In this document: piece by piece, positions 1 through 64,000 of the stretch
Position numbering within the stretch: position 1 is the stretch's first letter
Layout: every line of letters begins with the position of its first letter
Virus record (IMG/VR): IMGVR_UViG_3300036766_002289
Location: 154,056-218,055 of that record
Source: a virus
Length of the DNA: 64,000 bases
Reading direction: 5' to 3' (one strand)
Translations under genes and position numbers: made by a program
Notes under the pieces: model-generated
Databases searched by the model: none
Told to the model about the DNA's origin: nothing
What the model saw: only the letters and a program-made list of their open reading frames with translations

Positions 1-31
1 ATCCGTAGGATTCATGACCAAGGTGGTTCAA

Positions 32-220
32 TTAGTGATCTTCTGAAATAGCGGAAACTGTTTCTAGCTCAGACCTTAAAACAGTTACGTTCTTGTCCGC
101 TTCGATGCCTACGCGGACCTTATTCTTGTTATCAATACGAACGATGATAATCCTTATGTCTTTTTGGCCAGGTTGCTTGATTACGATTGATTCGTCTCTT
201 TTTCGGCTTAATACCAACAT
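32..220 (-). CDS. csrA: CsrA/RsmE-type post-transcriptional regulator
   Basis: 62 aa. The protein opens with the family signature MLVLSRKRDESIVI and has the second signature VRVGIEADKNVTVLRSEL, which contains the RNA-contacting arginine of CsrA (family knowledge). CsrA dimers bind GGA in the loops of mRNA leaders, often over ribosome-binding sites, and block or stabilise messages. Length is normal for the family. The start is preceded on the minus strand by AAAGGA. It is transcribed away from the H1-like gene. A phage copy could retune host mRNA translation; that role is inference. Confidence 0.93.
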   Translation of the reverse strand: MLVLSRKRDESIVIKQPGQKDIRIIIVRIDNKNKVRVGIEADKNVTVLRSELETVSAISEDH

Positions 221-308
221 TTTATTGTGTCCTTTCTTAAACTAAAAGCTCCAACATCTTTACTGGAGTAACTTTAGAAGAATTCTCTAAAAATTTCTTG
301 ATAGGGGC

Positions 309-336
309 TTTACAATCCAGTTTTTCGGGCTAGTAT
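309..336 (+). promoter_or_regulatory. sigma70-like promoter of the H1-like gene
   Basis: TTTACA at 309-314 and TAGTAT at 331-336, 16-bp spacer. The same 22-bp box-to-box offset recurs at seven other places in this window. It leaves a leader of about 95 nt before the start at 436. Confidence 0.65.
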
Positions 337-435
337 AAGATTGTCGGATATGGACGGCAACTGAGTAAGTGATTCAAGGCTCACACGATCAAGTTGCCAT
401 AAGTTACAATGAGCCTTATAGGTTCGGAGATTACT

Positions 436-861
436 ATGAGTCGTTTAGTTGAATTAGCGCAAAAGTTGGTTAAGCTCGAAGCCGAAACCACTTTCGTCAA
501 GGCGGAACTGGTTGCTGCCCTTAGCGCAAATGCTAAGGCGAAGGCCGTTGCTGCCCCTAAGAAGGCTGCAACTCGCAAGAAGGCTGCTAAGCCTGCTGCG
601 GACGCTACTAATGCCCCGCAAGAGGACAAGCCAAAGCGTGTTTCTCTCAAGGATGTGGTTCAGACCATTCTTGGCAAGAGTTCCGAAGGACTGGATTTAG
701 GCGGAATCGTCGCTGAAGTACATGAAATGGTCAAGCGTGGGGAGTACGCCACCAATGCTAAGAGTCTTTCCGCTGTTGTGTCCCAAGCGGTTAACCAACT
801 CAAGCAAGAAGTCAAGATCAAGCATGACCGCGAGAGCAAGAAGTATTCGCTGGCCAACTAA
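436..861 (+). CDS. histone H1-like / winged-helix DNA-binding protein
   Basis: 141 aa. A short N-terminal helix (about residues 1-25) leads into an Ala/Lys-rich linker with repeated KKAA and RKKAAK (about 30-60), then a compact domain (about 70-140) starting RVSLKDVVQTILGKSSEG and ending in a basic strand. This resembles the helix-turn-helix domain found behind H1-like tails in some bacteria. It probably coats or compacts DNA. The start at 436 is chosen because GGAG lies 7 nt upstream; an in-frame ATG at 409 lacks such a site. It has its own promoter and ends at a strong terminator. Exact function is inferred. Confidence 0.75.
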   Translation: MSRLVELAQKLVKLEAETTFVKAELVAALSANAKAKAVAAPKKAATRKKAAKPAADATNAPQEDKPKRVSLKDVVQTILGKSSEGLDLGGIVAEVHEMVKRGEYATNAKSLSAVVSQAVNQLKQEVKIKHDRESKKYSLAN

Positions 862-870
862 GCAAGTTGA

Positions 871-908
871 AAAATAAGCCAGTGGCAAGAATACCACTGG
901 CTTATTTT
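871..908. terminator. bidirectional intrinsic terminator
   Basis: Perfect 15-bp inverted repeat: AAAATAAGCCAGTGG (871-885) and its complement at 894-908, with an 8-nt loop. T-runs follow on both strands, so it can end the plus-strand H1-like gene and the convergent minus-strand operon. Confidence 0.9.
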
Positions 909-1090
909 TCTCCTATCACCTTTTTGAACTTAGTTTCTAACAACAATTCCATATTGCGGATTACAGTCTTGAATGCTGCCGAACAGCCTGGATTATCAAT
1001 GTTTTTTTGATAATTTGTCCAGGTGTTTTTCAAGCAGAACTGCAAAGTCTGATAATCCAAAGGTGATATAACTAATTTTAATGATGGCAT
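902..1090 (-). CDS. small hypothetical protein
   Basis: 62 aa, no recognised domain; basic with several Leu/Lys heptads at the C-terminus. The start lies 3 nt after the stop of the upstream minus-strand gene, so the two are probably co-translated. The stop codon lies inside the terminator stem. Confidence 0.55.
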   Translation of the reverse strand: MPSLKLVISPLDYQTLQFCLKNTWTNYQKNIDNPGCSAAFKTVIRNMELLLETKFKKVIGEK

Positions 1091-1093
1091 AAA

Positions 1094-1612
1094 TTACTCA
1101 GGAAAAAATCCTTCCATAAGAGACTTAGCTTCTGCAATTTTATCTTTCACCGTTTCTCTCGCAACCCCATAGTCCTCAAGTTTAATCGTGGCATAGAAAT
1201 TAGGATTTTTCTTTGAGAAAGTTGCTCCAACAACGATAGTATTTGTTAGTAATGGGTCAATATACATTCTCCAACGTTTGTCGAATGTTCCTGTATATAA
1301 TACACAATCATACCCCAATGGCAATTGATCCATCGGAACTGCGACATATTTCTTAGGGAAGCTAGTCTCAAGTAATTCATTTATATCTGGGGGCATAACC
1401 AACCAAAAGTAGCCTTTAGCTCCCTTTGACACCAAAACATTAGTCGCTTCTCTTAGTTTCGTATAAAGACCTTCATGCTTTGGTTCGCTGAAACAATGCC
1501 AATTAGTTGTTAAATGTGTTCCTGCTTGAGCTAAGATTAAATCTACTAATTGGTGAGTAAAAAACTCATCTTTTGGGCCTTCTATATCTTCTGGCAAATT
1601 AACTCTACGCAT
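1094..1612 (-). CDS. hypothetical protein
   Basis: 172 aa, not recognised. It looks like a globular alpha/beta protein; the segment around residues 110-150 is a run of short strands (YDCVLYTG, MYIDPLLTNTIVVG). GGGAG sits close upstream of the start on the minus strand. Its first 31 nt overlap the end of the homing-type nuclease gene 1582-2250, as if the nuclease gene had landed just in front of it. Confidence 0.65.
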   Translation of the reverse strand: MRRVNLPEDIEGPKDEFFTHQLVDLILAQAGTHLTTNWHCFSEPKHEGLYTKLREATNVLVSKGAKGYFWLVMPPDINELLETSFPKKYVAVPMDQLPLGYDCVLYTGTFDKRWRMYIDPLLTNTIVVGATFSKKNPNFYATIKLEDYGVARETVKDKIAEAKSLMEGFFPE

Positions 1613-2250
1613 TTTTCTCCCTCTTCGTTTAAGTAACTGATTAATTTATCGCACTTTAATTTTATTTCTTTTTTATTGTCCCCTAATTTCCCAAGTAAAG
1701 TATTACATAACTCGCACAATAATCCCCTAATCTGTTTTGTGCGATGACAGTGATCTACCGCTAACGACCGTTTGTTAGTTTTATTTTTACCACAAATGGC
1801 ACAGCCATAATTTTGTTCCTTTAAAATATGATTGTATTCTTCTAAAGTTATTCCATATTTCTTTTGTAGGTCTTTGGATTTCATGCAAGCACGACACGAA
1901 GAGGCAACTTTATCTTTGCAATGATTGTTTAAACTAAAATCTTCTTGTGGTTTTACACTTAAACAATTGGCGCATTTTTTGAATCCATCCTTTAAAAAAG
2001 AACCTTTTTGTTTTAGTTCACGTCGGTAACAGCCGCATGAGCTAGTGCCGTTGCCCAAGTCGGTCAGCATAACATCTTTTGTATTTCCACAAGTGCAAAC
2101 ACAAGTCACATGGTATTTACCTTCACAATGTTTTGATACATTATATTTCCTAAAAGGTTTATTAATTACTTTGAGACGACCGTATGTGCTGCCAATTAGT
2201 ATTTTGTCATATAATAGATTTCTCATACTAACATTATAGTTGGTTTTCAT
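1582..2250 (-). CDS. HNH nuclease, recombination endonuclease VII type
   Basis: 222 aa. The C-terminal half has the Endo VII layout: CAICG zinc pair, the active-site stretch LAVDHCHRTKQIRG and a second Cys pair LCELCN. The N-terminal half carries a CTCG...SCGC zinc module (about residues 45-75) common in phage free-standing HNH nucleases, plus a further Cys cluster. Probably a homing endonuclease that nicks DNA. An alternative start at 2226 is possible; neither has a clear ribosome-binding site. Confidence 0.85.
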   Translation of the reverse strand: MKTNYNVSMRNLLYDKILIGSTYGRLKVINKPFRKYNVSKHCEGKYHVTCVCTCGNTKDVMLTDLGNGTSSCGCYRRELKQKGSFLKDGFKKCANCLSVKPQEDFSLNNHCKDKVASSCRACMKSKDLQKKYGITLEEYNHILKEQNYGCAICGKNKTNKRSLAVDHCHRTKQIRGLLCELCNTLLGKLGDNKKEIKLKCDKLISYLNEEGEKCVELICQKI

Positions 2251-2256
2251 TAAATT

Positions 2257-2820
2257 TTATAAATTTTTACTAGAAAGCATCAGATTTTTAACATTCTTGT
2301 TACAGAAACCGTGAGTGGTTCTGTTTATAAATTCATATACAACACCTGTCAATTCTGAAGGTTTTGTAAAAATCTGAGTAAGCGGTGGGTCTTCACATTT
2401 CAAAGGCTTTTCACTCGTAAATTCAGCATAGCCTTTATCTTTCCACTCTTTCATTTTAGCTTCAACATCTTCAACCTGATAAGCAATATGGTGAACACCC
2501 CCAATCCCACTTCTTGCAGCAACCCATTCCCCAACAATGCTTCCAGGTTCTCCGTCACTAACGAATATTTCAGGTGGTGTATGGTATTCTGGGAGCGAAG
2601 CCATTTGTTGTATAGCTAAGTCATCCCGACATGGCCCTTCAACAGACCACAAAGAATACGCAGTTTTCTCTGGTGGTTCCAGAGCAATGCAATCTGCGTG
2701 AGTTCCGTCATCAAAATCTATGGTAAATTCTTCCTGGATAGTGTATCCTAGTGCGTCGATAAAAAACTGAGCGGTCTTTTTTCTATCGGCAACTCTGTAT
2801 GCAATGTGGTCAAGGCGCAT
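2257..2820 (-). CDS. VOC-superfamily protein resembling 4-hydroxyphenylpyruvate dioxygenase
   Basis: 187 aa. Starts MRLDHIAYRVAD and repeats the pattern at GGVHHIAYQVED, giving two beta-alpha-beta modules. Likely metal ligands are His in each repeat and Glu in VVYEFINR. The tail GFCNKNVKNLMLS recalls the C-terminal helix of HPPD-type enzymes. HPPD itself is about 350 aa, so this is a half-size relative and the substrate cannot be assigned. AAGGAG precedes the start and a TATAAT box lies further upstream on the minus strand. Confidence 0.7.
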   Translation of the reverse strand: MRLDHIAYRVADRKKTAQFFIDALGYTIQEEFTIDFDDGTHADCIALEPPEKTAYSLWSVEGPCRDDLAIQQMASLPEYHTPPEIFVSDGEPGSIVGEWVAARSGIGGVHHIAYQVEDVEAKMKEWKDKGYAEFTSEKPLKCEDPPLTQIFTKPSELTGVVYEFINRTTHGFCNKNVKNLMLSSKNL

Positions 2821-2835
2821 ATATGTTCTCCTTGT

Positions 2836-2841
2836 ATTATA
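2836..2841 (-). promoter_or_regulatory. possible -10 box for the VOC gene
   Basis: TATAAT on the minus strand, about 16 nt before the start codon. The expected -35 position reads CATAAT, which is weak, so this is only a candidate. Confidence 0.35.
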
Positions 2842-2860
2842 CTAGTAATGGATCAAAATT

Positions 2861-3733
2861 ATGAATTTTAAATTAACTACTTTTTTAGGCGTGCCACTTA
2901 GATTAAATCTATTTACTTTACTATTTGTAGCCTATTTGTATTTTTCTACGCCGAGTCAACAAGTCATAGATGGAATGGTAATTCCACATCTTGACATTTT
3001 GGCGGCTGGTGGCTTTTGCATAATGCTATTTTTTGTAATTTTACATGAATATGGACATTGCTGGATGGCACAAAAAGTAGGGTGGAAAGTATATGATGTT
3101 ACGATATATCCTATTGGTGGCATAGCTAGCATGGATTTTAAATATAGCAACCCAATTCAAGAAATTCTTGTGATTGTTGCTGGACCTGCGGTCAACCTAA
3201 TACTAGCTGGAATTTTTTCAGTGTGCCTAATTTCTTCTTATCTGATAAACAAAGATGCGATTATACCCATAATTGTTTTCTTCATGCTTATGGTCATGAA
3301 TTTGTTCATCATGGGATTTAATCTTTTGCCCATTTACCCTATGGATGGTGGCAGGATTCTACGTGCATTACTTGCGTTTAAATTAGGACATAGAAAAGCA
3401 ACTTGGTGGGCAGTTAAAACTGGACAATGTTTAGGTGTTGGTCTCATTATTCTTGCGTTCTGTTTTAGTTATTATATTACTGGCATTATATTAGGATTTA
3501 TTTTAATTCAATCGCAAGCTGAAATCTCTGATTCAAACATTATCGTTGGTTTACAAAATATTCGAATAAATACAGCAAAAATACTAGATAAACCCGAACT
3601 AGCAAAAGCCACTTTACCTGAATTAATCTCAGCCTTGGAAGCTGTGAAAGATGAAGAAACAAAAGAAAAAATACCACTTGATGAATTATTACCGCTACTC
3701 AAGGATTTGCAGGCAGACGGCATAACCATTTGA
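2861..3733 (+). CDS. site-2 protease family (M50) membrane metalloprotease
   Basis: 290 aa with several hydrophobic segments. Zinc motif HEYGH lies in VILHEYGHCWMAQ (about residue 67), and the third ligand motif is in LLPIYPMDGGRILRAL (about 150-165), the usual M50 order. Such proteases cut substrates inside the membrane, for example anti-sigma factors. A C-terminal soluble tail of about 70 aa is Glu/Leu-rich. It lies between the minus-strand block and clpX; whether it serves phage sigma control is unknown. Confidence 0.85.
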   Translation: MNFKLTTFLGVPLRLNLFTLLFVAYLYFSTPSQQVIDGMVIPHLDILAAGGFCIMLFFVILHEYGHCWMAQKVGWKVYDVTIYPIGGIASMDFKYSNPIQEILVIVAGPAVNLILAGIFSVCLISSYLINKDAIIPIIVFFMLMVMNLFIMGFNLLPIYPMDGGRILRALLAFKLGHRKATWWAVKTGQCLGVGLIILAFCFSYYITGIILGFILIQSQAEISDSNIIVGLQNIRINTAKILDKPELAKATLPELISALEAVKDEETKEKIPLDELLPLLKDLQADGITI

Positions 3734-3757
3734 CAATTCAGGATTTCGTAGTATAGT
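3730..3757 (+). promoter_or_regulatory. sigma70-like promoter of clpX
   Basis: TTGACA (3730-3735), 16-bp spacer, TATAGT (3752-3757). The -35 box overlaps the stop of the preceding gene. A G-run follows at the expected start site. Confidence 0.8.
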
Positions 3758-3798
3758 AGACGGGGGAACGTTTAACAATTCAGGCATAAGGAGATTCA

Positions 3799-5103
3799 AT
3801 GGGGACGCGAGGAAAAAGGAAAATTAGTCGTTATTGTGATTTTTGTTCAAGGTCAGAAGATGAGGCAGGACGCTTGGTGGAAGGTCCAGGTGGTCCTAAT
3901 CATGGGAAAATGGAAGGTGAATTTACATCCTACATCTGTGGGAAATGTCTGGATGCCTGTACACGGCTTCTACAAACCAAACCTGTTATCCATACCCCTA
4001 CCAAAATCCCTAATCCAAAAGAATTGGTAGCCAAACTCAATCAACATGTCATCGGCCAAGATCGTGCCAAGAAAGTCTTAGCCGTTGCTGTGTCTAACCA
4101 CTATAAGCGACTGATCGACGAAGATTACGTAAGACAAACTAAGAATTCTTTAGACCCCCTTGATTCCGTCGTTATTGATAAGAGCAATATCCTTATGCTC
4201 GGGCCTACAGGTTGTGGTAAAACCTTATTGTGCCAAACCTTAGCAACCTTACTTGACGTTCCTTTTGCCATTGGTGACGCAACTACTTTGACGGAAGCAG
4301 GTTACGTTGGCGAAGACGTTGAAAACCTGTTGCTTCGTTTGATCCATGCTGCCGATTTTGATATTGAGAAGGCTCAAACTGGCATCATTTATATTGATGA
4401 AATTGATAAGATCGGCAAGACTAGCCAGAATGTCTCTATTACGCGAGATGTTTCTGGTGAAGGTGTTCAGCAAGCCTTACTTAAGATGCTTGAAGGAACA
4501 ATTGCCAACGTACCACCAACTGGTGGCCGTAAGCATCCTGAGCAACAGTACTTGCAAATTGACACTACTAATATCTTATTCATCTGTGGTGGTGCGTTCG
4601 TTGGGCTGGAAGATATTGTGGGGCAAAGACTTGGGAAGAAAAGCATTGGATTCGGTGTTACCCTAGAAGATCATGATTACGATGAGAAAAAGAAGCGTGA
4701 TTGGTTACTGGCTCGCACAACTCCAGATGATTTGATTCATTTTGGGTTAATTCCTGAATTGGTAGGACGTATGCCAGTTATTGCCCCATTGAACGAATTG
4801 AATGAAGAGTCTTTGATTAAGGTTCTTACTGAGCCTAAGAGCGCATTGCTCAAGCAATATGCTAAGTTGTTTCGCTATAACAACGCAAAGCTCGAATTCT
4901 CGGAAGGGGCAATTCGAGAAATTGCAAAAAAAGCTATCAAGCTTAATACTGGTGCCAGAGCATTACGTGGGGTCGTTGAAGACTTAATGCTTGAATGGCA
5001 GTATGAATTGGAAGATGGTAAGGGGCAGACTTACATTGTTACTGAGGAAGTAGTCAAGGGCGAAAAACCTTTGGTGGCCGAAGCAACTAAGGAAGCTGCA
5101 TAG
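3799..5103 (+). CDS. clpX: ATP-dependent Clp protease ATP-binding subunit ClpX
   Basis: 434 aa, full length. Zinc-binding domain with CDFC and CGKC (residues 13-50). Walker A GPTGCGKT near residue 135, pore loop GYVG, Walker B IYIDEID, RKH loop in GGRKHPEQ, and sensor 2 GARALRG. The ClpP-docking IGF tripeptide is present at residues 283-285 (SIGFG). All machine parts known in cellular ClpX are intact, so it should unfold proteins and can probably feed host ClpP. No clpP is seen here. AAGGAG precedes the start. The stop codon UAG is the first base triplet of a repeated 17-nt element. Confidence 0.95.
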
Positions 5104-5117
5104 CTTAGTTGTACCAG
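5101..5117 (+). repeat. TAGCTTAGTTGTACCAG element, copy 1
   Basis: Exact 17-nt element starting with the UAG stop of clpX. Four more copies lie at 26271, 44794, 45631 and 48186, all at stop codons. Confidence 0.9.
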
Positions 5118-5123
5118 TGAATC

Positions 5124-5229
5124 TTGCATTGGCTTGGGTACAAACGGTTTATGGTATAGGGCGAAAGCCTACCGTTCTAGTGGCTGTAAACGCTAGATAT
5201 TGCACTTAGGCCAATGCAATTTTTATTTT
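5124..5229 (+). ncRNA. structured RNA element between clpX and a phosphoesterase gene
   Basis: A closing helix pairs TTGCATTGGC (5124-5133) perfectly with 5210-5219 and can extend by five more wobble-rich pairs. Inside are two hairpins: ACGGT/ACCGT (5144-5148/5171-5175) capped by GGGC-GAAA-GCCT with a GNRA tetraloop, and CTAGTG/CGCTAG (5177-5182/5191-5196). A T-rich run follows, then the GGAG of the next gene. It could be a riboswitch, an mRNA processing or decay element, or a complex terminator. No known class was recognised. Confidence 0.65.
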
Positions 5230-5239
5230 GGAGTTTACT

Positions 5240-5896
5240 ATGAAGATTTGTGCTATTTCTGACCAGCACGGCAATTTGCCAAAAATTCCTTCTTGCGACC
5301 TTTTCCTTATCGCAGGCGATATTTGTCCAGCCACCAACCATAGTGTAGATTTTCAGGAATATTGGTTAGAAACCCAATTCAAGAATTGGTTAAAGGATGT
5401 TGATGCCAAGGAAAAGGTTTATATCTGCGGCAACCATGATTTCTTTTTCGAGAAAGCTTCAAAAAATAGGATTCAAAAAGCTTTAGAGAAGATTCCTGGT
5501 ATTTACCTTCAAGACTCTAGCACAGAATTTGATGGCTTAAATATTTACGGAACACCTTGGCAACCATACTTTTTCGATTGGGCATTTAACCTTTATGAGA
5601 ATGATTTAAAGAAAAAATGGGAATTAATTCCTAAGAACACTGATGTTCTTATTGTGCATGGTCCGCCTAGCACCTACGGTGATTATGCACCGCGTCCAAA
5701 AGGTAAAGGTGGGGAGCATACAGGTTCGCCTTCTCTACTGGGAAAAATTAAGGAAATTGAGCCGAAGCTCTGCGTTTTCGGTCACATCCACGAGGGACGT
5801 GGAGAGTGGGACTTAGACAAAACTAAGTTGGCCAATGTTACCATCTTAGATGGTAAGTATCAGATGGTTCATGAACCCTGGATTTACAACTTATAA
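5240..5896 (+). CDS. calcineurin-like metallophosphoesterase
   Basis: 218 aa. Metal motifs in order: DQHG (variant of DxH), GDIC, GNHD, VHGPP and GHIHEGRG, as in small bacterial and eukaryotic MPPED-type phosphodiesterases. The substrate is unknown. GGAG 7 nt upstream fixes the start at 5240. It follows the structured RNA, which may control it. Confidence 0.85.
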   Translation: MKICAISDQHGNLPKIPSCDLFLIAGDICPATNHSVDFQEYWLETQFKNWLKDVDAKEKVYICGNHDFFFEKASKNRIQKALEKIPGIYLQDSSTEFDGLNIYGTPWQPYFFDWAFNLYENDLKKKWELIPKNTDVLIVHGPPSTYGDYAPRPKGKGGEHTGSPSLLGKIKEIEPKLCVFGHIHEGRGEWDLDKTKLANVTILDGKYQMVHEPWIYNL

Positions 5897-5897
5897 T

Positions 5898-6209
5898 ATG
5901 CCACTTTTATTTGTCCATGAATGTCATAATACCATTCTCAAAGGATCATTAGTCTCAAAAGCTAATACCTTTCCACGTTATAGAATGTATGATTATCATG
6001 GTAGTCCAGTTTTGAAAGAAGAGAAATCTGGCACTGCCATTTATGGGGAATTATGGTTTGTGCATAACTTTGATGACCTAGATCGGTTTGAGTCAAATAT
6101 TTATAAGCGAGAGTTGATATTTTTAGAAAACCCCTGTGTGTTTGCTTATGCATATCTATTTAACCAGTCTGTTGAAGGGCTGTTAGAACATGGACACCAA
6201 ATTAACTGA
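5898..6209 (+). CDS. gamma-glutamylcyclotransferase (AIG2)-like protein
   Basis: 103 aa. The core pattern AIYGELWFVHNFDDLDRFE and the following Y-x-R (YKREL) match the GGCT/AIG2 fold. The usual first strand with the YGTL loop is altered to FVHECHN, so catalytic ability is uncertain. It starts 1 nt after the previous stop. The 3' end overlaps the sigma factor gene by 20 nt. Confidence 0.65.
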   Translation: MPLLFVHECHNTILKGSLVSKANTFPRYRMYDYHGSPVLKEEKSGTAIYGELWFVHNFDDLDRFESNIYKRELIFLENPCVFAYAYLFNQSVEGLLEHGHQIN

Positions 6210-7017
6210 AAGACAGTTGGAATATATTTGGCATATAAAGGATTTTGATTCCGCTCGTAAAACAAAAATTATAATGGGCGAGATGCCAGATTACGAACTC
6301 TATCTTGCTGCCAAGCAGAAACTTCATAACAGGAAAACTCCTTATGAATATAGCTTCATGAATATAGAACCGCTATTATCGAGGGAACAAGAACAGCACT
6401 TATTCCGTCAGTACAATTACTTAAAGTATAAGTACAAGCAATCTACTGAGGAAGAGATTAAAACGATCTTAGACAAGATTAAGGTTGTCAGAGACATTCT
6501 GACGTATGCTAATACTAGGTTGGTAATTACTGTTCTTAAAAAGCAAAAATATATAGATTTTGAAATTGCTTTGAGTGACGGAATCTATGGCCTCGTTGAT
6601 GCAATTGACTTATTTGATTTCCGTAAAGGTATTAAATTTAGCACTTATGCGTATTGGGCCATTATGAGTAAAATAAGAACTTTTAGTCAAATAGAACTTG
6701 GCGAAAAGATTCACATCACTAGTAATCAGGACATAGCTTTAGAAGATAGTCCAGATGAAGAGTGTAACGACGTTGAGCATAACGAAAATTGCAGGATTGT
6801 TGATGACATTCTTTCTACTCTTGCAGAGCGAGAGAAAATGATAATTACTTATTATTATGGCCTGAAGAATGTACGAAGATTAGGACTGCGAGAAATTAGT
6901 AAACGATTCAAAATTAGCAAAGAAAGAGTGAGGCAGATTAAGGACGCTGGACTCCATAAGCTCAAACTAACGGAGTTAAGAAAATATGAAGAAAAAAGGC
7001 TATCATTACATACTTGA
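6190..7017 (+). CDS. RNA polymerase sigma70-family factor
   Basis: 275 aa. Region 1.2-like segment LSREEQEQHLFRQYNYLKYK-type sequence near residues 60-78, region 2 with DGIYGLVDAIDLFDFRKG and FSTYAYWAIMSKI (about 125-160), and a clear region 4 helix-turn-helix ISKRFKISKERVRQIKDAG (about 235-253). Region 3 is short. It should redirect host RNA polymerase. The wording of region 1.2 resembles planctomycete sigma factors (weak host hint). The 3' end overlaps the next gene by 32 nt. Confidence 0.92.
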   Translation: MDTKLTERQLEYIWHIKDFDSARKTKIIMGEMPDYELYLAAKQKLHNRKTPYEYSFMNIEPLLSREQEQHLFRQYNYLKYKYKQSTEEEIKTILDKIKVVRDILTYANTRLVITVLKKQKYIDFEIALSDGIYGLVDAIDLFDFRKGIKFSTYAYWAIMSKIRTFSQIELGEKIHITSNQDIALEDSPDEECNDVEHNENCRIVDDILSTLAEREKMIITYYYGLKNVRRLGLREISKRFKISKERVRQIKDAGLHKLKLTELRKYEEKRLSLHT

Positions 7018-7771
7018 AAGTCCGCAATATCAGAACTGTGAAGTGCTTAATCCAGATGGGCACCTCATGTTCCGTTGTTCATACAAAAAAGCCAATTGGT
7101 ACCTCGAAAGAAATCTAGCCGTCAAGTTGAAGGATGAACCATTAGTTGTCAAATTGCTATTTACTCCTAATGGTAATGGGCATATTGGCGACCCATATCA
7201 TTTACAAGTAATGCAGAATAAATGCGCAGTATGTGGGAATGCTGAGGATTTAACTAGGCATCATATAGTTCCCTATTGTTATAGGCGATACTTCCCAGAT
7301 GAAATCAAGAATCATCGTGCTTATGATGTGATGGCAATGTGTACTAATTGTCACCATGCTTATGAAACTCAAGCGGAGTGTCTTAAAAAAGAAATTGGAG
7401 AAGAATATGGGATGCCAGTTGGCGGCATGGGTGCCAAATATGACAAGAAATCTGCTGGGGCTAAAACGGCGGCACATGCAATTTTACAACATGCATCAAA
7501 GATGCCCCCTGCAAGATTAGAGGAACTATATGAACGTGTGCGTGTTCATTTAGGAAGGGAGGCAACCATAGACGACTTACAACAATTAACTAATAAAAAC
7601 TTACATGATTTTAGAGACTATGTACATCATGGCAAGTATGTAGTGAGCAAAATTCCCACCGATGGGATTGAAGAATTTATCAGAAGGTGGCGTAAGCATT
7701 TTTTGGAAACTATGCAACCAAGGTTCATGCCAAATAATTGGACGGTAGAGCGTTCAGTTTGGCATAAGTAG
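6986..7771 (+). CDS. HNH-domain protein resembling the EXD2 C-terminal domain
   Basis: 261 aa. Zinc/HNH core: CAVCG, then LTRHHIVPYCYRRYFP, then MAMCTNCHHAYE (about residues 75-130). The C-terminal block IRRWRKHFLETMQPRFMP is like the tail of eukaryotic EXD2 nucleases. No 3'-5' exonuclease domain is present. This family seems to be a host-type nuclease domain rather than a standard homing enzyme; activity is not proven. The gene ends in UAG. Confidence 0.7.
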   Translation: MKKKGYHYILESPQYQNCEVLNPDGHLMFRCSYKKANWYLERNLAVKLKDEPLVVKLLFTPNGNGHIGDPYHLQVMQNKCAVCGNAEDLTRHHIVPYCYRRYFPDEIKNHRAYDVMAMCTNCHHAYETQAECLKKEIGEEYGMPVGGMGAKYDKKSAGAKTAAHAILQHASKMPPARLEELYERVRVHLGREATIDDLQQLTNKNLHDFRDYVHHGKYVVSKIPTDGIEEFIRRWRKHFLETMQPRFMPNNWTVERSVWHK

Positions 7772-7776
7772 GCTAC

Positions 7777-7804
7777 TTTACATTGTCAGAATTCGTGGTA
7801 TACT
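7777..7804 (+). promoter_or_regulatory. sigma70-like promoter of the PARP gene
   Basis: TTTACA (7777-7782), 16-bp spacer, TATACT (7799-7804). A leader of about 85 nt without a clear fold follows, ending in AGGTGA before the start codon. Confidence 0.75.
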
Positions 7805-7896
7805 AAGGGAGATGCCAAATAATTTTAGGAATTAACTTAACTTAAACTAAGAATTTTACGATTTAACTAATAACGATTATTAACAGGTGAAATACA

Positions 7897-9528
7897 ATGG
7901 CTAAATTAGAAAAGAACGAGTATCCCCGTAATTCTTCGGCAGATGATTTTCAGTGTTTTGGACCGCCAGCAACAGAAGACGGTCAGTTTGACACATGTAA
8001 AATCGCTGACCTTGGCTGCTTTACCCAAGACGGTAAAGACAGTAATAAGTATTACCATGCTGCTGTAGTTCAGCATAAAAAGACTAAAGCATGGTTTGTA
8101 TATTTTCAATGGGGTCGCACAGGAGCAACCAATCCCACATTTCAATTCGTTGAATGTGGTGGCGAATCCGATGCACAACGCACTTTTGCCGCACAACTCC
8201 ATGATAAAAACGATAAACGTGGTCAATGGACTACTGTAGCTGGAATCCGCACGCTTCAAGCCAAACCTAATAAGGATTGTTATCTAGTCCGTGCTATGGC
8301 AACTCGTTCAGTCGGCTTACCAGACGCTAAAACCATTAAGGTTAATGAAGGTGCAAAAGTTACTGCCGCACCTACCAGCAAATCTGATTCAAAGATTGAC
8401 AATCATACATTGCGTTTAATGCGGGACTTGAACGTGGCAACAGTGTCTTATACTCGTGGTGTTATGGCAGATGATTCTCTACCTACACAAAAGTCTATTG
8501 ATGAAGCACGTCAGATTCTCCAAGAAGCGCAGAAGCGACTTGTGGTTGTTGGTAACAACGTAAATCATCAAGTAGCCGATAGTGATTTGAATCAACTCAC
8601 AAGGCTGATGTATAGCCGTATTCCTAAGAAAAAGGCTTTACATTGTGCGGCTCATGAGTGGATTCTGAATAAGGACAATATTTTTTCTTGGACGGCGGAC
8701 TTAGACGCATTCGAATCAGCCCTTTACGTAACTGACATTGAAGATTCCAAGCAGACTGAAGATGTGTTTGCTGGTATGCCAATTACTATGGAATGGGTCG
8801 ATCCCACTTCTATTGCTGGAAAATTTGCATATAATTGGTGGCCGAAAGCAACTGCAAATCGGCACGGTGGTCTTGGTAAGATGACAATTAAAAATCTTTG
8901 GCGTGTCCAACGCCGTGGCGATGGGCACGGTGGTCTTGGTAAGATGACAATTAAAAATCTTTGGCGTGTCCAACGCCGTGGCGATGACACGAAGCTTTAT
9001 AGCTGCCAAGATTCGGTATTAAAGGAAAAACCTTCTATTAAGGAACGTCCTTTATTCCAACCCGAACGTTCCGATTTGCAGGACAATTCATTGATTAAGA
9101 AGTATACGGACACCAATACTTCTCTTCTATTTCATGGCACTCGCTCCGTTAATGTTCCTGGTATTCTTCGTGAAAACCTACGTCTTCCAAAGCAATTGGT
9201 TGGTGTTGTTATCACTGGTGCCATGTTCGGTCCTGGTATTTATTGGGCTGACGATTGGAAAAAGAGCGCTGGTTACACCTCATTAAGGGGTTCTTATTGG
9301 TCGTCTGGTGATGGAAGTGTCAAGAATCGTGACGCCTTCATGTTTGCTGGCGATGTTGTTCTTGGTAATCCTTATGTAGCACCATATTCTGGTGGTTATA
9401 CGTCACCTCCTAAAGGTCATCATAGTGTCTATGGTAAGGCTGGAAAGAGTGGCGTTCAGAATAATGAATTCATTATTTACGATACTAAACAGTATCAGCT
9501 TCGTTATTTAATCGAATTTGCAGCATAA
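7897..9528 (+). CDS. PARP-type ADP-ribosyltransferase with WGR domain
   Basis: 543 aa. WGR domain with YFQWGRTGA (about residues 70-78), a helical regulatory region (about 165-300), and the PARP catalytic domain from about 330. The H-Y-E triad is present: H413 in FHGTR, Y449 in GIYWAD, E524 in QNNEFIIY, so poly- or mono-ADP-ribosylation using NAD+ is expected. Residues about 322-363 hold a perfect 21-aa tandem duplication covering the first strand of the catalytic domain. Eraser genes lie at 12692, 32361 and 52390. Its own promoter precedes it. Confidence 0.93.
   Translation: MAKLEKNEYPRNSSADDFQCFGPPATEDGQFDTCKIADLGCFTQDGKDSNKYYHAAVVQHKKTKAWFVYFQWGRTGATNPTFQFVECGGESDAQRTFAAQLHDKNDKRGQWTTVAGIRTLQAKPNKDCYLVRAMATRSVGLPDAKTIKVNEGAKVTAAPTSKSDSKIDNHTLRLMRDLNVATVSYTRGVMADDSLPTQKSIDEARQILQEAQKRLVVVGNNVNHQVADSDLNQLTRLMYSRIPKKKALHCAAHEWILNKDNIFSWTADLDAFESALYVTDIEDSKQTEDVFAGMPITMEWVDPTSIAGKFAYNWWPKATANRHGGLGKMTIKNLWRVQRRGDGHGGLGKMTIKNLWRVQRRGDDTKLYSCQDSVLKEKPSIKERPLFQPERSDLQDNSLIKKYTDTNTSLLFHGTRSVNVPGILRENLRLPKQLVGVVITGAMFGPGIYWADDWKKSAGYTSLRGSYWSSGDGSVKNRDAFMFAGDVVLGNPYVAPYSGGYTSPPKGHHSVYGKAGKSGVQNNEFIIYDTKQYQLRYLIEFAA
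8861..8986 (+). repeat. perfect 63-bp tandem duplication inside the PARP gene
   Basis: Units 8861-8923 and 8924-8986 are identical at every base and keep the reading frame. The encoded unit includes KNLWRVQRRGD, which normally occurs once in PARP catalytic domains. Confidence 0.97.
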
Positions 9529-9538
9529 GGAGGAAATT

Positions 9539-9961
9539 ATGGGCATTGATTATTCAGCATGTTCAATCATTGGTGTGATGATTCCAAATCCTTACGTCAA
9601 AGTGCAAGAGCGTGGTTGCCATCATGCCGAGAAGAAGGCTAAGTTTTGTCCTGAATGTGGCAAACCAATGTATGAGGAGCAAAAGAGGCAGCATCCTATC
9701 ATTGAGGTACTGGATGATTATCGCAGTGAAAAGACGACAAAACTTAAATTAATTTGGTCCACCGATCAAGGTGAAGCCTATGTTGGCTTTTTCAAGGGTG
9801 AATCAGATGGTAGCAGAAGTGGTGGTGCCCGTGCTGGGCTTAAAGTTGATCTTCCTGATATCAATATTCAGGAATTGAAAAGTGCCTTACGAAAAGAACT
9901 GAAAGAACTTTATAACGAAAATAACTTTGGATTATGGACTGTACTTTACTGTAGTTACTAA
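9539..9961 (+). CDS. hypothetical protein with a zinc-ribbon motif
   Basis: 140 aa. A CHH...CPECGK segment (about residues 22-42) looks like a zinc ribbon; the rest is an unassigned alpha/beta domain ending in Leu/Lys helices. A perfect AAGGAGG lies before the start at 9539, so it directly follows the PARP gene in one operon. Confidence 0.75.
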   Translation: MGIDYSACSIIGVMIPNPYVKVQERGCHHAEKKAKFCPECGKPMYEEQKRQHPIIEVLDDYRSEKTTKLKLIWSTDQGEAYVGFFKGESDGSRSGGARAGLKVDLPDINIQELKSALRKELKELYNENNFGLWTVLYCSY

Positions 9962-9981
9962 ACAAAAAAGGAGAAAGAACT

Positions 9982-10641
9982 ATGTGTCAGAATGTTGCCT
10001 TGATTAATGATGTGGTTAACGAATTCGTTAACGATGGTAAGATGTTTACGGCGTACAACGTTACGACAGAAGTACGCAAACGAACCAAGGACCGTATTGC
10101 TCATGATGAAGTGAAGAGGGACGTTCACCGCATGTTCAACGATGGCGAGATGTTCAGCTACAACCGCAGTCTCGCCATGTTGCCAGGAATTAATCCGCAA
10201 CCTTGGGTTTATCATCCATTGGCTGCTGATATCTCACTTTACAATGGCCAGCCAACGGGTACTGTTACTTCAACTCCACCTTTCAGTGGTGTCCCTACTT
10301 TGATTCCGCATGTGCCTAATTCCATTAGCACGAATGCCGTGGCGAGTGACAATGTTTTCAAGTTGGATACGACTAACAGGCTTTGTGTGCCAGCAAAATT
10401 GATCCGTAATTTAGGACTTTCTGCTGGAGACCAAGCTGCCGTTATGTATGATTCGGAATTGATCTTGACTAGTGAAGGTAAGGCTGCGACAATGACAAGC
10501 GCGGACTACATTACAAGCTATGTCGTAGACTCTTACGATAATGTCCGTCTCACGCTTACAGCTTTGCAAAAGGGTCGTCTCAATGGCACTGAATTCGAAA
10601 TCGAAGGAGACTTGGAAAAAGTCACCATCCGACCTCACTAA
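9982..10641 (+). CDS. AbrB/SpoVT-like transcription regulator with N-terminal winged-helix
   Basis: 219 aa. N-terminal segment (about 1-70) with VNEFVNDGKMFTAYNVTTEV and VKRDVHRMFNDGEM looks like a winged-helix module. The C-terminal part has the swapped-hairpin pattern FKLDTTNRLCVPAKLIRNLG (about 135-155), typical of AbrB DNA-binding domains. A Pro/Ser/Thr-rich linker joins them. AGGAG precedes the start. Confidence 0.7.
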   Translation: MCQNVALINDVVNEFVNDGKMFTAYNVTTEVRKRTKDRIAHDEVKRDVHRMFNDGEMFSYNRSLAMLPGINPQPWVYHPLAADISLYNGQPTGTVTSTPPFSGVPTLIPHVPNSISTNAVASDNVFKLDTTNRLCVPAKLIRNLGLSAGDQAAVMYDSELILTSEGKAATMTSADYITSYVVDSYDNVRLTLTALQKGRLNGTEFEIEGDLEKVTIRPH

Positions 10642-10657
10642 TCCTAGTCACCTAATT

Positions 10658-11167
10658 ATGTCAGGTAAATATGACCAGGCGATTGTCTTACTTCGTAAGA
10701 TGTTGAGACAATCGCCTGATTGTCATTGGGGATGGTTTGAGTTATCATCCGCATACTACGAAAAAAAGAAATATATATTGGCCCTAAGATATGCTCAGAA
10801 GTCTTTAGCCATAGAACCAAATTGTCCATTAGCATTATGGCATTGTGCTGGCGCATTATCCCACACCGCTAGTATTCTGGGCATTGAAGAGAATTTTCAG
10901 AAGTCTTATGACATTTATAAGAAACTTTTGAAAAAAGGCGTAGCTGGTTTAGATAAAATGGATTGTTGTAATGAAGGCCATAATGACAACTTAGGACTTA
11001 TCAATGATTGTCGTCTTGCCGTAGGCATGTGTGCTTATGGCATGAATAAATACAAAGAAGCTAAGCGATGGACAAACTTGTTCATCAGCAAGCATGACAA
11101 AAACTCCATTTATACTAAAAAATTTGGCATTAGGGTTTTAAAGAGTATAGAAAAATATGAACACTAA
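10658..11167 (+). CDS. tetratricopeptide-repeat protein
   Basis: 169 aa. At least two TPR units are visible, for example YDQAIVLLRKMLRQSPDC and YILALRYAQKSLAIEPNCP, then a longer helical region. Likely a protein-binding scaffold. The start at 10658 is the first one after the preceding gene's stop. Confidence 0.75.
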   Translation: MSGKYDQAIVLLRKMLRQSPDCHWGWFELSSAYYEKKKYILALRYAQKSLAIEPNCPLALWHCAGALSHTASILGIEENFQKSYDIYKKLLKKGVAGLDKMDCCNEGHNDNLGLINDCRLAVGMCAYGMNKYKEAKRWTNLFISKHDKNSIYTKKFGIRVLKSIEKYEH

Positions 11168-11321
11168 AATTGCAAAAGATTGTGGCCATGCCACTGACCG
11201 CATTTGGACAGTAGACGACAAAGAACTATGTTCAGAATGTATGCTTAGAATTATGAATAAAGATACTTACGACGAAGTATTCCAGGGAGATGAAGATGAA
11301 GAAGAACGAGAAGCTTACTGA
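11157..11321 (+). CDS. small zinc-finger-like protein
   Basis: 54 aa. One possible metal site from DCGH and LCSEC, then an acidic tail. It starts inside the end of the TPR gene and ends inside the next gene, a typical coupled arrangement here. Confidence 0.55.
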   Translation: MNTKIAKDCGHATDRIWTVDDKELCSECMLRIMNKDTYDEVFQGDEDEEEREAY

Positions 11322-11532
11322 TTTACTTAAATGGCATCATAGTGCTATTAACACGTTAGATAAACTAATTAAAGATATACGGCACGCTATTGCCGAAGAA
11401 GCTAAACGGCGGTGCCATGAGAATAATCAAGCATTGATAGATTCTGAAACCGTATGTCAAGCTATGAAAAAGTATGTTAAACCAGAATTTTATGATCCTT
11501 ACGCCGATTCGTTATCTTCGCGTGGCGACTAG
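11296..11532 (+). CDS. small hypothetical protein
   Basis: 78 aa, mostly helical and basic. The start at 11296 has GGGAG at good distance; an ATG at 11290 is too close to it. No family recognised. Stop is UAG. Confidence 0.6.
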   Translation: MKKNEKLTDLLKWHHSAINTLDKLIKDIRHAIAEEAKRRCHENNQALIDSETVCQAMKKYVKPEFYDPYADSLSSRGD

Positions 11533-11540
11533 ATAAATGC

Positions 11541-12185
11541 ATGAAGGATTTGGCGATTTACACCGCAATTACTGGTGGCTATGATAGCGTAAAAGAACAT
11601 GTAAACTTGCCAGGGGACTTGTTCATATTTACTGATAGGGAAGTGCGTAGTGATAAGTATTATGTGTTGCCATGTTTGAATTTGTTCAAAAGTAATAATA
11701 GAAATGCTAAAATACATAAAGTGCTTGCGCATGTGTATTTTCCAGAATATGAATATACTTTATGGATTGATGGGAACGTAAGAATTAAAAAAGATATATC
11801 TTCTTTGATAAATCGCTTGAAAAACCATGATATAAGTTTATTTAAACACTCTGAAAGAACTTGTGCATACAAAGAGGCAAAGGTTTGTAGTCATTATATT
11901 TTAGACAAACCACCTATAATTTCGAAGCAAGTAGAAAGATACAAAAAGGAACAATTTCCAGAACAATATGGTTTGTGGTGTGGTGGAATTATTTTCCGAA
12001 GTAATCGGATGCATAATCTAAATGAATTTTGGTGGAAAGAAATCTGTGCTGGCTCTAAAAGAGACCAGATAAGCCTGCCATATGCTCTATGGAAAAATAA
12101 CATTACGGCGAACAATATAGATGGCAACATGATAGATGGATGTTTCGAACTACACTCCCATTTAAGATTGCCGACTATAAACTAG
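11541..12185 (+). CDS. glycosyltransferase-like protein (DUF616/TOD1-MUCI70 type)
   Basis: 214 aa. Begins LAIYTAITGGYD, has a DxD-like site in LWIDGNVRIKKD (about residue 77), and RDQISLPYALWK near the C-terminus, which are the hallmarks of this glycosyltransferase-like family. Probably modifies a glycan on the virion or the cell surface. A second surface-sugar gene lies at 37502. Stop is UAG. Confidence 0.75.
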   Translation: MKDLAIYTAITGGYDSVKEHVNLPGDLFIFTDREVRSDKYYVLPCLNLFKSNNRNAKIHKVLAHVYFPEYEYTLWIDGNVRIKKDISSLINRLKNHDISLFKHSERTCAYKEAKVCSHYILDKPPIISKQVERYKKEQFPEQYGLWCGGIIFRSNRMHNLNEFWWKEICAGSKRDQISLPYALWKNNITANNIDGNMIDGCFELHSHLRLPTIN

Positions 12186-12192
12186 ATAGTGT

Positions 12193-12690
12193 ATGAGTTT
12201 CAAAGTATGGTTAGAATCCAGTATAAATGATTTATACGATAGTGCTGTGGATGCCTATCCTAAAACAAAGTTTAGACAACATGCAGTTGACACTATTAAG
12301 ATCGTAGAATTGAGTATTATCCCCTTCAAAGGTATGAAGACCATATTCTTCAAGGGTTTAGCTCAAAACGAAGGCAACGAATACAATACGGTGATTGTCT
12401 TCAAAGAAGTGGATTATTCAAAAGGCATAAAGATAACTGCTAGTGATGGACTAGATTATGAACTAAAGCCTTTATCAGTTAATAATGATGTTTTTGTTAG
12501 GTGCGATTGTCCTGATTTCAGTTGGCGATTCAATTATTACAATTATCTGGACCACTCACTATATGGAAAGAAAAGAAAGAAATACGAAAGTGGTGAGTAT
12601 CCTGCAAATCCAAAAGAGTCGCCTGGTCTGTGTAAACACCTAATCTCTATGACACGGGCATTAAGAGATTCGGGCATTTTGAAAGACTGA
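12193..12690 (+). CDS. SWIM-like zinc-finger protein with capsid-targeting-like N-terminus
   Basis: 165 aa. Starts MSFKVWLESS, similar in pattern to the T4 capsid-targeting peptide MKTYQEFIAEA. A CxC...CxH zinc site (RCDCPDF at about 107 and LCKHLI at about 147) fits a SWIM finger, common in phage proteins. It may be a virion-packaged or structural protein; function unknown. Confidence 0.65.
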   Translation: MSFKVWLESSINDLYDSAVDAYPKTKFRQHAVDTIKIVELSIIPFKGMKTIFFKGLAQNEGNEYNTVIVFKEVDYSKGIKITASDGLDYELKPLSVNNDVFVRCDCPDFSWRFNYYNYLDHSLYGKKRKKYESGEYPANPKESPGLCKHLISMTRALRDSGILKD

Positions 12691-12691
12691 A

Positions 12692-13675
12692 ATGATTACC
12701 AGAGATAAAGTTCGTGGTATGTTCTTAGGCGTTGCCATTGGGGATTCTTTTGGAATGCCTTTCGAAAGCAAGAAGTTTGAAGATGTTAAAGCCCTAAAAA
12801 GAACTAATACTTATCGAAGTAGTAATCGTGGTAAGAAGGGCAGTTGGACTGACGATACACAATTAACGATTGCTACAGCATTGGCCATGCTTGAATCAGG
12901 TGATTTCAACATGGACAACATTGCTGCTTGGCATGTCAAAGCTTATAAAGCTTCGACTTCAGGGTGGGGAGGCACGACTAGGGATGCTGTTAAAAAACTC
13001 TCTGAAGGAACACATTGGTCAGAATCTGGTAAATTTGTAGGACAAAATAATAGGGGATTTGGCAATGGTGTAGTGATGAAAGCAGCACCATTAGCTGCAT
13101 ACTTTGCTCTTGCCAATGACGACTTGGATTATGACAATTCCATTTGTGATTTTACAATGATGACCCACCAAACAAGTGTGGCTGTTAGTTCTTGTTATGC
13201 CCATGTAGAAGCTCTAATGTATTGTTTGCGAGAAACAATTGATAGCTTCCGCAGTAGAGAATTTATTGAGGCGATAGTGGAGTCCAGTACGATTGGTGCC
13301 GCTTATTTCCCAGAAACTTTCAAGGATGATATAACCACTAAGTTAGAATCTATAAGAGAAATATACAGTATTCCAGATTTACTTTTTGATGACGGTTATT
13401 TAGTCAGCGAATTTGGCGGCGGTTCTTGTTATGTTTATGATTCTTTACCATTTTCTTATGCATTTTTCCTACGTGGTCCATTCAGTATTGAGAGCATGTA
13501 TGATGTTGCATATGCTGGCGGTGACTCTGATACAAATGCCTCCATCGTTGCAAGCATGATCGGCGCAATCTGTGGAACGAAAGTTTTCCCAAAAACTCTG
13601 GTAGAAGGATTATCTGCAAAAAATCAAATTTTGAGAATAGCCGACCTGTTTTATGAAAAGTTCTTTACAAATTGA
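12692..13675 (+). CDS. ADP-ribosylglycohydrolase (ADPRH/DraG family), copy 1
   Basis: 327 aa. Metal-binding motifs GSWTDDTQL (about residue 50) and YAGGDSDTNASI (about 275) supply the dinuclear Mg ligands of the family. It hydrolyses ADP-ribose from proteins or small molecules. It lies 3.2 kb downstream of the PARP gene on the same strand. A second copy is at 32361; the two are divergent. Confidence 0.9.
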   Translation: MITRDKVRGMFLGVAIGDSFGMPFESKKFEDVKALKRTNTYRSSNRGKKGSWTDDTQLTIATALAMLESGDFNMDNIAAWHVKAYKASTSGWGGTTRDAVKKLSEGTHWSESGKFVGQNNRGFGNGVVMKAAPLAAYFALANDDLDYDNSICDFTMMTHQTSVAVSSCYAHVEALMYCLRETIDSFRSREFIEAIVESSTIGAAYFPETFKDDITTKLESIREIYSIPDLLFDDGYLVSEFGGGSCYVYDSLPFSYAFFLRGPFSIESMYDVAYAGGDSDTNASIVASMIGAICGTKVFPKTLVEGLSAKNQILRIADLFYEKFFTN

Positions 13676-13691
13676 AGAACTGTGCTAAAAT
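13664..13691 (+). promoter_or_regulatory. sigma70-like promoter
   Basis: TTTACA (13664-13669), 16-bp spacer, TAAAAT (13686-13691), overlapping the end of the glycohydrolase gene. The leader begins with GGTAGGG-ACG then GAGTTAT, shared with the promoter at 18588. Confidence 0.75.
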
Positions 13692-13732
13692 ACGGTAGGG
13701 CACGGAGTTATCTTGTCTAAGGGAGGACCGAA

Positions 13733-14164
13733 ATGTATGCTTCCCATGATTTCGTCATTACAAAACACCTGAGAGAAAGATTTGTTGAACGTTTTTCAAA
13801 AGAAAGTGTAGAATTTGCCCACCTGCGAGCATGTAAACAAATTAGTTGTGAAACATGCAGAGAACTGACGTTTAGTTTATGCGAATTAGTAGAGCAAAAT
13901 AGAAAAAATTGGGATAGCATTATTTGTGCAAAAATGCACGATGCAAAAAACGTTAAGATTTTCCAGAATGATTTTACTTTCATGGACACAATGTATAAGA
14001 AATATGGTTACGACCGTTATGACTTTCTGGTAGAAGGCAATATCTTATTTGTGGTCAAAGGGAATCATGTGGGAGTTACTTGCTGTAATGCTCAAAACCC
14101 ACTCAATGGTTCAATGGTAATTGCAAACTATATCAATCGTCCAAAATACAAGAAAGCAAATTAA
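13733..14164 (+). CDS. hypothetical protein
   Basis: 143 aa, basic, with ITKHLRERFVERF near the start and four Cys between residues 31 and 56 that may bind metal. Not recognised. Strong GGGAGG ribosome-binding site; first gene after a promoter. Confidence 0.7.
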   Translation: MYASHDFVITKHLRERFVERFSKESVEFAHLRACKQISCETCRELTFSLCELVEQNRKNWDSIICAKMHDAKNVKIFQNDFTFMDTMYKKYGYDRYDFLVEGNILFVVKGNHVGVTCCNAQNPLNGSMVIANYINRPKYKKAN

Positions 14165-14167
14165 GAA

Positions 14168-14794
14168 ATGGCTATTCTCAAGAAAAAAGATAATGTGAAA
14201 ACACCAGCACAGATGCGTGTTCTAATTGCCAAGGATGTACTGGAGATGCTACCGCTCTTGCATCCAGTGCAGGGAACGTACCTATTGCTAAAAGAATCAC
14301 TCCGTAAAGACTTACGTGACGCCAAGACAAATATGAAATTTGTTGCTAGTAATTGTAAAGTGTGCGCTCTGGGTGCCTGTTTCCTTGGATGGGTTCATCA
14401 TTTCAATACGCTTTCCATACTTGATCTTAATTGCACCGACCATGAGCAAATGATTAGATTGATGAGCGATGTTTTTGATGCAGGTCAACTCGAAATGATT
14501 GAGGCAGCGTTTGAGGGATTTGATAGGTTAGCTAGTTATGTAACGCGCTACCCCGATCTTCATGACCGCCTTCGCGCCATCATGGAAAACATCGTTGTAA
14601 ATAAAGGAACTTTTGTCCCATTGGATAATCAAATGGAAGCTTCATGCACTTGGGGTGACGGCCCTGATGTACTGCTAAGCATCAACGGCACACATTATGA
14701 TTTAACTGCTGACGAGGCAATACGGTTATCTGTGGATTTAAGTCTAGCAGCAGCATGGGCAAAAGAGCAGAATGAACAAACACTTTGCCGATAA
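14168..14794 (+). CDS. hypothetical protein of a DUF6197-like phage family
   Basis: 208 aa. The segment NCKVCALGACFLGWV (about residue 60) recalls the CALGA motif of DUF6197-type proteins. Otherwise helical. No function known. It overlaps the next gene by 23 nt. Confidence 0.55.
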   Translation: MAILKKKDNVKTPAQMRVLIAKDVLEMLPLLHPVQGTYLLLKESLRKDLRDAKTNMKFVASNCKVCALGACFLGWVHHFNTLSILDLNCTDHEQMIRLMSDVFDAGQLEMIEAAFEGFDRLASYVTRYPDLHDRLRAIMENIVVNKGTFVPLDNQMEASCTWGDGPDVLLSINGTHYDLTADEAIRLSVDLSLAAAWAKEQNEQTLCR

Positions 14795-15065
14795 ACTGTT
14801 GTCTGGGGAAACCGTTGAATGTCGTCCGCGTGGTAGCTCCATGACCCCTAAGATTAAGTCTGGCCAATTGATAACAATATCACCAGACCTATCTGAACTA
14901 CATAAGGGTGACGTAGTGTTCTGTAAGGTTAAAGGCAAGTATTTCGTTCATCTGTTATCTGCTATCCAAGGTGAACGTTATCAGATAAGTAATAACCACA
15001 ACCATGTTAATGGCTGGATTGGCAAAAATTCTATGTTTGGTAAAGTAGTAAAGGTATCAGACTAA
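14772..15065 (+). CDS. S24/S26-like peptidase fold protein
   Basis: 97 aa. RPRGSSMTPKIKSGQLITIS and GDVVFCKVKGKYFVHLL match the beta-fold and nucleophile region (Ser in GSSM) of LexA/signal-peptidase-like proteases. There is no DNA-binding or membrane domain, and the general-base Lys cannot be placed with certainty. It may be a mini-protease or an inactive relative. Confidence 0.6.
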   Translation: MNKHFADKLLSGETVECRPRGSSMTPKIKSGQLITISPDLSELHKGDVVFCKVKGKYFVHLLSAIQGERYQISNNHNHVNGWIGKNSMFGKVVKVSD

Positions 15066-15253
15066 TGGAACTCCAGAAACGAAAACCAGAATATGCAATT
15101 CCAATATGGTGTCAAATGCCAATGGAGGAACATTTGTGTTTTGGTGGCTGTTGGGGAATTTCGAGTGGTAGAGTCGCGGAGGAAGGGCACGAATACTGTA
15201 AGGACTGTGAGTATAACGAAGATAATCTAAATGTGTCCAGTGGTGTAAGGTAG
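15065..15253 (+). CDS. small cysteine-rich hypothetical protein
   Basis: 62 aa with CFGGC and YCKDCEY, a possible zinc site. It starts in a TAATG overlap with the previous stop. Its last codons run into the tRNA-like element beginning at 15234, so the end of the message may be structured. Confidence 0.5.
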   Translation: MELQKRKPEYAIPIWCQMPMEEHLCFGGCWGISSGRVAEEGHEYCKDCEYNEDNLNVSSGVR

Positions 15254-15418
15254 CACACTTTGGCTGAGAAGGTAAGGTTCGATTCCTATGTGGTGTTAAG
15301 GGCACGCCAGATTCAACTGGAAGTTTTAGGTTAAATTCCTAAACAGTGGTGTAAGGCTGTGATGAGCAGAGCGCACATCGAAGCCAAGGTAGATAAGGTT
15401 CGAATCCTTGCTGGGCAA
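15234..15418 (+). ncRNA. tRNA-like element with a large insertion in the anticodon arm
   Basis: TGTCCAG (15234-15240) pairs along all 7 positions with CTGGGCA (15411-15417). A D-stem GTGT/GCAC (15243-15256), a T-arm TAAGG-TTCGAAT-CCTTG (15394-15410) and a 7-bp helix CTTTGGC/GCCAAGG (15258-15264/15383-15389) are in the right places. The loop of that helix is 118 nt and holds two more T-arm-like stretches (15273-15289, 15326-15342) and repeated D-arm-like AGTGGTGTAAGG (15239, 15345). No canonical anticodon can be read. It may be an intron-bearing, nested or decayed tRNA cluster. Confidence 0.55.
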
Positions 15419-15435
15419 TTAAAAAGGAGATTACT

Positions 15436-15807
15436 ATGAAAGACCTTGTGATGGAAGTCCAGAATTTTTTTAACGGTATGAACAATGTAACCTTACTTGG
15501 TGGCCAAGTTCTGGCCCAAGTAAAAGTTGGTGATGAAGTTGAAATCGTCACCACTAGATCGGGCCGCAAAACCCGAATAGTTGGTATTAAACGATTCAAC
15601 CAAAGTCTAGACTGTGTTAATGGTGGTGTGGCTGGACTTCTATTTGAAGGAATAGGAGACTTAGATTTTAGGACTACTCCACTACCCCCAAATCCTTATA
15701 ATCCCAAGACTCAATTAGAAGAATATCTCAAGTTCAGCAGCAAAGACAACGATGCCGAAAACGTAAGGATCGTTAGGGCACCTCAACCTGTTGCTTGGCA
15801 GTTTTGA
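15436..15807 (+). CDS. stand-alone EF-Tu domain II-like beta-barrel
   Basis: 123 aa. VTLLGGQVLAQVKVGDEVEI, RIVGIKRFNQSLD and GGVAGLLFEGIGDLDF follow the strand order of elongation factor Tu domain II (G-x-V..G.IKVGDEVEI..., LLRGI). No GTPase domain and no domain III are present; the last 35 aa are Pro-rich and unassigned. It may bind tRNA ends or mimic EF-Tu; that is inference. AAGGAG precedes the start. It sits between the tRNA-like element and IF-1. Confidence 0.7.
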   Translation: MKDLVMEVQNFFNGMNNVTLLGGQVLAQVKVGDEVEIVTTRSGRKTRIVGIKRFNQSLDCVNGGVAGLLFEGIGDLDFRTTPLPPNPYNPKTQLEEYLKFSSKDNDAENVRIVRAPQPVAWQF

Positions 15808-15816
15808 GGACTAATC

Positions 15817-16026
15817 ATGAGAACACTACAATTAATATTTATGTTGCTCGGTGCGTTGCCAGCTTTGCTTATTACTAGGATGCTGCCAAATCCACATAGA
15901 AGCGGCAAACATGGACTCGCAGTATTGATGCATGTGTCGCTTATCAGCGGGACAATAATGGCTTTAATAGTCTTGGCATTGGCCTTATACATTATATTTA
16001 ATTTCCTTGAGGTCACAAATGCCTAA
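15817..16026 (+). CDS. small two-helix membrane protein
   Basis: 69 aa with two hydrophobic segments (about 5-20 and 36-62) around a short basic loop. GAGG lies upstream. No family recognised. Confidence 0.6.
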   Translation: MRTLQLIFMLLGALPALLITRMLPNPHRSGKHGLAVLMHVSLISGTIMALIVLALALYIIFNFLEVTNA

Positions 16027-16240
16027 AATTCTAGAAGAAGCCTTAATGTGGTTGGGAATTTGGGCAATTATTTTTAATATCTTTTTTGCTGTGCCCTTAT
16101 TCTTTTATTTAAGAAGCATATCAAGGGAGAAGTTTATATGCATCATGTATATTCTGCACCATTGGTTGCAGAATTTTGATTGTGGTTATGGGCAAGATGA
16201 AGTGTTGAGGGATTTAGCAAAGGTGGAAAAACATGTCTAA
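16019..16240 (+). CDS. small single-helix membrane protein
   Basis: 73 aa. One hydrophobic segment (about residues 9-32) then a charged C-terminus. The start at 16019 has TTGAGG upstream and overlaps the previous gene by 8 nt. Confidence 0.6.
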
Positions 16241-16451
16241 GGAAGATGTTATTCAGGCAGAAGGTAAAGTCTTAGAATCTTTGCCTAATGCACAGTTCAA
16301 AGTGAAGCTGGATACTGGTTATGAAATCATAGCCCATATATCTGGCAGGATGCGAAAGAACTTTATCAAGGTGATCCCAGGCGACGTTGTAGAAGTCGAG
16401 ATTTCACCTTATGATTTGACCAAGGGTCGAATCAGCCGTAGAACAAGATGA
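16233..16451 (+). CDS. infA: translation initiation factor IF-1
   Basis: 72 aa, the exact usual length. Motifs [18 protein letters not shown] and [13 protein letters not shown] are those of bacterial IF-1, an OB-fold protein that sits in the ribosomal A site with IF-2 and IF-3. Co-transcribed with small membrane proteins and directly followed, after 6 nt, by the tRNA(CUA) gene. A phage copy implies control of initiation. Confidence 0.96.
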
Positions 16452-16457
16452 TTGTAT

Positions 16458-16530
16458 GCTCTTGTAGCTCAATGGGAGAGCGACGAACTCTAAATTCGAT
16501 TGGTTGAGGGTTCGAATCCCTCCAAGAGCG
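16458..16530 (+). tRNA. suppressor tRNA, anticodon CUA (reads UAG)
   Basis: 73 nt. Acceptor stem GCTCTTG (16458-16464) pairs fully with CAAGAGC (16523-16529); discriminator G. D-arm GCTC-AATGGGA-GAGC, T-arm GAGGG-TTCGAAT-CCCTC. The anticodon stem CGAA/TTCG encloses the loop CTCTAAA, with U33, anticodon CUA (16490-16492) and A37; the outermost pair 27-43 is A-A. CCA is not encoded. The amino acid is unknown; G73 fits several, including Gln. Confidence 0.87.
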
Positions 16531-16532
16531 TT

Positions 16533-16625
16533 ATGAAAACTGCAATATTATTGCTGTACATTATAGGCAGCTTGTGCTTCCTAACAGGCAGTATATTATC
16601 CCTTATAATTCATTTTAGAGAATAA
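16533..16625 (+). CDS. micro-membrane protein
   Basis: 30 aa, almost wholly one hydrophobic helix (LLLYIIGSLCFLTGSILSL). It starts 2 nt after the tRNA end, so tRNA processing may shape its leader. Confidence 0.4.
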   Translation: MKTAILLLYIIGSLCFLTGSILSLIIHFRE

Positions 16626-16627
16626 AC

Positions 16628-16768
16628 ATGGACGAAGGACTTAAAAAGATCATGCATCTTGCCCTTGTGTCGGGCATCATTACTCTATATGCTGTATTTT
16701 ATCCATTACACGCATTGATTACATTAATTCTAACATGCTGTGTATTGTTCATCATGAGGAATGGGTAA
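16628..16768 (+). CDS. small membrane protein
   Basis: 46 aa with one or two hydrophobic segments (about 10-43) after a charged start. Begins 2 nt after the previous stop. No family recognised. Confidence 0.45.
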   Translation: MDEGLKKIMHLALVSGIITLYAVFYPLHALITLILTCCVLFIMRNG

Positions 16769-16803
16769 AATTCTACTTGACTTAACAATTCAAGGTGATT
16801 ATC

Positions 16804-17061
16804 ATGAGCCTACCAAGAGTTAATCATGAATGCTGTGGTCCAGTTGAACGTGAAATTGGGAAAGATGATTTTCTTACCGTATCAGCTAAGCACTTAGTAG
16901 AAACTAATCCCACAATTGCAGGGGTTCTTAGTGTTTTTATAGAACGGATGCCAGAATGCTGTAAAAAAGCAGCAATGCTCGGTGTCTTTATGACATATAG
17001 ACTCTTGGAAAATCAGGATGAATGTGATAGATTGGAGAAGGAATTAAATGGAATGGATTGA
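16804..17061 (+). CDS. hypothetical protein
   Basis: 85 aa, helical, with Cys pairs ECCGP and ECCKK. AAGGTG lies before the start at 16804. Its end overlaps the next gene by 14 nt. Confidence 0.6.
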   Translation: MSLPRVNHECCGPVEREIGKDDFLTVSAKHLVETNPTIAGVLSVFIERMPECCKKAAMLGVFMTYRLLENQDECDRLEKELNGMD

Positions 17062-17647
17062 AATAGTCGATGGTAAGTTAAAGCATCATATTCACTTGAG
17101 CGACGTTTGTGGTGATAAACCATTACATTTAGTGGCCCAAGGGGAAGCTCACTATGGTCATTGGTTGATGACTGAAGAAGAAATTAAAATTGCAAAAAAA
17201 GAAGAAGAAAGTTTGGACAGTATTGATGAATGGAACAAATTTGCCTATAGTGGATTAAGTCGCAGTGAAAAAGCTTATAATAAAGGCAGGGAAGATAAAG
17301 AAGCCAACTTATCTAAAAATTTAGAATATAATTCCTCAGCACACAAAGGTTTAAATGAACGAACACAAAAATATTATAATGCTGGCTACGATGGTATTGA
17401 AAAAGATAAAGTGAATGTGACGATTAATGAGTACCCAGCAGTCGTGTACCAATATCCTTGGATGCCTAACGATACTATTTTATACTATGAAAACCATCCT
17501 TTTGCGGCATTAGTTCCATATGTAGCCCCACTCCCTTACATGACCTGGAAAAAAGCAATTGAAGAACGTGGTTCAGAAGAAAAAATGAAAGAGTTTGTTG
17601 AATACTATAACAATTTGAAAGGTGAAAAACATGAGCGAAAGAATTAA
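17048..17647 (+). CDS. hypothetical protein
   Basis: 199 aa. The middle (about 65-125) holds three repeats of the type AYNKGREDK / AHKGLNERTQK / YYNAGYDGIEKD, a pattern of repeated short helices. A Tyr/Pro-rich part follows. Not recognised. Confidence 0.65.
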   Translation: MEWIEIVDGKLKHHIHLSDVCGDKPLHLVAQGEAHYGHWLMTEEEIKIAKKEEESLDSIDEWNKFAYSGLSRSEKAYNKGREDKEANLSKNLEYNSSAHKGLNERTQKYYNAGYDGIEKDKVNVTINEYPAVVYQYPWMPNDTILYYENHPFAALVPYVAPLPYMTWKKAIEERGSEEKMKEFVEYYNNLKGEKHERKN

Positions 17648-18083
17648 GCACAAGGTCGTTCCAACCCAAATCAAGGGTGATGACCTAATGGCATTTGTTA
17701 TTTATGCTAAGGTCAAGGCTGTAGACGCCGATGGCCTAAGAGTAATTGTCACAGACACTAATGGCAAGGAAATTAGCATTAAGGGTCGAGACCTTATTGA
17801 AACGTCCTTCTCTGCCGACCAGTTCCAAGAAGAACAGAAGATCAGCAAGACTAAGGCTGAAGAAATTTTCTCTAATGTACAAGACCGACCATTAACTGTT
17901 GCCTTCACGAAGGCAGATGGCTCTGACCGCGTTCTTAGAGGTAGAGTAATTGGAGAAGCTCCACTCGGTAGGAGCTTGGTAGAAGATTTAGACATTGATG
18001 ATCCAAAGAATCGCATCCGAGAAGTAGACCGTAGAACTATCCAATGGTTTGTGGTCGATGGCGTTAAGTACAAAATTAAGTAA
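17631..18083 (+). CDS. phage beta-barrel protein (DUF2693-like C-terminus)
   Basis: 150 aa. PLTVAFTKADGSDRVLRG followed by REVDRRTIQWFVVDGVKYKI is a pattern seen in many phage proteins of unknown role. The N-terminal half (MAFVIYAKVKAVDADGLRVI) looks like a second small barrel. The start at 17631 has AAAGGTG upstream. Confidence 0.6.
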   Translation: MSERIKHKVVPTQIKGDDLMAFVIYAKVKAVDADGLRVIVTDTNGKEISIKGRDLIETSFSADQFQEEQKISKTKAEEIFSNVQDRPLTVAFTKADGSDRVLRGRVIGEAPLGRSLVEDLDIDDPKNRIREVDRRTIQWFVVDGVKYKIK

Positions 18084-18091
18084 GGAGTGGT

Positions 18092-18136
18092 ATGACTTTT
18101 TTAAATTATGTTTTGGCGGTTGTACTTATAAGATGA
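18092..18136 (+). CDS. 14-codon leader peptide, coupled to the next gene
   Basis: MTFLNYVLAVVLIR, preceded by AAGGAG at ideal distance. Its TGA overlaps the ATG of the next gene (ATGA). The next gene has no ribosome-binding site of its own, so this peptide probably delivers ribosomes to it. Confidence 0.4.
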   Translation: MTFLNYVLAVVLIR

Positions 18137-18345
18137 GGAAGTCCTTGATAGAACGACCTAAATGTAACCGTTGTAAAGGTTCACTGGATATTTGGCATGA
18201 TCCAGAAACTGGTATTGGCCTGATATGCAACAATCCTGGCACTTTACAAACAGATGCCCAATTTACGGAAAGATTTAATTCATTACCTGGCGATGATGTT
18301 GTCAAATTAGAAAAATTATATGGTCCAATTAGAAAGGAAAATTAG
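18133..18345 (+). CDS. small zinc-ribbon-like protein
   Basis: 70 aa with CNRCKG and a later GLICNNPG, like short phage zinc-ribbon proteins. Translation likely depends on the 14-codon leader at 18092. Confidence 0.6.
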   Translation: MRKSLIERPKCNRCKGSLDIWHDPETGIGLICNNPGTLQTDAQFTERFNSLPGDDVVKLEKLYGPIRKEN

Positions 18346-18346
18346 A

Positions 18347-18547
18347 ATGGAACAGAAAATCAGAGAACTGGCTTATGAAATTTGGGAAAAAGCTGGTTCC
18401 CCTGAAAGTGACGGAATTCAATATTGGCTTCAAGCTGAATCTGAATTAACTCCAATGGAATTTAGCCCACAAAAGAGACTTAGCAGGAAATTAGGTCCAG
18501 TCGGTAGACTACATGCCGCAAAAGTAAGCCCTGGAAAAAAGAAATAA
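18347..18547 (+). CDS. DUF2934-domain protein
   Basis: 66 aa. IRELAYEIWEKAGSPES and WLQAESEL are the DUF2934 signature; the tail is basic. Function unknown in all hosts. Last gene before a terminator. AAGGAAA lies upstream. Confidence 0.75.
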   Translation: MEQKIRELAYEIWEKAGSPESDGIQYWLQAESELTPMEFSPQKRLSRKLGPVGRLHAAKVSPGKKK

Positions 18548-18551
18548 TCCT

Positions 18552-18577
18552 AAAAGGTGGCTTAAGCCACCTTTTTT
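18552..18577 (+). terminator. intrinsic terminator
   Basis: AAAAGGTGGC-TTAA-GCCACC followed by six T. Ends the unit that starts before 16804. Confidence 0.9.
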
Positions 18578-18587
18578 GTGGTATGAC

Positions 18588-18615
18588 TTGACAAGTCGCA
18601 CATTAATGGTAAGAT
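18588..18615 (+). promoter_or_regulatory. sigma70-like promoter
   Basis: TTGACA (18588-18593), 16-bp spacer, TAAGAT (18610-18615). Leader starts GGTAGGG-ACG-GAGTTAT-like, as after the promoter at 13664. Confidence 0.8.
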
Positions 18616-18666
18616 AAAGGTAGGGAACGAGTTATGTCATTTTATCTCTTACCAAAGGCATGAGAA

Positions 18667-18861
18667 ATGTCAGCGACAACAGATTTTCAAATGAGATTGT
18701 TAGAAGGAAGATCAAAAAGACTTAATCAATTAATTAAAATTGCCGCTCCTAAACATATGATTTGTAAAGAAGTTATTCTAATAGTGCAGATAGCAATGGT
18801 GCTAAACCCAAATATGTTTAAACCTTGGAGCAATAATGAATATGCAACCGCCACTGGATAA
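18667..18861 (+). CDS. small hypothetical protein
   Basis: 64 aa, helical and basic with a hydrophobic stretch EVILIVQIAMVL. First gene after a promoter; overlaps the next gene by 26 nt. Not recognised. Confidence 0.5.
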   Translation: MSATTDFQMRLLEGRSKRLNQLIKIAAPKHMICKEVILIVQIAMVLNPNMFKPWSNNEYATATG

Positions 18862-19417
18862 AGTCCTATTTATAGGTGCAGATGAACAAATAGCAAAAGA
18901 AGCACCAGTTAAAGGTATCAAACCACCTATATTTTTAACTGATGTTTATCCAACTTTTTTGTGCCCCCGTGATGTTGAAAAATGGGGGATTATATCCATC
19001 AATCTTAAATATCTCAACAATACACCTAATCCTTATCCCCATAATTCTAAAGTCAAATGGCACAAATCCCTAGAAACCTGTGGACTTTGTACTTTTCATA
19101 CAGTAATTCCACCCAACGCCATCGAAAGAGTAATGATCTATACCCCACATGGCAAACATAGCAATAACTTCATTACCAACATGCTATTAGAATGTAATGA
19201 TCCACGTCATATTACTCCAAAAGAACATAAGTCCAATTATGAAAAGAACTTATGCCTAACTAAGTGGTTGAATGGCGAAGAAGTGTTGGTAAGTGATTTT
19301 GAGCCATGTTTCGAAGATTGTAAGGTTTTAGACTCATTTAGAGATGAAATTCATAACAAATCTGGGTTAGATATTTACTACATTAGGGCAGAAGATAAAA
19401 AGAGAAGGAAATCATGA
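18836..19417 (+). CDS. hypothetical protein
   Basis: 193 aa. VLFIGADEQIAKEAPVKG, PPIFLTDVYPTFLCP and VMIYTPHGKHSNNF are short strand-loop elements. The layout faintly recalls ADP-ribosyltransferase-fold proteins such as RNA 2'-phosphotransferases, but no catalytic set can be named. Overlaps both neighbours, so part of an operon. Confidence 0.6.
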   Translation: MNMQPPLDKVLFIGADEQIAKEAPVKGIKPPIFLTDVYPTFLCPRDVEKWGIISINLKYLNNTPNPYPHNSKVKWHKSLETCGLCTFHTVIPPNAIERVMIYTPHGKHSNNFITNMLLECNDPRHITPKEHKSNYEKNLCLTKWLNGEEVLVSDFEPCFEDCKVLDSFRDEIHNKSGLDIYYIRAEDKKRRKS

Positions 19418-19827
19418 ATACAGAAGTCATGCTGATACATGACCGTATTAGTGCATGTGGTCGAGGTGCTAAGAAAGAGTTGGAAGGTCTCTGCGAGGTG
19501 AGCGGCATCGAGTCTCATTATTGGTTCATTAAACCAGAAGAAGTTGAAACCTATTTGGAAATCTGTAATGAGGTTCTAGCAAGGTGGCACACAACTGATA
19601 AGTTTAAGGTTGGAGATAAGGTCTATGTAGGGTCTGACTCGCCAAACTCTGTCTTCAAGAATTATATTAGGGCCACAATTACAGAAATTGATAAAGGTAA
19701 GTGGGGTTATCATTTGAGGGCATTTAAACAAGACCTCCCAGGTATTTACATGTTTAATATTTGGGATAAGGATTTACTACCTCGAACGGACAAGGCAAAT
19801 AAACCACTTACTCAAAGGAATTTATGA
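19414..19827 (+). CDS. hypothetical protein, paralogue of 47152-47571
   Basis: 137 aa. N-terminal helices, then an SH3-like barrel with DKFKVGDKVYVG and NIWDKDLLPRT. The gene at 47152 is its sister copy, nearly identical over HTTDKFKVGDKVYV and GIYMFNIWDKDLLPRT. Role unknown. Confidence 0.7.
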   Translation: MNTEVMLIHDRISACGRGAKKELEGLCEVSGIESHYWFIKPEEVETYLEICNEVLARWHTTDKFKVGDKVYVGSDSPNSVFKNYIRATITEIDKGKWGYHLRAFKQDLPGIYMFNIWDKDLLPRTDKANKPLTQRNL

Positions 19828-20343
19828 AAATTAGAATAATGGGGCAAACCGCCTTAAAACAGTTAATGATTGCAGAGTCAAAGCAACATGATGTATTACA
19901 CTACACAAATTCAAACCAGCAGCCACTCCAAGAAGTCAAAGATCATGCAAAAAGCTGGTTCCATATACCAGCAGATGATTTGGATAGATTTGGACTCAAA
20001 ATGCACTTTCCCCCCTACTGCTAGGAATATAAAAGAAGCATTAGCTTGGAGTGAAGGTAAAACTGAATTGATAGTAGCCTGTCATGCTGGCATCTCACGT
20101 AGCTCAGCTACCGCATATGTAATAGCTTCTAGAGTATTGGGTCCAAAGGATGCATTAGGTATACTTGAACAAGGTCATCATTGGCCTAATAGGTTAATAG
20201 TATATCTTGGGTCAAAATTGCTTAAGGATGATAAAATTTGGGATGAGTTTGTAAATTGGCAAAAAACCTATAATTATCTGGACCCTTCACAAAATAATGC
20301 TTGGCCTACTCAAGAAGTTAAGTCACAAATTTATTGGGATTGA
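19824..20343 (+). pseudogene. dual-specificity/tyrosine phosphatase-like gene with a frameshift
   Basis: The N-terminal part is read from 19824; at a run of six C (20010-20015) the frame closes 3 codons later, while the rest continues in the next frame to 20343. With five C the product would be about 172 aa and join ...LKMHFPP to TARNIKEALAW. The catalytic loop ACHAGISRSSATAY (HCxxGxxRS type) lies in the second part. Either a sequencing error, a recent mutation or a +1 recoding site. The true activity could be protein or RNA 5'-phosphatase. Confidence 0.75.
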
Positions 20344-20356
20344 GAATATATAAAAT

Positions 20357-21187
20357 ATGACTTATTTTCAAAATGTGCTTGGTTCGGAATTTAACCAAAG
20401 TTGGCCTATTGACCAGTCAGCAATCTTTAAGATTAATGCCAATATCAATAACATTGCTGAAATGGTATCTTTTAACCATGACCCTTTTGATTTTTCAATA
20501 GCTGATATTTTCACTATTTATATTGCAACAGATCAAGATAAAGTAGGCTACCAACCGATTTCAGTGAATGTATCTGGTCCTACGCCAGCGGTGACATTGG
20601 CAAGTGAAGTTGTTACTGCACTCAATAGCAATGCTCTTTTCGCAAATAGTTTTACCGCATTTGCGCCAAATGCCTTTCAGGGTTCAAGCGGCAATGGCCC
20701 ACCATTTACTATTCTTATTAGAGCAAAACTACCAAGAGTGGCAATGAGATGCTATATTGAAAACAGTGGTGCCGAAACCGCGTTGCAATTCAATAGAAGG
20801 GCACCTGTAAAGCAATTACCTACATACTTTTCAAGATATACAATTGCTAATAGATTTAATTATCCAGACTCAAATGCTCAACTAATTCAACTTAATCCAG
20901 GTAATCCAGTTGATGCACAGATTATTACAAACGCGGGCGAAGACCCATTGATAGTATTGGCGGATTGGCAATTATTGCATGGACGCTCCAATAATGAGAT
21001 GTTCAGGAAGATTACACTGGATGGTAGTGGAAGAATTACTCAGATTATTCAGTATTTTACGGGAAGTATTGCGGGAGATATGGCAGTAAAGAATCAGTAT
21101 ACTTATACAGGTGCCAGCACGAGTCCAGATTCTATTTTTGAGACTCCATACACCTTGACCAGCGGGGACTTGATTACTCCTCCATAA
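20357..21187 (+). CDS. probable virion structural protein
   Basis: 276 aa, rich in Asn, Thr, Ser, Ile and beta-strand patterns, low in Cys, no enzyme motif. It looks like phage tail or fibre-associated proteins, but no family can be named. It is followed by a promoter. Confidence 0.55.
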   Translation: MTYFQNVLGSEFNQSWPIDQSAIFKINANINNIAEMVSFNHDPFDFSIADIFTIYIATDQDKVGYQPISVNVSGPTPAVTLASEVVTALNSNALFANSFTAFAPNAFQGSSGNGPPFTILIRAKLPRVAMRCYIENSGAETALQFNRRAPVKQLPTYFSRYTIANRFNYPDSNAQLIQLNPGNPVDAQIITNAGEDPLIVLADWQLLHGRSNNEMFRKITLDGSGRITQIIQYFTGSIAGDMAVKNQYTYTGASTSPDSIFETPYTLTSGDLITPP

Positions 21188-21192
21188 TTTCC

Positions 21193-21220
21193 TTGACAAA
21201 TTAGAATTTTGGACTAATAT
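21193..21220 (+). promoter_or_regulatory. sigma70-like promoter
   Basis: TTGACA (21193-21198), 16-bp spacer, TAATAT (21215-21220). The expected start site is at about 21227, which is the GTG of the next small gene, so that message may be leaderless. Confidence 0.75.
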
Positions 21221-21226
21221 ATAGAA

Positions 21227-21376
21227 GTGAGCATCAAAGTAGAAAAAGCGATGCAGATGCATATTGACTCGTTACAGGCATTACTAAAGTATATGCAGGA
21301 AACAGTTGAGATGCAAAAGAAGGAAATTGCATTGCTTAAAGAACAATTAGAACGGAGCCAAAAAATGGAACACTAG
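21227..21376 (+). CDS. small coiled-coil protein
   Basis: 49 aa if GTG at 21227 is used, or 41 aa from ATG at 21251. Strong heptads (LQALLKYMQETVEMQKKEI, ALLKEQLERSQ). No ribosome-binding site is seen, in line with a leaderless mRNA. Convergent with the homing nuclease gene, 3 nt apart. Confidence 0.5.
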   Translation: MSIKVEKAMQMHIDSLQALLKYMQETVEMQKKEIALLKEQLERSQKMEH

Positions 21377-21379
21377 GAC

Positions 21380-22411
21380 TTACTTACTAAACCTGTTATC
21401 AAATCTTCGCAGACTTGCGGGATACAGCTTAACAATTTGGTTATTAACCATAGTTTTAAATTTTTGTGGTTTTATTTTTATATTTTCAGTATTAATTATT
21501 TTGAATTTATATCCTCTTTTTTCATATTCAATAGCACCCTGTCTGAGTTTTTCAGCCATAATTATTTGTTTAAATCTTGGTTTGATTTCTATCACTTCAT
21601 TAGTATCATAAATATAAAAATCAGCACAATAAGTAGCTGGCCTGCCAGCATAGTCCACTTCTACTTGCCAAAATTGTCTTCTTTCACCTTGATCCAATCC
21701 CAAAAAGCGAATTCCTTGTTTCTCACAATCTATTATCCAAAAAAGCTCTGGAAGCGAACGAAACATAGTTCCATTATACTCGCCAGCATAAGCACTTCCT
21801 GGGTTTGGTTTTCCATATCTAGGATGATTTTTCCCTTTCTTACATTCTGGGCATCCTCTCCCTCGCAAATGGGAGTTTGGAGTTTGCTCAAACATTCCAT
21901 GTGTCGGACATATAATATTTATTTTTATATGCGCCCCGACGTAAACAGATTCAGAATAATCATATTTAGATTTATGCACTATTTTAACTTGTTCAATAAA
22001 ATTAGCAGTTGTTTTAGTTGTTTTAATATGACTGATTTCAACACCGCATTGTTTACAGCCATAGTTAAAATGATGAAGAGGCATTTGTTCAAATTGCCCA
22101 TGTACAGGACAAATTATAATGACTTTAGTTCTAGTGCTTTTATAATCAACTTTGCTGTAATCATATTTATCACCGTGCATGAGAGTGGACTTTTTTATGA
22201 AATCTTCGAGGCTAAGTCGGTTAATATCTCCGATCTTATCAAATTTGCAATATGGACATCCCTTGCCAACCCAGTGATTTTCTGGCGTTTGATAAAAGGA
22301 ACCATGTACATAACAAATAATATTAACCTTCGTTTTAGTGTTTATATAATTAACTTTACTGTAATCAAACTTATCACCATGCGTTTGTCTAGCTCTGTCG
22401 ATAAATTGCAT
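21380..22411 (-). CDS. free-standing homing-type nuclease: three DUF723 repeats plus PD-(D/E)XK-like domain
   Basis: 343 aa. Three repeats of the form HGDKFDYSKVNY...HGSFYQ...GCPYC (about residues 8-200) are zinc-bearing DUF723 units. The C-terminal part has FRSLPELFWIIDCE and ADFYIYDTNEVIEIKPR, where D and ExK could be the nuclease centre. The start at 22411 is preferred: AAAGGGG lies just upstream; ATG at 22435 has none. A 340-codon open frame on the opposite strand is its shadow. Confidence 0.8.
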   Translation of the reverse strand: MQFIDRARQTHGDKFDYSKVNYINTKTKVNIICYVHGSFYQTPENHWVGKGCPYCKFDKIGDINRLSLEDFIKKSTLMHGDKYDYSKVDYKSTRTKVIIICPVHGQFEQMPLHHFNYGCKQCGVEISHIKTTKTTANFIEQVKIVHKSKYDYSESVYVGAHIKINIICPTHGMFEQTPNSHLRGRGCPECKKGKNHPRYGKPNPGSAYAGEYNGTMFRSLPELFWIIDCEKQGIRFLGLDQGERRQFWQVEVDYAGRPATYCADFYIYDTNEVIEIKPRFKQIIMAEKLRQGAIEYEKRGYKFKIINTENIKIKPQKFKTMVNNQIVKLYPASLRRFDNRFSK

Positions 22412-22468
22412 ATAACCCCTTTGTTGTTCAGGCATAACACATGTGTATCTATGCTTTAAGGAGAAAAA

Positions 22469-22831
22469 ATGGACGAGTTTTTGTAGAACGATGAATATTA
22501 TGTTTATGTTTTTACGAGAGAGGATTTACCATCAATTACTGCTTTAGTGCAATCCTGCCATGCGAGCATGGAAGCAATACGTCATTACCCTCTTCCTGTT
22601 GAAGTTATTCCAAACCTTGTTGTTTTTGGGATTTCAAATGAGAAAAAACTTATTTGTGTGCAAGAGAAATTAAATACTTTAGGTGTTAAATTTAGAACAT
22701 TTGTTGAACCAGATCGTGACAACGAGATAACAGCACTGGCAACGGAACCAGTAAATGGTGAAGTTAGAAAGATTTTTAAGAAATATCAATTACTTAAACT
22801 AAGGAGTCAGCATGAAACTATCAAGTTATAA
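22469..22831 (+). CDS. peptidyl-tRNA hydrolase 2-like protein with an in-frame UAG at codon 6
   Basis: 120 codons including the UAG at 22484-22486. AAGGAG precedes ATG 22469, then five codons (MDEFL), UAG, and an open frame beginning NDEYYVYVFTREDLPS, with VQSCHASMEA, LVVFGISNEKKL and NEITALATEP in the order of PTH2-like proteins. No ATG, GTG or TTG lies between the UAG and GTG at 22547, which would remove the first strand and helix. A tRNA(CUA) is encoded 6 kb upstream. Alternatives are a nonsense mutation or a base error. Confidence 0.7.
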
Positions 22832-23276
22832 AGAATTTCTTACCCATGATAAAACATGGGATGAAGAAAAAAGAAAATTAACTGGAGATAAGTTCCCTTA
22901 TACCGCCGTGGTAGAAGGAGTATATCCCGAACACGATTTCAGCCATAGGTGGTGTTGGCAGCAATTTGGCCCACCTGAATACAAAGAATGCCATGACCAC
23001 GACTCAGATTATCCAGGTTGTCCTATAGTGTTAGCTACCGAATATATTGCAACTGGAACTTATAAAGGTAGCGATGGCACAATGAAAGACTGGCAGGAGA
23101 AACGATACAAACAACCTGAAAAACATAGTCATGAAGGAGATTGGACTACTGTTTGGCTCGGGAAAACTGGTTATGATTATGGTTTTACAGAATATTATTT
23201 CCTAAGTGAAAAGGCCCGTGATGCTTTTATCTTAGCAGCACCAGATTTTGGTTTAGGAGAAAACTATGAAGATTGA
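22812..23276 (+). CDS. hypothetical protein
   Basis: 154 aa, acidic, rich in Trp, Tyr and His with CHDHDSDYPGCP in the middle. Not recognised. Starts inside the end of the PTH2-like gene, AAGGAG upstream. Confidence 0.65.
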   Translation: MKLSSYKEFLTHDKTWDEEKRKLTGDKFPYTAVVEGVYPEHDFSHRWCWQQFGPPEYKECHDHDSDYPGCPIVLATEYIATGTYKGSDGTMKDWQEKRYKQPEKHSHEGDWTTVWLGKTGYDYGFTEYYFLSEKARDAFILAAPDFGLGENYED

Positions 23277-23625
23277 AGAAATTAAGATTATATTTGCAAC
23301 TAATTGGTGGGACGGTCCACTATCAGGCTTATGTTTATACAATGGCGAGAAACATTGGTTCCAAGCTACTGAGGAATGGTATGAGGAAGATAAGCCTTAT
23401 TGGAGAAGATTCGCAGTAGTTAAACTAACCCCAGAACAAATTGTAGACGAAGAAAAATGGCATGAACTATTTAAGGAAAAAGTAGGAGAATCATTGCCTT
23501 ATGTTGATGGTGTTTTAGTAAGAAATACTGAACCATTGAAGCCAAAAGAAAAATGGCATGAGTTTTATGATGTTTATAAACACAATGAGTATTGTGAAAA
23601 TATCGTAGGTTATTTTGAAGTTTAA
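23266..23625 (+). CDS. hypothetical protein
   Basis: 119 aa, aromatic and acidic, alpha/beta pattern (IKIIFATNWWDGPLSGLCLY). AGGAG upstream; overlaps the preceding gene by 11 nt. Resembles small phage proteins of unknown role. Confidence 0.65.
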   Translation: MKIEEIKIIFATNWWDGPLSGLCLYNGEKHWFQATEEWYEEDKPYWRRFAVVKLTPEQIVDEEKWHELFKEKVGESLPYVDGVLVRNTEPLKPKEKWHEFYDVYKHNEYCENIVGYFEV

Positions 23626-23635
23626 AGGAGAATTT

Positions 23636-24229
23636 ATGAAAACTAAACAAGTAATTGCGTTGTTGCAAAAAGCTGACCCAGAAGGCGAATTAGAGGTATG
23701 CTGCGGGAATGTCGATATATCCTATATCGGCAGAGACCCTGCATATTGGGACGGTACTTTACAAGTACTGGTCAGAAATGAAAAAGGAAGAGTTATCGGA
23801 GGAAAATATAAAAGAGAAGGACATAAGGTTCAAATTCATCTACTGCCTTTCAGTACTTTATTATGGGATAATGAGAAGGCAGTCATGGATTACTCTGAAT
23901 TGGATGAAGGTAGGCAAAAGGAGTATAAAGAGAACCATGAGAATATAAGGAAGGCAGCAATGGCTTGTGACCATGAATTAGAGTTTGAACATTTTAGTAA
24001 GCACATCAAGGAAAGAGCATTAAAATTGATGGATGATGAAGGAGATTTGGATAATGTCATCAAGGACTTTTTTACGGAGAATATTAGTCCTTATGACAAG
24101 ATTCCAGATGACATACCTTTTATCGGTTTGTCCTACCTTGACCGAAGAGATATACAGTGGAATAGAGAAATTAATGTTAGTTTTGTCCCAGACGAAGGTT
24201 TTGTTTTAACAAAGGAGAATGACAAATGA
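23636..24229 (+). CDS. hypothetical protein
   Basis: 197 aa. It opens MKTKQVIALLQKADPEGELE, a start found in many short phage proteins of unknown function, followed by an acidic region. AAAGGAG fixes the start at 23636. Ends in an ATGA overlap. Confidence 0.65.
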   Translation: MKTKQVIALLQKADPEGELEVCCGNVDISYIGRDPAYWDGTLQVLVRNEKGRVIGGKYKREGHKVQIHLLPFSTLLWDNEKAVMDYSELDEGRQKEYKENHENIRKAAMACDHELEFEHFSKHIKERALKLMDDEGDLDNVIKDFFTENISPYDKIPDDIPFIGLSYLDRRDIQWNREINVSFVPDEGFVLTKENDK

Positions 24230-24621
24230 CACAACAAGGTAAATGGGGTTGGTATCCTTGCAATATAGAAGTTTATCATAAATTGAAGGCCATTAACTTG
24301 GCTTACGATAATGCTTTACATCAAATGAAGACTTGGCAACGTTGGAACCGCAAAGACCCAAAAAATCGTGTTTCTAGAAAGAAGTTAAAGGATTCAAATG
24401 GTCAAGTAGTTGGTTATGGAATAGCTGAACCAATTGCAGAACCAGAAATTTGTCCAATTTTCTCCAAGAAAAACAAGGACTTAGTAAAGATGATCGAAAA
24501 CTCTGTTTATGAGGATTATAGGAAGGCCAGATACCCTGTAGGCTCAGAGGCAGAAGTTCTACCACTTTCTATAAATTTAGCCAAAATTGATAAATTATAT
24601 TCGGCTATTAAGGATAGATAA
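24226..24621 (+). CDS. hypothetical protein
   Basis: 131 aa, basic N-terminal half with many Trp and Lys, helical C-terminus. Coupled to the previous gene by ATGA. Last gene before a terminator. Confidence 0.6.
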   Translation: MTQQGKWGWYPCNIEVYHKLKAINLAYDNALHQMKTWQRWNRKDPKNRVSRKKLKDSNGQVVGYGIAEPIAEPEICPIFSKKNKDLVKMIENSVYEDYRKARYPVGSEAEVLPLSINLAKIDKLYSAIKDR

Positions 24622-24639
24622 TTTGCACGGAAGTTACGA

Positions 24640-24663
24640 GAGGCAAGGATGCCTCATTCTTTT
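24640..24663 (+). terminator. probable intrinsic terminator
   Basis: GAGGCA-AGGA-TGCCTC hairpin followed by ATTCTTTT. Short stem and imperfect T-run. Confidence 0.6.
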
Positions 24664-24691
24664 AATTAATAACATTCTTTTAATTAATAAC
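24656..24691 (+). repeat. two tandem 18-bp AT-rich repeats
   Basis: ATTCTTTTAATTAATAAC occurs twice head to tail (24656-24673, 24674-24691), directly after the terminator hairpin. Confidence 0.9.
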
Positions 24692-24697
24692 ATTTAA

Positions 24698-24736
24698 AAT
24701 CTGTGTCATGCTAATAAATATAGTATGACACAGATT
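24698..24736 (+). promoter_or_regulatory. 12-bp inverted repeat over a start codon
   Basis: AATCTGTGTCAT (24698-24709) and its exact complement at 24725-24736, 15-nt loop. The right arm contains the ATG at 24725, so the hairpin would hide the start codon, or the repeat could be an operator. Confidence 0.6.
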
Positions 24737-25158
24737 CTTTTAAATACCCCAGATAGCACAGATCAATGGACGGTTCCAGATAATGTAATAAGTGTTTTTG
24801 TTGAATGCATTGGCCCAGGTGGTGGCGGCGGGCTTCCTTCTTATGTTAGTAGTGGAGGTGGTGGAGGTGGTGGAGGTGCGGGCGCAGATTTAGACAGTGG
24901 AAATCCAGGATCAAATGGTTCTCAAGGTGGAATAGGTGCAGGTGGTGGTGGAGGTGCCCAATTTTCTGTCGTTTGACTGATGACGGAGTAACTAATCGTA
25001 GTTATTATTTTTCTACCAATGGGCTTGATTGGATGAAATTAGTAGATTATGTTCGCACTACCTACATGACCGCAATAGGAGTGGGCTTTTTTGGGGACGG
25101 TGCTAGTAATGATAACGTCCCATTCATGTTAAATCTATTAAGTGTGAAGATAAGTTGA
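24725..25158 (+). pseudogene. broken glycine-rich structural gene
   Basis: The first frame (24725-24976, 83 aa) has a typical phage appendage start (LLNTPDSTDQWTVPDNVISV) and a Gly-rich stretch. It closes at TGA. In another frame the text resumes as LTDDGVTNRSYYFSTNGLDW and ends LNLLSVKIS (25158), like the distal part of such proteins. The product is far shorter than usual, which points to an internal deletion with a frame change. Confidence 0.6.
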
Positions 25159-25186
25159 TTGACTTTTTTGTAATCAGAGGTACAAT
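25159..25186 (+). promoter_or_regulatory. sigma70-like promoter
   Basis: TTGACT (25159-25164), 16-bp spacer, TACAAT (25181-25186), upstream of an HNH nuclease gene. Confidence 0.7.
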
Positions 25187-25220
25187 ACTTTTGTAGACAT
25201 TTTTCTTAATTGAGTCAGTG

Positions 25221-26273
25221 ATGCAGTACAAAGCAACAATAGATTTTTCCTACGATTTCGAATCGGAAAAAGACCACAATGAGCTTCTAAAGTGTTTAGA
25301 ACAAGACCTCAATGAACTAACCAAAGGTTTTGTTCTAAATAAAAGGCAAATCCGCCTCAAGAAATTGAGGGAAGTTAAAAACAAAGTCAGAATTACCGTT
25401 CTGGAGCCAGAAGAATTCTTCAAATACGTCAATAAAGATAACAAAACGCAAGAATTTATCGTTGACGAAACAGTTTATACGGCCCGAACCGATAGTTCCA
25501 GATTTTTCGTTTTCAAAAAGGATTCAACATGTGCTGCCTGTGGCATTGTTGGGAATAAGATGGTTTTGGAACTTAACCATAATGATAAATCTCCGCATTT
25601 TAATCTATATGCAGAAGAAAATGGCAAATTAATATTGATGACGAAAGACCATGTGAAGCCTAAGTCCAAGGGTGGCAAGAACGAAATTGACAATTATCAA
25701 ACCATGTGTGCGGTTTGCAACAATATAAAAGGGAACGATGAAAGACTTACAAACGAACATATCAAAAAATTAAGAGTTATTTATAACGATAATAAAAATC
25801 TTCCAAGAAAGCAATTTAGTCAATTGCTGGATTCAGAGAAGAGAAAGATTTCTAATAGTGTTGAAGTTAAAAAAGGAAAAAAGGAAATGAAGAAAACAAA
25901 AGGTTTGGAACGGATAGAACGTATTAAGAAAGAATCGGATAAGTTAGCTATGCTGGTGAGTCAGATTAAAGATGAAGCTGTTGCAGAACAAATCGTAAAT
26001 CTAGTAAAAATCATTGACGAGGCGTTGAAAGAGTGCAATAATGAAGTTTCGGTTCATTCAAAAATTGAAGATCAGGATTCAGGCAGATGGAACATTGTTA
26101 GCATTACAGCAGATGGTAAATGTGCTGGATTTGTTGGCCTAAAAAACGGTAAAAGCACGATATTGCCTGATATTATCTTGGCCACAGAGTTTATGTCTAA
26201 AAAAGCAGCAGAAGAACTCGCTGTTAAATTGGGGCATACTTATTCTGTAATTGGCTATCCCAGCAAGCGATAG
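25221..26273 (+). CDS. HNH endonuclease with C-terminal helical domain
   Basis: 350 aa. HNH core CAACG...MTKDHVKPKSKGG...TMCAVCNNIKGN (about residues 103-175). The C-terminal half starts with coiled-coil-like MKKTKGLERIERIKKESDK and ends in a small beta domain. AAAAAGGAAATG within the gene (near 25887) could give a second, shorter product. GTG at 25218 is an alternative start. The stop UAG is supplied by repeat element copy 2. Confidence 0.82.
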   Translation: MQYKATIDFSYDFESEKDHNELLKCLEQDLNELTKGFVLNKRQIRLKKLREVKNKVRITVLEPEEFFKYVNKDNKTQEFIVDETVYTARTDSSRFFVFKKDSTCAACGIVGNKMVLELNHNDKSPHFNLYAEENGKLILMTKDHVKPKSKGGKNEIDNYQTMCAVCNNIKGNDERLTNEHIKKLRVIYNDNKNLPRKQFSQLLDSEKRKISNSVEVKKGKKEMKKTKGLERIERIKKESDKLAMLVSQIKDEAVAEQIVNLVKIIDEALKECNNEVSVHSKIEDQDSGRWNIVSITADGKCAGFVGLKNGKSTILPDIILATEFMSKKAAEELAVKLGHTYSVIGYPSKR

Positions 26274-26287
26274 CTTAGTTGTACCAG
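26271..26287 (+). repeat. TAGCTTAGTTGTACCAG element, copy 2
   Basis: Exact copy; its first triplet is the stop of the HNH gene and it runs into AGGAG for the next gene. Confidence 0.9.
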
Positions 26288-26295
26288 GAGAGCAT

Positions 26296-26646
26296 ATGAA
26301 CGCTACAGAAATGAAAAAGTATCTAGTCGCATTTTCCAAGACTTTGGATGATGTAAATAAAGACGAATCTTATGGTACTGCCAGAGATGAGTGGAATAAT
26401 ATTTATCCACAATTCTTGGCTTGGTACAACAGCCATCACAACAGAGTTATAGCCAAAGAACATAGGCAAAACAAAACTCTGAATTTAACTATGACCGTTG
26501 AAGAAGCTGATTTTATCATCAGTGCTATAGAAAAAAATATTCGTGATGGCTTAGTTAGTCCCAAAGATCAGGACGGACGCAGGGACTTAATTGGCAGAAT
26601 ACAACAAACTGATTCTTATTTAAGACAGCATGGGATCATTCAGTAG
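26296..26646 (+). CDS. hypothetical protein
   Basis: 116 aa, helical, not recognised. AGGAG from the end of the repeat element lies upstream, so start 26296 is well supported. Ends UAG and overlaps the convergent desaturase gene by 7 nt. Confidence 0.65.
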   Translation: MNATEMKKYLVAFSKTLDDVNKDESYGTARDEWNNIYPQFLAWYNSHHNRVIAKEHRQNKTLNLTMTVEEADFIISAIEKNIRDGLVSPKDQDGRRDLIGRIQQTDSYLRQHGIIQ

Positions 26647-27170
26647 ACTTCTCTTTCAGGGTTTGGCTTGGCTCTAAAAATTAACCAACCAATGTATTCC
26701 AAAGTATCCCAAAAATAGATTTTGTGAAGGATTGGGTTAAGGTAATTTGTAAAAATGCAATAATGTTGTTTATACGGACGTTTGTGGTGAACCGCATGAT
26801 GTGCAGGTGATTGTAGGATTCCAAGATTCTGGAAAAATCTAATGAAGTGATTTTTCCTTTGATGGGACCAGCTATGTATTTCATTCGCGTGGGAAGATAT
26901 GAAGAAAGCTACTGCAATCACATAAAGTCCTAAATACCAACACAAAATGCCTATAGGTATTGTGATAAACATAGCGTCTTTGACCCGTGACCAATAACCA
27001 TCTTTACATAAGCCAGTAGGATGCATATGGTGATAAATATTAGGTTCTACGATAACTTTGCCCAAGAAAGGCCATTCTTTTCTACCATATCGGTCTTCCC
27101 ACCAATGGAAGATACCCGAGAATAGATCGGCAAGAAAGAAGCCTAAAATAAGGATAACGATCCATGTCAT
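26640..27170 (-). CDS. CarF/TMEM189 (Kua)-type lipid desaturase, likely plasmanylethanolamine desaturase
   Basis: 176 aa with four hydrophobic stretches. His clusters in order: SGIFHWWEDRYG, PNIYHHMHPTG, SHANEIHSWSHQ and PAHHAVHHKRP, the eight-His pattern of the lipid desaturase family PF10520. Characterised members (CarF, TMEM189) make the vinyl-ether bond of plasmalogens, oxidising ether lipids with O2. It is single on the minus strand. A TATAAT ends 3 nt before its ATG, so the message may be leaderless. Confidence 0.87.
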   Translation of the reverse strand: MTWIVILILGFFLADLFSGIFHWWEDRYGRKEWPFLGKVIVEPNIYHHMHPTGLCKDGYWSRVKDAMFITIPIGILCWYLGLYVIAVAFFISSHANEIHSWSHQRKNHFIRFFQNLGILQSPAHHAVHHKRPYKQHYCIFTNYLNPILHKIYFWDTLEYIGWLIFRAKPNPEREVY

Positions 27171-27203
27171 ACATTATATAGGTGCCGCAATTGATATTAA
27201 TGT

Positions 27204-27232
27204 TTGTAACATACCGTTGTATCTGTTACAAT
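27204..27232 (+). promoter_or_regulatory. candidate promoter before the double-HNH gene
   Basis: TTGTAA (27204-27209) and TACAAT (27227-27232), 17-bp spacer. The -10 box overlaps ATG 27231; transcription would start near the in-frame ATG at 27240, again suggesting a leaderless mRNA. Confidence 0.45.
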
Positions 27233-28172
27233 GAGCGACATGTTATGCACAATATGTAAAAAAGTAAAAGTTAGGCACTTATATTGTGAAAAGTGCCGTA
27301 AGGATTATTGGAAGACCTACTTAAAAGTCTACAGAAAAAACAATAAAGCAAAAATTTCGAACCTCAATGAAGAATGGAGAAAAAGCAATAAGGAATATTG
27401 TGCCGAGTATAAAGTCCTGTATTATAGGTCGTTAAAAGGAAGATTAGTTGAGCTTCTACGCTCGGCAAAAAGGAGGGCGAAGAAAAGGAGTTTAAACTTT
27501 AACTTAACATTAGAGTTTTTAGAAGCGTTGTGGGCAGTACAAAATGATCGATGTGCAGTAACTGGTTTGATTTTAAATATTCCGCAAACAACCAATAATG
27601 GAAAAGCACAGCCGTTTTCTCCTTCTATTGATCGCATTGACCCAGCCAAAGGATATACGGAGGGCAATGTTAGAATAGTATGCTATGTGGTTAATTGTGC
27701 GTTGCATTTTGGCATAAATGTATTTAGTGTAATATCAAGGGCATACTTGAATGGCATAATACCATCTGAAATGCCCTGTAGAAATGACGATGCGGCATTG
27801 CCCAAGGATAAAAATTATCGAGAAGGCCCAAAAGGTGTAATCAGCGCACTCTACAACCAATGCAGGAAGAATGCTAAAGCAAAAAACATAGAGTTTAAAA
27901 TTACGAAAAAATTTATAGCTAAACTATTTGTTAAACAAAAAAATAAATGTATTTTAACTAGCATTACTTTCAGCAATCTACTGGTAGGGAATAAACAAAG
28001 TAATCCTTTTAGAGCGTCTATTGACAGAGTTAACCCCAAGATTGGATATGTGCCTAAAAATATTAGATTAGTCATCGTAGCAATGAATTATGCCATGAAT
28101 GAATTCGGGGAAAACATTTTCAAGGAGATTTGTGAGGCATATGAGAATAATTTACTCAAACCATCCAGTTGA
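27231..28172 (+). CDS. HNH-type nuclease with two tandem copies of the domain
   Basis: 313 aa. A Cys-rich head (CTICKK...CEKCRKDY) is followed by two homologous halves: CAVTGLIL...SIDRIDPAKGYTEGNVRIV (about 100-165) and CILTSITF...SIDRVNPKIGYVPKNIRLV (about 240-300). The single-domain relative is at 52884. Probably a homing endonuclease that works as a monomer with two centres. The real start may be ATG 27240. Confidence 0.8.
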   Translation: MSDMLCTICKKVKVRHLYCEKCRKDYWKTYLKVYRKNNKAKISNLNEEWRKSNKEYCAEYKVLYYRSLKGRLVELLRSAKRRAKKRSLNFNLTLEFLEALWAVQNDRCAVTGLILNIPQTTNNGKAQPFSPSIDRIDPAKGYTEGNVRIVCYVVNCALHFGINVFSVISRAYLNGIIPSEMPCRNDDAALPKDKNYREGPKGVISALYNQCRKNAKAKNIEFKITKKFIAKLFVKQKNKCILTSITFSNLLVGNKQSNPFRASIDRVNPKIGYVPKNIRLVIVAMNYAMNEFGENIFKEICEAYENNLLKPSS

Positions 28173-28644
28173 AATCACACAAAATTCATTGTTTTTATGT
28201 GGGCCTTCGCCCCGTTCCAAGGACGTTAAATCTTGGCGTCCAGAAGCATTAAAAATATTGGGTACACTGGAATATAGTGGCACAATTTATGTCCCTGAAT
28301 GGGATTCTAATGTGCCAAAAATCAATTATATTGAACAGGTTGAATGGGAATATGCACATCTTGAAAACTGTGGATTAGTAGTTTTTTGGGTTCCGAGAAA
28401 ACTCGACACAATGCCAGCCTTTACCACTAATGTAGAATTTGGTTCCTATGTTAGGTCGGGCCGTATCCTCTATGGTCGGCCTAAAAGAGCAGAAAAGTGC
28501 GAATACTTAGATTGGCTCTATACCAAAGTCACTACTCGAATCCCGCATGAAAATTTGCTTGAGCTTCTTAAAGAAGCAATAAGTCGTGTGGCTCAAATAC
28601 AAAATCCAAATCATTGGGTATGTAGATCAGGATATAGTTTATGA
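28141..28644 (+). CDS. nucleoside 2-deoxyribosyltransferase-like protein
   Basis: 167 aa. LFLCGPSPRSKDVKSWRPEA, VEWEYAHLENCGLVVFWVPR and FTTNVEFGSYV match the phage and bacterial NDT-like family, which moves or hydrolyses N-glycosidic sugars of nucleotides. The catalytic Glu is probably in NVEFG. GAGG lies before 28141. May feed nucleotide salvage or act on NAD-derived sugars. Confidence 0.8.
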   Translation: MRIIYSNHPVEITQNSLFLCGPSPRSKDVKSWRPEALKILGTLEYSGTIYVPEWDSNVPKINYIEQVEWEYAHLENCGLVVFWVPRKLDTMPAFTTNVEFGSYVRSGRILYGRPKRAEKCEYLDWLYTKVTTRIPHENLLELLKEAISRVAQIQNPNHWVCRSGYSL

Positions 28645-28970
28645 AAATCAAATATGTAGTAATGGAAGATGACTGTATAATCACGGTGGAAGATACAGAA
28701 AAAGAAGCCCAAGAATGTATTGATCGTTATATGGAAAAAATCAATATGCCAACAATGAAAGAAATTCTAAGCCGCGTCGAAAAGAAACGCGGAGAATTAC
28801 CGAAAATAGTTCAGGTTGTTCCCCACGATTGGGATGCCATAGTATTAGCAGATACTATACGTGCGTTACGACCTTATTTGCGACATGATAAAGATTGTCA
28901 AATTTTGGATAATTGGAATTGTAAAAAAGGTTGTGATTGTGGCTTGGGCAAAATAGATTTAGGAGATTAG
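28641..28970 (+). CDS. hypothetical protein with a C-terminal Cys cluster
   Basis: 109 aa. C-terminal CKKGCDCGLG plus an upstream DKDC may bind metal; the rest is alpha/beta. ATGA overlap with the previous gene. Confidence 0.6.
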   Translation: MKIKYVVMEDDCIITVEDTEKEAQECIDRYMEKINMPTMKEILSRVEKKRGELPKIVQVVPHDWDAIVLADTIRALRPYLRHDKDCQILDNWNCKKGCDCGLGKIDLGD

Positions 28971-28971
28971 T

Positions 28972-30271
28972 ATGAAAAAAGTTCACATTATTGGTGGCGG
29001 TACTTTAACCCACATTCGTCCACATCTTTCTTTGTGCGCACCAGCCTATGGTGGCACTGCGCGTCGTCTGGCAAATCTATGCAAATTTCATAATCTGGAA
29101 GTTAATTTGCACCTTACTAGAATGGCTGGTGGTAAAAAAAACACTAGAAACAGTTTGGGACGTTGGCAATCTTTTAGATGAGATCAATGCAGACCTTGAT
29201 TCAAAGATTGTATTCATGCCTGTTGCCATGTGTGATTTTGAAGCAATTGTTGGGCTTAATAATGTTTCATTTGCTCCACTTGCTAATCCTGATGGGCCTA
29301 GACTAACTACGCACACACTTGACAGGATGCAACCTGAAACATGGCCACATCTAAGATTGAAACCGATGCCTAAGTTAATCAATGATATTCGCCGTGGGCG
29401 TAAAGATATTTTTGTTGTTGGTTTCAAACATACTGCAAATGTTACGGCAGAAGAACAATATATTGCAGGACTTAATCTCTTGAAAGAATCTTCCTGCAAT
29501 CTAGTCCTAGCCAATGATACATCAACAGGGCTTAATATGGTAATTACACCAGAAGAGGCTAGGTATCATGCTACTACTGATCGTACAAAAGCGTTGGAGG
29601 GACTGGTAGAAATGGCTTACTTAAGAAGCCAATTGACCTTCACTCGTTCTACAGTTGTTGCGGGTGATTCAATTCCTTGGAGTTCTCCATTAGTGCCAGC
29701 AGCCCTTCGCGCTATTGTAAATTATTGTATTGCTCAAGGTGCATACAAACCTTTTCGTGGCTCGACTGTTGGCCATTTTGCCTGCAAGATAAATGACAAG
29801 GTTTTTCTAACAAGCAAACGCAAAACCAATTTCAATGACCTTGAAAAAAATGGGTTGGTAATGGTTGAAACGGATGGGCCAGATAGCGTTATTGCCTATG
29901 GTAGTAAGCCTAGTGTTGGCGGACAGTCTCAGCGTATCGTGTTCAATGAACATCGAGACTATGACTGCATTGTACACTTCCATTGCCCTATCAAGGCTGG
30001 CTCAGGAGTGCCACAAGTTTCTCAGAGAGAATATGAATGCGGCAGTATGCAGTGTGGACAGAATACTTCTAAGGGTTTAAAAAAGTTTGGGAATCTTAGT
30101 GCCGTGTATCTGCAAGAACATGGTCCTAATATTGTTTTTAATAGTAAAATTGACCCTAAAGAAGTAATCAACTTCATCAATCATAATTTCCATCTTGATG
30201 AAAAGACTGGTGGCCCTGTAACTCTCAAGGAAATTCGTGAGACTCCGAATACCTTGGAATCGCTAATTTGA
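28972..30271 (+). pseudogene. CoaB-like flavoprotein domain fused to class II aldolase domain, split by a frameshift
   Basis: The N-terminal part (from ATG 28972, GGAG upstream) reads KKVHIIGGGTLTHIRP and RLANLCKFHNLEVNLHL, a pantothenate-metabolism flavoprotein (CoaB/DFP)-like Rossmann fold. At a run of eight A (29134-29141) that frame ends at 29181, while the rest continues one frame on: MPVAMCDFEA, then a class II aldolase/adducin-like domain with ALRAIVNYC, IVHFHCPIKAG and a late YLQEHGPNIVF. With seven A the protein would be 432 aa. Transcript slippage, mutation or base-calling error are possible. Confidence 0.72.
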
Positions 30272-30324
30272 GGTTAAATAATGTTGTTCTTGGAATGCAT
30301 TTGTGGAGGAAAAAAGAAAAAATC

Positions 30325-30918
30325 ATGGCAAAGTTTGTGTGTAGTGACTGGCACTGCGGCGAAGACAGATTCGAACTTATGGGTCGGCCATTCACTTCTA
30401 TTGAAGGAATGATTGACACCCTGATTAAGAATCACAATTCTCTAGTAATGCCAGATGATGAAGTCTATATGGTTGGTGATGTTTGTTATCAAAAACGTCC
30501 AGAATATCTTAGTCGAGTCGCAGATTTCAATGGTAAAAAGACTCTAATTCGTGGGAATCATGATAGGGTTCTTTCCGATACTGATTTCCTAATGTATTTT
30601 GACAAAGTAATTGCTGATGGTGCTGGTATTGATCTAGACATTGAAGGCATTCCTTGTTATCTTACACACTATCCCACTCGTGGGCGGCAAGATAGGTTCA
30701 ACCTAGTCGGACATGTGCATGGAGCCTGGCGTTACCAACTTAATTCTTTTAACATTGGGGTTGATGCGAATCATTTTTATCCCGTAAACCTAAAAACAAT
30801 TCCGTTTCACTTTAAAGCAATTTGTGAGTATTACGATCAGGATGTATGGGTAGGATACGACCCTATAAATGAAATTTATAAAGGTGTTCGGGGCAAAAAA
30901 GGAAGTTATTTTACGTAA
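30325..30918 (+). CDS. metallophosphoesterase
   Basis: 197 aa. Motifs SDWHCG (DxH), VGDVCY, RGNHDR, LTHYP and VGHVHG, as in small phage phosphoesterases with a typical GNHD core. Start 30325 has a GGAGG-A-rich leader upstream. Second of three phosphoesterases here. Confidence 0.85.
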   Translation: MAKFVCSDWHCGEDRFELMGRPFTSIEGMIDTLIKNHNSLVMPDDEVYMVGDVCYQKRPEYLSRVADFNGKKTLIRGNHDRVLSDTDFLMYFDKVIADGAGIDLDIEGIPCYLTHYPTRGRQDRFNLVGHVHGAWRYQLNSFNIGVDANHFYPVNLKTIPFHFKAICEYYDQDVWVGYDPINEIYKGVRGKKGSYFT

Positions 30919-31793
30919 GTCAAAACCTTTTGAAATTTAATATATTTCCTTGATAATCCACCAACCCAATCACCTTCGTATATAAATTGCCCAAATAAAT
31001 TTACATGTGGTTTTTTGCTACAAATAAATTGTGAGGAATTACCCTTATCGGTTATTCTTTTGCGTATATTATAATTCCATCCCTGTTTTTCAAAAAGAGT
31101 TATGGCAAATGTCCAATCTTGTAATATGGGTCCACTAAACGATAATTGCGGATACCAGCCTTTTTTGGTGTAATAGATACAGCCATCTCCATCGAAGAAT
31201 CCACGCCACCAGAAACAATGAAGTTTTTCTGGTATGTTACTTAGAATCTTACTTGCGCTTTCATGCTTAGTTTGATAAGAATTATTTTTAAGGTATTCAA
31301 ATAAAAAAGGGTTTGAGGTATCAAAACATCCTTGCGCATTTTTTACTCTAGTTGCATATTGTTTCTTTTTGCTCTTATAAAAATTCCAGGTTCCAGTTGA
31401 CATGAAAAGTTCTTTTATGTCCATTGCGTCTTTTAATTTTAGATTTAATCTAATTCTTTTAGAATAGCCAAAACCATCTAAGCAGCCATCGGCCCATATT
31501 AAACCCAACAAATATGCAGATTCTGGTGTTTTCACATCTATGAATTGCTGTGCGTTAACTGGATATTTATCCATAGACTTCTTATGTCGCGTACTATGAC
31601 TTAGCTGTAATTGGTCTTTATTAAGGTGTAGGTCTAGCGAACAGACTTTTAATTTGATTCTTTGTTCTTTGATGCCTAAAGATTCTACACAAAATTTAAG
31701 TCCATGTTTTGGATAAAATTCTCGAAGTAATTGTATTTGATTTTCAGTCCATTTATTATATTGTCTCATAATATTATCTATGTTGGTGTGCAA
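30906..31793 (-). CDS. free-standing LAGLIDADG homing endonuclease
   Basis: 295 aa. Two LAGLIDADG helices: YLLGLIWADGCLD (about residue 92) and WWRGFFDGDGCIY (about 195), so a monomeric enzyme. The first 60 aa look like a helix-turn-helix DNA reader (WTENQIQLLREFYPKHG). A start at 31769 is also possible. Convergent with the phosphoesterase gene, overlapping by 13 nt. Confidence 0.87.
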   Translation of the reverse strand: MHTNIDNIMRQYNKWTENQIQLLREFYPKHGLKFCVESLGIKEQRIKLKVCSLDLHLNKDQLQLSHSTRHKKSMDKYPVNAQQFIDVKTPESAYLLGLIWADGCLDGFGYSKRIRLNLKLKDAMDIKELFMSTGTWNFYKSKKKQYATRVKNAQGCFDTSNPFLFEYLKNNSYQTKHESASKILSNIPEKLHCFWWRGFFDGDGCIYYTKKGWYPQLSFSGPILQDWTFAITLFEKQGWNYNIRKRITDKGNSSQFICSKKPHVNLFGQFIYEGDWVGGLSRKYIKFQKVLTYVK

Positions 31794-31846
31794 AATTTTA
31801 TTGAATAATTCTGACTATTTTGCTAACATGCAAATGAGAAAATAAG

Positions 31847-31915
31847 ATGAGACCATGTGTGACTCCACAAGCAATTATTGAACACAGAAGTAAACCAAGG
31901 GGATTTCCAGTATGA
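31847..31915 (+). CDS. possible 22-codon leader peptide
   Basis: Short frame whose TGA overlaps the ATG of the next gene (ATGA). Weak ribosome-binding site; coding status uncertain. Confidence 0.25.
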   Translation: MRPCVTPQAIIEHRSKPRGFPV

Positions 31916-32109
31916 CTAGAGAAGAATACATTGAGAATTATGTGGTGCATTTTCTTGCTGTCTGGACGGCAAACAATTTCAATGATTATTGCAGTCGTGG
32001 CAAACATAAGCAACTTGAGAACCCACCTTTTGAGGATGCAGTATTCTTAGCTGCTCAAACTTGGGACAAGTTTCAAGAATTTTGTATCAATAGAACAAGG
32101 AATGAGTAA
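31912..32109 (+). CDS. small hypothetical protein
   Basis: 65 aa, helical, acidic and aromatic. GGGG about 10 nt upstream. Ends where the MazG-like gene starts. Not recognised. Confidence 0.55.
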   Translation: MTREEYIENYVVHFLAVWTANNFNDYCSRGKHKQLENPPFEDAVFLAAQTWDKFQEFCINRTRNE

Positions 32110-32364
32110 ATGGCTGGATATCATCTGAATGACATTCCCCGTGGCGAATACGGTGAGCTTTCTAAGGTAATTGAAGAAGCTTTAGAGCTAAAAGACGCTA
32201 TGGAACAAGGGCAGAAATTGATGTGTCTTATTGAGCTTGCCGATATACTCGGGGCCATCGAAGGATATTTAGAAAAATATTATGAAGGCAAGATTACTGT
32301 TGATGATCTTTTTAACATGTCCTATGCTACCAAAAGAGCTTTTGAGTCAGGATATAGAAAATGA
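32110..32364 (+). CDS. MazG-like NTP pyrophosphohydrolase
   Basis: 84 aa. GELSKVIEEALELKDAM and IELADILGAIEGYL supply the ExxE...ExxD metal motifs of all-alpha NTP pyrophosphatases. These hydrolyse NTPs or alarmone-like nucleotides, and phage copies can change host (p)ppGpp or dNTP balance. Coupled by ATGA to the second ADP-ribosylglycohydrolase. Confidence 0.8.
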   Translation: MAGYHLNDIPRGEYGELSKVIEEALELKDAMEQGQKLMCLIELADILGAIEGYLEKYYEGKITVDDLFNMSYATKRAFESGYRK

Positions 32365-33254
32365 GTATTGAAGATAAGAAACGTGGAGCATTCTGGGGCT
32401 TAATTATCGGGGACGCTCTTGGGGCACCCGTAGAATTTAAAATGCCTGGTGAATTTGTTCCAGTAACAGATTACCAGAGTGGTGGCCCACATAGCCTTAA
32501 TAAGGGCGAATGGACTGATGATACAAGTCTTGCTCTTGCTCTTGCTGATAGTCTGGCCAATGGCTGGAATACTAAAGACCAACTTGACAAGTATTGTAGC
32601 TGGTATGAAGAAGGCAAGTACTCCGTCAATGGTTGGTGTTTTGATATCGGTGGCACTACAAAACATGCCTTGGAAAACTATAGGGACAGTGGTAATCCAG
32701 AAACTTGTGGGCTAGCCGATGATGATTATTCAGGGAATGGTTCGATTATGAGATTGGCACCAGTGCCAATTAAATATTCAGAATTGTTTTTTGATCTAGA
32801 TGAACTCATCAGATTAGCAGAAGAATCTAGTGCTACAACTCATGCAAGTAAGAAATGTAGAGATTGTTGTGCATACCTAGCCACATTAATAGCTGGATTA
32901 ATCAATGGAATTGATAGGGAAATCTTACTGAATGACCCTTATTATATTCCACCAAAAGTATGTACAGCCGTAAGACTAGTCGCAGAAGGTAGTTACCGCA
33001 AAAACAAGGTCAAAGGCAGTGGTTATGTAGTAGAAAGCTTGGAAGCTGCTTTATGGGCTTTTCACAAAGCTGAGAATTTCAGGAAAGCTGTCTTGGCTGC
33101 GGTTAATCTAGGAGATGATGCGGACACTACGGCGGCGGTCTGTGGGCAGTTGGCTGGGGCTTATTGGGGGTTTGAAGCTATTCCAGAGGAATGGCGTATT
33201 AATTTAGCTAAAAATGATTTAATAGAAGGCTATTTTAATGCCCTGATAAAATAA
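32361..33254 (+). CDS. ADP-ribosylglycohydrolase (ADPRH/DraG family), copy 2
   Basis: 297 aa. GEWTDDTSLALAL (about residue 47), FDIGGTTKHAL, GNGSIMRLAPV and NLGDDADTTAAVCGQLAG (about 252) are the full set of family motifs, including Mg ligands. It is closer to the classic bacterial family pattern than copy 1 at 12692. Two erasers with one PARP suggest different substrates or timing. Confidence 0.93.
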   Translation: MSIEDKKRGAFWGLIIGDALGAPVEFKMPGEFVPVTDYQSGGPHSLNKGEWTDDTSLALALADSLANGWNTKDQLDKYCSWYEEGKYSVNGWCFDIGGTTKHALENYRDSGNPETCGLADDDYSGNGSIMRLAPVPIKYSELFFDLDELIRLAEESSATTHASKKCRDCCAYLATLIAGLINGIDREILLNDPYYIPPKVCTAVRLVAEGSYRKNKVKGSGYVVESLEAALWAFHKAENFRKAVLAAVNLGDDADTTAAVCGQLAGAYWGFEAIPEEWRINLAKNDLIEGYFNALIK

Positions 33255-33262
33255 ATAAACAC

Positions 33263-33610
33263 ATGAAAACAAAGGATTATTATTGGTGTTTAACTGTAAA
33301 AAATGGAACTAATCTTGACTTTATCTTTGCAGAAACCGTCAAAGAAAACAATATAGTCGCAGCATGTATGACAAAGGATACTAAGGCTTCTATTTGGACA
33401 GAGGGCAAGACAGAAACAGAGGCGGTGGCAAGTTTAAAGGTCAAATTAGAAGAAAAATTTGGTAAAATCCAGAGATGGAATGATATAATGTTCGAAGTAT
33501 CCATCTTTGATAAGGATGGGAAGCACAAAGATATCGCACCTGGGCCTATATGGTGGACAGGCAGGAATGGTTATAGTCCTCAAGATGGAAGAAGGTTAAC
33601 TCATGACTGA
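33263..33610 (+). CDS. hypothetical protein
   Basis: 115 aa. Begins with strands (DYYWCLTVKNGTNLDF) and ends with a Trp/Gly-rich tail. No family recognised. Overlaps the next gene by 8 nt. Confidence 0.55.
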   Translation: MKTKDYYWCLTVKNGTNLDFIFAETVKENNIVAACMTKDTKASIWTEGKTETEAVASLKVKLEEKFGKIQRWNDIMFEVSIFDKDGKHKDIAPGPIWWTGRNGYSPQDGRRLTHD

Positions 33611-33989
33611 TGAACAAGTTAAAAAAGAATTAGAGAAATTATTTTCGGAATGGAACATACTGCCTACACTGGAAAAGCTATATCAAGGGTTTGAGAAATA
33701 TCAAGGTTGTTTTCATGATGTAGAATCACGCAGCGAGACAGTTTATCCTTGGCCTTTTTCACCCAAAGGAGACGAAATGGAAAGCATTAAGAAACTTTTA
33801 GTAGGTAAAACTATTGCTAGTGTTGACTTTAGCAATTACAAAGCAACTTCTGATACAATGGTTTTGAAATTCACAGACGGCACTAATATAAAGATTGTAT
33901 CGGACCCCAATTGCACATTTGATGGTCTATCCTTCTACGTTCAAAAGAAGCGAACCATTGAACAAGAGTATGATGAGGAAATCAAGTGA
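33603..33989 (+). CDS. hypothetical protein
   Basis: 128 aa. N-terminal helix pair, then a small beta domain (LVGKTIASVDFSNYK, MVLKFTDGTNIKI) seen in several phage proteins. Role unknown. GTGA overlap with the next gene. Confidence 0.6.
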   Translation: MTDEQVKKELEKLFSEWNILPTLEKLYQGFEKYQGCFHDVESRSETVYPWPFSPKGDEMESIKKLLVGKTIASVDFSNYKATSDTMVLKFTDGTNIKIVSDPNCTFDGLSFYVQKKRTIEQEYDEEIK

Positions 33990-34339
33990 TTGAAGACCAA
34001 GTTGGCAAGACGCATGGCTCGAAAAATTATATTCAATTCCAAGTTACTGGATATAATCCATTAACCAAAGAGTTGCATGTCTACATTGAGCATATAGGTG
34101 ATCCACATTGGCACCGCTATATCGACGAAGGTAAGAACTACATATTATTTCGGCACGGCAATAGTGACGATGATTTTTCTAATGAAGACCCGATGGAATT
34201 ATGGGAGTTATCTACAGATCAGAAAAAATGGGTGGAAGGCGACCATATCGCCATCCCAGAATATGATCTCGTTCTACCGCAAATTTTAATTTATTACTGG
34301 CATAAAGACGATAGACTAAGCATGGAATGGGACTGGTAA
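33986..34339 (+). CDS. hypothetical protein
   Basis: 117 aa from GTG 33986. Acidic, rich in His, Trp and Asp (HIGDPHWHRYIDEG). Not recognised. The TAA overlaps the next ATG. Confidence 0.55.
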   Translation: MIEDQVGKTHGSKNYIQFQVTGYNPLTKELHVYIEHIGDPHWHRYIDEGKNYILFRHGNSDDDFSNEDPMELWELSTDQKKWVEGDHIAIPEYDLVLPQILIYYWHKDDRLSMEWDW

Positions 34340-34929
34340 TGATTGACTACTCTAAAATAGCTTCTGCCGTAACCTATTACGAAGCCAAAGGTTACAAACA
34401 AATTGAAGTGCCTTGGATTGTATCTTTAGATACTATGCTGGCAACTAGACCAAAAGGCGCTCGTTTGTTCAGTACTTTTGCTGGGGAATTAGTTGCATCT
34501 GGGGAACAGTCATTTATTGAAATCAGAGATAGTCTAAAGCCAGGTAAGTATCAGTGTGTGACACCATGTTTTCGTGATGAGCCAGTTAAAGATGAATTGC
34601 ACCGTCAGTATTTCATTAAAAATGAGCTTATATGGGTGTTAAATAGCTATGAATTTAGCCAGCCGCATCTTGAATCAGTGATACAAGATGCACTAAATTT
34701 CTTTAAACAATATGGAACCGCTGAAGTCGTAGATGCTCCGATTTTTAATGCTCACTACAACAAAGATATCGAACTCAACGGCATAGAAGTTGGCTCTTAT
34801 GGTTTCAGGATTCATGAAGGTTTCCATTGGATTTACGGCACAGGTTGTGCAGAGCCTAGACTAACTATGGCTATGGATTTACTGAACATTCTTGCGAATA
34901 GTAATTCAACTCGACTACCCCTTCTTTAA
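34339..34929 (+). CDS. mini class II aminoacyl-tRNA synthetase-like protein
   Basis: 196 aa. Motif 2 is seen in TPCFRDEPVKDELHRQYFIK (FRxE with a loop and return strand) and motif 3 in YGTGCAEPRLTMAMDLL (GxGxxxxR). No anticodon-binding domain is present. Such stand-alone cores include AsnA- and BirA-like amide or adenylate-forming enzymes as well as synthetase paralogues. Substrate cannot be named. The TAATG overlap fixes the start at 34339; the 3' end overlaps the convergent phosphoesterase gene by 59 nt. Confidence 0.65.
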   Translation: MIDYSKIASAVTYYEAKGYKQIEVPWIVSLDTMLATRPKGARLFSTFAGELVASGEQSFIEIRDSLKPGKYQCVTPCFRDEPVKDELHRQYFIKNELIWVLNSYEFSQPHLESVIQDALNFFKQYGTAEVVDAPIFNAHYNKDIELNGIEVGSYGFRIHEGFHWIYGTGCAEPRLTMAMDLLNILANSNSTRLPLL

Positions 34930-35566
34930 CCGTTAAGTAAGAACAAGGCAGTTCTGTCCACGACCCACTATTAAAGTATTTTTCCTGTTTTAGGGCTAAA
35001 TGGGTATGTCCTGCAATTGCAATGTCACATTCCCATTTTATAGCATATAATACAGATTCCTTTGCCACCGTATCAGAACAATGGAGGTAACTCTTACTAC
35101 TATATTTGGCTAATTTGGCTATATGATGGCTTCTGTCAATCCTTTGTAAAAACCAATATATCCAATCAGATATCCATGTCAAGAATGGATGGTCACTTAA
35201 AAAAGTATCGAATATATCTCCGTGTAATACAATCACTTTCTTTTCACCAGTTTCGAAGATGTGGTGAATTGGTTGAAATTCTGCACCTAACAAGTAGGAG
35301 ACAGTTTTGGCCTCATGGAAGTCGTCATGGTTGCCTTTGACCCATACCACTTCTATGTCGTTAGATAAGGCCCTGATTGCTCCTAGAACTTTCCATTCTT
35401 CTTTACGGAGTCGAACATTGAAGGAATCAAATAAGTCGCCAGCAATGATTAGCTTCTTTGTTTGATGAGTATTGCATTTGACTTCTCCGAGAAATTTTAG
35501 TAACATCTGACTTTGGCAGTTATGCGCCCCTAAATGTACATCTGAAATTATGGTTGCATCAAACAT
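34871..35566 (-). CDS. metallophosphoesterase (UDP-2,3-diacylglucosamine hydrolase-like)
   Basis: 231 aa. Motifs ISDVHLGA, IAGDLFD, WVKGNHDD, VLHGDIFD and IAGHTHLA are complete and in order, similar to LpxH-like enzymes. The start at 35566 opens directly into the first motif strand; a longer frame upstream would add an unlikely hydrophobic stretch. Third phosphoesterase of the window. Confidence 0.82.
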   Translation of the reverse strand: MFDATIISDVHLGAHNCQSQMLLKFLGEVKCNTHQTKKLIIAGDLFDSFNVRLRKEEWKVLGAIRALSNDIEVVWVKGNHDDFHEAKTVSYLLGAEFQPIHHIFETGEKKVIVLHGDIFDTFLSDHPFLTWISDWIYWFLQRIDRSHHIAKLAKYSSKSYLHCSDTVAKESVLYAIKWECDIAIAGHTHLALKQEKYFNSGSWTELPCSYLTVKEGVVELNYYSQECSVNP

Positions 35567-35600
35567 TAATGTAACTATTCGTAATAAGGAGTAGTTTATT

Positions 35601-35969
35601 GTGAAGATTGCAAGAAAAAACAAATCCCATCCTACTAAAAAGGTAATAATAAAAACCGCAAACATAGACAAGGAAATGATTTCCGTAGTTAAGTGGCTTA
35701 ATAAATTTGAAGGTGTTGTAACCAAATATTGTTGTCAGGGTGGACACAAGTTCCCAACGGCAGAAGACCCTAATTATGTAGATCGCCCTTATGTCGTATT
35801 TTCCTGTGACCATTCTTTGGACCTACTTAAGATTGTGGAAAAGGTTGGATATACGGGGGAAGTGACAATCAGACCGCCATTAGACATAAGACTCATGGAT
35901 TACTGCATAACATTCTCCAACAAAGAAAATTTGAAAATGTTCATAAAGGGGATTAAACATGACATTTAG
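35601..35969 (+). CDS. hypothetical protein of a phage family with a CCQGG motif
   Basis: 122 aa, GTG start with GGAG upstream. VVKWLNKFEGVVTKYCCQGG is a motif seen in many phage proteins without assigned role; the rest is alpha/beta. Confidence 0.65.
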   Translation: MKIARKNKSHPTKKVIIKTANIDKEMISVVKWLNKFEGVVTKYCCQGGHKFPTAEDPNYVDRPYVVFSCDHSLDLLKIVEKVGYTGEVTIRPPLDIRLMDYCITFSNKENLKMFIKGIKHDI

Positions 35970-36165
35970 TGAATTATCACCTGAGACAGTTTTCTTACTT
36001 GTGCCAGATGATGGCAAAAAATATATTAAGACCGCTGCTCCAAATATTACTGGACAGGCTTGGAATGCCATAGACTATTATGCTGATATTTATTTCAATT
36101 TTCCAGCAAATCAACAAATTGAAGTTCTGAACAATTCCAAGCGAATTCCTCTTAAAGGGTTATGA
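35959..36165 (+). CDS. small hypothetical protein
   Basis: 68 aa. Short beta pattern and a Pro/Asn-rich end. Overlaps the previous gene by 11 nt and is followed directly by the next. Not recognised. Confidence 0.5.
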   Translation: MTFSELSPETVFLLVPDDGKKYIKTAAPNITGQAWNAIDYYADIYFNFPANQQIEVLNNSKRIPLKGL

Positions 36166-36166
36166 T

Positions 36167-36439
36167 ATGGGTGGCCGTTGCAGGTATCCGTGCAATAAAA
36201 TAAAACATACAGATATATTTATGGCCAAATTACATCTGGATTTTTTGCTCAACAAAAATCCAGATCATAAAATGGCAATCTACATCTGTGAAGAATGTGG
36301 TGCCAAAGATGGGGTTGAAGTATGGCACGTTGGCCATATAAGAAAAAATGGTACTGTATACGCAAAAACTCCAGATGGTAAAAGAATGTTGAAAAAAGTT
36401 ATGATCGACCACGAAAATATGTCGAGCTATCTGTTATGA
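36167..36439 (+). CDS. small zinc-finger-like protein
   Basis: 90 aa. CRYPC near the N-terminus and ICEECGAKDG may form a metal site; a His-rich VWHVGHIRK and KVMIDHENMSS follow, partly HNH-like but too short to call. ATGA overlap with the next gene. Confidence 0.5.
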   Translation: MGGRCRYPCNKIKHTDIFMAKLHLDFLLNKNPDHKMAIYICEECGAKDGVEVWHVGHIRKNGTVYAKTPDGKRMLKKVMIDHENMSSYLL

Positions 36440-36897
36440 ATATAACTCAGATTAGGATGGTTTTAAGAAAAATAGCCAAATGTTATGGTGCAAGGTATAA
36501 AATGTTAGAGCAAAAAGGCTGGGACTCTGCTGGTGGCTATCACACTCACAAAAATTTAATACTTATAAACAAAAAATATTTATCTCATCCATCAATAATA
36601 ATATCAACTATATTCCATGAATTAGGGCATCGTTACTGTATTTTAAATAACAAATTCGCAGTGTATCATAAACGACCTAAAAAGATATCCTTTAATCACT
36701 TAAAGAAAATAGCTGCAATTGCACTTAGAGCAGAATTGTATGTTGACAAATGGGGCGAAAAAGAATTTAATAAATGGTTAGCTGAAAGCGGGCACGTCAA
36801 TGACCTTTACTATTGTCGGTCTTATCAGTCAGTAATCGACAGAGATTGGCTTAAAAATTTTTATCAACAACAATTAAATAAATTCATTAATATATAA
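36436..36897 (+). CDS. zincin-like metallopeptidase
   Basis: 153 aa. Zinc motif FHELGHRYC (HExxH, about residue 56) and a downstream ALRAELYVDKWG with a possible third ligand. Resembles small phage and ImmA/IrrE-like zincins, but lacks a clear DNA-binding part. Target unknown. Confidence 0.7.
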   Translation: MNITQIRMVLRKIAKCYGARYKMLEQKGWDSAGGYHTHKNLILINKKYLSHPSIIISTIFHELGHRYCILNNKFAVYHKRPKKISFNHLKKIAAIALRAELYVDKWGEKEFNKWLAESGHVNDLYYCRSYQSVIDRDWLKNFYQQQLNKFINI

Positions 36898-36901
36898 CTT
36901 C

Positions 36902-37132
36902 ATGTTGGAACAAGGTGAGATTTTTGTAGTTTTCTTTCATGATGCTGGTATTCGAAGTAACAATTATCTGCACTTCATTCAAGACTGTTTTACTAATGTC
37001 CTTATTACAGGCGTTAGCGTTAAATTTGATGGACCAGTAGATACAATTCTGTTTTTAACCGTTTCACTCGCAGGCACTACTTTACTTGAAGCAAAAGTCA
37101 CTGCGTTTGGTGGGACTGTAATGATTGCTTAA
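36902..37132 (+). CDS. small hypothetical protein
   Basis: 76 aa, mainly beta with hydrophobic strands (ILFLTVSLAGTTLL). No ribosome-binding site and no family recognised. Confidence 0.45.
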   Translation: MLEQGEIFVVFFHDAGIRSNNYLHFIQDCFTNVLITGVSVKFDGPVDTILFLTVSLAGTTLLEAKVTAFGGTVMIA

Positions 37133-37171
37133 TAATTCTTTGGTTATATCTAAATAGTTCGGAGGATAAGT

Positions 37172-37321
37172 TTGCCGAATTGTGAAGAACCTATCTTAGA
37201 TTTTAGACATTTAGAAGAAGAAGACGTGGAAAATCTCATACATATTGTTAGCAGAATTTGTGAGGACTTATTAGATAAAAACATTACCATTGTAATAAAA
37301 GTAGGCACGTATGAATACTAG
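37172..37321 (+). CDS. small acidic protein with TTG start
   Basis: 49 aa from TTG 37172, chosen because CGGAGGA lies 6 nt upstream and no ATG is available. Acidic with a helical middle (LEEEDVENLIHIVSRI). Its end overlaps the ATG of the next gene. Confidence 0.5.
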   Translation: MPNCEEPILDFRHLEEEDVENLIHIVSRICEDLLDKNITIVIKVGTYEY

Positions 37322-37505
37322 TTTGTGCAATTGTTGCAAAGGATATCTAGAAGAAGACTGTATTACCTGTGACTGTGGCTTATATTGGTGTTCGCCGCGT
37401 TGTGCTAGAAATGAAGGATATAAACGAACCAAGAAAAAGTCTTCCTGCAACCACTGTAGACATGTTAATATAAACGACCATTTTCTTTTTGAGAAGAAAA
37501 AATGA
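37311..37505 (+). CDS. small Cys-rich zinc-finger protein
   Basis: 64 aa with CNCCKG, CDCG, WCSPRCARN and CNHCRH, enough for two zinc sites, like MYND or HIT-type fingers. Followed in ATGA overlap by the pyruvyltransferase-like gene. Confidence 0.6.
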   Translation: MNTSLCNCCKGYLEEDCITCDCGLYWCSPRCARNEGYKRTKKKSSCNHCRHVNINDHFLFEKKK

Positions 37506-38473
37506 AAGAAATACATGTGTTAGGCTGGTATGATACCCCTACTAGCGAGACCTTGAAATGCAATATAGGCGACGAAGCCTATAAACTCGCATTCCCAAAA
37601 CTCTTCCCTAATAATCAGTTCATTTTTTGCGACACCCTTAAAGACCTTGACCCCGAAATTGTGATTCTGGGTGGTGGTGATGTTCTCTACCCATCCTTCA
37701 TTAATAAGATTAAAGCAAGTAAAGCTAGGAAAAAATACGCTTTTTCAATTAATGTAACTCCTGACATAGAACCAATATTCGACCGAGTAATTTCTAGAAA
37801 CCGATTAAACAATTTCGAATATCTCCCAGACTTTGTATTTGCGCTAGAAGGTAATAAAGATCACGGTAAGGCCATTATCAAAAGACTATTTGACCAGAAT
37901 AGATGTGAATTATATGAAAATGTTGTCATATTGGTAATGAATAGTTTTCTATGCACAAGAGAAAACACTTTAGCAAGAGATAAAGTTAATTTTGAAAAGG
38001 TATGTTTCGAATTAGCCTTAATTATGGATACAACACCCGCTAGTTTTATTTTACTACCTTTCGGTAATGGATTCCCACATAACGATAAAGTAACAAATGC
38101 TTGTGTCTACTCTAAATGCAAACACTGGAAAAAGAACTTATTAGTGTTTGATTCACTGAGCGTTCAAGAAACATTAGACGTATTTGCGGGTGCAGATGCC
38201 TCTATAAATACCAGATTGCACTCCAATATATTCAGTTGTATATCGGGCATCCCTTTCATTGATATAGGGCATCATGACAAAACCAGGATGTTCATGGAGT
38301 CTGTCAATAAACTTAAATGGAGATTTAATTATTGGCATTTCCCATTTGGAGAAATAAAAAATCTACTAAATGCCTTCCTTAGTAATAAAGAACTCTATAA
38401 AAATGAATCTGCACAAATAAACATCAATAACAAGAAACTTCTAGGACAATTAAGCGTGAATTTTGATATATAA
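37502..38473 (+). CDS. polysaccharide pyruvyltransferase-family protein
   Basis: 323 aa. NIGDEAYKLAFPKLFP, EIVILGGGDVLYP, and the C-terminal INTRLHSNIFSCISGIPFI are the hallmarks of PF04230 (GT-B-like fold). Members add pyruvate ketals or act near glycan synthesis. Could modify surface polysaccharide to block other phages; inference. Confidence 0.8.
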   Translation: MKEIHVLGWYDTPTSETLKCNIGDEAYKLAFPKLFPNNQFIFCDTLKDLDPEIVILGGGDVLYPSFINKIKASKARKKYAFSINVTPDIEPIFDRVISRNRLNNFEYLPDFVFALEGNKDHGKAIIKRLFDQNRCELYENVVILVMNSFLCTRENTLARDKVNFEKVCFELALIMDTTPASFILLPFGNGFPHNDKVTNACVYSKCKHWKKNLLVFDSLSVQETLDVFAGADASINTRLHSNIFSCISGIPFIDIGHHDKTRMFMESVNKLKWRFNYWHFPFGEIKNLLNAFLSNKELYKNESAQININNKKLLGQLSVNFDI

Positions 38474-38476
38474 TTC

Positions 38477-39109
38477 ATGCGATTCAGCGACTGGTTATTA
38501 AAAGAAGAAGCACCACAGGTAACAACCGTAAAAGGCACTCCTGATAATTTCTACTTGGTTTTCAATAATGGCCAACAAAGTGGCAAAGTCAATAACATCG
38601 TGGCCGTTCCTGGTAATCCAGGTATGTATCAAATTAAAAGCCAAGATCAAATGAATCCCTATTCAGTCAGCATGAGTCCACAAATTGGTCAAAAATTAAT
38701 CAGCTTTTCATGGAAACAACAGCCAAAACCCAATATGCAAAAAATATTGGCTTGGCCTACTCCCACTATCCCACAACCACCTCCATATTGGACCCCAGAA
38801 ATGATGGAAATGAACCATGACAATGCTGGTAAGTACATATCCAATAAGCTTTTACAACAAGGAATGGAAGCAAAGAAAGCTGGGATTATAGGAAATAAGA
38901 TATCTGAATTTATATTTTACTATAGTCCATATCCACCTAGAGTTAAGAACAGGGTATTAATGAACTTAGGCAATAAGTATCCTGATGCGGATACAATGGA
39001 GTTGATTAAGGTTGCGGATGAACATGCAAAGCAGGCTGAGCCTTACTTTAGGATGTTAAAGGCAAAGGGCTACGTTTCTGCTTTACAAAGTCCCAAACCA
39101 GTAGTATAA
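38477..39109 (+). CDS. hypothetical protein with capsid-targeting-like N-terminus
   Basis: 210 aa. Starts MRFSDWLLKEEAP, matching the pattern aromatic-x2-Trp-hydrophobic-x-x-Glu shared with 12193 and 61837. N-terminal half beta-rich with a Pro-rich linker (TPTIPQPPPYW), C-terminal half helical. Possibly a virion protein. Confidence 0.55.
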   Translation: MRFSDWLLKEEAPQVTTVKGTPDNFYLVFNNGQQSGKVNNIVAVPGNPGMYQIKSQDQMNPYSVSMSPQIGQKLISFSWKQQPKPNMQKILAWPTPTIPQPPPYWTPEMMEMNHDNAGKYISNKLLQQGMEAKKAGIIGNKISEFIFYYSPYPPRVKNRVLMNLGNKYPDADTMELIKVADEHAKQAEPYFRMLKAKGYVSALQSPKPVV

Positions 39110-39116
39110 TATTTGG

Positions 39117-39326
39117 ATGATAATCTACAGCGAAGATGGCGACATTTGGGAAGCCATGATTTGGATTGAGCGTGAAGTTTATATTGGTATGGGTCAATCC
39201 AAAGAAAAAGCTAAAATTGCTTTACTTGAGCATCTTAAAGGTATCAGGCCAATTTATTTGGAACAAATTAGAAATGCTCAAGAAATTATTGGCAAAATTG
39301 AGGAACTTATTCATGAATCAGTGTGA
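39117..39326 (+). CDS. small hypothetical protein
   Basis: 69 aa. Strand pair then a long helix (KEKAKIALLEHLKGI), a HicB-like or DUF-type small fold but without firm match. Overlaps the next gene by 14 nt. Confidence 0.5.
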   Translation: MIIYSEDGDIWEAMIWIEREVYIGMGQSKEKAKIALLEHLKGIRPIYLEQIRNAQEIIGKIEELIHESV

Positions 39327-39780
39327 TCTTTGTGACAAGCCTACGCCTATAAGCTCCTATTTCTGTGATGAATGTGGTAAGATTTGCCGAAGAAGTAAAA
39401 ATAAGGCTCAGCCTGACGTATATTGTGGCAAGCCTGCTGCTTGGGGTAGTTGTGGATTCTGTCAAGAACACTGGCAGGAGGAATGTAACGAAATTGACAC
39501 TGTGATGGAGTTTGCTGATGATGCATTCCATGCAGGAGAGTTTGATAAGGTTAATAACCGTTTAAAGGAACTTAATGTGCCTAACTTGAGTTCCCAGATG
39601 TGTGTGACATGGCTCACTGTGAGTAAGTGGGCAGAAAAAAACCTTCCATATAGGCCAGAATTCTTCAAGAAGTGTTATGACAGATTAGTAGAAATTCGTG
39701 GCGTTGAAGCAGCTAATAAGTTGACAAAGTATCGTGGCGTGGATGAAGAAATTCAAAAAATGCTTAAGGGAATAGAATGA
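39313..39780 (+). CDS. hypothetical protein with N-terminal zinc fingers
   Basis: 155 aa. CDLCDKP, CDECGKICRR and GSCGFCQEHW (about residues 4-60) form two probable zinc sites, then a helical domain. GAGG upstream supports 39313. Function unknown. Confidence 0.65.
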   Translation: MNQCDLCDKPTPISSYFCDECGKICRRSKNKAQPDVYCGKPAAWGSCGFCQEHWQEECNEIDTVMEFADDAFHAGEFDKVNNRLKELNVPNLSSQMCVTWLTVSKWAEKNLPYRPEFFKKCYDRLVEIRGVEAANKLTKYRGVDEEIQKMLKGIE

Positions 39781-39977
39781 AAACACCGTGGGCCGAACAC
39801 TATAGACATTGTGAGCAATGTAATCAGGCAACAGAAGTCCGACTTGCCGAAGCAAAAGATATTTATGATCCAGTTGGCGGTGCAAAGATGTTAAGAAACT
39901 GTTGTCCAGAAGGACGAAGGTTATGTATAGAGTCTAGTGAAAAAAGTACTCCACCTGACAGTATCACAATATATTAA
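39777..39977 (+). CDS. small zinc-finger-like protein
   Basis: 66 aa with HCEQCNQ and NCCPEGRRLC. ATGA overlap with the previous gene. Its leader TTAAGGGAATAGAATGA is repeated before the next gene. Confidence 0.55.
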   Translation: MKTPWAEHYRHCEQCNQATEVRLAEAKDIYDPVGGAKMLRNCCPEGRRLCIESSEKSTPPDSITIY

Positions 39978-39986
39978 GGGAATAGA

Positions 39987-40127
39987 ATGAGACTTCTTGG
40001 GCATTTATTCATGTGGAGTCTTGCTGCATTGCATCTGTTTATAGCAGAATGTGAACGGCAAAAAGAAAGAACCGCATTGGCGGTTATAATGCTTACTATA
40101 TTCACCTTGTCTATGCTATTATTCTAA
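39987..40127 (+). CDS. small two-helix membrane protein
   Basis: 46 aa with hydrophobic segments at about 2-20 and 30-46. TTAAGGGAATAG precedes the ATG. Confidence 0.5.
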   Translation: MRLLGHLFMWSLAALHLFIAECERQKERTALAVIMLTIFTLSMLLF

Positions 40128-40135
40128 GGAAACTT

Positions 40136-40444
40136 GTGATTAATTATAATGTAGATGATGTTAAGTGGTTGTTAAATAAGATTTTATATCTTGAAGAACA
40201 AAAGAATGCCCACCCATCTAATTGGCCAACCCACAGAAGAATCTGGCTGGGTTGTTATGATGTTTGGATGTGTGAACAAGACAGAATTGATGCTGTTGAA
40301 ATTCCAAAGATGCGAATGAAAGAAGCGGAAGAAGCTGGGTTCATTAAGAATGAAATAAGGAAAATAGGAAAATTTGATTCCGTGGTTTGGACGGTGACAG
40401 AACTCGGCCACGATTTTTTGAAAGAGGAAACTTGTGATGGTTGA
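40136..40444 (+). CDS. hypothetical protein
   Basis: 102 aa from GTG with AAGGAAACTT upstream. Alpha/beta pattern reminiscent of a small winged helix (KMRMKEAEEAGFIKNEI, VVWTVTELGHDFL). Overlaps the next gene by 11 nt. Confidence 0.55.
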   Translation: MINYNVDDVKWLLNKILYLEEQKNAHPSNWPTHRRIWLGCYDVWMCEQDRIDAVEIPKMRMKEAEEAGFIKNEIRKIGKFDSVVWTVTELGHDFLKEETCDG

Positions 40445-40736
40445 AAGTCGTGTTAAAACAGAATTTAAGGTAAGAAAACTTGAATTCAATATGGGTTTAA
40501 ATGACCCCGTTGACATGCGTTGTGGTGGACCTGCATCCTTGGCTTTTTGGGTGTATTCCTCATTATCAGAAGAACATTTGCAATGTATTGCAGAAGACAC
40601 CGAAGTTCAAAAAATAGTAAGGCAGCATGGTGGTGATGGAAGTTTTAATATAGCTAACTCAGTTTGGACTGAAAAATTTTGCCATACAGAAAACGAAGTT
40701 AAAGAAAACTTATTTAAACTCGCAAAACAATTCTAA
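40434..40736 (+). CDS. hypothetical protein
   Basis: 100 aa from GTG 40434, or ATG 40437, with AGAGGAAACTT upstream. Helical, with RCGGPASLAFWVYSSLS. Not recognised. Confidence 0.55.
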   Translation: MMVESRVKTEFKVRKLEFNMGLNDPVDMRCGGPASLAFWVYSSLSEEHLQCIAEDTEVQKIVRQHGGDGSFNIANSVWTEKFCHTENEVKENLFKLAKQF

Positions 40737-40747
40737 AAGGAAAGTTT

Positions 40748-40987
40748 GTGATGGAATGTAAATTAGAATGGAAGAAAAATTTCTATCCAGAATCTGTGAT
40801 GAAGTCTTTGAGCTATGGCTGTTATAACGAAGCATGTTTTGAATGTGCATCAGTAGATGGTGTCGAAGGTCGTTACGTCAATGAGGGAGTGTGTCCTATA
40901 CACGGCATTGTGTGTTCTATGTTAGGCGGTGTGTGGGACACAAATAGACCCGCACATCCCTGTGGAGCCTATAAAGAAAGTTTGTGA
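40748..40987 (+). CDS. small cysteine-containing protein
   Basis: 79 aa. CYNEACFECASV and CPIHGIVCSM suggest a zinc site. AAAGGAAAGTTT precedes GTG, the third use of this initiation context. Confidence 0.55.
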   Translation: MMECKLEWKKNFYPESVMKSLSYGCYNEACFECASVDGVEGRYVNEGVCPIHGIVCSMLGGVWDTNRPAHPCGAYKESL

Positions 40988-41006
40988 TGAATGTCAAAGG
41001 TAATCT

Positions 41007-41768
41007 ATGGACAGAAAACAATACAATAAGGAATATAGAGAAAAAAGAATAAATCAAGGGCTCTGTGTCGGTTGCGGCTTCCCTAATAATGGAAAAAATC
41101 TATGCCAGGAATGTTTGGACAAAGCAACGGCTAAAAGAAAAGAAAATATTTTAAAAAGGTTATGTGGATGTGGCAAGCCTAGAAGAGATGGATATCAATC
41201 ATGTGAAATTTGCTCAAATAAATATAACAAAAATGAATACAACAAAAATAAAAGATTAATATCTTTGCAAAGGAAAAGTAAAAGAAATAAAAATAAAGAA
41301 AAAGGACTATGTGTTTTTTGCACTAAGCCTGCATTGCCCGATAAGACCACATGCGAATATCATTTGCAAAAAAGAACAAACTTTAGAAAGCATTGTAGGG
41401 AAAAAGGAATTTGTCCTCAATGTGGAGAATTGAAGTCTAATCCAAAAAATACTTATTGTGATGAACACCAATCTCATTGGAAAATTCGCAAACATGCTGA
41501 GGGACTTCGAATCAAAAAAGAAGTAATAAATTATTACAATGAACTATCTCAATGTGTATGTTGTGGGGAATCAAATTTGGTCTTTTTGACAATCGACCAT
41601 ATGGACAACAATGGTGCCGAACACCGAAAAAAAATTAATCGTTTTGGCGAAGGATTTTACAGATGGCTTATAAGCAATAATTTCCCAAATGGTTATCAAG
41701 TCTTATGTTTCAATTGTAATTGTGGTAGAAAGATTAATGGTGGTATATGTCCTCACAAAATATTTTAG
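41007..41768 (+). CDS. HNH-type homing nuclease with multiple zinc ribbons
   Basis: 253 aa. Four Cys-pair modules (CVGCG, CGCGKP, CVFCTKP, CPQCGEL; residues about 19-145) come before the core CVCCGESNLVFLTIDHMDNNG and CFNCNCGRK (about 185-245), the pattern of phage HNH enzymes. It is inserted between an unknown gene and RNA ligase 1, overlapping the ligase start by 22 nt. Confidence 0.82.
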   Translation: MDRKQYNKEYREKRINQGLCVGCGFPNNGKNLCQECLDKATAKRKENILKRLCGCGKPRRDGYQSCEICSNKYNKNEYNKNKRLISLQRKSKRNKNKEKGLCVFCTKPALPDKTTCEYHLQKRTNFRKHCREKGICPQCGELKSNPKNTYCDEHQSHWKIRKHAEGLRIKKEVINYYNELSQCVCCGESNLVFLTIDHMDNNGAEHRKKINRFGEGFYRWLISNNFPNGYQVLCFNCNCGRKINGGICPHKIF

Positions 41769-42475
41769 AAAAACTCATTGATTTCCCCAGGATTTTCCAT
41801 CTCCCGCATAAGCCTAATGCACAAAGAAGCGACCTTATTGCATCACAAGAAGATGTGAAGGTTATTTTCGATAACGAAGAAACCATCGTTGAAGAAAAGC
41901 TTGACGCTGCAAACTCAGGAATACTTTTTAGTGAAGAAGGTAATTTTTCAATTCGAAATAGAAATAATATTCTAAATAAAGGCAAAACTGGCCATCTGCG
42001 AGGCCCTGCTAAAATGCAATTTGCTCCAATTTATAATTGGGCTTACGAAAATAGAGATAAGTTTGAAACGCTTAATAATAATTTAGGATTTGAAGTAAGT
42101 GTATTTGGGGAATGGATGGTGGCACTTCATGGGGTTAAGTATGACAAACTACCATCTTGGTTCATTCCTTATGAATTATATGATTGGGAACATAAGAAAT
42201 TTATTTCTCACAAAATTGTTAGAAAATCTTTGCAGGAAGCAGGTTTTGTGACAGTGCCGTTATTGCATGAAGGACGATTGCCTAATTGGGAGATTTTTGA
42301 TAAGTTTTGTGCAGAAAAGAGTCCCTATTCAACAACAGATTTAAGGGAAGGTGTGGTTGTGAAGGTGTCAGATGAGAAATATTTGACTCACAGATTCAAG
42401 ATGGTTCGTAGGGGTTTTATACAGGGTTGCCACTGGAATGAACGTGCATTAACTAAGAATAAACTTTGTGATTGA
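41747..42475 (+). CDS. ATP-dependent RNA ligase, copy 1
   Basis: 242 aa. Nucleotidyltransferase motifs: TIVEEKLDAANSG (motif I KxD-A in place of the common KxDG), EVSVFGEWM (motif III), REGVVVKV (motif IV) and HRFKMVRRGF (motif V). Seals RNA breaks using ATP. The first 15 codons overlap the HNH gene. Confidence 0.82.
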   Translation: MSSQNILEKLIDFPRIFHLPHKPNAQRSDLIASQEDVKVIFDNEETIVEEKLDAANSGILFSEEGNFSIRNRNNILNKGKTGHLRGPAKMQFAPIYNWAYENRDKFETLNNNLGFEVSVFGEWMVALHGVKYDKLPSWFIPYELYDWEHKKFISHKIVRKSLQEAGFVTVPLLHEGRLPNWEIFDKFCAEKSPYSTTDLREGVVVKVSDEKYLTHRFKMVRRGFIQGCHWNERALTKNKLCD

Positions 42476-42734
42476 CATTATTTCACTTATTGACTCTGGT
42501 AAAATCCACCTTGGTATGACTAAGGCGGATTTACGTATTTTATTAGGCCCGCCGCATTGCTGGGGCAGTACTTCGCGTAAATACAGAGAGCCTTGTATAT
42601 GGAAGTATGATAATGTAGAATTTTGGTGGCTTACTAAGAAATATAGAGTGCCTTATCCAGGGCCACCGCTAACTGGTGTGATGAGCGACACTGAAAGTCA
42701 TGACAGCGAACATAAACTGCTATTAGGAGGCTGA
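42468..42734 (+). CDS. hypothetical protein
   Basis: 88 aa from GTG. LGMTKADLRILLGPPHCW and IWKYDNVEFWW follow the pattern of short bacterial proteins of SmpA-like or immunity type. Overlaps the ligase gene by 8 nt. Role unknown. Confidence 0.55.
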   Translation: MIDIISLIDSGKIHLGMTKADLRILLGPPHCWGSTSRKYREPCIWKYDNVEFWWLTKKYRVPYPGPPLTGVMSDTESHDSEHKLLLGG

Positions 42735-42735
42735 T

Positions 42736-43119
42736 ATGGGCATTAGTTGTGCGGGTCGTAATTCTGATGCGCGATATGATGAGCAAAAAGGTTTTAAGGG
42801 CGGTTATATACCGCCACCCAGTTCCAACCCAGAAAATTATGAAATTTTGAGAAGTCTACAGATGGGCAAATATCTGATTGTGGAGATTAAGTATCCTGAC
42901 TGCAAGAATTACGAAGGGAAAAAGATAATGGTCTATGAGGGAGATATTAAACAGTTGGTATCGCAAAAGAAAATTGACCCACATTTTTCTGATAATTGTG
43001 CTTTTAAGTCACCAATAGGACGCTTTGAACCGACAAATCGAGGGTGGAATATGGCCAAAACATTTTGTGCTGGGATGGCTGGTCAGACTATCAATTGGAC
43101 TGCGGAAGATTTCAAATGA
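42736..43119 (+). CDS. hypothetical phage protein
   Basis: 127 aa. KKIDPHFSDNCAFKSPIGRF and GWNMAKTF form a motif met in several phage and bacterial small proteins without assigned role. AGGAGG upstream. ATGA overlap with the next gene. Confidence 0.6.
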   Translation: MGISCAGRNSDARYDEQKGFKGGYIPPPSSNPENYEILRSLQMGKYLIVEIKYPDCKNYEGKKIMVYEGDIKQLVSQKKIDPHFSDNCAFKSPIGRFEPTNRGWNMAKTFCAGMAGQTINWTAEDFK

Positions 43120-43958
43120 TTAAACTAAGTAACGGGCATGAATTTAAATATTGTGCAGCATCAGGTGCATTAGGTTACGACGGAAAAGGATATTTTTGGG
43201 AAGCCCCTTTCCGATGGCTTAAAATACTACGCCCTGAAGAATTTACAATAATCACAAAAACCATTACCCTTGAACCACGAAAAGGAGAGTATCGTTGGTG
43301 GAAGCCTTGGAAGACTATTAAGATTAAAAATGATTACGTCATCAATGCAATGGGATTGCCAAATGATGGACTTAAATGGTGGTTGAAAAATGTTTATGGT
43401 AGATTAAACTATGATACAATTGTCTCAGTAGCCGCGTGGACTCCATTTGAAGCCAGAACAATAGCACATGAGCTTAACTATTGTGGTATCCAAGCCATTG
43501 AACTTAATCTTTCTTGCCCAAATGTAGAACATCCAGACAGTTTCCCTATAATCAAGGAGTTTTTGAAATTTACTAGGCATCCTGTGATATTGAAAATCGA
43601 ATATGATGAGGATTATATTGCCCTTTTAAAAGAATTTCATGGTAAGATTGAAGCCGTTGACGCAATTAATACTATCCCTTTTTATGATATGGCAGTAGGA
43701 CAATCTCCACTTCACCCATTAGAAGGTGGAATTAGTGGTCCATTAATTTCATTTAAATCAAAGAAAATTTTGCGTGATATTAAAGCCCATTATCCTGGTG
43801 TTCAGGTGATTAGTGGTGGTGGAATTTACACTCTTGAAGAGGCGAAACGCAGGATTGCTATGAAGGCAGATGCGATATCGTTTGGTACAGTTTTTCTTAA
43901 GAAATGTTGGTTGCCAAATTTAATAATTAAAAAGCTTGCCGAACATGATAGAAAATAA
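43116..43958 (+). CDS. dihydroorotate dehydrogenase-like flavoenzyme
   Basis: 280 aa. CAASGALGYDGKGYFWE, TKTITLEPRKG, NAMGLPNDG, AIELNLSCPNVE, DAINTIPF, GISGPLISFKSKKILRDI and VISGGGIYTLEEA follow class 1 DHODH order, including the FMN phosphate site. The catalytic base region LSCPN is kept. It would convert dihydroorotate to orotate or act on a related substrate. Full pathway not present here. Start by ATGA overlap. Confidence 0.82.
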   Translation: MIKLSNGHEFKYCAASGALGYDGKGYFWEAPFRWLKILRPEEFTIITKTITLEPRKGEYRWWKPWKTIKIKNDYVINAMGLPNDGLKWWLKNVYGRLNYDTIVSVAAWTPFEARTIAHELNYCGIQAIELNLSCPNVEHPDSFPIIKEFLKFTRHPVILKIEYDEDYIALLKEFHGKIEAVDAINTIPFYDMAVGQSPLHPLEGGISGPLISFKSKKILRDIKAHYPGVQVISGGGIYTLEEAKRRIAMKADAISFGTVFLKKCWLPNLIIKKLAEHDRK

Positions 43959-43979
43959 ATGCAATGCTTATATATTTAC

Positions 43980-44801
43980 ATGAAACAAAACTTAATTGGA
44001 AAAATTTATGGGTATCTTGAAGTAATTTCTTGCCTTGGTAGTGATCGTAATGGTAAAAAGGCCGCTGTGCATTGGATGTGTAGGTGCAAATGTGGCAATA
44101 CCGTTGCTGTAACCACTGCCAAACTTAATTTTGGTTTACGTAAAAGTTGCGGGTGTCTGAAAGTGGAAAAAGCGATAATAAATGGAAAAATAGGGAGTGA
44201 GAAGAATAAAACACATAATGGCACCTATACTCCAGAATATAAAACATGGACAATGATTAAAAGTAGATGTAATAATCCAAAATCAAGTGGCTACGAGAAT
44301 TATGGAGGAAGGGGTATTAAAATTTGTGAGAGATGGAACAACTCATTCCAGAACTTTTTAGATGATATGGGGAAGAAGCCAAATACAGATTTTTGCATTG
44401 ATAGAATAAATGTCAATGAAGGATATTACAAGGATAATTGCCAATGGACTAGTTTAAAATCTCAACAAAATAATAAAAGAACAAATATTTATATAGAATT
44501 TGGGGGCAATAAAGCAACGTTGGCAGAATGGGCCACCAAAATTGGAATATGCGGGGCCACTTTAAGAAAACGCATGAAGAATATGTCAATTGAAGACGCC
44601 CTAACATCGCCAAAGAAAATGGTGGGCCGCAGTCGTAAACTATCAACTGATATTAACTTGAATGCGGTTATTAAAAATTTAAATTTAGCATTAAATCAGA
44701 TTGGTAGAAATTGCCTTATTCAGCATTTTGGAGAAGCTGGTACTGATTTGGTGAATTCTATTAAGGTTTTATCCGAGTTAGTCGATGTAAACATAGCTTA
44801 G
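43980..44801 (+). CDS. HNH homing endonuclease with N-terminal zinc module
   Basis: 273 aa. N-terminal CRCKCGNTVAVTTAKL and KSCGCLK module, then the HNH core: YKTWTMIKSRCNNP, NYGGRGIKICERW, FCIDRINVNEGYYKDNCQW. A helix-turn-helix-like end follows (TLAEWATKIGICGATLRKRM). The stop UAG is supplied by repeat element copy 3. Confidence 0.87.
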   Translation: MKQNLIGKIYGYLEVISCLGSDRNGKKAAVHWMCRCKCGNTVAVTTAKLNFGLRKSCGCLKVEKAIINGKIGSEKNKTHNGTYTPEYKTWTMIKSRCNNPKSSGYENYGGRGIKICERWNNSFQNFLDDMGKKPNTDFCIDRINVNEGYYKDNCQWTSLKSQQNNKRTNIYIEFGGNKATLAEWATKIGICGATLRKRMKNMSIEDALTSPKKMVGRSRKLSTDINLNAVIKNLNLALNQIGRNCLIQHFGEAGTDLVNSIKVLSELVDVNIA

Positions 44802-44810
44802 TTGTACCAG
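44794..44810 (+). repeat. TAGCTTAGTTGTACCAG element, copy 3
   Basis: Exact copy. Its second TAG (44799) is the stop of the HNH gene. Read-through would enter the next gene in frame. The AGGAG of the next gene follows. Confidence 0.9.
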
Positions 44811-44819
44811 GAGACTCTC

Positions 44820-45041
44820 ATGCGCATGAAAATTGCTGCCATTTCTGCTTGTCTGAGTGGAATTTCCCTGATCTCGACCGTGGTTTTTATCCATAATCCG
44901 AATATCTTGCTTACTTGTATTTGGCTGGCATCATTATTCATGGGAATTACTACATTTTGTCTTTGGTTGGAATGTCGGAGTACCACAAGCCAACCGACAC
45001 GGCCGACAAGATCAACGTCGAGGGACTTGGAAGAAAAATGA
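44820..45041 (+). CDS. small two-helix membrane protein
   Basis: 73 aa with hydrophobic segments (about 4-25 and 30-50) and a Thr/Arg-rich tail. AGGAG upstream comes from the end of the repeat element. Confidence 0.6.
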   Translation: MRMKIAAISACLSGISLISTVVFIHNPNILLTCIWLASLFMGITTFCLWLECRSTTSQPTRPTRSTSRDLEEK

Positions 45042-45211
45042 CTGTACGCGAAGCATTACTTGAAGAATTAACTAATCTCTGGGCGTTAGAAGCCAGTCTT
45101 TGACCAGAAAATACTCTTCAGTGTCGTGAAGAGATTCGCTTGGTCGAAGCGAAATTGGATGAATGGGACAAACTTACTGCTGCTGTGGCAAAAGTATGCC
45201 TAAAGGAATGA
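45038..45211 (+). pseudogene. small coiled-coil gene with an in-frame UGA
   Basis: ATG 45038 (ATGA overlap with the previous stop) opens 21 codons, MTVREALLEELTNLWALEA..., then UGA at 45101-45103. The same frame continues for 35 codons with matching helical heptads (CREEIRLVEAKLDEWDKL) to TGA 45209. Read through, it is one 57-residue coiled coil. Nonsense mutation, base error or recoding. Confidence 0.5.
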
Positions 45212-45212
45212 A

Positions 45213-45638
45213 ATGATGAAAAAATGGTATGAAGAAGTTGTAATTAATGGCCTATTGCATCATAAGTTTCTTGCAAATGGTTTACTTTATTTAATGGATG
45301 ATTATAAAGTTACGCCACCGCTACCACAAATTTGCTATAACCACTACTGCCGTAAGGTTTTAGGGGAAGAATACCATTCCACAATGTTTGGAACAAGAGA
45401 AACTGGTTTTCCAGATTGCTGGTTATGCAATGAGTGTTGGGCAAAGTTTGATGGCCAAAAGATGAGGGGACGATTTGCGATGATCGGATACTCCCACAAT
45501 CAGAGTGTGTCTATATTAGCTGCCATTGAAAGAGATTGCGGGAAGGAATTATTTGAACTTGGTAGGCCAGAAGATGAATCTCGTTATACTGAATCTGTCA
45601 CCGAATGGGTTGAATGGCAAAATCCCTGGATAGCTTAG
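45213..45638 (+). CDS. hypothetical protein with zinc-finger motif
   Basis: 141 aa. CYNHYCRKVL and CWLCNECWAKFDG could bind zinc. AAGGA upstream. Stop UAG lies within repeat element copy 4. Confidence 0.6.
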   Translation: MMKKWYEEVVINGLLHHKFLANGLLYLMDDYKVTPPLPQICYNHYCRKVLGEEYHSTMFGTRETGFPDCWLCNECWAKFDGQKMRGRFAMIGYSHNQSVSILAAIERDCGKELFELGRPEDESRYTESVTEWVEWQNPWIA

Positions 45639-45645
45639 TTGTACC
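45631..45645 (+). repeat. TAGCTTAGTTGTACC element, copy 4 (last two bases differ)
   Basis: The first 15 bases are exact, then GA replaces AG. The second TAG (45636) is the stop codon of the preceding gene. It stands before the divergent sigma factor gene. Confidence 0.85.
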
Positions 45646-45684
45646 GATGTTGGCGTGAACAAATAATAGTTAAGAGGGCAAATC

Positions 45685-46698
45685 ATGCACGGCATCCGTA
45701 GTATTAATCTGAAGACTTCCGAAATGCAGGAAATGCAGGAAATCATGTCCAAGGGCAATACTCTGCTCAAAGAGTGTGCTGAGATGTTGGGCATGAGCAA
45801 AGGGGAGTTTCGTGGCAAGCTTTTCAACCGAAAGCTCGACACTAGCAACCTTTCCGAAGAACAATTCCAAAAGCTAGAAGCAGCTAAGCCCCACATCATG
45901 GCAGTCCATGATAAGTGCGAGCTTAAGATTCTTAGTGGTTTCACCAGAATGGTGCAAAAGCAAGCTAAGGTTGCTGCTTCCAACAGTAGTGATCCCAAGA
46001 ACGTTTTCTATGAATTCGAGCAAGTTGGTATGCTCGCAGTGTTAGACTCCATTTATGGTTACACTAACACGAATATCAAGTTCATTACCTATGTCTGGAA
46101 GATTGTCCGCCGCCGCATTAATCTCACGATTAATCGTCTCAATCCGTTCTGTCCTTTGACGAATGAAGCTATGAATCTTGTGCAGGGTTTTGAAGCGACC
46201 AAGGTTAAGTTTAATCGTCAAGTCAATACTGAGGAAGTCGTTGAAGCGATGGGCATTACGGCTGCTCAGCGTGAAGTTTTGTTTGCTGCAACAACTAAGG
46301 TAGTGAACGAATTGCAGGCAGGGCCACAAAGTAATTCGGATCATGATTTTGTTGCTAGTGACTACACTGCAATGCGTCGTGGAATTGATGGTGATTACCA
46401 AGAAGTTTCCCTTATCCGTAAGGATGCACGTCAAGCAATCAAGAATGCAGAATTGAGCGATATTGAATTGCATCTTCTCTTGGGAGAAATGTTCCCTTAC
46501 ACTGGTTGGAGGGAAGATATTGCTGGCAAGTTCATCAATCCAAGGACTGGCAAGCGGTATACTCGGGAAGTGACTGGCATCATCGACCGTGCCAAGGATA
46601 AGGTGCGCAAGGCTATCAAGTTCCCTCCTGAAGCCCCGAAGGAAAATCCGATTATTGACCAGATTTTCGATGAATTGAGTGGCAAATTAGCAGTTTAA
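45685..46698 (+). CDS. divergent sigma70-like factor
   Basis: 337 aa. Region 2-like segment FYEFEQVGMLAVLDSIYGYT then IKFITYVWKIVRRRINLTI (about residues 110-150) matches the core-binding and -10 region of sigma70. The C-terminal part, with YTREVTGIIDRAKDKVRKAI, has weak region 4 character. The N-terminal 100 aa are unlike known factors. Codon choice is relatively C/G-ending like clpX, as for a strongly expressed gene (impression only). Probably drives a later promoter class. Confidence 0.75.
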   Translation: MHGIRSINLKTSEMQEMQEIMSKGNTLLKECAEMLGMSKGEFRGKLFNRKLDTSNLSEEQFQKLEAAKPHIMAVHDKCELKILSGFTRMVQKQAKVAASNSSDPKNVFYEFEQVGMLAVLDSIYGYTNTNIKFITYVWKIVRRRINLTINRLNPFCPLTNEAMNLVQGFEATKVKFNRQVNTEEVVEAMGITAAQREVLFAATTKVVNELQAGPQSNSDHDFVASDYTAMRRGIDGDYQEVSLIRKDARQAIKNAELSDIELHLLLGEMFPYTGWREDIAGKFINPRTGKRYTREVTGIIDRAKDKVRKAIKFPPEAPKENPIIDQIFDELSGKLAV

Positions 46699-46707
46699 GG
46701 AGACAAT

Positions 46708-46887
46708 ATGGGTCTTCTACGGATGTTTTATCTTTGGATTGAAAAAATGCGAAAGCCTTCCTTGGAAGAAGACCTCGCATATATCCGCCAAAAAGAGGCT
46801 GAAAGACTTAAAAATCCACATGATCCAGATGCTTGCTTTTTTTGCACACTAAGGAAAGAACAACAAGCCAAAGAGGATTTAAAATGA
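46708..46887 (+). CDS. small hypothetical protein
   Basis: 59 aa, charged helices, CFFCTLRKEQ near the end. AAGGAG upstream. ATGA overlap with the next gene. Confidence 0.55.
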   Translation: MGLLRMFYLWIEKMRKPSLEEDLAYIRQKEAERLKNPHDPDACFFCTLRKEQQAKEDLK

Positions 46888-47150
46888 GTTTAGTATTAAA
46901 TATCGACTCAGATGAAGGCTTGACTGCCATTTCTATTCCAGAAATGGGAGCATCAAGCATTTGGCTTAAGGGGCCTCATGGTGAAGTCACCATCGGCCCT
47001 GAAGATTTTTGTGAACTTGTCATGTATTTTATGACAAATACAGACATTTACTTTGGAGAATCGCGCTACCTTCTGCAAGAAAGAATTGAAAGTCTGGCCT
47101 TAGTAGAAGGATTTAATGGCCCATGTACCAGGCGATTTAAAGAGGAATGA
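46884..47150 (+). CDS. hypothetical protein
   Basis: 88 aa, acidic, beta-rich first half (LVLNIDSDEGLTAISI) and helical second half. Start by ATGA overlap. Not recognised. Confidence 0.55.
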   Translation: MSLVLNIDSDEGLTAISIPEMGASSIWLKGPHGEVTIGPEDFCELVMYFMTNTDIYFGESRYLLQERIESLALVEGFNGPCTRRFKEE

Positions 47151-47151
47151 T

Positions 47152-47571
47152 ATGATTGACAGGGAAGCAATGCTACTGTATGACCGCATTCGTGCGTGCG
47201 GTCAAGATGCCAAAGATGATTTAATTAAGGCATGTGAGAAATGTGGTATTGAAGATCATTATGGTTTCTTGAAAACCGAACACGTTAAATCATACCTGGA
47301 AATCGGCAGCGAAATTCTTGCAAAATGGCATACAACCGATAAGTTTAAGGTTGGGGATAAGGTCTATGTAGACCCTGGCAAGCCAACTTTTGCCTTCAAG
47401 AATTATATCAGAGCGACAGTTACGGAAGTTACCACCGATGGTTGGGGCTATCATTTGAGGGCATTCGAGCAAGACCTCCCAGGTATTTATATGTTTAATA
47501 TCTGGGATAAGGATTTACTACCAAGAACAAACAAGTCAAACAAACCTCTTACAGAGAGTCATTTTGTATAG
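47152..47571 (+). CDS. hypothetical protein, paralogue of 19414-19827
   Basis: 139 aa. Same SH3-like barrel as the sister copy: DKFKVGDKVYVD and IYMFNIWDKDLLPRT. N-terminal helices differ more. GAGG lies upstream of 47152. Confidence 0.7.
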   Translation: MIDREAMLLYDRIRACGQDAKDDLIKACEKCGIEDHYGFLKTEHVKSYLEIGSEILAKWHTTDKFKVGDKVYVDPGKPTFAFKNYIRATVTEVTTDGWGYHLRAFEQDLPGIYMFNIWDKDLLPRTNKSNKPLTESHFV

Positions 47572-47580
47572 GAAATAAAC

Positions 47581-47826
47581 ATGGCAAAGAACATTGATGT
47601 TGCAGAGTATGTTTTCAAGCCTGATATGGCTTTACAAGTCGAAGGCCGACATTTAGGCAATCGCCCTTTGTTTAGTAGTAATATTGTATCAAATATCAGT
47701 TATGACTATGATAGGATAACTATTCGTCTTGATGACAAAGCGAACCTTGCCTGGTGGCTTCAAATCCATCTGTCCAAGGAACAATTAAAGCAAATTTTAC
47801 GCGAGGCGGAAGAACATGGCGCGTGA
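47581..47826 (+). CDS. hypothetical protein
   Basis: 81 aa. Strand-rich start, C-terminal helix LSKEQLKQILREAEEH. Overlaps the next gene by 11 nt. Confidence 0.55.
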   Translation: MAKNIDVAEYVFKPDMALQVEGRHLGNRPLFSSNIVSNISYDYDRITIRLDDKANLAWWLQIHLSKEQLKQILREAEEHGA

Positions 47827-48193
47827 TAGATTCATATGCTTTAAAAAAACAATCCCTACTAAAGATCAACTAAAAATGATCTTAGAGGATTATCTTGGTG
47901 GACTTGCTGTTGTAGAGTATGACGATATGCTTGAAGATGGGAATAATGTTAAAAATTATTGGTTTGTAAAATTGCCAGGCAAGCCATCGTTTCCATTTGC
48001 AAGTAAAATTAATCCACTATGCCCTGCCGACCGCTGGTTTGAAGTCTATGTAGGCCAGCTTAATCAAGATAAAGAAGTGGCGTATGGCCCTAATATTGAT
48101 GTAATGACTCGTGGTGCCGATGAGTTAACTAATGTAATTGCAGATGGTTACGCTAATTTGATTGCTAGATATTTTGACGCCGACATAGCCTAG
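47816..48193 (+). CDS. hypothetical protein ending at a UAG element
   Basis: 125 aa, mixed alpha/beta, not recognised. Its last residues are ADIA then UAG in repeat element copy 5. It lies in the same frame as the following RuvB-like gene with no other stop between, so UAG read-through would make a fusion. Confidence 0.6.
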   Translation: MARDRFICFKKTIPTKDQLKMILEDYLGGLAVVEYDDMLEDGNNVKNYWFVKLPGKPSFPFASKINPLCPADRWFEVYVGQLNQDKEVAYGPNIDVMTRGADELTNVIADGYANLIARYFDADIA

Positions 48194-48202
48194 TTGTACC
48201 AG
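48186..48202 (+). repeat. TAGCCTAGTTGTACCAG element, copy 5 (one mismatch)
   Basis: One T-to-C change from the consensus. The second TAG (48191) is the stop codon of the gene in front. Confidence 0.88.
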
Positions 48203-48220
48203 TCTATGCGGAGGTGCTAT

Positions 48221-49291
48221 ATGAGTCAGCTTGAAAAGGTGTTTTTCCCGATTAATAGTGACCCGCCTTTTGCGGATGATCGACGTGCATATCTTGATTC
48301 CACTAATCCAGTTTCGCCTTACTTTGGATTTGTTGGAAATAAGCGTGCTGTCGATAAGCTAATTCGTATAGACTTTGAGGCCCTTGGCCGCTACAACCAC
48401 TGTTGCAGTGACCTGTCCGTAGCTTTCCTTGGCCAAGCGGGTTGCGGTAAGACTGAATTGGCCCGCCGTCATGCCAAGGCCAATAAGCTTCCTTATGTGG
48501 AAATCTCTCCTAAAGCGATTAAGACTTGCCATGATCTTCTCATGGAAATTGCAAGAGTCTGTGCTGCTTCTGGTCTTCCCCTTATTGAAGTAGGTCGCGC
48601 ACAAAACTATTGGATTCCCCCTTGTAACGTCTTTATTGACGAAGTTCATGCACTTGCACCGCCTGTAGTGCAAGGTCTACTTAAAGCAACCGAATACAAT
48701 GACGCAATCCTTGTAACCGACAAGGGTTACACTGCCGACTGTAAACGTGTTCACTGGCTCATTGCAACTACCGACCGTGGCAAGTTGTTCGATGCTTTTG
48801 ATACTCGTTTCAGCAAGGTTATTCTTAATCTTTATACTAAAGATGAAGTTGCGAAGATTGTTCAGTTTAACAATCCAGATTGGACTTTTGATATCTGTCA
48901 GTTGGTTGCACATTATTGTGGACGGATTCCGCGTGAAGCATTGGCTTTTGCACGGGAAATGAAATTGGAACACAATATGCACTCTGATCTTACTTGGCGT
49001 CAAGTAGGGCAGCGTATTGCAAGTGACAACGAAATTGACGAATTTGGAATGAGTTACAAGCGTTTGGCTATCCTTAAGGCACTTGGGCATGGGCCAATTG
49101 CTGAGAAGCGACTGCCGCTTGTAATTGGTGTCAAGGTTGAAGAACTAGATAAGTTTATCCTTCCTTGGTTGGTTGCTGATACAGACGATCAGCCAGCTTT
49201 GGTTGGGGTCTGTAATAAGGGATATTGCTTGACTGATGCTGGTATTGCTGAGTTGAAGTTGAGGAAACTTCCCTATAAGGAGGCAGCATGA
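48221..49291 (+). CDS. RuvB-like AAA+ ATPase
   Basis: 356 aa. YFGFVGNKRAVDKL, Walker A AFLGQAGCGKTELA (about residue 75), Walker B NVFIDEVHAL (about 135), sensor 1 IATTDRG, and arginine-finger region FDAFDTRF. The C-terminal winged helix (RLAILKALGHGPIAEKRLP) resembles RuvB domain III. RuvB drives Holliday-junction branch migration; a phage copy may serve recombination. AGGAGG-like GGAGG upstream of 48221. Confidence 0.82.
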   Translation: MSQLEKVFFPINSDPPFADDRRAYLDSTNPVSPYFGFVGNKRAVDKLIRIDFEALGRYNHCCSDLSVAFLGQAGCGKTELARRHAKANKLPYVEISPKAIKTCHDLLMEIARVCAASGLPLIEVGRAQNYWIPPCNVFIDEVHALAPPVVQGLLKATEYNDAILVTDKGYTADCKRVHWLIATTDRGKLFDAFDTRFSKVILNLYTKDEVAKIVQFNNPDWTFDICQLVAHYCGRIPREALAFAREMKLEHNMHSDLTWRQVGQRIASDNEIDEFGMSYKRLAILKALGHGPIAEKRLPLVIGVKVEELDKFILPWLVADTDDQPALVGVCNKGYCLTDAGIAELKLRKLPYKEAA

Positions 49292-49488
49292 TTGTTTGCG
49301 ACCGTTGTAAAACTGAATGTAGCCATTCGGCAGATTTAAATTTTGGTTGGTTTGCCCGTCCCTATGGCGTAGCGGCACATCGCTCTTTATTTAAAGGTGA
49401 TTTATGCCAGCTTTGTAAAGATAATCTATTATTATCAGCAACGTGTTTTGTTGAAATTTGGCTTAAAAATGAACAAAAAGAAAATTAG
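49288..49488 (+). CDS. small zinc-finger protein
   Basis: 66 aa with CDRCKTEC and LCQLCKDN. ATGA overlap with the RuvB-like gene; overlaps the next gene by 20 nt. Confidence 0.6.
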   Translation: MIVCDRCKTECSHSADLNFGWFARPYGVAAHRSLFKGDLCQLCKDNLLLSATCFVEIWLKNEQKEN

Positions 49489-49810
49489 GGCGGTATTTAG
49501 AAATGCAGTCTTTAATAGAGACAGTCATAAGTGCGTGATGTGTGGCAAGACAGAACCTTTGGATGCACATCATATTACTGACCGAAATCTAATGCCTAAT
49601 GGAGGTTACGTCAAAGAAAATGGAATAACTCTTTGTTCTGGTGATGATGACAACGAACTGTATTATAAGAAAAGTTGCCATTGGAAAGCAGAACAGTTCC
49701 ATATTCATGGCGAGGCTTACCCTGGCTTCAGTCCAGAAGAACTATATAAAAAGATTGGGTCTAGTTTAGAGTTAGCTATGAAAGCTTCAGAAAGAGAGGA
49801 ATCGTTATGA
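49469..49810 (+). CDS. small HNH endonuclease-like protein
   Basis: 113 aa. HKCVMCGKTEPLDAHHITDR, GITLCS and CHWKAEQFH form a complete but compact HNH zinc site. It could be a simple nickase. Start at 49469 follows A-rich sequence without clear ribosome-binding site, likely coupled. Confidence 0.75.
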   Translation: MNKKKIRAVFRNAVFNRDSHKCVMCGKTEPLDAHHITDRNLMPNGGYVKENGITLCSGDDDNELYYKKSCHWKAEQFHIHGEAYPGFSPEELYKKIGSSLELAMKASEREESL

Positions 49811-50121
49811 TGATTGAAACTTATCGTGAGTTGAGAGACATTCTGAATAAGATGGAAGATGGTCAGCTTAACCAACAGATTCAGGTCATGTTACCACAAT
49901 TTGACCGTGATAAGCCATTCCCATTGCATCCCGTCATTAGTGCGGGAACGGTGAAGTATTTTGTTTCTTCAGAAGATGGTGTTCAACAGGATGAGACTCG
50001 CAGCAGCGTAGATAACAAGCATAATCCTGAAGAATTTATTTTATTAGTAGACTGGAATCCATACGATGAGGACGGAATTATCGCGTATGATTTAGGAACA
50101 GGGGAACCGATTGAGCCATGA
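49807..50121 (+). CDS. hypothetical protein
   Basis: 104 aa. YRELRDILNKMEDGQLNQQI opens a pattern found in several phage proteins (compare 23636 and 58905). Acidic. ATGA overlaps at both ends. Confidence 0.6.
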   Translation: MMIETYRELRDILNKMEDGQLNQQIQVMLPQFDRDKPFPLHPVISAGTVKYFVSSEDGVQQDETRSSVDNKHNPEEFILLVDWNPYDEDGIIAYDLGTGEPIEP

Positions 50122-51005
50122 ACTTAAGTGAACTAACCAGAGAGACAATTAATCGTAAGATTATTAATGTATTAGAATCTAATCAAATGCCTTGGCAAAA
50201 ACCTTGGTGTGGCTGGGGAAAGAATATTGGGTTCCACCGCAACGTTGGCTCTAATAGGAAATACTTTGGTATTAATTTCTTACTATTACAAATGTCGGCT
50301 AAACGTCATGGTTTTACCAGCAAATGGTGGGGTACCGTCCATGACTTCAAGAAATTTGGTTATCAAGTAAGTGAACGTCCACCGAACGTTGAAACAGGAA
50401 CTTGGGCCACAGAGATTATTTGTTATGCACATAATCGCTATACCAGCGACATTGAAACAATCTCAGAAGTAGTCTATAACTCTGAACAACTAACCCAGAC
50501 TTTTGAAGCCTATAATCCAGCACCTAAGTTGAATGTAAATTATGAGTTATGTGAAAAAATTCTCAATAAAGTTCCAGTTAAGTTAGAAACTAATGATAGT
50601 GGACTTGCATTGTATCATTATCCGCCCCATGATTATATTACAATGCCTTCCCAAGTGGATTTTATGTTAGGATTGACTGGTTTACCTGGCTATTATGAAT
50701 GTCTGGCACATGAATTGATTCATTATAGTGAAACAAGGTTAAATTTCCACACTGGATATGAAGCTATTAGAGAATTAAGGGCAGAGATTGGAGCGGCGAT
50801 GTTGGTTCAAGAGTTAGGTTTGCCGCATAGCATTAACTTCATGAATTTTAGGAAATGGTCAACCACCTGGATTAACTTTATGAATCGAGATACGGATTTG
50901 ATTTTCAGGATTGCGGCAGCGGCTACCAAAGCAGTGGATTTTATCCTGGATTTCAGTAATATGAAAGAGGAAAGGTTCAATGAATTAAGTGAGGAAGCAG
51001 CATAA
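50118..51005 (+). CDS. ArdC-like antirestriction protein
   Basis: 295 aa. N-terminal 100 aa start with helices leading to MPWQKPWCGWG, the ssDNA-binding part of ArdC/TraC-type proteins. The zincin motif AHELIHYSE (HExxH, about residue 197) and RELRAEIGAAML follow as in ArdC metalloprotease domains. ArdC shields incoming DNA from restriction (family knowledge). Confidence 0.82.
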   Translation: MNLSELTRETINRKIINVLESNQMPWQKPWCGWGKNIGFHRNVGSNRKYFGINFLLLQMSAKRHGFTSKWWGTVHDFKKFGYQVSERPPNVETGTWATEIICYAHNRYTSDIETISEVVYNSEQLTQTFEAYNPAPKLNVNYELCEKILNKVPVKLETNDSGLALYHYPPHDYITMPSQVDFMLGLTGLPGYYECLAHELIHYSETRLNFHTGYEAIRELRAEIGAAMLVQELGLPHSINFMNFRKWSTTWINFMNRDTDLIFRIAAAATKAVDFILDFSNMKEERFNELSEEAA

Positions 51006-51241
51006 TGGCATTTAAGATAGAAAATTTATGGGCGTATGTTTCTGAGAACGATAATGGGGAAGAAGGACTTTGTGGTTATCAAGACCCACGGACTCAGCAA
51101 TGGTTGCCTATGTGTGCAGGGAATCATAAGCATTTACAGGCCCTTCAACCATTTGCACATCAGATTGCAAAATTGACTAAGAAGAAGGTTAAGTTGGTTA
51201 AGTTCACAGTAAGGGAAGATTTAGGAGATATTGAGCCATGA
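51005..51241 (+). CDS. hypothetical protein
   Basis: 78 aa. LWAYVSENDNGEEGLCGYQD is a motif seen in short phage and bacterial proteins of unknown role. Overlaps the ArdC stop by 1 nt (TAATG). Confidence 0.6.
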   Translation: MAFKIENLWAYVSENDNGEEGLCGYQDPRTQQWLPMCAGNHKHLQALQPFAHQIAKLTKKKVKLVKFTVREDLGDIEP

Positions 51242-51441
51242 GCAATGTTTCAAATTTCAATCTGTCGGCATTTCGAGAGCGTATTAACAAGGCAAAGACA
51301 GATGTATCTTCAGAAAAAGTTGTTCGTTTTATGGTGGCTAATTCTGCTGAAGACTGTCCCATAGATTTGGTAATTATTCTTGCTCAGTGCATTCACGATT
51401 TCCGAGCGAACGAAATGCTTGACGAAGCAGAACGGAATTAA
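51238..51441 (+). CDS. small helical hypothetical protein
   Basis: 67 aa, helical, with two Cys. ATGA overlap with the previous gene. Not recognised. Confidence 0.5.
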   Translation: MSNVSNFNLSAFRERINKAKTDVSSEKVVRFMVANSAEDCPIDLVIILAQCIHDFRANEMLDEAERN

Positions 51442-51442
51442 A

Positions 51443-51802
51443 ATGACTTGGGATGAACTTAAAGATTGGGTATTGAAGACACAAACGCCTGATGAACAGG
51501 TTGAAATGTATGTTCAGGAAGACGTTAAGGGCGAAGAAGAATGTATCATTGAAGGAGTTGGACCAGTTTTCAATGTGCCTTTTGTAGGATATACGTGTGA
51601 ATGGCCTGAAGGACCAAGTTCTAAATTGCATATTACTTTATGGGAAGATGAGTATTTTCAGAAGTATACATGGCAAAACTTGGTAGATTGGATTGAAACA
51701 ATAGAAAATAAAGATGCAGATGCGATTTCATTATGTGCTTATCATGCACTAAAGTTAAAGCCTATTTCTGAGGATCGTTTGTATGCTTACGAAGAAACTT
51801 AA
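51443..51802 (+). CDS. hypothetical protein
   Basis: 119 aa, very acidic, Trp-rich (TWDELKDWVLK, TWQNLVDWIETI). Starts 1 nt after the previous stop. Confidence 0.55.
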   Translation: MTWDELKDWVLKTQTPDEQVEMYVQEDVKGEEECIIEGVGPVFNVPFVGYTCEWPEGPSSKLHITLWEDEYFQKYTWQNLVDWIETIENKDADAISLCAYHALKLKPISEDRLYAYEET

Positions 51803-52046
51803 TGCTGGCGAGCATAGTCTTGAGGATGCATTTTCATTTGAGAAAGATGGGATTCAAGGACGAAAAGTAGTAGTGCGTTGTCCTTATTGCAAACGTAATA
51901 CTATGCCTTATCTTTCTAGGAAAATGAAGACTATTTATGCTGACTGGAGGTGGGTTCTTACCTCCCATAAAGAGCCTTATAGTATTCATGAATATACCTG
52001 TCGCTGTGGAGAGACTTTTACTTTTACCACTCATGTTCCACAATAG
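51783..52046 (+). CDS. zinc-ribbon-like protein
   Basis: 87 aa. VRCPYCKRNTMP and YTCRCGETF form a CxxC-CxC zinc ribbon. Overlaps the previous gene by 20 nt. Confidence 0.6.
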   Translation: MLTKKLNAGEHSLEDAFSFEKDGIQGRKVVVRCPYCKRNTMPYLSRKMKTIYADWRWVLTSHKEPYSIHEYTCRCGETFTFTTHVPQ

Positions 52047-52054
52047 GAGTTGAA

Positions 52055-52393
52055 ATGAAGCAGGGTTGGCTAGGTAGACAACTGGAAAAGGCACATGAAA
52101 CAATTCAATCTCTTCCATCTTGGATGAGAAGTAATCAAGGTGATCGTCCTATGAACATTGCTGATTTGGCAGTTAACGATTATTTTATCTGCTATCCATC
52201 AGAAGACTCGACAAGTTATTTTGTATTCAAAAAGTTCGACAAGAATTCGACTGAACAGTTATCTGGCAATCTTGCTCTTGGTTGCAATGATGCTAACCGT
52301 ATATTATTATTTGGCATTAATGCTGTAAGAGTTCAAGATAACTTGGGCGTGTCTATTGGGGATGATGAATCAGTTATAAAGGTGGAACTATGA
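52055..52393 (+). CDS. hypothetical protein
   Basis: 112 aa. A helical start, then a small beta domain (DLAVNDYFICYPSEDSTSYF). GGAG upstream. ATGA overlap with the macro-domain gene, so the two are co-translated. Confidence 0.55.
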   Translation: MKQGWLGRQLEKAHETIQSLPSWMRSNQGDRPMNIADLAVNDYFICYPSEDSTSYFVFKKFDKNSTEQLSGNLALGCNDANRILLFGINAVRVQDNLGVSIGDDESVIKVEL

Positions 52394-52842
52394 TCGAATT
52401 TAAAACAGGCAATATTTTCGAGTCTGACTGCGAAGCTATCACCAACACCGTGAATTGCGTGGGAATTATGGGTGGAGGCTTGGCAAAAGCATTCAAAAAG
52501 AACTACCCAGAAATGTTCAGGGAATATTCTGATGTTTGCTGCAAATGTGAACTTTGGCCAGGCGTAATGCACATTTGGGAAAACCCTAATGGCACACCAA
52601 AATACATTGTTAATTTTCCAACCAAAGACGATTGGCGAAATCCTTCTGATATAGGTTTCATTATTGATGGTTTAGTGGCACTTAAAGATGAAATCATCAA
52701 AAGGGATATCAAATCAATTGCCATCCCTAGTTTGGGTTGTGGTTTAGGTGGCTTATCCTACGTGGACGTTAAAAAAGAAATTGAAAAATTCGCGGTCACA
52801 TTACCTAATATTAAAATTATTGTTTATGAGCCATTAAGTTAA
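52390..52842 (+). CDS. macro domain protein (DarG/TARG1-like ADP-ribose hydrolase or reader)
   Basis: 150 aa. FKTGNIFESDCEAITNTVNC, GIMGGGLAKAFKKNYP, NFPTKDDWRNPS and IPSLGCGLGGLSYVDV match the macro-domain branch that includes DarG and TARG1, which remove ADP-ribose from DNA bases or acidic residues. The Lys in ..NFPTK and the GLGG loop are kept. With the PARP and two glycohydrolases it completes an ADP-ribose signalling set. Confidence 0.9.
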   Translation: MIEFKTGNIFESDCEAITNTVNCVGIMGGGLAKAFKKNYPEMFREYSDVCCKCELWPGVMHIWENPNGTPKYIVNFPTKDDWRNPSDIGFIIDGLVALKDEIIKRDIKSIAIPSLGCGLGGLSYVDVKKEIEKFAVTLPNIKIIVYEPLS

Positions 52843-52881
52843 TCCATATTACTATCTTAATCCATACATTAGTTTGGATTA
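52839..52881 (+). promoter_or_regulatory. repeated TTAATCCATA / TGGATTA operator-like region
   Basis: TTAATCCATA occurs at 52839 and 52858, and TAATCCA (52858-52864) is mirrored by TGGATTA (52875-52881). It lies directly before an HNH gene. Could be an operator or a short hairpin. Confidence 0.45.
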
Positions 52882-52883
52882 GG

Positions 52884-53540
52884 ATGGATAATATGAACAA
52901 TATATGCTTATGTGGATGTGGACAATTAACATATGTGGACAACAAAGGAAGACCCAACAAGTATGTAGTTGGACATAAAGGCAACAGCAGAATTTCTTCT
53001 TATGAAACTCCCATAAAGAAGAGATGTAATTTTTGTAAAAAGCTTTTAAATATTGAGAATTTTAGTTTTAGAAATTTAAAAACTCTTAATGGTCGCAGTT
53101 ACAAACGTCCCAGATCAAGGTGCAAAAAATGTGAAAGTGCAATAGTATGCACTTACCAAAGTAGGCCAGGTGTTAGGAAACATCGCAATGAGCAAAGAAA
53201 AAATGATAAAACGGTCAAAAGGTGGATTCAGGAAAGAATATCTGCATGGCGGAAAAAGACACTTAATTCTGATTTAACAACTGAATATTTATTGAAAGTT
53301 TACGAAGGACAGTCAGGCAGGTGTTATTACACTAATGCTTTATTAGAAGTTTTCAAGGATGAAGAATGGAGATTAAGGTATCAGCAAAGTATATCCATAG
53401 ACAGATTAGACCCTGATAAAGGATATATGCAAGGCAATGTTGCTTTTTGTTTATATGTAGTCAATACTATGAAGGGTACTCTTACAGAAAAACAATTCTA
53501 TGATAGAATGAAGCACATTCTAATGAACCGTGGCATCTAA
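52884..53540 (+). CDS. HNH-type homing nuclease, single-domain relative of 27231
   Basis: 218 aa. N-terminal CLCGCGQLTY and VVGHKGN zinc module, a CNFCKKLL...CKKCESA module, then CYYTNALLE...SISIDRLDPDKGYMQGNVAFC (about 150-195), the same core that is doubled in 27231-28172. Confidence 0.82.
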   Translation: MDNMNNICLCGCGQLTYVDNKGRPNKYVVGHKGNSRISSYETPIKKRCNFCKKLLNIENFSFRNLKTLNGRSYKRPRSRCKKCESAIVCTYQSRPGVRKHRNEQRKNDKTVKRWIQERISAWRKKTLNSDLTTEYLLKVYEGQSGRCYYTNALLEVFKDEEWRLRYQQSISIDRLDPDKGYMQGNVAFCLYVVNTMKGTLTEKQFYDRMKHILMNRGI

Positions 53541-53541
53541 C

Positions 53542-53569
53542 TTTACAAACTGAAGTTTTGTAGTAGTAT
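53542..53569 (+). promoter_or_regulatory. sigma70-like promoter
   Basis: TTTACA (53542-53547), 16-bp spacer, TAGTAT (53564-53569). Same boxes as at 309. It starts the last operon of the window. Confidence 0.75.
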
Positions 53570-53587
53570 TACATACAGGGGACAGAC

Positions 53588-54034
53588 ATGAAGCTTAATT
53601 ACCAATTTTTCAATCGAACCAAAACTGTGCCGCCATTCCTGACCAAGCTCAATGAACGACTTTCTAGGTCGTGGGGGAGTTTGGGTAGCATTGGGATGAA
53701 TGTTACTGAGAATTCCGATGGTTACGACATTATGTTTTTCCCAGCAGTAAGGGAAATTCATGGTGGGGCAATGGATGGGGAAAAATTTTTCCCAGGATTT
53801 AGTCTCAATATCGGAAAGTTTGTTCGGGTATTTGACAGGAATCCTGCTCCCAAGGTGGTTTTCGATTGTTTGCAGAATGGAGTCATTGACCATTTGGTAT
53901 TCTCTGGTAAAATTGATGGGCATAATGTCAAGGTTGCAGTCCTTGCTGGTGCGCCGCCTACTCAGTCTCCTGTAGAACGGGTATATACACAAGGACCGAA
54001 AAAAGGTATGATTGAACCCATCTTGGAGGCGTAA
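53588..54034 (+). CDS. hypothetical protein
   Basis: 148 aa. Strand-rich (GYDIMFFPAVREIHGGAMDG), not recognised. AGGGGA upstream; first gene of an operon. Confidence 0.65.
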   Translation: MKLNYQFFNRTKTVPPFLTKLNERLSRSWGSLGSIGMNVTENSDGYDIMFFPAVREIHGGAMDGEKFFPGFSLNIGKFVRVFDRNPAPKVVFDCLQNGVIDHLVFSGKIDGHNVKVAVLAGAPPTQSPVERVYTQGPKKGMIEPILEA

Positions 54035-54364
54035 ATGAAAGAAATAGATGATTTCTTTGCTGAACATGCAAGGAAAAACATGGAAGGCACGTTGACAGTC
54101 GGTGAGACTATTTTCGGATACTGTAGATTACTAGAAGGGATTCATGCTGGCAAGGTTATCATTAAAACTTGTGCTAGGATTGATGACAAACCAATTATAT
54201 TTTTTGCTAATGGACTAACATGGGCCTATGTTGATAGTCTTAAGGATATACGTTGTGAGTGTGTTGGAGTTACTTTCTCGAAAGGCACTCATTCAATAGA
54301 TCGAAGGCACGCCACTTGGTATAATGATAATCCAGGTGGACCACCGCAGTATTTTGATTGGTGA
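54035..54364 (+). CDS. hypothetical protein
   Basis: 109 aa. Mixed alpha/beta; ends with a Gly/Pro-rich tail. Starts right after the previous stop. Not recognised. Confidence 0.6.
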   Translation: MKEIDDFFAEHARKNMEGTLTVGETIFGYCRLLEGIHAGKVIIKTCARIDDKPIIFFANGLTWAYVDSLKDIRCECVGVTFSKGTHSIDRRHATWYNDNPGGPPQYFDW

Positions 54365-54370
54365 TATAAA

Positions 54371-54445
54371 ATGCTACATTATAACCTAATGCTATTAGGA
54401 GTGTTTCTACTCTTAATAGCCTATATTTGTTTAAGAAAGAAATGA
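54371..54445 (+). CDS. 24-residue membrane peptide
   Basis: MLHYNLMLLGVFLLLIAYIC then LRKK: one hydrophobic helix with a basic end. Its TGA overlaps the ATG of RNA ligase 2 (ATGA), which supports both start sites. Confidence 0.45.
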   Translation: MLHYNLMLLGVFLLLIAYICLRKK

Positions 54446-55083
54446 AAGACTATCCATCAATTCCGAAAGTTCTAAACGAACATATCAACTCTGATTGCAT
54501 AGCCTTTCGGAAATACGACGGAAGCCAGATTCGTGTTGAATGGACTAAAAAGAAAGGCTGGCATAAATTCGCCACCAGAGGCCAACTATTCGATGCTTCA
54601 GAGAAGACATTCGGCTGTGCTGTAGATATTTTTCGCAATATGTTCGTTGGAAATTTAACCCAAGTCATTGTTGGCGAGTATCCTAAAGCCACAGAAGTCC
54701 TAGCATTTCTAGAATTCTTCGGGCCACGTTCCTTTGCTGGAATGCATGAACCTGATGATCCCAAAGAATTAGTCCTATTCGATATTAACATACATAAAAA
54801 AGGTATTTTAAGTCCAGTTGAGTTTGTCCAGAACTTTTCTCATCTTCGTTCTGCTGAGATTGTATATGAAGGTAAATTAACCGAAGGATTTATCAAAGAC
54901 GTAAGGGATGGTGCCGTACCTAGCGAATCCGCTGACCGTCCACATCCTCACATGCTTGATGAAGGCGTTGTTGTTAAGGGCGGAACTGGACACAAAATTT
55001 GGATGGCGAAAATTAAGACTTGGGAATATCTTAAAAAGATTCAGAAGTTTTTTGGGTCTACGTATGGCAGGTATTGGGAATGA
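54442..55083 (+). CDS. RNA ligase-like nucleotidyltransferase, copy 2
   Basis: 213 aa. Motif I AFRKYDGSQIR (KxDG, about residue 28), a downstream ATRGQLF, EFFGPRSFAG (motif III), LDEGVVVKGG (motif IV) and WMAKIKTWEYL (motif V). Shorter than T4 Rnl2 and lacks a C-terminal domain. Unlike copy 1 it has the standard KxDG lysine motif. Confidence 0.82.
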   Translation: MKDYPSIPKVLNEHINSDCIAFRKYDGSQIRVEWTKKKGWHKFATRGQLFDASEKTFGCAVDIFRNMFVGNLTQVIVGEYPKATEVLAFLEFFGPRSFAGMHEPDDPKELVLFDINIHKKGILSPVEFVQNFSHLRSAEIVYEGKLTEGFIKDVRDGAVPSESADRPHPHMLDEGVVVKGGTGHKIWMAKIKTWEYLKKIQKFFGSTYGRYWE

Positions 55084-55505
55084 AAAGTTTTCCGCAAAGT
55101 TGGATTCAGCCTGGTGAATTTAGTTGGTGTTATCGTTGTGGGGAATACTTAACATGGAGTAAGGATGAACCCGACAACTCAAATTGGTGTGGTTATTGTA
55201 AGTATAGGATAGACATAGATGACATGTTATGTGGGATATGTGGCTTACCAGCAGTTATGTGGTTTATTCATGGTGCCCGTTGCGACGAACATAGTTTCCA
55301 AGAAAACCCAACAGATCAAGTTCTGGGAAAAATAACTTTTACTATAATAAAGATTAGGTCCAATTTTCCATTTGAGGAAGCAGAGAAAGCAAAACAACAA
55401 ACTGTTGAAATCCATAATAGATTGAAACAAGCAATGATAGATTTAGCTACAAATAGAAAAGACTTGCCCCCATTGTTTTGGATGAACAAACCATGTATTA
55501 CCTAG
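55080..55505 (+). CDS. hypothetical protein with zinc-ribbon motifs
   Basis: 141 aa. CYRCGEYLTW, WCGYCKYR and CGICGLPAV (about residues 17-60) form two probable zinc sites; a helical tail follows. ATGA overlap with the ligase gene. Confidence 0.65.
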   Translation: MKSFPQSWIQPGEFSWCYRCGEYLTWSKDEPDNSNWCGYCKYRIDIDDMLCGICGLPAVMWFIHGARCDEHSFQENPTDQVLGKITFTIIKIRSNFPFEEAEKAKQQTVEIHNRLKQAMIDLATNRKDLPPLFWMNKPCIT

Positions 55506-55702
55506 ACTGTTTTATTGAATCAGAGAAGAGTTTCCCCGTTAATAGTTATTACGACGCTGACCCTAAGTCTCTTGCAGAAGTGGGTGCAGATTTACTCTTA
55601 AGAAAAATGTCTGGAATTACTAGTATTACAATAAGCAAAGATACTAAAGGTGTGAGTCCAATAAGACTAATTCACAAAGTAATAGAAAGACCAATAAGAT
55701 GA
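55493..55702 (+). CDS. small hypothetical protein
   Basis: 69 aa. Starts inside the end of the previous gene. Alpha/beta; not recognised. Confidence 0.5.
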   Translation: MYYLDCFIESEKSFPVNSYYDADPKSLAEVGADLLLRKMSGITSITISKDTKGVSPIRLIHKVIERPIR

Positions 55703-55730
55703 CCAATGAAATGGTTAGAGGAGGTGAGAA

Positions 55731-55901
55731 ATGGGAAGATTAATAACGCCGATGTCTAAGGAAGAATATGAAAAACTCCCACCCCGACAGAAATGGATGG
55801 TGGATCATTCTTATCTAATAATGGGTTTTTTCATATTTGGTATGCTTTGTATGCTTTCTGCTATAGAATTTGTAATGTTTGTTTTCAGGGGATGGAAATG
55901 A
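55731..55901 (+). CDS. small single-helix membrane protein
   Basis: 56 aa. Charged N-terminus (about 1-27) and one long hydrophobic helix (LIMGFFIFGMLCMLSAIEF). Strong GAGGAGGTGAG upstream. ATGA overlap with the next gene. Confidence 0.6.
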   Translation: MGRLITPMSKEEYEKLPPRQKWMVDHSYLIMGFFIFGMLCMLSAIEFVMFVFRGWK

Positions 55902-56239
55902 CAGACAATTACGTTCCTATTTGGGCCTGTAGTCAGTGGGGACAATATGAACATGATTGGCTCGACTGTCCTGAATGTAACGAAGCTTATGAAAAATACC
56001 TGGAAGAGGGTGAAATGACGTTCCATGAAAAATTAATGTATCTACGTGGACTGAGTGCGGCATATTTTACAGTTGAAGATTTAGGAACTTTATTGTTTAA
56101 CCCTGTTAATTTAGTCCAACACGAATATGAAGAATATGTTTGTAAAATAGAAGAATTCTATGAAAAGCGTAAAGTTGCCGTTTTGGGATCGCATACATCA
56201 ATTGAGAAATTTTTTGGCAAAATACAAGAGGCAAAATGA
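55898..56239 (+). CDS. hypothetical protein
   Basis: 113 aa, acidic and aromatic, with WACSQWGQ and DCPECNEAY. ATGA overlaps on both sides. Not recognised. Confidence 0.55.
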   Translation: MTDNYVPIWACSQWGQYEHDWLDCPECNEAYEKYLEEGEMTFHEKLMYLRGLSAAYFTVEDLGTLLFNPVNLVQHEYEEYVCKIEEFYEKRKVAVLGSHTSIEKFFGKIQEAK

Positions 56240-56532
56240 AGACGTATATAAAAGAATGGCATAATTACGAGCGAACTATTCTAGCCGAACGCAAATGCGA
56301 CCTTTGTGGTAAAATCGCAATGCGGGAAAAGGATTGGGGCGGTAGCTGCTATGATGTTAATGAAACTGAAATAACTGTTACTGTTAATCAGAAAAAAGGC
56401 TCAGAATACCCTGAAGGTGGTTCTGGCACCGCATATGAAGTTGATTTATGCCCAGATTGTTTTAAGGATAAATTAATTCCCTGGCTCAATAGCCAAGGTG
56501 CAAATTTAAAAGAAAAGGATTGGGATTGGTAA
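56236..56532 (+). CDS. hypothetical protein of a widespread zinc-binding phage family
   Basis: 98 aa. CDLCGKIA...GGSCYDVNE...VDLCPDCFKDKLIPWL is a known pattern of short phage proteins with a split zinc site. Function unknown. Confidence 0.65.
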   Translation: MKTYIKEWHNYERTILAERKCDLCGKIAMREKDWGGSCYDVNETEITVTVNQKKGSEYPEGGSGTAYEVDLCPDCFKDKLIPWLNSQGANLKEKDWDW

Positions 56533-56549
56533 TTCATAATGGAGAATGT

Positions 56550-57374
56550 ATGTTAAACAAATATCAAATAAAAATAATTAATGAGTTCATGCAACCTGCT
56601 TGTACTTTACTGATGAGAAAAGATAACCTCCGTTGCAGCGTAACTGCCACCAGAGTAGTCTTTGATGTTCTCAGAAAGCATAATTTCAAAGTAACACCAA
56701 TGGCTGTTGATGCAAGAGTATATAATCCCTTATACACTCAGAAGATGCGTCCGCCAGAAACAGATGAAGAAGCTAATACTTGGTTAGAAGAAGGTTGTTG
56801 GAGTGTTGTTCTCGGCAATTCACCTAAAGTGGCTAATAAATGGCCTGGACATTTAGTTGCAATCGTCAATGACATATGTATAATTGACTTGGCAATTGTG
56901 CAGGCATATCGCCCTGACAAGAACATTATCGTCAATCCTGTATTTGCTGAGATTAATGAAGCATTTATCAATGGTGAAATTCAGCGTGGTGTAGACAATA
57001 ATGGGTGTTTGATCGTTTATAAAACACTGCCAGAAAGCCAAGATTACACCAAATACAAGGATTGGATTGATAAGAAGGCTATTGAAGGACTTGAAAAAGA
57101 TATTGCACAGTTAATGCGACAGAATAAGAAATTCGTTGAAGCAAGGAAAGATTCTCCATTATTGAAGAACGAAAAGTTATTCAACCTGAAGGAAGGTGCG
57201 GAAGTTGCAGTCCCAATTCCACAAAGAACTGAAGAAGAGAAAGAAGTTGAAAAAGTCGTCTGCTCTCACTGCGTCGGGCACAAAGACTTGTTCTGTAACT
57301 GCCCCATCTGTCAAGGACATAAGCCCGTTCAATGCGGGGATGGCGTTGATGAAAATGTCCAGTGCAATGGATGA
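56550..57374 (+). CDS. papain-like cysteine-peptidase-fold protein with C-terminal zinc module
   Basis: 274 aa. RCSVTATRVVFDVLRKHNF and KWPGHLVAIVNDICIIDLAI (about residues 28-120) give a Cys...His...Asp order like phage papain-like proteins. The C-terminus has CSHCVGHKDLFCNCPIC, a zinc module. GGAG upstream. Protease, acyltransferase or inactive fold cannot be separated by eye. Confidence 0.6.
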   Translation: MLNKYQIKIINEFMQPACTLLMRKDNLRCSVTATRVVFDVLRKHNFKVTPMAVDARVYNPLYTQKMRPPETDEEANTWLEEGCWSVVLGNSPKVANKWPGHLVAIVNDICIIDLAIVQAYRPDKNIIVNPVFAEINEAFINGEIQRGVDNNGCLIVYKTLPESQDYTKYKDWIDKKAIEGLEKDIAQLMRQNKKFVEARKDSPLLKNEKLFNLKEGAEVAVPIPQRTEEEKEVEKVVCSHCVGHKDLFCNCPICQGHKPVQCGDGVDENVQCNG

Positions 57375-57549
57375 ACTTGTATGGGCAAGCATGGGATATA
57401 AGCCTTCAGAATTCAACAATCTCACACATTTCATTGCTCGAATGGCATTGATTGTTCAGGTAGGACCGAGAAACACTGCGGCCAAAAAAGAACTTAAAAT
57501 GCTACTAGATACTTATGAGGAGAAATACTCATGGATGGACGAAATCTAG
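57349..57549 (+). CDS. small hypothetical protein
   Basis: 66 aa. The start is uncertain: 57349 has GGGG at fair distance, and 57367 overlaps the previous stop. Helical, with NNLTHFIARMALIVQVG. Not recognised. Confidence 0.5.
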   Translation: MKMSSAMDELVWASMGYKPSEFNNLTHFIARMALIVQVGPRNTAAKKELKMLLDTYEEKYSWMDEI

Positions 57550-57704
57550 ATAAAGAAACTTTCCGTTCTTATATTAAGAAGTTCTTAGCAAGGAAGCTAC
57601 CAGATGTAGCCCTTTTTATCCATCACGAAATTGCGGATCATATTGTTGACGAAGTAATTTTCATCAATTATGAGGACATAACCGATGACACCAAAAGAAC
57701 TTAG
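57531..57704 (+). CDS. small hypothetical protein
   Basis: 57 aa with GAGGAG upstream. Helical first half, aromatic/acidic second half (FIHHEIADHIVDEV). Overlaps both neighbours; stop UAG. Confidence 0.5.
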   Translation: MDGRNLDKETFRSYIKKFLARKLPDVALFIHHEIADHIVDEVIFINYEDITDDTKRT

Positions 57705-58029
57705 AGCGTTGGCAGACAAATTGGAACAAGAAGAAAAAATGGTCAAGGTAGGCTATGCAAAAGAAGATTTATATAATTTTGACGGACCTGGACCTGGAAT
57801 TACTTATCATAGGGGATGGGGTGATTTCTGGCTACAGACAGGGAAAAAGAAAAACCTACTTATAGAAGACTTCATTAGTTCCTTTGCCCTTGTTATCCCT
57901 AAAGGCACTAAGTTTGTATGTTATATTAGGAATGGCAAAGAACTGTGGTATGATGATATCAACTACGGGATAGAAAACATGGATTCTAAATGGGCAGAAA
58001 AATACTTGGAGAATATAACTAATGTTTGA
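57685..58029 (+). CDS. hypothetical protein
   Basis: 114 aa. Starts with a short helix (MTPKELRALADKLEQEE) found at the head of many phage proteins; beta-rich afterwards. TAATG overlap with the next gene. Confidence 0.55.
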   Translation: MTPKELRALADKLEQEEKMVKVGYAKEDLYNFDGPGPGITYHRGWGDFWLQTGKKKNLLIEDFISSFALVIPKGTKFVCYIRNGKELWYDDINYGIENMDSKWAEKYLENITNV

Positions 58030-58651
58030 ATTATTTACTGATAGAGCTAGAAAAGTGGTCACGTTAGCCAGAGAAGAAGCTTTCAAATTTAATTTTGAAT
58101 ATGTGGGTACTGAACATATTCTAGCAGGCTTACTCAAAGAGAACACTGGTGTCGCACACCATGTCCTTGAAGCACTTGGAATTAGTATTGGCAAAATTCA
58201 CTTGGAAATAGAAAAAATTGTTCAACCCCCTGGTGATGTTGAAGTTGATAGAGAAAGACTTGCCTTCTCGCCAAGAGCAAGGAACGTTTTCACTTATGCT
58301 GTGGATGAGGCTAAATTATTAGGGCATACATACATTGGCACCGAACATATTCTGCTAGGTTTGTTAAGAGAAGATAGCAGTACTGCTGGACAAATCCTAC
58401 TAAACTTAGGCATTAATCTAAAAGAAACTCGTGCTGCCGTCTTAGAACTACTAGGCTTTACTGACGAACGGTATGAATTTGAACAAGTTTATAGTAATGG
58501 TGGCGACCTTTACAATGTAGTAAAGATTTTGTCCAATGGCGTTAAGGAACATATGGCTTTTTATGACAACAAAAATAAGAAGATAAGTGTTCCAAAAGCT
58601 GTAGACTTGGATGATTTGGGTAAGATTATTAACGCTATAAGGAACCTATGA
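58022..58651 (+). CDS. stand-alone ClpC N-terminal (Clp_N) domain protein
   Basis: 209 aa. Two Clp_N repeats: FTDRARKVVTLAREEAFKF...YVGTEHILAGLLKE (about 5-65) and FSPRARNVFTYAVDEAKLL...YIGTEHILLGLLRE (about 80-145). No AAA+ module follows; instead about 60 unrelated residues. In ClpC this domain binds adaptors and phospho-arginine substrates. A free copy could bind host adaptors as a decoy or bring phage clients to ClpC. Confidence 0.88.
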   Translation: MFELFTDRARKVVTLAREEAFKFNFEYVGTEHILAGLLKENTGVAHHVLEALGISIGKIHLEIEKIVQPPGDVEVDRERLAFSPRARNVFTYAVDEAKLLGHTYIGTEHILLGLLREDSSTAGQILLNLGINLKETRAAVLELLGFTDERYEFEQVYSNGGDLYNVVKILSNGVKEHMAFYDNKNKKISVPKAVDLDDLGKIINAIRNL

Positions 58652-58908
58652 TAACAGTAGATGATTTCAAAAAATTGATGAATTTAGAAACTGGATTATA
58701 CGGCAAGTATAAAATCTTCATCAATGATGAAGAAATAGATGGTCTAAGGTATGATGAAGACCCATACCAAGACGTAATTGGGCAAGATATTAGATGCACT
58801 TTCGTATTCGCAAATGACAAGTATCTAATAACACATTACTTAAATGATTACAAAGATAGCGATTGGACTGTAAGACAAAATATAGATATTGACTGGAGAA
58901 ATTTATGA
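58648..58908 (+). CDS. hypothetical protein
   Basis: 86 aa, very acidic with many Tyr (LRYDEDPYQDVIGQDI). Starts by ATGA overlap with the ClpC N-domain gene, so both are made together. Not recognised. Confidence 0.55.
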   Translation: MITVDDFKKLMNLETGLYGKYKIFINDEEIDGLRYDEDPYQDVIGQDIRCTFVFANDKYLITHYLNDYKDSDWTVRQNIDIDWRNL

Positions 58909-59342
58909 ATTGTAAGCAATTATTGGACCTAATAGCTGGAGAATTAGATTTTCAAATTAAAATTATGTTGCCAGATGGCAAATTTGTCCCAGAACATTTC
59001 CATATTACAGAAATAGGCATTGTAGAAAAAAATTTCATTGACTGTGGCGGAATAAAAAGATCACAAACTTGCGTAGTATTACAAGTTTGGGTTGCGCATG
59101 ATACAGAACACCGTCTTACAAGGTTGAAATTAAATAAAATTTTATCTATGGTAACATCACTAAGTCAACCACATCATAGATTTTACGCTGATGCATATCC
59201 TATTGAAATTGAATACGGCGCAGACCTAGTTTCACAGTATCCAGTAAAAGATGTTGAACTAACAGATGATAATGAATTATTATTCGTTCTTGGTGGCAAG
59301 CGAACAGAATGCCTGGCCCCTGATAAATGTGGATGTGCATGA
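58905..59342 (+). CDS. DUF6428-like protein
   Basis: 145 aa. MLPDGKFVPEHFHITEIG and FIDCGGIKRSQTCVVLQVW, then HRLTRLKLNKIL, match the DUF6428 pattern. Found in bacteria and phages, function unknown. Ends with CLAPDKCGC. Confidence 0.7.
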   Translation: MNCKQLLDLIAGELDFQIKIMLPDGKFVPEHFHITEIGIVEKNFIDCGGIKRSQTCVVLQVWVAHDTEHRLTRLKLNKILSMVTSLSQPHHRFYADAYPIEIEYGADLVSQYPVKDVELTDDNELLFVLGGKRTECLAPDKCGCA

Positions 59343-59551
59343 GGTTTAACATGATAAGAAACCCCGCTATTTGCCTTTTCTGTGATGGCAGAGGTCGCAT
59401 CCTAACGATTTGGAAAAAGATAAAGCCGATGGGATTAATGTCCATTGTTTTGCGAGACAACCCAGAGGTAATTAATTGTCCTTTGGGATGTGCAGTTAAT
59501 GGAGAGCCACTAGACTTAACAAGCCAATCCTGGGAACATAAACCACAATGA
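59339..59551 (+). CDS. small hypothetical protein
   Basis: 70 aa with CLFCDGRGR near the N-terminus and CPLGC later, like a DnaJ-type zinc turn. ATGA overlap on both ends. Confidence 0.5.
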   Translation: MRFNMIRNPAICLFCDGRGRILTIWKKIKPMGLMSIVLRDNPEVINCPLGCAVNGEPLDLTSQSWEHKPQ

Positions 59552-59913
59552 TAGTAGTGCCAGCTAAAGTGATGCCTAGCCAAATACACGAATACGGTGT
59601 ATTTGCCATTTCCCCTATAATTAAAGGGACCGTCATATGGTTTTACTGTTATCCACCTGACTTTCGTATCAAAGTTATTCCACCAGAAATGCAATTCTTT
59701 GCTGATCGTTACGCTTATAAGCCAATAGGTAAAGATTATTATGAATTTGCTGGTGATATAGCAATGTATATTAATCATTCATCAAGTCCTAACATTTCTC
59801 ATCTTGACGACGGCAGAAGTATTGCTAATAAAGACATTGCAATAGGCGAAGAATTAACGTATAATTACTTTGAGTTTGATAGTGACCCAGAAAGTGGTGG
59901 TAAACTAATATGA
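59548..59913 (+). CDS. SET-domain protein methyltransferase
   Basis: 121 aa, a minimal SET domain. IHEYGVFAISPIIKGTVIW opens the fold, DIAMYINHSSSPNI gives the NHS cofactor-binding motif, and GEELTYNYFEF gives the ELxYDY-type catalytic Tyr region. No pre- or post-SET zinc parts. It should transfer methyl from SAM to a lysine. The H1-like protein at 436 is a natural candidate substrate, which is inference. Confidence 0.85.
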   Translation: MIVVPAKVMPSQIHEYGVFAISPIIKGTVIWFYCYPPDFRIKVIPPEMQFFADRYAYKPIGKDYYEFAGDIAMYINHSSSPNISHLDDGRSIANKDIAIGEELTYNYFEFDSDPESGGKLI

Positions 59914-60104
59914 GTCTTAAAGATGCTGCACATAAACTACACAAACAACTAAGTATAAAGCCTTGGTTTGCGATGCTTGGTGAAGGTAAGGATAAAATCA
60001 TAGTTTATACTAAAAAGAAAATTAAACAGGATATATTCGAATTTGAAGGCTTTGAAGTGATATATCGCTACATGGGCAAAGTTAAACCAGCAGGTACATC
60101 ATGA
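59910..60104 (+). CDS. small basic hypothetical protein
   Basis: 64 aa. Basic, strand-rich second half (KIIVYTKKKIKQDIFEFEG). Typical short phage gene, ATGA overlaps. Not recognised. Confidence 0.5.
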   Translation: MSLKDAAHKLHKQLSIKPWFAMLGEGKDKIIVYTKKKIKQDIFEFEGFEVIYRYMGKVKPAGTS

Positions 60105-60502
60105 AACGTAAAGTAACCAGAAGCAAAGTTTACAGAGTTATAAGAAAACTACTTAAAACCTCTACCCCTGAAGACATAGCCAGCGACTTCCTTGAGCAAG
60201 TTACATTCGAGAAGTTATTAAAAATCTTCTGTAATCAGTGTGTATTCAAATCTCACTCAGATCATAATAAAGCCAGACAAAAAACATGGTATGGAATGGC
60301 TCGCCTGTTCCATCGTGCAATGGATGAATTAAAGCTTGAAAAAGAAAAGAAATCTATCTTCAAGATATCTAAGTGCGAAGTCTACCAGTGTAAGTGCAAA
60401 AAGAAATTCTATGTTGACCCATTGAGTGAGAAGAATTGCATATTTGAAGTGGATCGTGGAGTAGTAGTGGTGACTTGTCCGCAATGTGGAAAATCGGAGT
60501 GA
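60101..60502 (+). CDS. hypothetical protein with C-terminal zinc module
   Basis: 133 aa. Basic helical start, C-terminal CKCKKKF and TCPQCGKSE zinc pair. Not recognised. Confidence 0.55.
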   Translation: MKRKVTRSKVYRVIRKLLKTSTPEDIASDFLEQVTFEKLLKIFCNQCVFKSHSDHNKARQKTWYGMARLFHRAMDELKLEKEKKSIFKISKCEVYQCKCKKKFYVDPLSEKNCIFEVDRGVVVVTCPQCGKSE

Positions 60503-60535
60503 ATCAATACATATTATAAACGTAATAGGAGGATA

Positions 60536-61027
60536 ATGATTTATTCAGAATATAAAGCATTGCAGAAACTTATACCAACAGGGGCAGATATCGAAGGTCC
60601 ATTCTTCAAGCCCAATTCTCCACTATTGTCCACGTTAACCGTTGAATACACTTTAACATTATCTGGAACGGTTAAAGATACTGATGGTAATTTATTAACA
60701 GGTATTAAACTAGATTTTTGGCAAGCTGACGCTGCTGGTATCTATGACAATGATGGTTTTTATCTGCGTGGCCATCAATTGTCGGATCAAGATGGTAAGT
60801 ATAGCCTAAATACAATTAGACCAGGACATTATCCCATTGGACCAAATGAATATCGTTGCTCACATATCCATGTTAAATTGTCAGCGAATGGTTATAAATC
60901 ATTAACAACACAACTCTACTTTACTGATGATAGTTTTGACGCTCAAGACCATTGGTTTGATGCAAAACGTTGTTTTAAACCTGATAATATATTTGATTTT
61001 GTGCTAGAAAAACTACCTACTGCATGA
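60536..61027 (+). CDS. intradiol ring-cleavage dioxygenase-like protein
   Basis: 163 aa. LDFWQADAAGIYDNDG holds the first Tyr ligand, PGHYPIGPNEYRCSHIHVKL holds the second Tyr and the His-x-His pair, so the non-haem Fe(III) site of protocatechuate/catechol dioxygenases is complete. Shorter than catabolic subunits (about 200-240 aa). AGGAGG upstream. Could act on phenolics or lignin-like compounds; target unknown. Confidence 0.85.
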   Translation: MIYSEYKALQKLIPTGADIEGPFFKPNSPLLSTLTVEYTLTLSGTVKDTDGNLLTGIKLDFWQADAAGIYDNDGFYLRGHQLSDQDGKYSLNTIRPGHYPIGPNEYRCSHIHVKLSANGYKSLTTQLYFTDDSFDAQDHWFDAKRCFKPDNIFDFVLEKLPTA

Positions 61028-61230
61028 GCAAAATATACGAAGCAGTGGAAAAACGAATGCCTAATGGCAGACTTGCTTACGGGTTTCATAGAGTTTTGTT
61101 AGTTGACGAATGGGCATATCCCTTTGGAGCATGGGTATGCCAAGATTGCGGCAAGAGATGGCTTGCACGTCCTGATTGTTTTAATGCAATTAGAGAGGAT
61201 AGAGTCTGTAATGAAAGTATATGTGGCTGA
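61024..61230 (+). CDS. small zinc-finger protein, tandem copy A
   Basis: 68 aa. AYGFHRVLLVDEW and GAWVCQDCGKRW; with RVCNESICG gives a zinc site. The following gene is a diverged tandem copy with the same frame of motifs. Confidence 0.6.
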   Translation: MSKIYEAVEKRMPNGRLAYGFHRVLLVDEWAYPFGAWVCQDCGKRWLARPDCFNAIREDRVCNESICG

Positions 61231-61414
61231 ATCATGTGAAACAATGCCCGATGGTTCACTAGCATTTGGCTTCCATAGATGTAATTTAATCATGAATGAC
61301 CCACTCTACAAGTTCGGAGCTTGGGTATGCCAGGATTGTGGCAAGAAATGGCAGGCAGATGCCTCCAAACACACCTTTAATTCAATGAGAGAAGATCATG
61401 TCTGTAACACATAA
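61211..61414 (+). CDS. small zinc-finger protein, tandem copy B
   Basis: 67 aa. AFGFHRCNLIMND and GAWVCQDCGKKW mirror copy A. Overlaps copy A by 20 nt and the next gene by 17 nt. Confidence 0.6.
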   Translation: MKVYVAESCETMPDGSLAFGFHRCNLIMNDPLYKFGAWVCQDCGKKWQADASKHTFNSMREDHVCNT

Positions 61415-61712
61415 CTGCGAGAATCCTACATGTGGCGGACCTAAAAAAGGTCCAAGATCATACGAATTATCCTCACCATTTCCTATTTATTGGAATTTTT
61501 GTGATAGTTGTAGAAGTTTTGTTATTGGTGAAATTACCGCCAAGTTAGAAGATAAAAGAGATGAAGCCAAAATTCTATATAATAGGCTATTAGAGCAACA
61601 CCCAATATTAGGTAATCTAATGGGTAAATTCTATTATAATAGATTTGGAGGTAAATTATGTGTTGTGGAAGGGGAAAAAGACCAGTTAGAAACACAGGAA
61701 GAAGCAGATTGA
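61398..61712 (+). CDS. hypothetical protein with a zinc-finger motif
   Basis: 104 aa. CENPTCGGP and FCDSCRSF bind one probable zinc; then a long helix. Its end overlaps the next gene. Confidence 0.6.
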   Translation: MSVTHNCENPTCGGPKKGPRSYELSSPFPIYWNFCDSCRSFVIGEITAKLEDKRDEAKILYNRLLEQHPILGNLMGKFYYNRFGGKLCVVEGEKDQLETQEEAD

Positions 61713-61828
61713 TAAAAAAACAGCAGCAAGAAAAGATGCTTCTTGCTGCTGTTCCAGAAGTGCCCGATGTGCCAAGGCAAGAAACAGATTCTAATAAATC
61801 TGACGAACAAAAGCAAGACCAACCCTAA
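61658..61828 (+). CDS. short MCCG-type phage protein
   Basis: 56 aa. Starts MCCGRGKRPVRN, a start seen in short proteins of many phages; Gln/Lys-rich after. Strong TTGGAGG upstream. Confidence 0.55.
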   Translation: MCCGRGKRPVRNTGRSRLIKKQQQEKMLLAAVPEVPDVPRQETDSNKSDEQKQDQP

Positions 61829-61836
61829 ATATTTGC

Positions 61837-64000
61837 ATGTGGTTTGAGTTTTCTTTTCGTAAATGGGTATTAACCGAAGGTGTCAATACCGCCGTTCTAG
61901 CTGCACAATATAAGAAGAAATTCCCTCAAGCCCCTGACCAAGAAGCCAACGACAAAATCAATTTAGCCATCGCTGCCGATCCAACTCCCGATAAGAAGTA
62001 TGTTCCTTGGATTTTCCGTGAACTTATCAATAATAGACTAAGATTGCCAGAAGATACTCCAGTTACTCTTCAACAATTAGATATATTTAATAAGAGCAAA
62101 GCAGTCTTAAAAGGACTTGGTAAAGAACTGGATATCAATAAATACGACCGTCCACAACTCTGGCAGACTCTTGGCGAAATTGAAGGCAAGACTACTAAAC
62201 GTCAAGAAAAAGCAAAAATTAAGCAAGAAGGCTCAGAAAGAATATATGAAGATAAGGAATGGTTGGTCATAAAAATGACTAAACCTGAAGCTTGTCAATA
62301 TTATGCTAAAGGTACAAAATGGTGTACCTCCGACCCTGAAACTGCTGCTGGCTATCTAGAGCAAGGCCCATTATTCATGATTTATCATAATGGGCAAATA
62401 TATGCGCAGGCTCATGTTGAGAGTGGCCAGTTAATGGACCCGCAGGATGTTCCAATACCACCTAATAAAGTCCCAGAAAAATTAAGGGACATTATAATGA
62501 ACAACGTTCACCAACAGGACGAAGATGATGATACTTTCAGGGGAAAAAGAAATCAACTTTTTGGCATTAAAGAAAAGGTTATAACTTATCCAGATGGCTT
62601 TTATTGGGGCACTTCAGACCATAAAGATTTTTCTTTAATAGACCCTTCTGGCTCAGATGAAGTTAACTTAATGATAAGAGACGGATATCTCTATGTAGAA
62701 AGACCAAAAGATAAAGACCTAGAAGCCATGCTAAGCAAAAAAGGTAGTTTAAAAGACTCACTAGCTTCATATAGAACAGCTTCTGCGTGGAATAAATATA
62801 TCGTCGATTTCATACTAAAAAATAAAGAAATTAGAAATATAAATATCATTAGAAATGATTGGAATTTTGGCGACCTGTCCGAGGAAGATAGAAATAAGAT
62901 ATTCACCGCAAGAAAAGACTTAATGCCAGAAATTGATTTTAAGACTTCAGACGGCAAATTATGGGCACATCAAGGTTTAAGATCGTATGTATTGTTATCC
63001 GATTGGTATCCAATACTTTCTATGCAATTAGAGACTAAAAACTATTTAAATTATGGAAACTGGCTAAATCAGCCTAAATCTCAAATATTGAAAGATGAAG
63101 CACTTGATAAATCCAAATATAGCTTAGCAACAACGGAATTTTTACTAAAAAACAAGATAGAACACGCTCCAGATAGAAATACAAAGCATTATAACAGTTG
63201 GAAATTTGAAGATTTAATGCCTGAGCATCGCGCAATTATACTAAAGAATTATCCAGATTTCTTAGATAATCTGACTTACCACACTAAAGAATCTGGCGAT
63301 CAAGGTGAATTATTAAAAAGATTAGCCTCAAATAGTAGTTTTTATGATATTAAACCATTTGATGACAAAACAGTGATTTTAAGACAAAATGATACAATTG
63401 CTAAAGACTCTTTAACCACTGGTGGTAGTGGTAGCTCATACTACAGTGGCACTCTGACAAATATCATAGGTGGCAGGGATGAGAGAGCAAAAATCATAAA
63501 AATACTGCGAGATAAAGTACATTCATTTGGAGATGATGAAACCATTTCTTGGGGATTTGAAAAAGCTTTGAAAGATAACGACTTAGCAAAAATTAAAAGA
63601 GAACTACCCTTTTTTGATACCAATTTATTAGATAAAATAGACAAGAAATCTTTTAATGTGTCTTCATCCCTGGCTAATTCAATCGGTAAACATGTTTTAT
63701 CTAAATTCATGGAAATTTTATACAATGACATTAAGCCCTTCGAGAATCATAAATTTAAAATAAGGTTAAAAGATAATGCCATTCATTATGTTGTAAATTA
63801 CGATAGTGCCATAGAAGCTTATAAGCAAGATAAGAGTTTGAAACCACTTGAAAATGAATATCTAGCATGGAAAAATACGATCAAAATACCACCCGAAACT
63901 CTAGAACAACAAACAACAAATATTCCTAGAGGAATGGATAAAGAAGCGTTTGTTAATGGAATAAAGGACTATCACAGAAATAATTATGAGTTCGTATATT
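61837..64000 (+). CDS. large phage protein with GTKWCT motif, open at the window end
   Basis: At least 721 codons without stop; partial. Starts MWFEFSFRKWVLTEG, the capsid-targeting-like pattern also at 12193 and 38477. The segment CQYYAKGTKWCTSDPE...LFMIYHNGQIYAQAH (about residues 150-195) is a conserved block of large phage proteins of unknown role. The rest is charged and helical with repeated LLKN-type blocks. Likely a virion or internal protein; the end lies beyond the window. Confidence 0.8.
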   Translation, partial: MWFEFSFRKWVLTEGVNTAVLAAQYKKKFPQAPDQEANDKINLAIAADPTPDKKYVPWIFRELINNRLRLPEDTPVTLQQLDIFNKSKAVLKGLGKELDINKYDRPQLWQTLGEIEGKTTKRQEKAKIKQEGSERIYEDKEWLVIKMTKPEACQYYAKGTKWCTSDPETAAGYLEQGPLFMIYHNGQIYAQAHVESGQLMDPQDVPIPPNKVPEKLRDIIMNNVHQQDEDDDTFRGKRNQLFGIKEKVITYPDGFYWGTSDHKDFSLIDPSGSDEVNLMIRDGYLYVERPKDKDLEAMLSKKGSLKDSLASYRTASAWNKYIVDFILKNKEIRNINIIRNDWNFGDLSEEDRNKIFTARKDLMPEIDFKTSDGKLWAHQGLRSYVLLSDWYPILSMQLETKNYLNYGNWLNQPKSQILKDEALDKSKYSLATTEFLLKNKIEHAPDRNTKHYNSWKFEDLMPEHRAIILKNYPDFLDNLTYHTKESGDQGELLKRLASNSSFYDIKPFDDKTVILRQNDTIAKDSLTTGGSGSSYYSGTLTNIIGGRDERAKIIKILRDKVHSFGDDETISWGFEKALKDNDLAKIKRELPFFDTNLLDKIDKKSFNVSSSLANSIGKHVLSKFMEILYNDIKPFENHKFKIRLKDNAIHYVVNYDSAIEAYKQDKSLKPLENEYLAWKNTIKIPPETLEQQTTNIPRGMDKEAFVNGIKDYHRNNYEFVY

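Follow-up and report, generated by a model that had tools for sequence, protein, structure and literature searches.

In phages such as T7, RNase III sites lie between genes. In terminator-type leader attenuators and riboswitches, an early hairpin and a terminator helix upstream of an operon exclude each other. A canonical intrinsic terminator has a stable stem with a short loop, placed behind a gene and followed immediately by a U-run. In the settings that one source quotes for TransTermHP, loops are limited to 3–13 nt and stem-loops to at most 59 nt (PMC12207403). For E. coli, the relevant passage of another source describes a terminator located only several bp behind a gene as almost fully repressed, with recovery as the distance grows (PMC4824070). 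For the halovirus HF2, promoter-carrying repeats at intergenic places of the genome are described, and their promoter activity was measured according to the cited excerpt (PMC8707807).

Here, a structured RNA predicted at positions 5124–5229 of a phage genome window, between clpX and a metallophosphoesterase gene, was compared with these systems. As in canonical intrinsic terminators, a stable stem stands behind a gene and is followed immediately by a U-run, but in place of a short loop the stem encloses 64 nt that form two hairpins, and a ribosome-binding site (RBS) comes directly after. A long stem between co-oriented genes is shared with T7-type RNase III sites, from which the stretch 5124–5219 differs by the T-run directly behind the stem; cleavage is hypothetical here. 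With terminator-type attenuators and riboswitches, the locus has in common an exclusive early hairpin and a terminator-like helix ahead of an operon; unlike in these systems, the early hairpin is at chance level, there is no known aptamer, and the nearest phosphoesterase relative is leaderless. The repeated element upstream of the RNA resembles the HF2 repeats of the cited excerpt (PMC8707807) in that similar repeats occupy intergenic places of one viral genome, whereas promoter activity, measured there in another virus and domain of life, is here only proposed. The structure is real and of unusual size, and it most likely serves an ordinary function.

Gene context

The window, i.e., the whole stretch of DNA analyzed, comprises 64 kb (bases 154056–218055 of a 390,039-base virus record), and the gene content of the record is phage-like. 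Positions refer to the window unless given as record positions; the features of the locus are listed in Table 1. The closest solved relative of the phosphoesterase is MPPED2. The window and the 595-kb phage LR756511 share a gene order in which an M50 peptidase gene precedes clpX and a phosphoesterase gene, a cyclotransferase-like gene and a sigma-factor gene follow it; the ClpX proteins of the two are 72% identical. The phosphoesterase ORF of LR756511 is clearly divergent in sequence, and an opposite-strand ORF intervenes there. Since no multisubunit RNA polymerase was detected in the phage (PF00562 search; 14 of 14 controls positive), transcription by the host polymerase is expected. A PF00940 search for a T7-type polymerase gave no match, and its control was likewise silent.

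Table 1. Features of the clpX–phosphoesterase locus (window positions).
Feature	Position	Strand	Evidence or remark
clpX	3799..5103	+	upstream gene; NCBIfam ClpX equivalog E 5.6e-167
Repeated-element copy TAGCTTAGTTGTACCA	5101..5116	+	overlaps the stop codon of clpX; probable promoter or operator
Closing helix, 5' arm	5124..5139	+	pair probabilities 0.81–1.0
Inner hairpin 1	5144..5175	+	tip GGGC-GAAA-GCCU at 5159–5170; GNRA loop 5163–5166
Inner hairpin 2	5176..5197	+	7 bp (5176–5182/5191–5197), 8-nt loop; pair probabilities 0.82–1.0
Closing helix, 3' arm	5204..5219	+	predicted fold
T-run TTTTTATTTT	5220..5229	+	directly behind closing helix; sequence
GGAG ribosome-binding site of phosphoesterase gene	5230..5233	+	sequence
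Metallophosphoesterase (MPPED2-like)	5240..5896	+	Pfam Metallophos E 3e-11; PDB 3rl4 E 6e-30
Gamma-glutamylcyclotransferase-like gene	5898..6209	+	phrog_2520 E 8.5e-6; same apparent operon as phosphoesterase
Sigma-70-family factor	6190..7017	+	Pfam Sigma70_r4 E 6.8e-12; phrog_351 E 4.2e-24; same apparent operon as phosphoesterase

Predicted fold and its stability

The predicted structure spans the gap from the clpX stop codon to the RBS of the phosphoesterase gene, the ATG of which is at 5240, and ends in the T-run. The closing helix starts 21 nt past the stop codon and consists of 16 consecutive pairs, three of them G·U. A preliminary description had given it 10–15 bp; the helix is indeed present, at a slightly greater length. 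The two inner hairpins of that description, one with a GNRA loop (GAAA), were recovered in the fold, and the T-run followed by the GGAG of the next gene and the repeated element just upstream were read in the sequence at the places listed in Table 1. The lower stem of hairpin 1 is predicted in two registers (5144–5148 or 5151–5155 with 5171–5175) with a probability of about 0.5 each. The folding energy was −45.6 kcal/mol for the plus strand versus −30.9 kcal/mol for the minus strand. In folding of the growing transcript, the closing helix was the end state once its 3' arm had emerged.

None of 1000 dinucleotide shuffles was as stable as the stretches 5116–5229 (z −6.05) and 5124–5219 (z −5.49), and one of 200 shuffles equalled the larger stretch 5090–5240 (z −3.9). 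The interior alone (5140–5203) was mildly unusual (z −2.1; 32 of 1000 shuffles equally stable). Most of the significance of the fold comes from the long closing helix. Among the 96 stretches behind copies of the repeated element, the one at this locus was the most stable (z −5.1); at random places, z-scores of −3.5 or below were observed once in 200. In 190 kb of the genome, the locus ranked fourth by z-score among 91 intergenic gaps of at least 60 nt and fifth by bare stem among the 139 gaps with a length of 25 nt or more. With a bare-stem score of 37.5 in 64 kb, where the best stems of two shuffles scored 33 and 39, the stem is strong without being unique. The phage has several strong intergenic stems, and 5124–5219 stands out among them as large and branched.

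Searches for known families and homologues

Rfam at gathering cut-offs yielded nothing at 5124–5229; the sole match in the window was a tRNA at 16458–16530. At a relaxed threshold, matches at the locus were at chance level. The two best were HIV_POL-1_SL, with 18 bits (cut-off 54; E 0.38), and PhotoRC-I, with 12.7 bits (cut-off 45); a known RNA family was rejected on these scores, which lie far below the cut-offs. The earlier statement that no known riboswitch or ribozyme class could be recognized holds at the relaxed threshold as well. A structured RNA without a known class was retained from the preliminary description, while the riboswitch or ribozyme at which it had hinted was not supported in view of the chance-level Rfam scores, the terminator make-up, the other hairpins in several of the nearest clpX relatives and the leaderless nearest phosphoesterase relative. 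Riboswitch or ribozyme readings of 5124–5229 have no support.

A second copy of the RNA was not found in the phage: a single-sequence covariance model matched only itself, and a sequence search of the record gave only partial matches, to the repeated element. Against 12 loci of relatives (nine of 41 clpX loci plus L005, L101 and L102), the model gave no match besides the reverse strand of the locus itself, a hit that an inverted repeat should give. Searches of the viral_contigs set with exact pieces of hairpin 1, the closing helix and hairpin 2 hit one, two and two contigs, respectively. All five were judged unrelated: two (L104, L105) overlap coding ORFs at the hit and lack a covariance-model match, and three (L053, L271, L272) were dismissed from their flanks. 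Homologues from which covariation could be read were found neither in the viral contigs, nor in the phage record, nor in the 12 loci of relatives.

The same place in related phages

Behind clpX, several near relatives carry hairpins that are unrelated to the 5124–5219 fold. In LR756511, the stem has 18 bp, closes a 4-nt loop, lacks a T-run and sits within a predicted opposite-strand ORF. The loci L060/L061 have a 13-bp stem without a T-run; in L195, 18 bp enclose a 23-nt loop, and the T-rich tail ATTTTTCTTC follows. When the non-redundant clpX ends were restricted to those of 54% identity or more (ten, window included), a subset chosen post hoc after inspection of the data, five had a stem score of at least 30. 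As a general rule, a strong hairpin behind phage clpX was rejected, with stems of that score at 7 of 80 clpX ends versus 27 of the 434 ORF ends used as controls (p 0.27). The 80 ends remained after near-duplicate removal from 88 distinct ends, derived from 124 loci with a match.

On the phosphoesterase side, upstream stretches were inspected at eight of 80 kept loci as well as in L101 and L102. In L106, which has the nearest phosphoesterase relative found (59%), the gene abuts the upstream reading frame and has no leader, which weakens a phosphoesterase riboswitch; a strong hairpin upstream of the more distant phosphoesterase of phage Tunturi_5 (L102) points the opposite way. The other hairpins behind near clpX relatives and the leaderless L106 favor a role at the transcript end over a ligand-sensing leader. 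On balance, this weak evidence suggests that the hairpin belongs with the clpX end rather than with the phosphoesterase start.

A possible branched terminator behind clpX

The reading that we prefer, although we give it slightly less than an even chance, is that 5124–5229 acts as an oversized, branched RNA resembling an intrinsic terminator, leaky enough for expression of the phosphoesterase/sigma operon. On leaving clpX, the host RNA polymerase would transcribe the two inner hairpins, which would fold at once and draw the arms of the closing helix together. The 16-bp helix would then shut as the polymerase arrives at the U-run, where a fraction of the polymerases would be released. The remaining polymerases would continue into the phosphoesterase/cyclotransferase-like/sigma operon, the RBS of which lies directly behind the U-run. 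Since a full stop at this position would silence the phosphoesterase gene, some read-through is expected. The analysis shows the sequence, the predicted fold with its stability beyond shuffles, the T-run, the gene order and ordinary terminator-like hairpins at other places of the phage; from these we infer termination, its partial nature and the host polymerase as its agent.

In favor of termination we counted the T-run directly behind the stem, the stability of the fold relative to shuffles, the closing helix as the end state of transcript folding, the canonical sites of this phage and the expected host polymerase; the large size and the immediately following RBS were counted against it. The stems of the relatives count on both sides. 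The L195 stem with its T-rich tail, together with the stems of LR756511 and L060/L061, was counted in favor of termination; the missing T-runs of the LR756511 and L060/L061 hairpins and the lack of a general enrichment of strong stems behind phage clpX were counted against it. Canonical sites with a hairpin and a T-run occur elsewhere in the phage, at record 299409–299435 and 309408–309433 (the ORFs flanking the latter were placed on the minus strand by a crude ORF pick). At 869–910 of the window, a 17-bp hairpin between convergent ORFs has an A-run and a T-run side and is terminator-like both ways. In comparison, the stretch 5124–5219, with 64 nt inside the helix and 96 nt in total, is too large for a short hairpin. 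Since its size is beyond the usual limits, it was not classed as a canonical terminator, though it probably works like one. A terminator scan with loops of 3–8 nt in this analysis did not list 5124–5229. If it terminates transcription, phage terminators can hold a large branched insert and be missed by finders with short loop limits.

The repeated element upstream

The core of the element, TAGTTGTACCA, occurs 72 times in forward and twice in reverse orientation in the record, and a reversed control gave 0. With at most one mismatch, the oriented repeat TATAGCTTAGTTGTACCA was counted about 96 times forward versus three times reverse in 204 kb. It is dense at 284–316 kb of the 390-kb record and frequently overlaps the stop codon of the preceding ORF. 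In the divergent-ORF gap at record 293931–294020, copies face outward, and the tRNA genes at record 37457 and 299843 start 10 nt behind copies. The element is likely a promoter or operator. A relative carrying it was found neither in viral_contigs nor in genome_contigs; contigs with a match (eight viral, five genome) were rejected as homologues, having one exact match each, which was judged to be chance. LR756511 lacks the element: matches with at most one mismatch numbered five forward and one reverse, versus 11 and eight for the control.

In four clear gaps (record 299391, 307075, 309345 and 314001), examples picked among the strongest stems of the phage, a terminator-like hairpin precedes the element; at the locus studied here, the order is reversed. 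A preferential position of terminators before the element was not established (7 of 92 elements versus 2 of 92 downstream; 2.6, maximum 8, for random and 4.8, maximum 13, for shifted positions). With the element in first place, a short terminated RNA or an attenuator is conceivable. Separately, an inverted pair of elements forms a long hairpin at L038 18046–18093 (record 314046–314093), directly behind a canonical hairpin and T-run site.

Alternative explanations

An RNA-processing or mRNA-stability stem between cistrons, e.g., an RNase III site, is an unlikely alternative to termination, though the best placed of those considered. It would account for the length of the double-stranded stem and its place between genes of the same orientation, for the stems without T-runs at the same place in related phages, and for other long stems of this kind between co-oriented ORFs (record 146098–146155 and 296767–296813). 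However, the T-run directly behind the helix would be superfluous for a processing site.

We also consider it unlikely that the locus is a short non-coding RNA gene, in which the element at 5101–5116 would be the promoter, transcription would start at about 5117–5124 and end in the U-run to give a compact RNA of about 105 nt, and the phosphoesterase would be expressed via read-through. The element lies 8 nt ahead of the structure, the two tRNA genes mentioned above follow copies at a distance of 10 nt, and the terminator-like part comes after the element here while terminators precede it in the four clear gaps. Yet the promoter role of the element is itself only probable, neither a second copy nor a homologue was found, and the terminator-before-element order has no statistical backing.

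Rather improbable is a regulated attenuator or riboswitch-type leader of the phosphoesterase–sigma operon, in which a protein, ligand or ribosome would decide between an early hairpin (5109–5115/5137–5143) and the closing helix. The two are mutually exclusive, the early hairpin dominates the minimum free energy folds of the growing transcript until about 5207–5213, and findpath gave a barrier of 10.8 kcal/mol. Against this, the early hairpin (5109–5143) did not exceed chance, with 59 of 1000 shuffles equally stable, Rfam gave no match, and L106 is leaderless. A leader peptide was rejected, since the 30-codon GTG frame at 5117–5209 has no RBS.

Still less probable is a functionless chance fold in the spacer: similar stem scores turn up in shuffled 64-kb sequence and neither conservation nor a homologue was seen, but the whole fold is more stable than 1000 of 1000 shuffles, occupies the gap from stop codon to RBS and ends in a T-run. 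A combined scheme, in which a phage-wide promoter element would drive a compact, branched non-coding transcript of some 105 nt, released by the closing helix and U-run, with the 5' hairpin tuning read-through into the sigma operon as a timing switch, is very improbable.

An attenuator or small RNA would act on the phage sigma-factor operon and might provide a timing step in huge-phage infection; otherwise, 5124–5229 would be an ordinary gene-boundary signal.

Further observations in the phage genome

Perfect or near-perfect intergenic stems of 21–24 bp without a T-run are present at L044 6098–6155 (record 146098–146155) and L038 767–813 (record 296767–296813). The stem sequence TGCACAAAGG is common to two intergenic hairpins 24 kb apart, at L042 8517–8553 (record 246517–246553) and L043 15017–15053 (record 271017–271053).

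A cluster of 28 tRNA genes was predicted by ARAGORN at L040 2400–13118 (record 36400–47118). At L038 5962–6457 (record 301962–302457), an apparent partial tRNA-Leu is followed by a possible HNH-type endonuclease stretch and then by tRNA-Leu(TAA) in full length; the first two of these were assigned by reading the sequence by eye. In the window, the phage encodes a WGR-PARP-type ADP-ribosyltransferase and an ADP-ribosylglycohydrolase (7897–9528 and 12692–13675), and the ADP-ribosyltransferase gene contains an internal repeat near 8908–8986.

Follow-up and report, generated by a model that had tools for sequence, protein, structure and literature searches.

What kind of RNA is encoded at positions 15234–15418 of the window analysed here, where the outline of a tRNA encloses further tRNA-like arms? 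The window is a stretch of 64,000 nucleotides (C1:154056–218055) from the 390,039-base virus record of a large phage, and the initial annotation, made from the same letters, offered three readings of the element: a tRNA with a novel intron, a tandem of collapsed tRNAs, or a tRNA mimic. We tentatively favour, at a level just short of probable, an expanded tRNA-like RNA gene whose product would be transcribed, end-trimmed, and left unspliced, and would show several tRNA elbows to tRNA-binding proteins.

The outer halves of the element, read on the plus strand both directly and by ARAGORN with introns allowed, constitute a complete tRNA whose helices measure 7 bp (acceptor), 4 bp (D), 8 bp (anticodon side), and 5 bp (T). 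The acceptor strands (15234–15240 and 15411–15417) pair at 7 of 7 positions, exactly as had been claimed, and the last base, 15418, is unpaired. D arm 1 (15243–15256) combines a 4-bp stem with the GG-containing loop AAGGTA; the anticodon-side helix joins 15258–15265 to 15382–15389 over 8 bp; and T-arm 3 (15394–15410; T-arm scan and ARAGORN) has a stem with 5/5 pairs and the canonical loop TTCGAAT. The pairing announced for the D, T, and anticodon-side helices is thus borne out, with 4, 5, and 8 pairs, respectively. Set against the canonical tRNA (RF00005), the element has acceptor, D, and T arms, whereas the uninterrupted 7-nt anticodon loop is absent, 116 nt lying between the strands of the anticodon-side helix.

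Within these 116 nt, also on the plus strand, T-arms and D-arm-like pieces occur twice each, together with one hairpin. T-arm 1 (15273–15289; T-arm scan) carries a canonical loop on a stem with 3/5 pairs, and T-arm 2 (15325–15343) has a 6-bp stem and the loop TTAAATT, in which C56 is lost. Between them, D-arm-like piece 2 (15293–15305) and anticodon-arm-like hairpin 2 (CCAG/CTGG; 15307–15320) were read directly, while T-arm 2 is followed by a 13-nt repeat (15344–15356) and by D-arm-like piece 3 with an enlarged loop (15349–15376). The four extra arm-like pieces agree with the initial annotation; the length of the insertion does not, as instead of 118 nt it measures 116 nt between the helix strands, or 113 nt according to ARAGORN, which reads a 72-nt tRNA-Ser(cga) with an intron at 15266–15378, and does so only with introns allowed.

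Default ARAGORN does not report the element, nor does Rfam at the gathering score, whose sole match in the window is at 16458–16530. With introns of 8–200 nt allowed, ARAGORN called the element in the window, as against a single call with an intron across 9.6 Mb of dinucleotide-shuffled sequence (150 windows), from which we conclude that the element is not due to chance; reversed sequence gave no intron-type calls in 1.21 Mb. Three T-arm words fall within 138 nt, whereas the whole 64-kb window has only 6 on both strands. What speaks for a chance arrangement of tRNA-like words is the acceptor stem, which is weaker by itself (its run of 8 bp has P 0.065 when compared with shuffled flanks), and the fold energy, which is ordinary (z −1.52; 17/200 shuffles equally good). 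The joint signals make such an arrangement extremely improbable and in practice refute it. Three other identities were tried and rejected, namely, a group I intron (no Rfam match up to E 10), a tmRNA (no ARAGORN or Rfam match), and a coding sequence, ruled out on the evidence of structure.

Repeats within the element point to its possible origin. Positions 15238–15250 recur exactly, over 13 nt, at 15344–15356, and the 18 nt at 15270–15287 match 15391–15408 at 89%; hence, a single tRNA was copied to give the first module and the last, and the middle module is, to judge from sequence, probably a more distant relative. The similarity z-scores of the modules (5.7 for 1 vs. 3, 4.3 for 1 vs. 2, and 3.1 for 2 vs. 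3) lie inside the ordinary range for pairs of the phage's own tRNAs (n = 300; median z 2.4, 95th percentile z 6.0). Inner acceptor halves are absent between the modules. The most likely origin is a tandem duplication of a tRNA that dropped the acceptor halves on the inside and left three D–T modules serially under one acceptor stem; the acceptor halves of neighbouring like tRNAs would form an inverted repeat that could readily be deleted. As an account of origin, the tandem of collapsed tRNAs proposed initially is therefore supported by the two repeats.

The element lies among translation-related genes. Upstream, a 62-aa reading frame overlaps it by 20 nt. Downstream, the next gene begins 17 nt away, at 15436, and its product is a standalone protein of 123 aa that resembles EF-Tu domain 2 (15436–15807, plus strand; PF03144, 30.4 bits at a cut-off of 30.3; EF-Tu, E 3e-7); an IF-1 gene (16233–16451) and, beside it, a tRNA with the anticodon CTA (16457–16531; ARAGORN) complete the neighbourhood. 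TAG terminates 9 of the 55 listed ORFs despite the latter tRNA. The EF-Tu domain-2-like protein has no phage homologue in PHROGs or in six phage records, and its tblastn matches are weak, the annotated ones being host-type EF-Tu. The position of its gene suggests a possible functional tie to the tRNA-like RNA. Elsewhere, the 390,039-base record contains 45 tRNA matches over the Rfam cut-off, and the window encodes an RNA ligase (41747–42475; PF09414, E 9e-23). A reading frame at 54427–55083, with no match in Pfam or PHROG, has a KYDGS motif, which we take to be ligase-like.

The initial annotation had proposed looking for the same element in related phages, and this yielded no homologue. In its own genome the element matches itself only, an exact 21-base pattern of it has no occurrence in viral contigs, and blastn of 15000–16700 in phages matched only the part with IF-1 and the suppressor tRNA. 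Synteny gave the same result: the single match to the downstream gene was a bacterial-type EF-Tu gene without the element, and ARAGORN and the T-arm scan detected no element at 28 loci reached via IF-1 or at 3 loci reached via an S24-like gene. In LR756511.1, the S24-like gene adjoins IF-1 with no element between. An intron-less homologue, with the insertion missing at the same site, was likewise not found in these searches, the blastn of 15000–16700 in phages included.

T-arm pairs that share a distant acceptor do occur in other phages. Among the matches listed, there are 133 close T-arm pairs in viral contigs, 65 of them without a normal acceptor on either arm, and a distant acceptor encloses 24 of these 65, against 3.3 expected. 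Several enclosed pairs belong to tRNAs that are canonical except for an insert in the anticodon loop, e.g., a tRNA-His (L159) and a tRNA-Thr (L133). For triple T-arms, the first enclosure test was weak among the matches listed (6/77 vs. 3.7 expected); it requires the acceptor directly after T-arm 3 and misses most members of the triple-T family described below, which have 1–2 nt between. Of 13 enclosed triple T-arms in bacterial genomes, 11 are a different thing, a normal tRNA after which the 3′ end is repeated.

Other unusual tRNA-like genes were observed as well. Six loci (L096, L104, L113, L152, L177, and L185) are nearly identical at their ends (AGTCAGG..CAGGTTCGAATCCTGTCCTGACT) and vary greatly in the middle and in length. 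Nine sequences from Streptomyces phages (L178:61–190, L194, L195, L196, L197, L198, L199, L201, and L202) resemble an ordinary tRNA into whose interior a conserved insertion is set; GAAATGC..TGTCGAA..AGTAGATA surrounds a variable segment there, and the acceptor stems change. A repeated two-helix RNA motif, AACTTRGAC..GTCYCC..CTTACAAAC, is found close to the D loop within tRNA genes, and circularly permuted copies of it occur between tRNAs (G000:C1:21.1–23.5 kb, i.e., L033:625–2990; L412 near 259–303, minus strand; and L411:2630–2681). In the L033 motif region, Rfam returned only tRNA plus weak sub-threshold matches up to E 2.

The closest counterpart in plan is an RNA with one acceptor-like stem over three T-arms, found in Streptomyces phage NootNoot, one of the scanned loci, and in phages related to it; Streptomyces phage TunaTartare has it too. 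GenBank labels part of this RNA tRNA-Ser in SparkleGoddess and Belfort, and Rfam has no family at it in the four Streptomyces-phage loci tested. RNAalifold on MAFFT alignments gave 1 covarying pair only; because these alignments misplaced stems, pairs were counted on segments cut at the T-arms (11 sequences) and on a model-fitted alignment. In 7 Streptomyces-phage sequences, 56/56 acceptor-stem cells are paired, with double changes at all 8 pairs; these acceptors were placed by a longest-run search, which favours pairing, and they fall at matching positions. The same search chose the acceptors of the other four of the 11 sequences (L215, L216, L281, and L291).

A covariance model, R1, built from ten triple-T sequences, has strong matches in many further viral contigs. 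The alignment input comprised 46 loci, of which 40 scored above 45 bits among 239 sources and 6 came from Streptomyces phages (L211, at 46.0 bits, was omitted); with four duplicate rows removed, 42 distinct sequences remained. In these, 96.3% of cells are paired and 263 are double-changed, against 62.9 in shuffled and 23–52 in slid versions, on a model-fitted alignment that leans towards its own structure. A hairpin, AATAGGG..CCCGCC, is also conserved in the family, whose members come from Streptomyces phages and from metagenomic phage contigs (e.g., L178:406–539, L193:389–527, L191:384–522, L281:4307–4443, and L216:5135–5288 on the minus strand). Phage RNAs of a plan similar to that of our element are clearly kept by compensatory change. 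The element itself scores 15.2 bits with R1, under a nearby plain tRNA (17.3) and the listed members (48–137), and nothing in its whole genome exceeds 26.5 bits; as its score is below the tRNA background, we do not file it as a member of the family, and at most it may function in a comparable way.

That the outer pairs of the element are intact and the inner ones partly damaged is suggestive, not decisive. In the reading we favour, the element would most likely be co-transcribed with its neighbours, its ends would be trimmed as in a tRNA, and the RNA would stay unspliced and structured, presenting several elbows as a sponge, decoy, or scaffold for presumed tRNA-binding targets. This is in effect the mimic of the initial annotation, now a putative one: all four helices of the outer tRNA are intact, its D loop has GG, and its T loop is canonical, which, together with the conserved analogues, favours a working RNA. 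Moreover, the 8-bp helix extends into the would-be loop positions 32–38 and 33–37, as would be more in keeping with a helix left unspliced than with the loop of a tRNA. On the other side stand the two broken pairs of T-arm 1, the missing C56 of T-arm 2, the ordinary module similarity and unremarkable fold energy, a score below R1 membership, the weak first enclosure test for triple T-arms, and the failure to find a homologue; the pairing of the outer halves may also be a legacy of the tRNA that was duplicated and not a result of selection. The last point is part of the possibility, which we rate as appreciable without thinking it probable, that a tandem tRNA array collapsed via inverted-repeat deletion and left a non-functional, decaying relic, paired on the outside by descent from a common tRNA. 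The copied modules 1 and 3, the damage to the T-arm 1 stem and T-arm 2 loop, and the lack of a detected homologue all fit such a relic, as do further unusual tRNA-like remains that the genome contains (C1:47120–47227 and G000:C1:46544–46596), whereas outer helices and loop landmarks that are all intact, and similar nested elements conserved elsewhere, argue against it. The second of these remains (L034:10545–10597) has acceptor, D, and T arms and no anticodon arm.

It is unlikely that the locus is a functional tRNA gene whose tRNA-derived anticodon-loop intron is excised by nucleases that process tRNAs, with the phage RNA ligase then joining the ends. The novel-intron proposal drew support from the outer tRNA, complete without the insertion (72 nt plus a 113-nt intron), from the ligase that the phage encodes, from the canonical tRNAs with T-arm inserts in other contigs, and from the tRNA introns of Lak phages, one possibly tRNA-encoding and reportedly absent from relatives (PMC6784885). 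It is at odds with ambiguous cut sites, several choices of which keep U33 and give different anticodons when the sequence is read, with closing pairs that reach into the loop, and with insertion ends that by eye have no acceptor-like stem of their own to direct RNase P (no inverted repeat of at least 10 nt); an intron-less homologue was not found in the searches above. Returning to the unspliced RNA, we regard as more doubtful still an extension in which the three-elbow RNA would join the EF-Tu domain-2-like product of the gene 17 nt downstream in a phage ribonucleoprotein, by which tRNA-handling factors would be intercepted or retargeted; its plan, the same as that of the triple-T family, would then have been invented independently.

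Since 2019, phage tRNAs with interruptions have been described as enigmatic. That phage RNAs with several T-arms under one acceptor stem can be strongly covarying means that not all of them are debris, and opens the function of triple-T RNAs to testing in Streptomyces phages that are in culture. Binding to tRNA-handling proteins, if it occurs, would make such RNAs a new class of phage RNA tool. In the literature searched, the Lak paper was the only clear precedent, and no report of a multi-T-arm phage RNA was found.

Group I introns and tmRNA can interrupt or expand a tRNA-like structure, and neither was matched in the element. Ordinary phage tRNA arrays have the same arms and probably the same origin, and differ in having an acceptor stem per tRNA, whereas the element has one for three modules. 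With the triple-T family the element shares one acceptor-like stem enclosing three T-arms, as well as GG-bearing stretches before the T-arms; in the family, however, the acceptor is not followed by a canonical 4-bp D arm and the spacings differ, while the element has full D and anticodon pieces. According to the Lak megaphage report, tRNA genes of these phages carry introns, one of which may itself be tRNA-like, and one intron was seen to be conserved from cohort to cohort and missing from relatives (Devoto et al., 2019; PMC6784885). A tRNA-like insertion in a tRNA gene, a large phage, and many tRNAs are common to both, and the Lak-type feature of an outer tRNA that is complete with the insertion set aside is present in the element by ARAGORN. 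What distinguishes the element from the Lak genes is the absence of detected relatives, its two extra modules, and the repeats that tie the modules to the outer tRNA.

Follow-up and report, generated by a model that had tools for sequence, protein, structure and literature searches.

Introduction

Genes for translation factors have already been reported in huge phages, among them those for IF-1 and EF-Tu (Al-Shayeb et al., 2020; PMC7162821). Several contacts of EF-Tu are known at the level of single residues: F218, E259 and R262 touch the 3' acceptor end of the tRNA and R288 touches the 5' phosphate, while F218 and E259 double as contacts for the CdiA-CT toxin of EC869 (PMC9071432). Domain II of EF-Tu touches the 30S shoulder (PMC5311926). 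EF-Tu is also the target of the Lit protease: in T4, a segment of the capsid protein called Gol docks on domains II and III, and this triggers Lit to cleave domain I at Gly59-Ile60 (PMC3014915).

Among open-licence papers, we found no report of a phage gene for EF-Tu domain II alone. Here we describe a gene of a T4-like huge phage that almost certainly encodes such a free-standing domain, and which is known from one metagenomic record alone. A translation factor cut down to a lone non-GTPase domain offers a simple natural experiment on what EF-Tu domain II can do by itself. If it does bind the ribosome or a partner of EF-Tu, it would represent a minimal elongation inhibitor or decoy, and would offer a way into how phages steer the translation of their hosts or evade EF-Tu-sensing defences.

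Results and discussion

The gene lies in a stretch missing from the closest relative

We analysed a stretch of 64,000 nucleotides (the window), which is part of a virus record of 390,039 bases. The phage has a T4-like terminase and a gp23-type capsid protein (PF07068, E 3.8e-88), and among known phages the one closest to it is LR756511.1 (595 kb; capsid protein 87%, terminase 67%). The features of the locus are as follows.

14772-15065, plus strand: S24-peptidase-like protein, 97 aa; 79% identical in LR756511; left synteny anchor
15065-15253, plus strand: small ORF, 62 aa; no relatives found
15066-16232, plus strand: stretch missing from LR756511, 1.17 kb between the S24-peptidase and IF-1 genes
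15230-15420, plus strand: debris resembling the 3' part of tRNAs, with T-arm-like copies at 15275, 15328 and 15396
15421-15435, plus strand: ribosome-binding site region upstream of the ATG, sequence AAAAAGGAGATTACT
15436-15807, plus strand: stand-alone EF-Tu domain II gene, 123 aa; barrel at about residues 2-78, predicted disordered tail at 79-123
15817-16026, plus strand: small hydrophobic ORF, 69 aa; probable membrane protein, judged by eye; no relatives found
16019-16240, plus strand: small hydrophobic ORF, 73 aa; probable membrane protein, judged by eye; no relatives found
16233-16451, plus strand: translation initiation factor IF-1, 72 aa (TIGR00008, 109 bits against a cut-off of 61; PF01176); right synteny anchor
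16457-16531, plus strand: tRNA with a CUA (amber) anticodon; also present 3' of IF-1 in LR756511

The surrounding gene order is conserved between the window and LR756511, in which the S24-peptidase ORF and IF-1 are only 2 bases apart and no match to PF03144 was found. In the window, the domain II gene shares the intervening 1.17 kb with the tRNA-like debris and three small ORFs that lack relatives. The three T-arm-like 14-mers in this debris, arranged in tandem within the stretch missing from LR756511, match the T-arms of the phage's own tRNAs; the debris itself was called neither by ARAGORN at default settings nor by Rfam, and its identity as a real tRNA or known RNA is unsupported.

The neighbouring IF-1 (phrog_30201; Al-Shayeb et al., 2020) places the gene in a context of translation takeover, but it is a different factor and, unlike the domain II gene, occurs in many phages. 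Both IF-1 and the amber-type tRNA are conserved in LR756511. Since the domain II gene sits in a stretch absent from that phage, its proximity to IF-1 may be coincidental, and the presence of the amber-type tRNA in both phages indicates that this tRNA is independent of the domain II gene.

The domain II ORF, which ends in a TGA stop codon, is preceded by a strong Shine-Dalgarno sequence, AAAAAGGAG, suitably spaced from the start codon. Its codon usage scores 0.157 log-odds per codon, close to the mean of the window genes (0.152, sd 0.044, n=54), whereas the alternative frames score -0.41 and -0.44. The phage-like codon usage and the strong Shine-Dalgarno suggest that the gene is in use; from its sequence it appears to be an intact, well-started gene of the phage that is presumably expressed.

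The protein matches domain II of EF-Tu over residues 2-78

The initial annotation had placed a 123-aa ORF at exactly 15436-15807 on the plus strand and matched it to EF-Tu domain II alone. This holds for residues 2-78, over which the homology extends. The Pfam family GTP_EFTU_D2 (PF03144) matches residues 28-79 at 30.4 bits, barely above its cut-off of 30.3. A search of NCBIfam returned EF-Tu models exclusively, with the match starting at residue 2-3; the score against the EF-Tu model TIGR00485 was 28.6 bits, far below the cut-off of 522 that defines a full EF-Tu. In phmmer searches of the PDB, EF-Tu was found at E 3.1e-7. Against an EF-Tu profile the protein scored 40.4 bits, a value reached by none of 1000 shuffled sequences (best shuffle 8.2), with the qualification that this profile was built from EF-Tus retrieved mainly by the shared word KVGDEVEI and is biased towards the protein; the Pfam and PDB matches are independent of it. 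Identity to bacterial EF-Tu is 26-36% over most matched parts, or about 30%.

Beyond domain II, little of EF-Tu can be recognized. Pairwise BLAST and phmmer alignments extend weakly as far as the first domain III strand, but homology of the tail to domain III is not significant, with 68-122 of 1000 shuffled tails scoring equally. No match to the EF-Tu G domain (PF00009), or any other translational GTPase domain, was found across the whole 390-kb record, and in a tblastn search of the record with EF-Tu the domain II ORF was the sole significant match, with no remains of domain I or III around it. Judged from sequence, the 123-aa protein has lost the GTPase domain and retains little or nothing of domain III.

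The fold model agrees with this assignment. Given an EF-Tu alignment, the predictor folded residues 4-71 into a barrel (pLDDT block means mostly 75-87) and predicted disorder for the tail from residue 79 onwards (pLDDT <50). Comparison of the model with EF-Tu domain II gave Z 11.1 and rmsd 2.1 over 86 aligned residues, and Foldseek gave rmsd 1.4-2.1 in barrel-only alignments of 71-75 columns. Because the predictor's alignment consisted of EF-Tus, the model is consistent with a domain II barrel but is no proof of one; the model made from the single sequence was uninformative (pLDDT 32). Among viral models, Foldseek found no match below E 0.001. Overall, sequence together with a fold model biased towards EF-Tu by the homologues in its alignment supports the proposed identity as a free EF-Tu domain II: it is hard to see the protein as anything other than a divergent, free-standing form of the bacterial domain. 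It resembles that domain (TIGR00485 / PF03144) in sequence and in its predicted barrel fold, and differs from bacterial EF-Tu in having its own gene, no GTPase domain, no significant domain III and mostly altered tRNA-acceptor contacts.

A stand-alone copy is rare, but decay is unlikely

A stand-alone domain II was found in none of 54 other phage records, many of which are fragments; these comprised 28 IF-1-bearing IMG/VR records, 18 further viral records, LR756511 and seven named phages including Lak and T4. PF03144 had no match in the 28 IF-1-bearing records. In the 18 further records it matched two proteins, both full-length EF-Tu, and in the seven named phages a single 683-aa frame of EF-G size. 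The two full-length phage EF-Tus, of 412 aa (L132, a 195-kb record) and 390 aa (L157, a 223-kb phage of the same terminase group), are likewise EF-Tu-derived genes in large phages (compare Al-Shayeb et al., 2020; PMC7162821), but unlike the 123-aa protein they retain all three domains. As the 390-aa EF-Tu is only 24% identical to the 123-aa protein, it is no obvious parent of the domain II gene. In this phage EF-Tu (L157 1198-2370, minus strand), switch I is apparently strongly divergent from that of bacterial EF-Tu.

No close relatives other than full EF-Tu were found in viral contigs, in searches that rely on shared short peptides and can miss distant ones. The best 80 matches in bacterial genomes were EF-Tu, whole or cut at a contig end, plus one 293-aa frame, and tblastn matches in phages and plasmids were EF-Tu wherever inspected or annotated. 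In 18 bacterial genomes PF03144 fell nearly always in long proteins. The two exceptions are short frames for stand-alone domain-II-like proteins of 83-85 aa (L159 372-629 and L160 422-673, both minus strand), which score below the PF03144 cut-off. Although these too are single free domain-II-type proteins, they appear to form a separate lineage: they have no significant pairwise match to the phage protein, which scores 3.7 bits against a profile of this group (two members) compared with 40.4 bits against the EF-Tu profile.

One reading of this distribution is that a full EF-Tu was formerly present in the phage or its ancestry, and that domain II is the last, transient trace of it, with little if any function. 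The full-length EF-Tus in two other phages, the location of the gene in a variable stretch with tRNA-like debris and the absence of a stand-alone homologue from the other records would all fit. However, neutral decay to about 30% identity is expected to introduce stops, whereas the frame is intact over 123 codons at that identity, with a good start and phage-like codons, and neither domain I nor the rest of domain III can be traced nearby by tblastn. The intact frame and codon usage make use likelier than decay, and we consider such a relic unlikely.

Most tRNA-contacting residues have changed

With numbering anchored on F218 of EF-Tu, the 123-aa protein keeps F218, T225, G229, F261, L265, G271, G275, L277 and G280. 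The changes include E215Q, D216N, R223N, T228G, E259K, R262N and N273V; G222 is altered together with R223 in the loop joining the first two strands, and R288 pairs with F in the terminal part of the alignment, which is less certain. Among the four acceptor-end contacts considered (F218, E259, R262 and R288), F218 alone is retained (1/4). E215, D216, T228 and N273, which we take to line the aminoacyl pocket of EF-Tu, are all among the changed positions. Hydrophobic and glycine positions are retained in 10 of 21 cases and polar positions in 4 of 19, a difference that is at most suggestive (Fisher p 0.10). In the alignment, then, the barrel core appears partly retained while most tRNA acceptor-end residues are altered.

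These changes in acceptor-contact and pocket residues make it unlikely that the protein holds tRNA in the canonical manner, or that it serves as a decoy for a toxin of the CdiA-CT type. They weaken the earlier suggestion that the domain protects a special tRNA. A role in holding the aminoacyl end of the amber-type or another phage tRNA, for protection or delivery, could draw on the amber-type tRNA 650 bases downstream, the debris directly upstream, the 48 tRNA calls in the record (47 outside the window and one inside) and the retained F218. Against it, R223 is changed along with the pocket residues, E259 and R262, R288 is not retained, the site would be incomplete with domain I absent and domain III unclear, and LR756511 has the amber-type tRNA but no domain II. 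We regard this role as very improbable, and a mimic of domain II that binds another partner as more likely.

The same pattern of altered ligand residues and a partly retained core would also be expected if a stable fold had been reused for a task unrelated to translation, and domain-II-like barrels do occur in other proteins, such as the C-terminal domain of U32 peptidases found by Foldseek. The EF-Tu sequence is still recognizable, however, beyond what would be expected had all constraints moved, and such a reassignment seems to us about as doubtful as simple decay.

A possible mimic of EF-Tu domain II

The reading we favour, with a probability of roughly 40%, is that the phage protein mimics EF-Tu domain II by binding one of its partners. 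By its sequence the gene derives from domain II of a bacterial EF-Tu, and the free barrel would occupy a site normally taken by domain II of the host EF-Tu. One candidate is the 30S shoulder, which the protein might occupy during translation takeover alongside the phage's own IF-1, and which would fit the ribosome binding suggested in the initial annotation; another is some protein that docks on EF-Tu domain II. A second binding function might reside in the disordered tail. A more specific version, in which the free domain competes with host EF-Tu for a partner such as a Gol-like capsid segment or an EF-Tu-sensing defence, or blocks the 30S shoulder site and so redirects elongation, is decidedly less likely than the general reading.

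The initial annotation had also raised the idea of a decoy against abortive-infection systems that cleave EF-Tu. In its simple form this fails for Lit, because Lit cuts domain I and that domain is absent from the 123-aa protein. An indirect form may still apply, in which the free domain attaches to the Gol-like segment of the major capsid protein of the phage itself and thereby spares host EF-Tu from a Lit-type protease, or aids capsid folding. The gp23-type capsid protein has a stretch, IRRIYPQLIANKIVSVQPLLGPTGLVYYLR, aligned to T4 gp23, which makes the Gol idea testable but provides a lead only. T4 Gol acts on EF-Tu through domains II and III (PMC3014915), which lends the idea some plausibility; equally, binding assigned to both domains is less easily ascribed to domain II by itself. 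Furthermore, with EF-Tu and capsid protein each present in very large amounts, a small decoy would have to be highly expressed; no Lit-like defence and no host have been linked to the phage, and T4, LR756511 and XacN1 share the capsid family yet have no such gene. We consider an anti-defence or assembly function of this kind improbable, although less so than a tRNA role.

Other features

In the same window, a WGR+PARP ADP-ribosyltransferase gene (7897-9528) and an ADP-ribosylglycohydrolase gene (12692-13675) lie a few kb apart, and both are conserved in LR756511. A search of IMG/VR for relatives through the PARP gene returned none. A third ORF (window 32361-33254) matches the LR756511 copy of the ADP-ribosylglycohydrolase gene. 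Elsewhere in the phage, the gp20-type portal protein is interrupted by an intein splicing domain (L046 14396-16927). An actin-like protein (L045 18908-19924) matches the Pfam Volactin family.

Follow-up and report, generated by a model that had tools for sequence, protein, structure and literature searches.

A conserved amber-type tRNA gene behind the IF-1 gene of a jumbo phage that keeps UAG as an ordinary stop codon

We describe a tRNA gene with the anticodon CUA, of the amber suppressor type, in a 64,000-nt window of viral DNA that covers bases 154056–218055 of a 390,039-bp viral record (G000). The explanation that we favor, and regard as probable, is that it encodes a functional, leaky phage amber suppressor tRNA in a jumbo phage that uses the standard code and has no obligatory target for it. 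Since UAG is still an ordinary stop codon in this phage, the most likely effect of the tRNA is leaky termination, with the code left unchanged.

The tRNA is of class I and is located on the plus strand at 16458–16530 of the window. ARAGORN finds it as the single tRNA in the window (16457–16531, plus strand, anticodon cta) and the Rfam covariance model RF00005 matches it over its full length at 16458–16530, scoring 66.6 bits against a cut-off of 29 (E 2.8e-12). A preliminary description of this DNA, which reported a well-formed tRNA with the loop CTCTAAA and the anticodon CUA, is borne out by both programs, and neither points to another anticodon or to a pseudo-tRNA. The anticodon loop has 7 nt (C32 U33 C34 U35 A36 A37 A38) with U33 present, the ends show G1:C72 and the discriminator G73, and CCA is not encoded. 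The outermost pair of the anticodon stem is an A27·A43 mismatch, and the tRNA fits the 4-bp anticodon-stem type, with 27–43 unpaired and a 7-nt loop, both here and in the related phage LR756511.1. A minimum-energy fold of the single RNA sequence does not give the cloverleaf, which is accepted on the strength of the covariance match and of the compensatory changes described below. The label 'tRNA-Pyl' that ARAGORN attached to the gene is merely its name for any tRNA with a CTA anticodon. A tRNA-Pyl has one base between the acceptor and D stems, a D loop without GG and a 3-nt variable loop; this identity was rejected, as the RF00005 alignment gives two bases (U8 A9), a GG in the D loop and a 6-nt variable region. 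In theta-ribozyme-associated suppressor tRNAs an HDV-like ribozyme is found at the 3' end, and the Rfam matches around the gene include no ribozyme family (the theta family may be absent from Rfam 15).

Based on its portal (phrog_213), major head protein (phrog_138) and RIIA, the phage can be placed among the T4-type jumbo myophages. It has ~48 tRNA genes for most amino acids, the majority clustered at 21–75 kb, and the CUA tRNA is isolated from this main cluster by 95 kb. By ARAGORN there is no Ser or Tyr tRNA among the ~48; both are present in LR756511.1. The tRNA had been described as directly following IF-1, and the IF-1 gene (16233–16451; PF01176 E 1e-24; TIGR00008 infA E 8e-32) indeed ends 6 nt upstream of it. 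Upstream of IF-1 are the genes of an ADP-ribosylglycohydrolase (12692–13675; phrog_6572), a 143-aa conserved protein (13733–14164) and a 97-aa S24/signal-peptidase-fold protein (14772–15065; PF00717 E 1.6e-8), and downstream of the tRNA is the gene of a 153-aa conserved protein (17622–18083), all on the plus strand. The nearest named relative, LR756511.1, is a 595-kb uncultured phage with an 87% identical major head protein, and its locus has the same order: ADP-ribosylglycohydrolase (52% identity), a 143–150-aa protein (48%), S24-like protein (79%), IF-1 (67%), CUA tRNA and 153-aa protein (54%). In LR756511.1 an extra small frame separates IF-1 and the tRNA.

The two CUA tRNAs differ at 16 positions, of which 14 make up seven stem pairs that are altered on both sides. 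Not one stem pair is broken between them and the loop CTCTAAA is identical, and when the structure was shifted by 1–3 columns as a control the number of two-sided changes was zero. The seven two-sided changes, the lack of broken pairs and the unchanged loop therefore indicate a tRNA under selection, and this comparison of two sequences gives strong evidence that the gene and its anticodon are maintained. The A27·A43 mismatch is also found in LR756511.1, where it persists despite the exchange of three of the four pairs beneath it. Further orthologous loci, sought by tRNA pattern, S24-like protein and 153-aa protein, were not found, and the IF-1 neighbors in 28 other viral contigs included one CUA tRNA, within a different tRNA cluster.

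The use of UAG was analyzed across the whole genome. The 509 confidently called genes end in TAA (258), TGA (158) or TAG (93; 18%), and TAG stops are present in every 20-kb bin, structural regions included. The stops that the preliminary description had listed at 7771, 11532, 12185, 26646 and 57704 are all genuine TAG triplets, the frame that ends at 57704 being short (61 codons). Coverage by open frames of at least 150 aa is 0.639 with the standard code, 0.713 when TAG is read as Q and 0.723 when TGA is read as W. Of the TAG-ended genes, 63 have a homologue in LR756511.1 and none of these could be aligned beyond the TAG. Where the orthologue stops at the same place (45 TAG-ended genes) its stop is TAA in 22, TGA in 12 and TAG in 11, showing that relatives freely use TAA or TGA in place of TAG. 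The stop counts, the orthologue stops and the coverage extend beyond the window the earlier statement that UAG is not globally reassigned. This goes further than a mere failure to find recoding, as the comparison of orthologous sequences rules reassignment out. The accompanying suggestion, in which a subset of the UAG codons would be read, found no support: no homology continues beyond any TAG and TAG swaps with TAA and TGA, and the proposed search for genes with an in-frame TAG in the rest of the genome yielded none by orthologue comparison.

A frame-by-frame comparison in which a single stop was read through in each case produced many matches that were out of frame. After overlapping weaker frames were removed, 3 alignments spanned a TAG, 11 a TGA and 26 a TAA, and therefore there is no excess for TAG; homology that spans a TAG of G000 was not found. 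In LR756511.1, at ~43667–44071 on the minus strand, an in-frame TAG lies where the region can be aligned (31%) to an unbroken G000 frame; it may be a single case of read-through in that phage, or else decay or an assembly error. From G000:C1:134750-135601 onward, a region with a TAA in its middle is homologous (29%) to a single 556-aa open frame of LR756511.1 and would be a split or broken gene.

Is the open 27–43 pair a feature of this tRNA only? Two scans were made in viral contigs, both with the loop fixed as CTCTAAA and with shared ancestry partly controlled: a pattern for class I CUA tRNAs (at least 119 loci) and a pattern with a different T-loop (at least 120 loci, 89 of which have a CUA tRNA by ARAGORN among the matches listed). 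Among the matches listed, 27–43 is not a Watson–Crick pair in 74 of 109 CUA tRNAs against 110 of 542 others in the first set (OR 8.3, p 1.5e-21) and in 49 of 80 against 100 of 446 in the second (OR 5.5, p 2.5e-11), and pooling gives 65% of 189 phage CUA tRNAs against 21% of 988 others (OR 6.9, p 3e-31). Among these matches listed, the effect persists when it is stratified by contig (OR 8.5, z 8.2). It weakens after clustering at 70% identity (OR ~4 for each set, with p 6e-4 and 3e-5) and against controls with the same flanking pattern (OR 4.3, p 0.002); against other tRNAs with the loop CTCNNAA it has OR 3.4, p 1.6e-7. For the same matches listed, the inner anticodon-stem pairs of the CUA tRNAs are little affected, save for some 31–39 mismatches, and their acceptor and T stems are as sound as those of other phage tRNAs. 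By open-frame coverage, which is a crude measure, at least 98 viral stretches of 8 kb or more with a CUA tRNA divide into ~13 that look recoded and ~85 that look standard-coded. Among the matches listed, the pair is non-Watson–Crick in 60 of 94 standard-like and 8 of 15 recoded-like stretches, with no difference between them. A counterexample is the relative G003, a 532,729-bp viral record in which both CUA tRNAs have intact 27–43 pairs. These two are arranged in tandem at ~121.4 kb (L259, L260), the record also has one tRNA with a long variable arm and the anticodon UCA, and its genes still end with all three stop codons.

In E. coli, opening of 27–43 was reported to boost suppression of UAG or UAA (Komine and Inokuchi, 1990; Schultz and Yarus, 1994; both as cited in PMC13092985). 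As presented in this citing paper, an E. coli tRNA-Thr converted to CUA reads UAG better with its natural G27–A43 mismatch than in the closed version, and 27–43 mutations let the E. coli CUA tRNA-Trp read UAA (PMC13092985). The same paper extends the 4-bp-stem idea to bacteria, and phages are unmentioned in its main text. We found no description of 27–43 opening in phage CUA tRNAs in the literature searched, which has many subscription journals outside it. We can tentatively suggest that in phage CUA tRNAs as a class the open pair may be an adaptation against release factor 1, that most of its owners may use the standard code, and that the usual role may be leaky termination during infection and not recoding; such tRNAs could read some UAA as well. 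If this is true, closing of 27–43 should lower read-through, which is a testable molecular prediction.

For the phage described here, we infer the charging of the tRNA, the amount of read-through and its use as follows. The tRNA would be transcribed next to IF-1, CCA would be added by the phage's own CCA-adding enzyme (a domain is encoded at 323.4–323.9 kb) or by that of the host, and a host synthetase would putatively charge it. Within the phage genome no synthetase of the GlnRS/GluRS type or the TrpRS/TyrRS type was found. As a guess, G73 and U35 would fit GlnRS; comparison with the nearest other tRNAs singled out no amino acid, and comparison of the phage IF-1 with bacterial IF-1 indicated no single host. 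The charged tRNA would compete with host release factor 1 (RF1) at UAG, the open 27–43 pair would, by analogy to the E. coli work, make it a more efficient stop-codon reader, and the outcome would be that, in an infected cell, some ribosomes pass UAG in messages of the phage and of the host. All the comparisons made are consistent with such leakiness in the absence of an obligatory target. The gain to the phage may possibly lie in rescue at UAG when RF1 is low, in effects on host messages or in a lineage-specific target gene. Because the next in-frame stop after a UAG is usually near (median 13 codons), we weakly prefer a use in which the tRNA keeps translation going at UAG under RF1 shortage. 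Against our explanation, the comparisons brought up no read-through target that would account for a benefit, and with 18% of the genes ending in TAG, strong read-through would be costly to the phage.

Another option is programmed read-through, in which one or a few phage genes need the CUA tRNA for a C-terminally extended protein. In-frame extensions of at least 30 codons are somewhat more frequent in G000 after TAG (28%) than after TAA (16%) or TGA (14%), a few TAG stops run in frame into the next gene (for example at 48191 and in the gene before RIIA), and a lineage-specific target may be present among the half of the genes that lack a homologue in LR756511.1. Yet the TAG excess is missing in LR756511.1, which has the same CUA tRNA, homology across any G000 TAG is absent, and in the 11 TAG/TAG orthologue pairs the extensions are not conserved, the one exception being a few residues at 354957 that directly precede the start of the next gene. 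The in-frame neighbors that were inspected have their own start codons and Shine–Dalgarno-like sequence, and for this reason 47816–49291 and the gene before RIIA were rejected as read-through fusions. We consider programmed read-through unlikely. The slightly longer extensions after TAG than after other stops, seen in G000 and not in LR756511.1, may come from TAG stops that are supplied by a repeated element, described below. Somewhat less likely again is a passenger, that is, a neutral or slightly useful tRNA that was acquired with other phage tRNAs and whose stop reading is unimportant to the phage. Phages with the standard code often have such genes and no known target for them, XacN1 being an example (PMC5852040), but the conserved position and loop and the seven compensatory changes between two diverged phages do not fit this, and phage CUA tRNAs among the matches listed differ from pseudogenes in their sound acceptor and T stems and commonly share the 27–43 feature.

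It is improbable that the gene is a decoy or spare against a host defense that cuts tRNAs, with stop reading incidental. Phage tRNAs can replace cleaved host tRNAs and the ~48 of this phage cover most amino acids, but a tRNA with CUA cannot stand in for any that reads a sense codon, and its anticodon loop was exactly conserved while three stem pairs below 27–43 changed. Reassignment to code 15 (UAG = Gln), in the whole genome or in the late genes, we regard as very improbable, even though a CUA tRNA usually marks a code-15 phage (PMC13037316, PMC10879173). The gain in coverage for TAG = Q is no larger than that for TGA = W, TAG stops occur in all bins, those of the structural regions among them, the release factor family PF00472 (RF1/RF2) is absent from the G000 record (controls were positive in 10 of 14 genomes), and orthologues stop where these TAGs stand, by which this reading has already been refuted.

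Our phage shares a phage-encoded CUA tRNA with the code-15 phages (crAss-like and Lak phages, TAG = Gln); unlike them, it has no gain in coding density, no genes with in-frame TAG and no release factor gene. A phage RF2 is frequent, not obligatory, in code-15 phages. The preliminary description likened the tRNA to the E. coli supF. The loop CTCTAAA is the same, and it is all that the two have in common because supF is a class II tRNA-Tyr. E. coli Su7 is like the phage tRNA of class I with the anticodon CUA, and changes at 27–43 raise its suppression. As far as can be judged from sequence, the phage tRNA is not derived from supF or Su7, and no similar tRNA was found in E. coli. The 4-bp-stem tRNA-Trp of Blastocrithidia and some bacteria also has 27–43 open and is tied to stop-codon reading, but it has the anticodon CCA and reads UGA as a near-cognate, whereas the phage tRNA is fully cognate to UAG (PMC13092985). 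That CUA tRNAs occur in standard-code jumbo phages is already known from the Xanthomonas phage XacN1, for which the authors found no read-through target (PMC5852040). Like G000, XacN1 is a jumbo myophage with a large tRNA set and CUA tRNAs in which amber codons remain stops; it differs in having two CUA tRNAs in its terminal repeats among other tRNAs (PMC5852040), while in G000 the sole CUA gene follows IF-1 and has a syntenic counterpart in a related phage. CUA tRNAs in non-recoding phages are thus an open puzzle, and the compensatory changes show that at least one of them is maintained.

A 200-aa protein at 34327–34929 of the window resembles a bare catalytic domain of a class II tRNA synthetase, without an anticodon-binding domain (PF00152 slightly below cut-off; phrog_4806 E 5e-41). 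It has orthologues in LR756511.1 (62%) and in another relative, G001 (52%), and a search for further relatives in viral contigs found none. It was rejected as a dedicated charger of the CUA tRNA, since it is also present in G001, of which 340 kb were examined without a CUA tRNA.

The window also has a WGR and PARP protein at 7897–9528 (PF00644 E 7e-22) with a tandem repeat of ~20 aa. Two ADP-ribosylglycohydrolases (12692–13675 and 32361–33254) are found in the same region, and a putative writer and putative erasers of ADP-ribosylation would share one part of the phage genome.

The repeated element mentioned above is roughly TAGCTTAGTTGTACCAG and has ~18 copies in the genome, nearly all on the plus strand at 159–302 kb, with window copies at 5109 and 48194. 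Its core, TTGTACCAG, has 23 copies in G001 and 2 in LR756511.1. The element is located at gene ends, 16–53 nt before the next start. It gives about a dozen upstream genes their TAG stop and once lies ahead of a tRNA-like piece, and on these grounds it resembles a promoter-type element.
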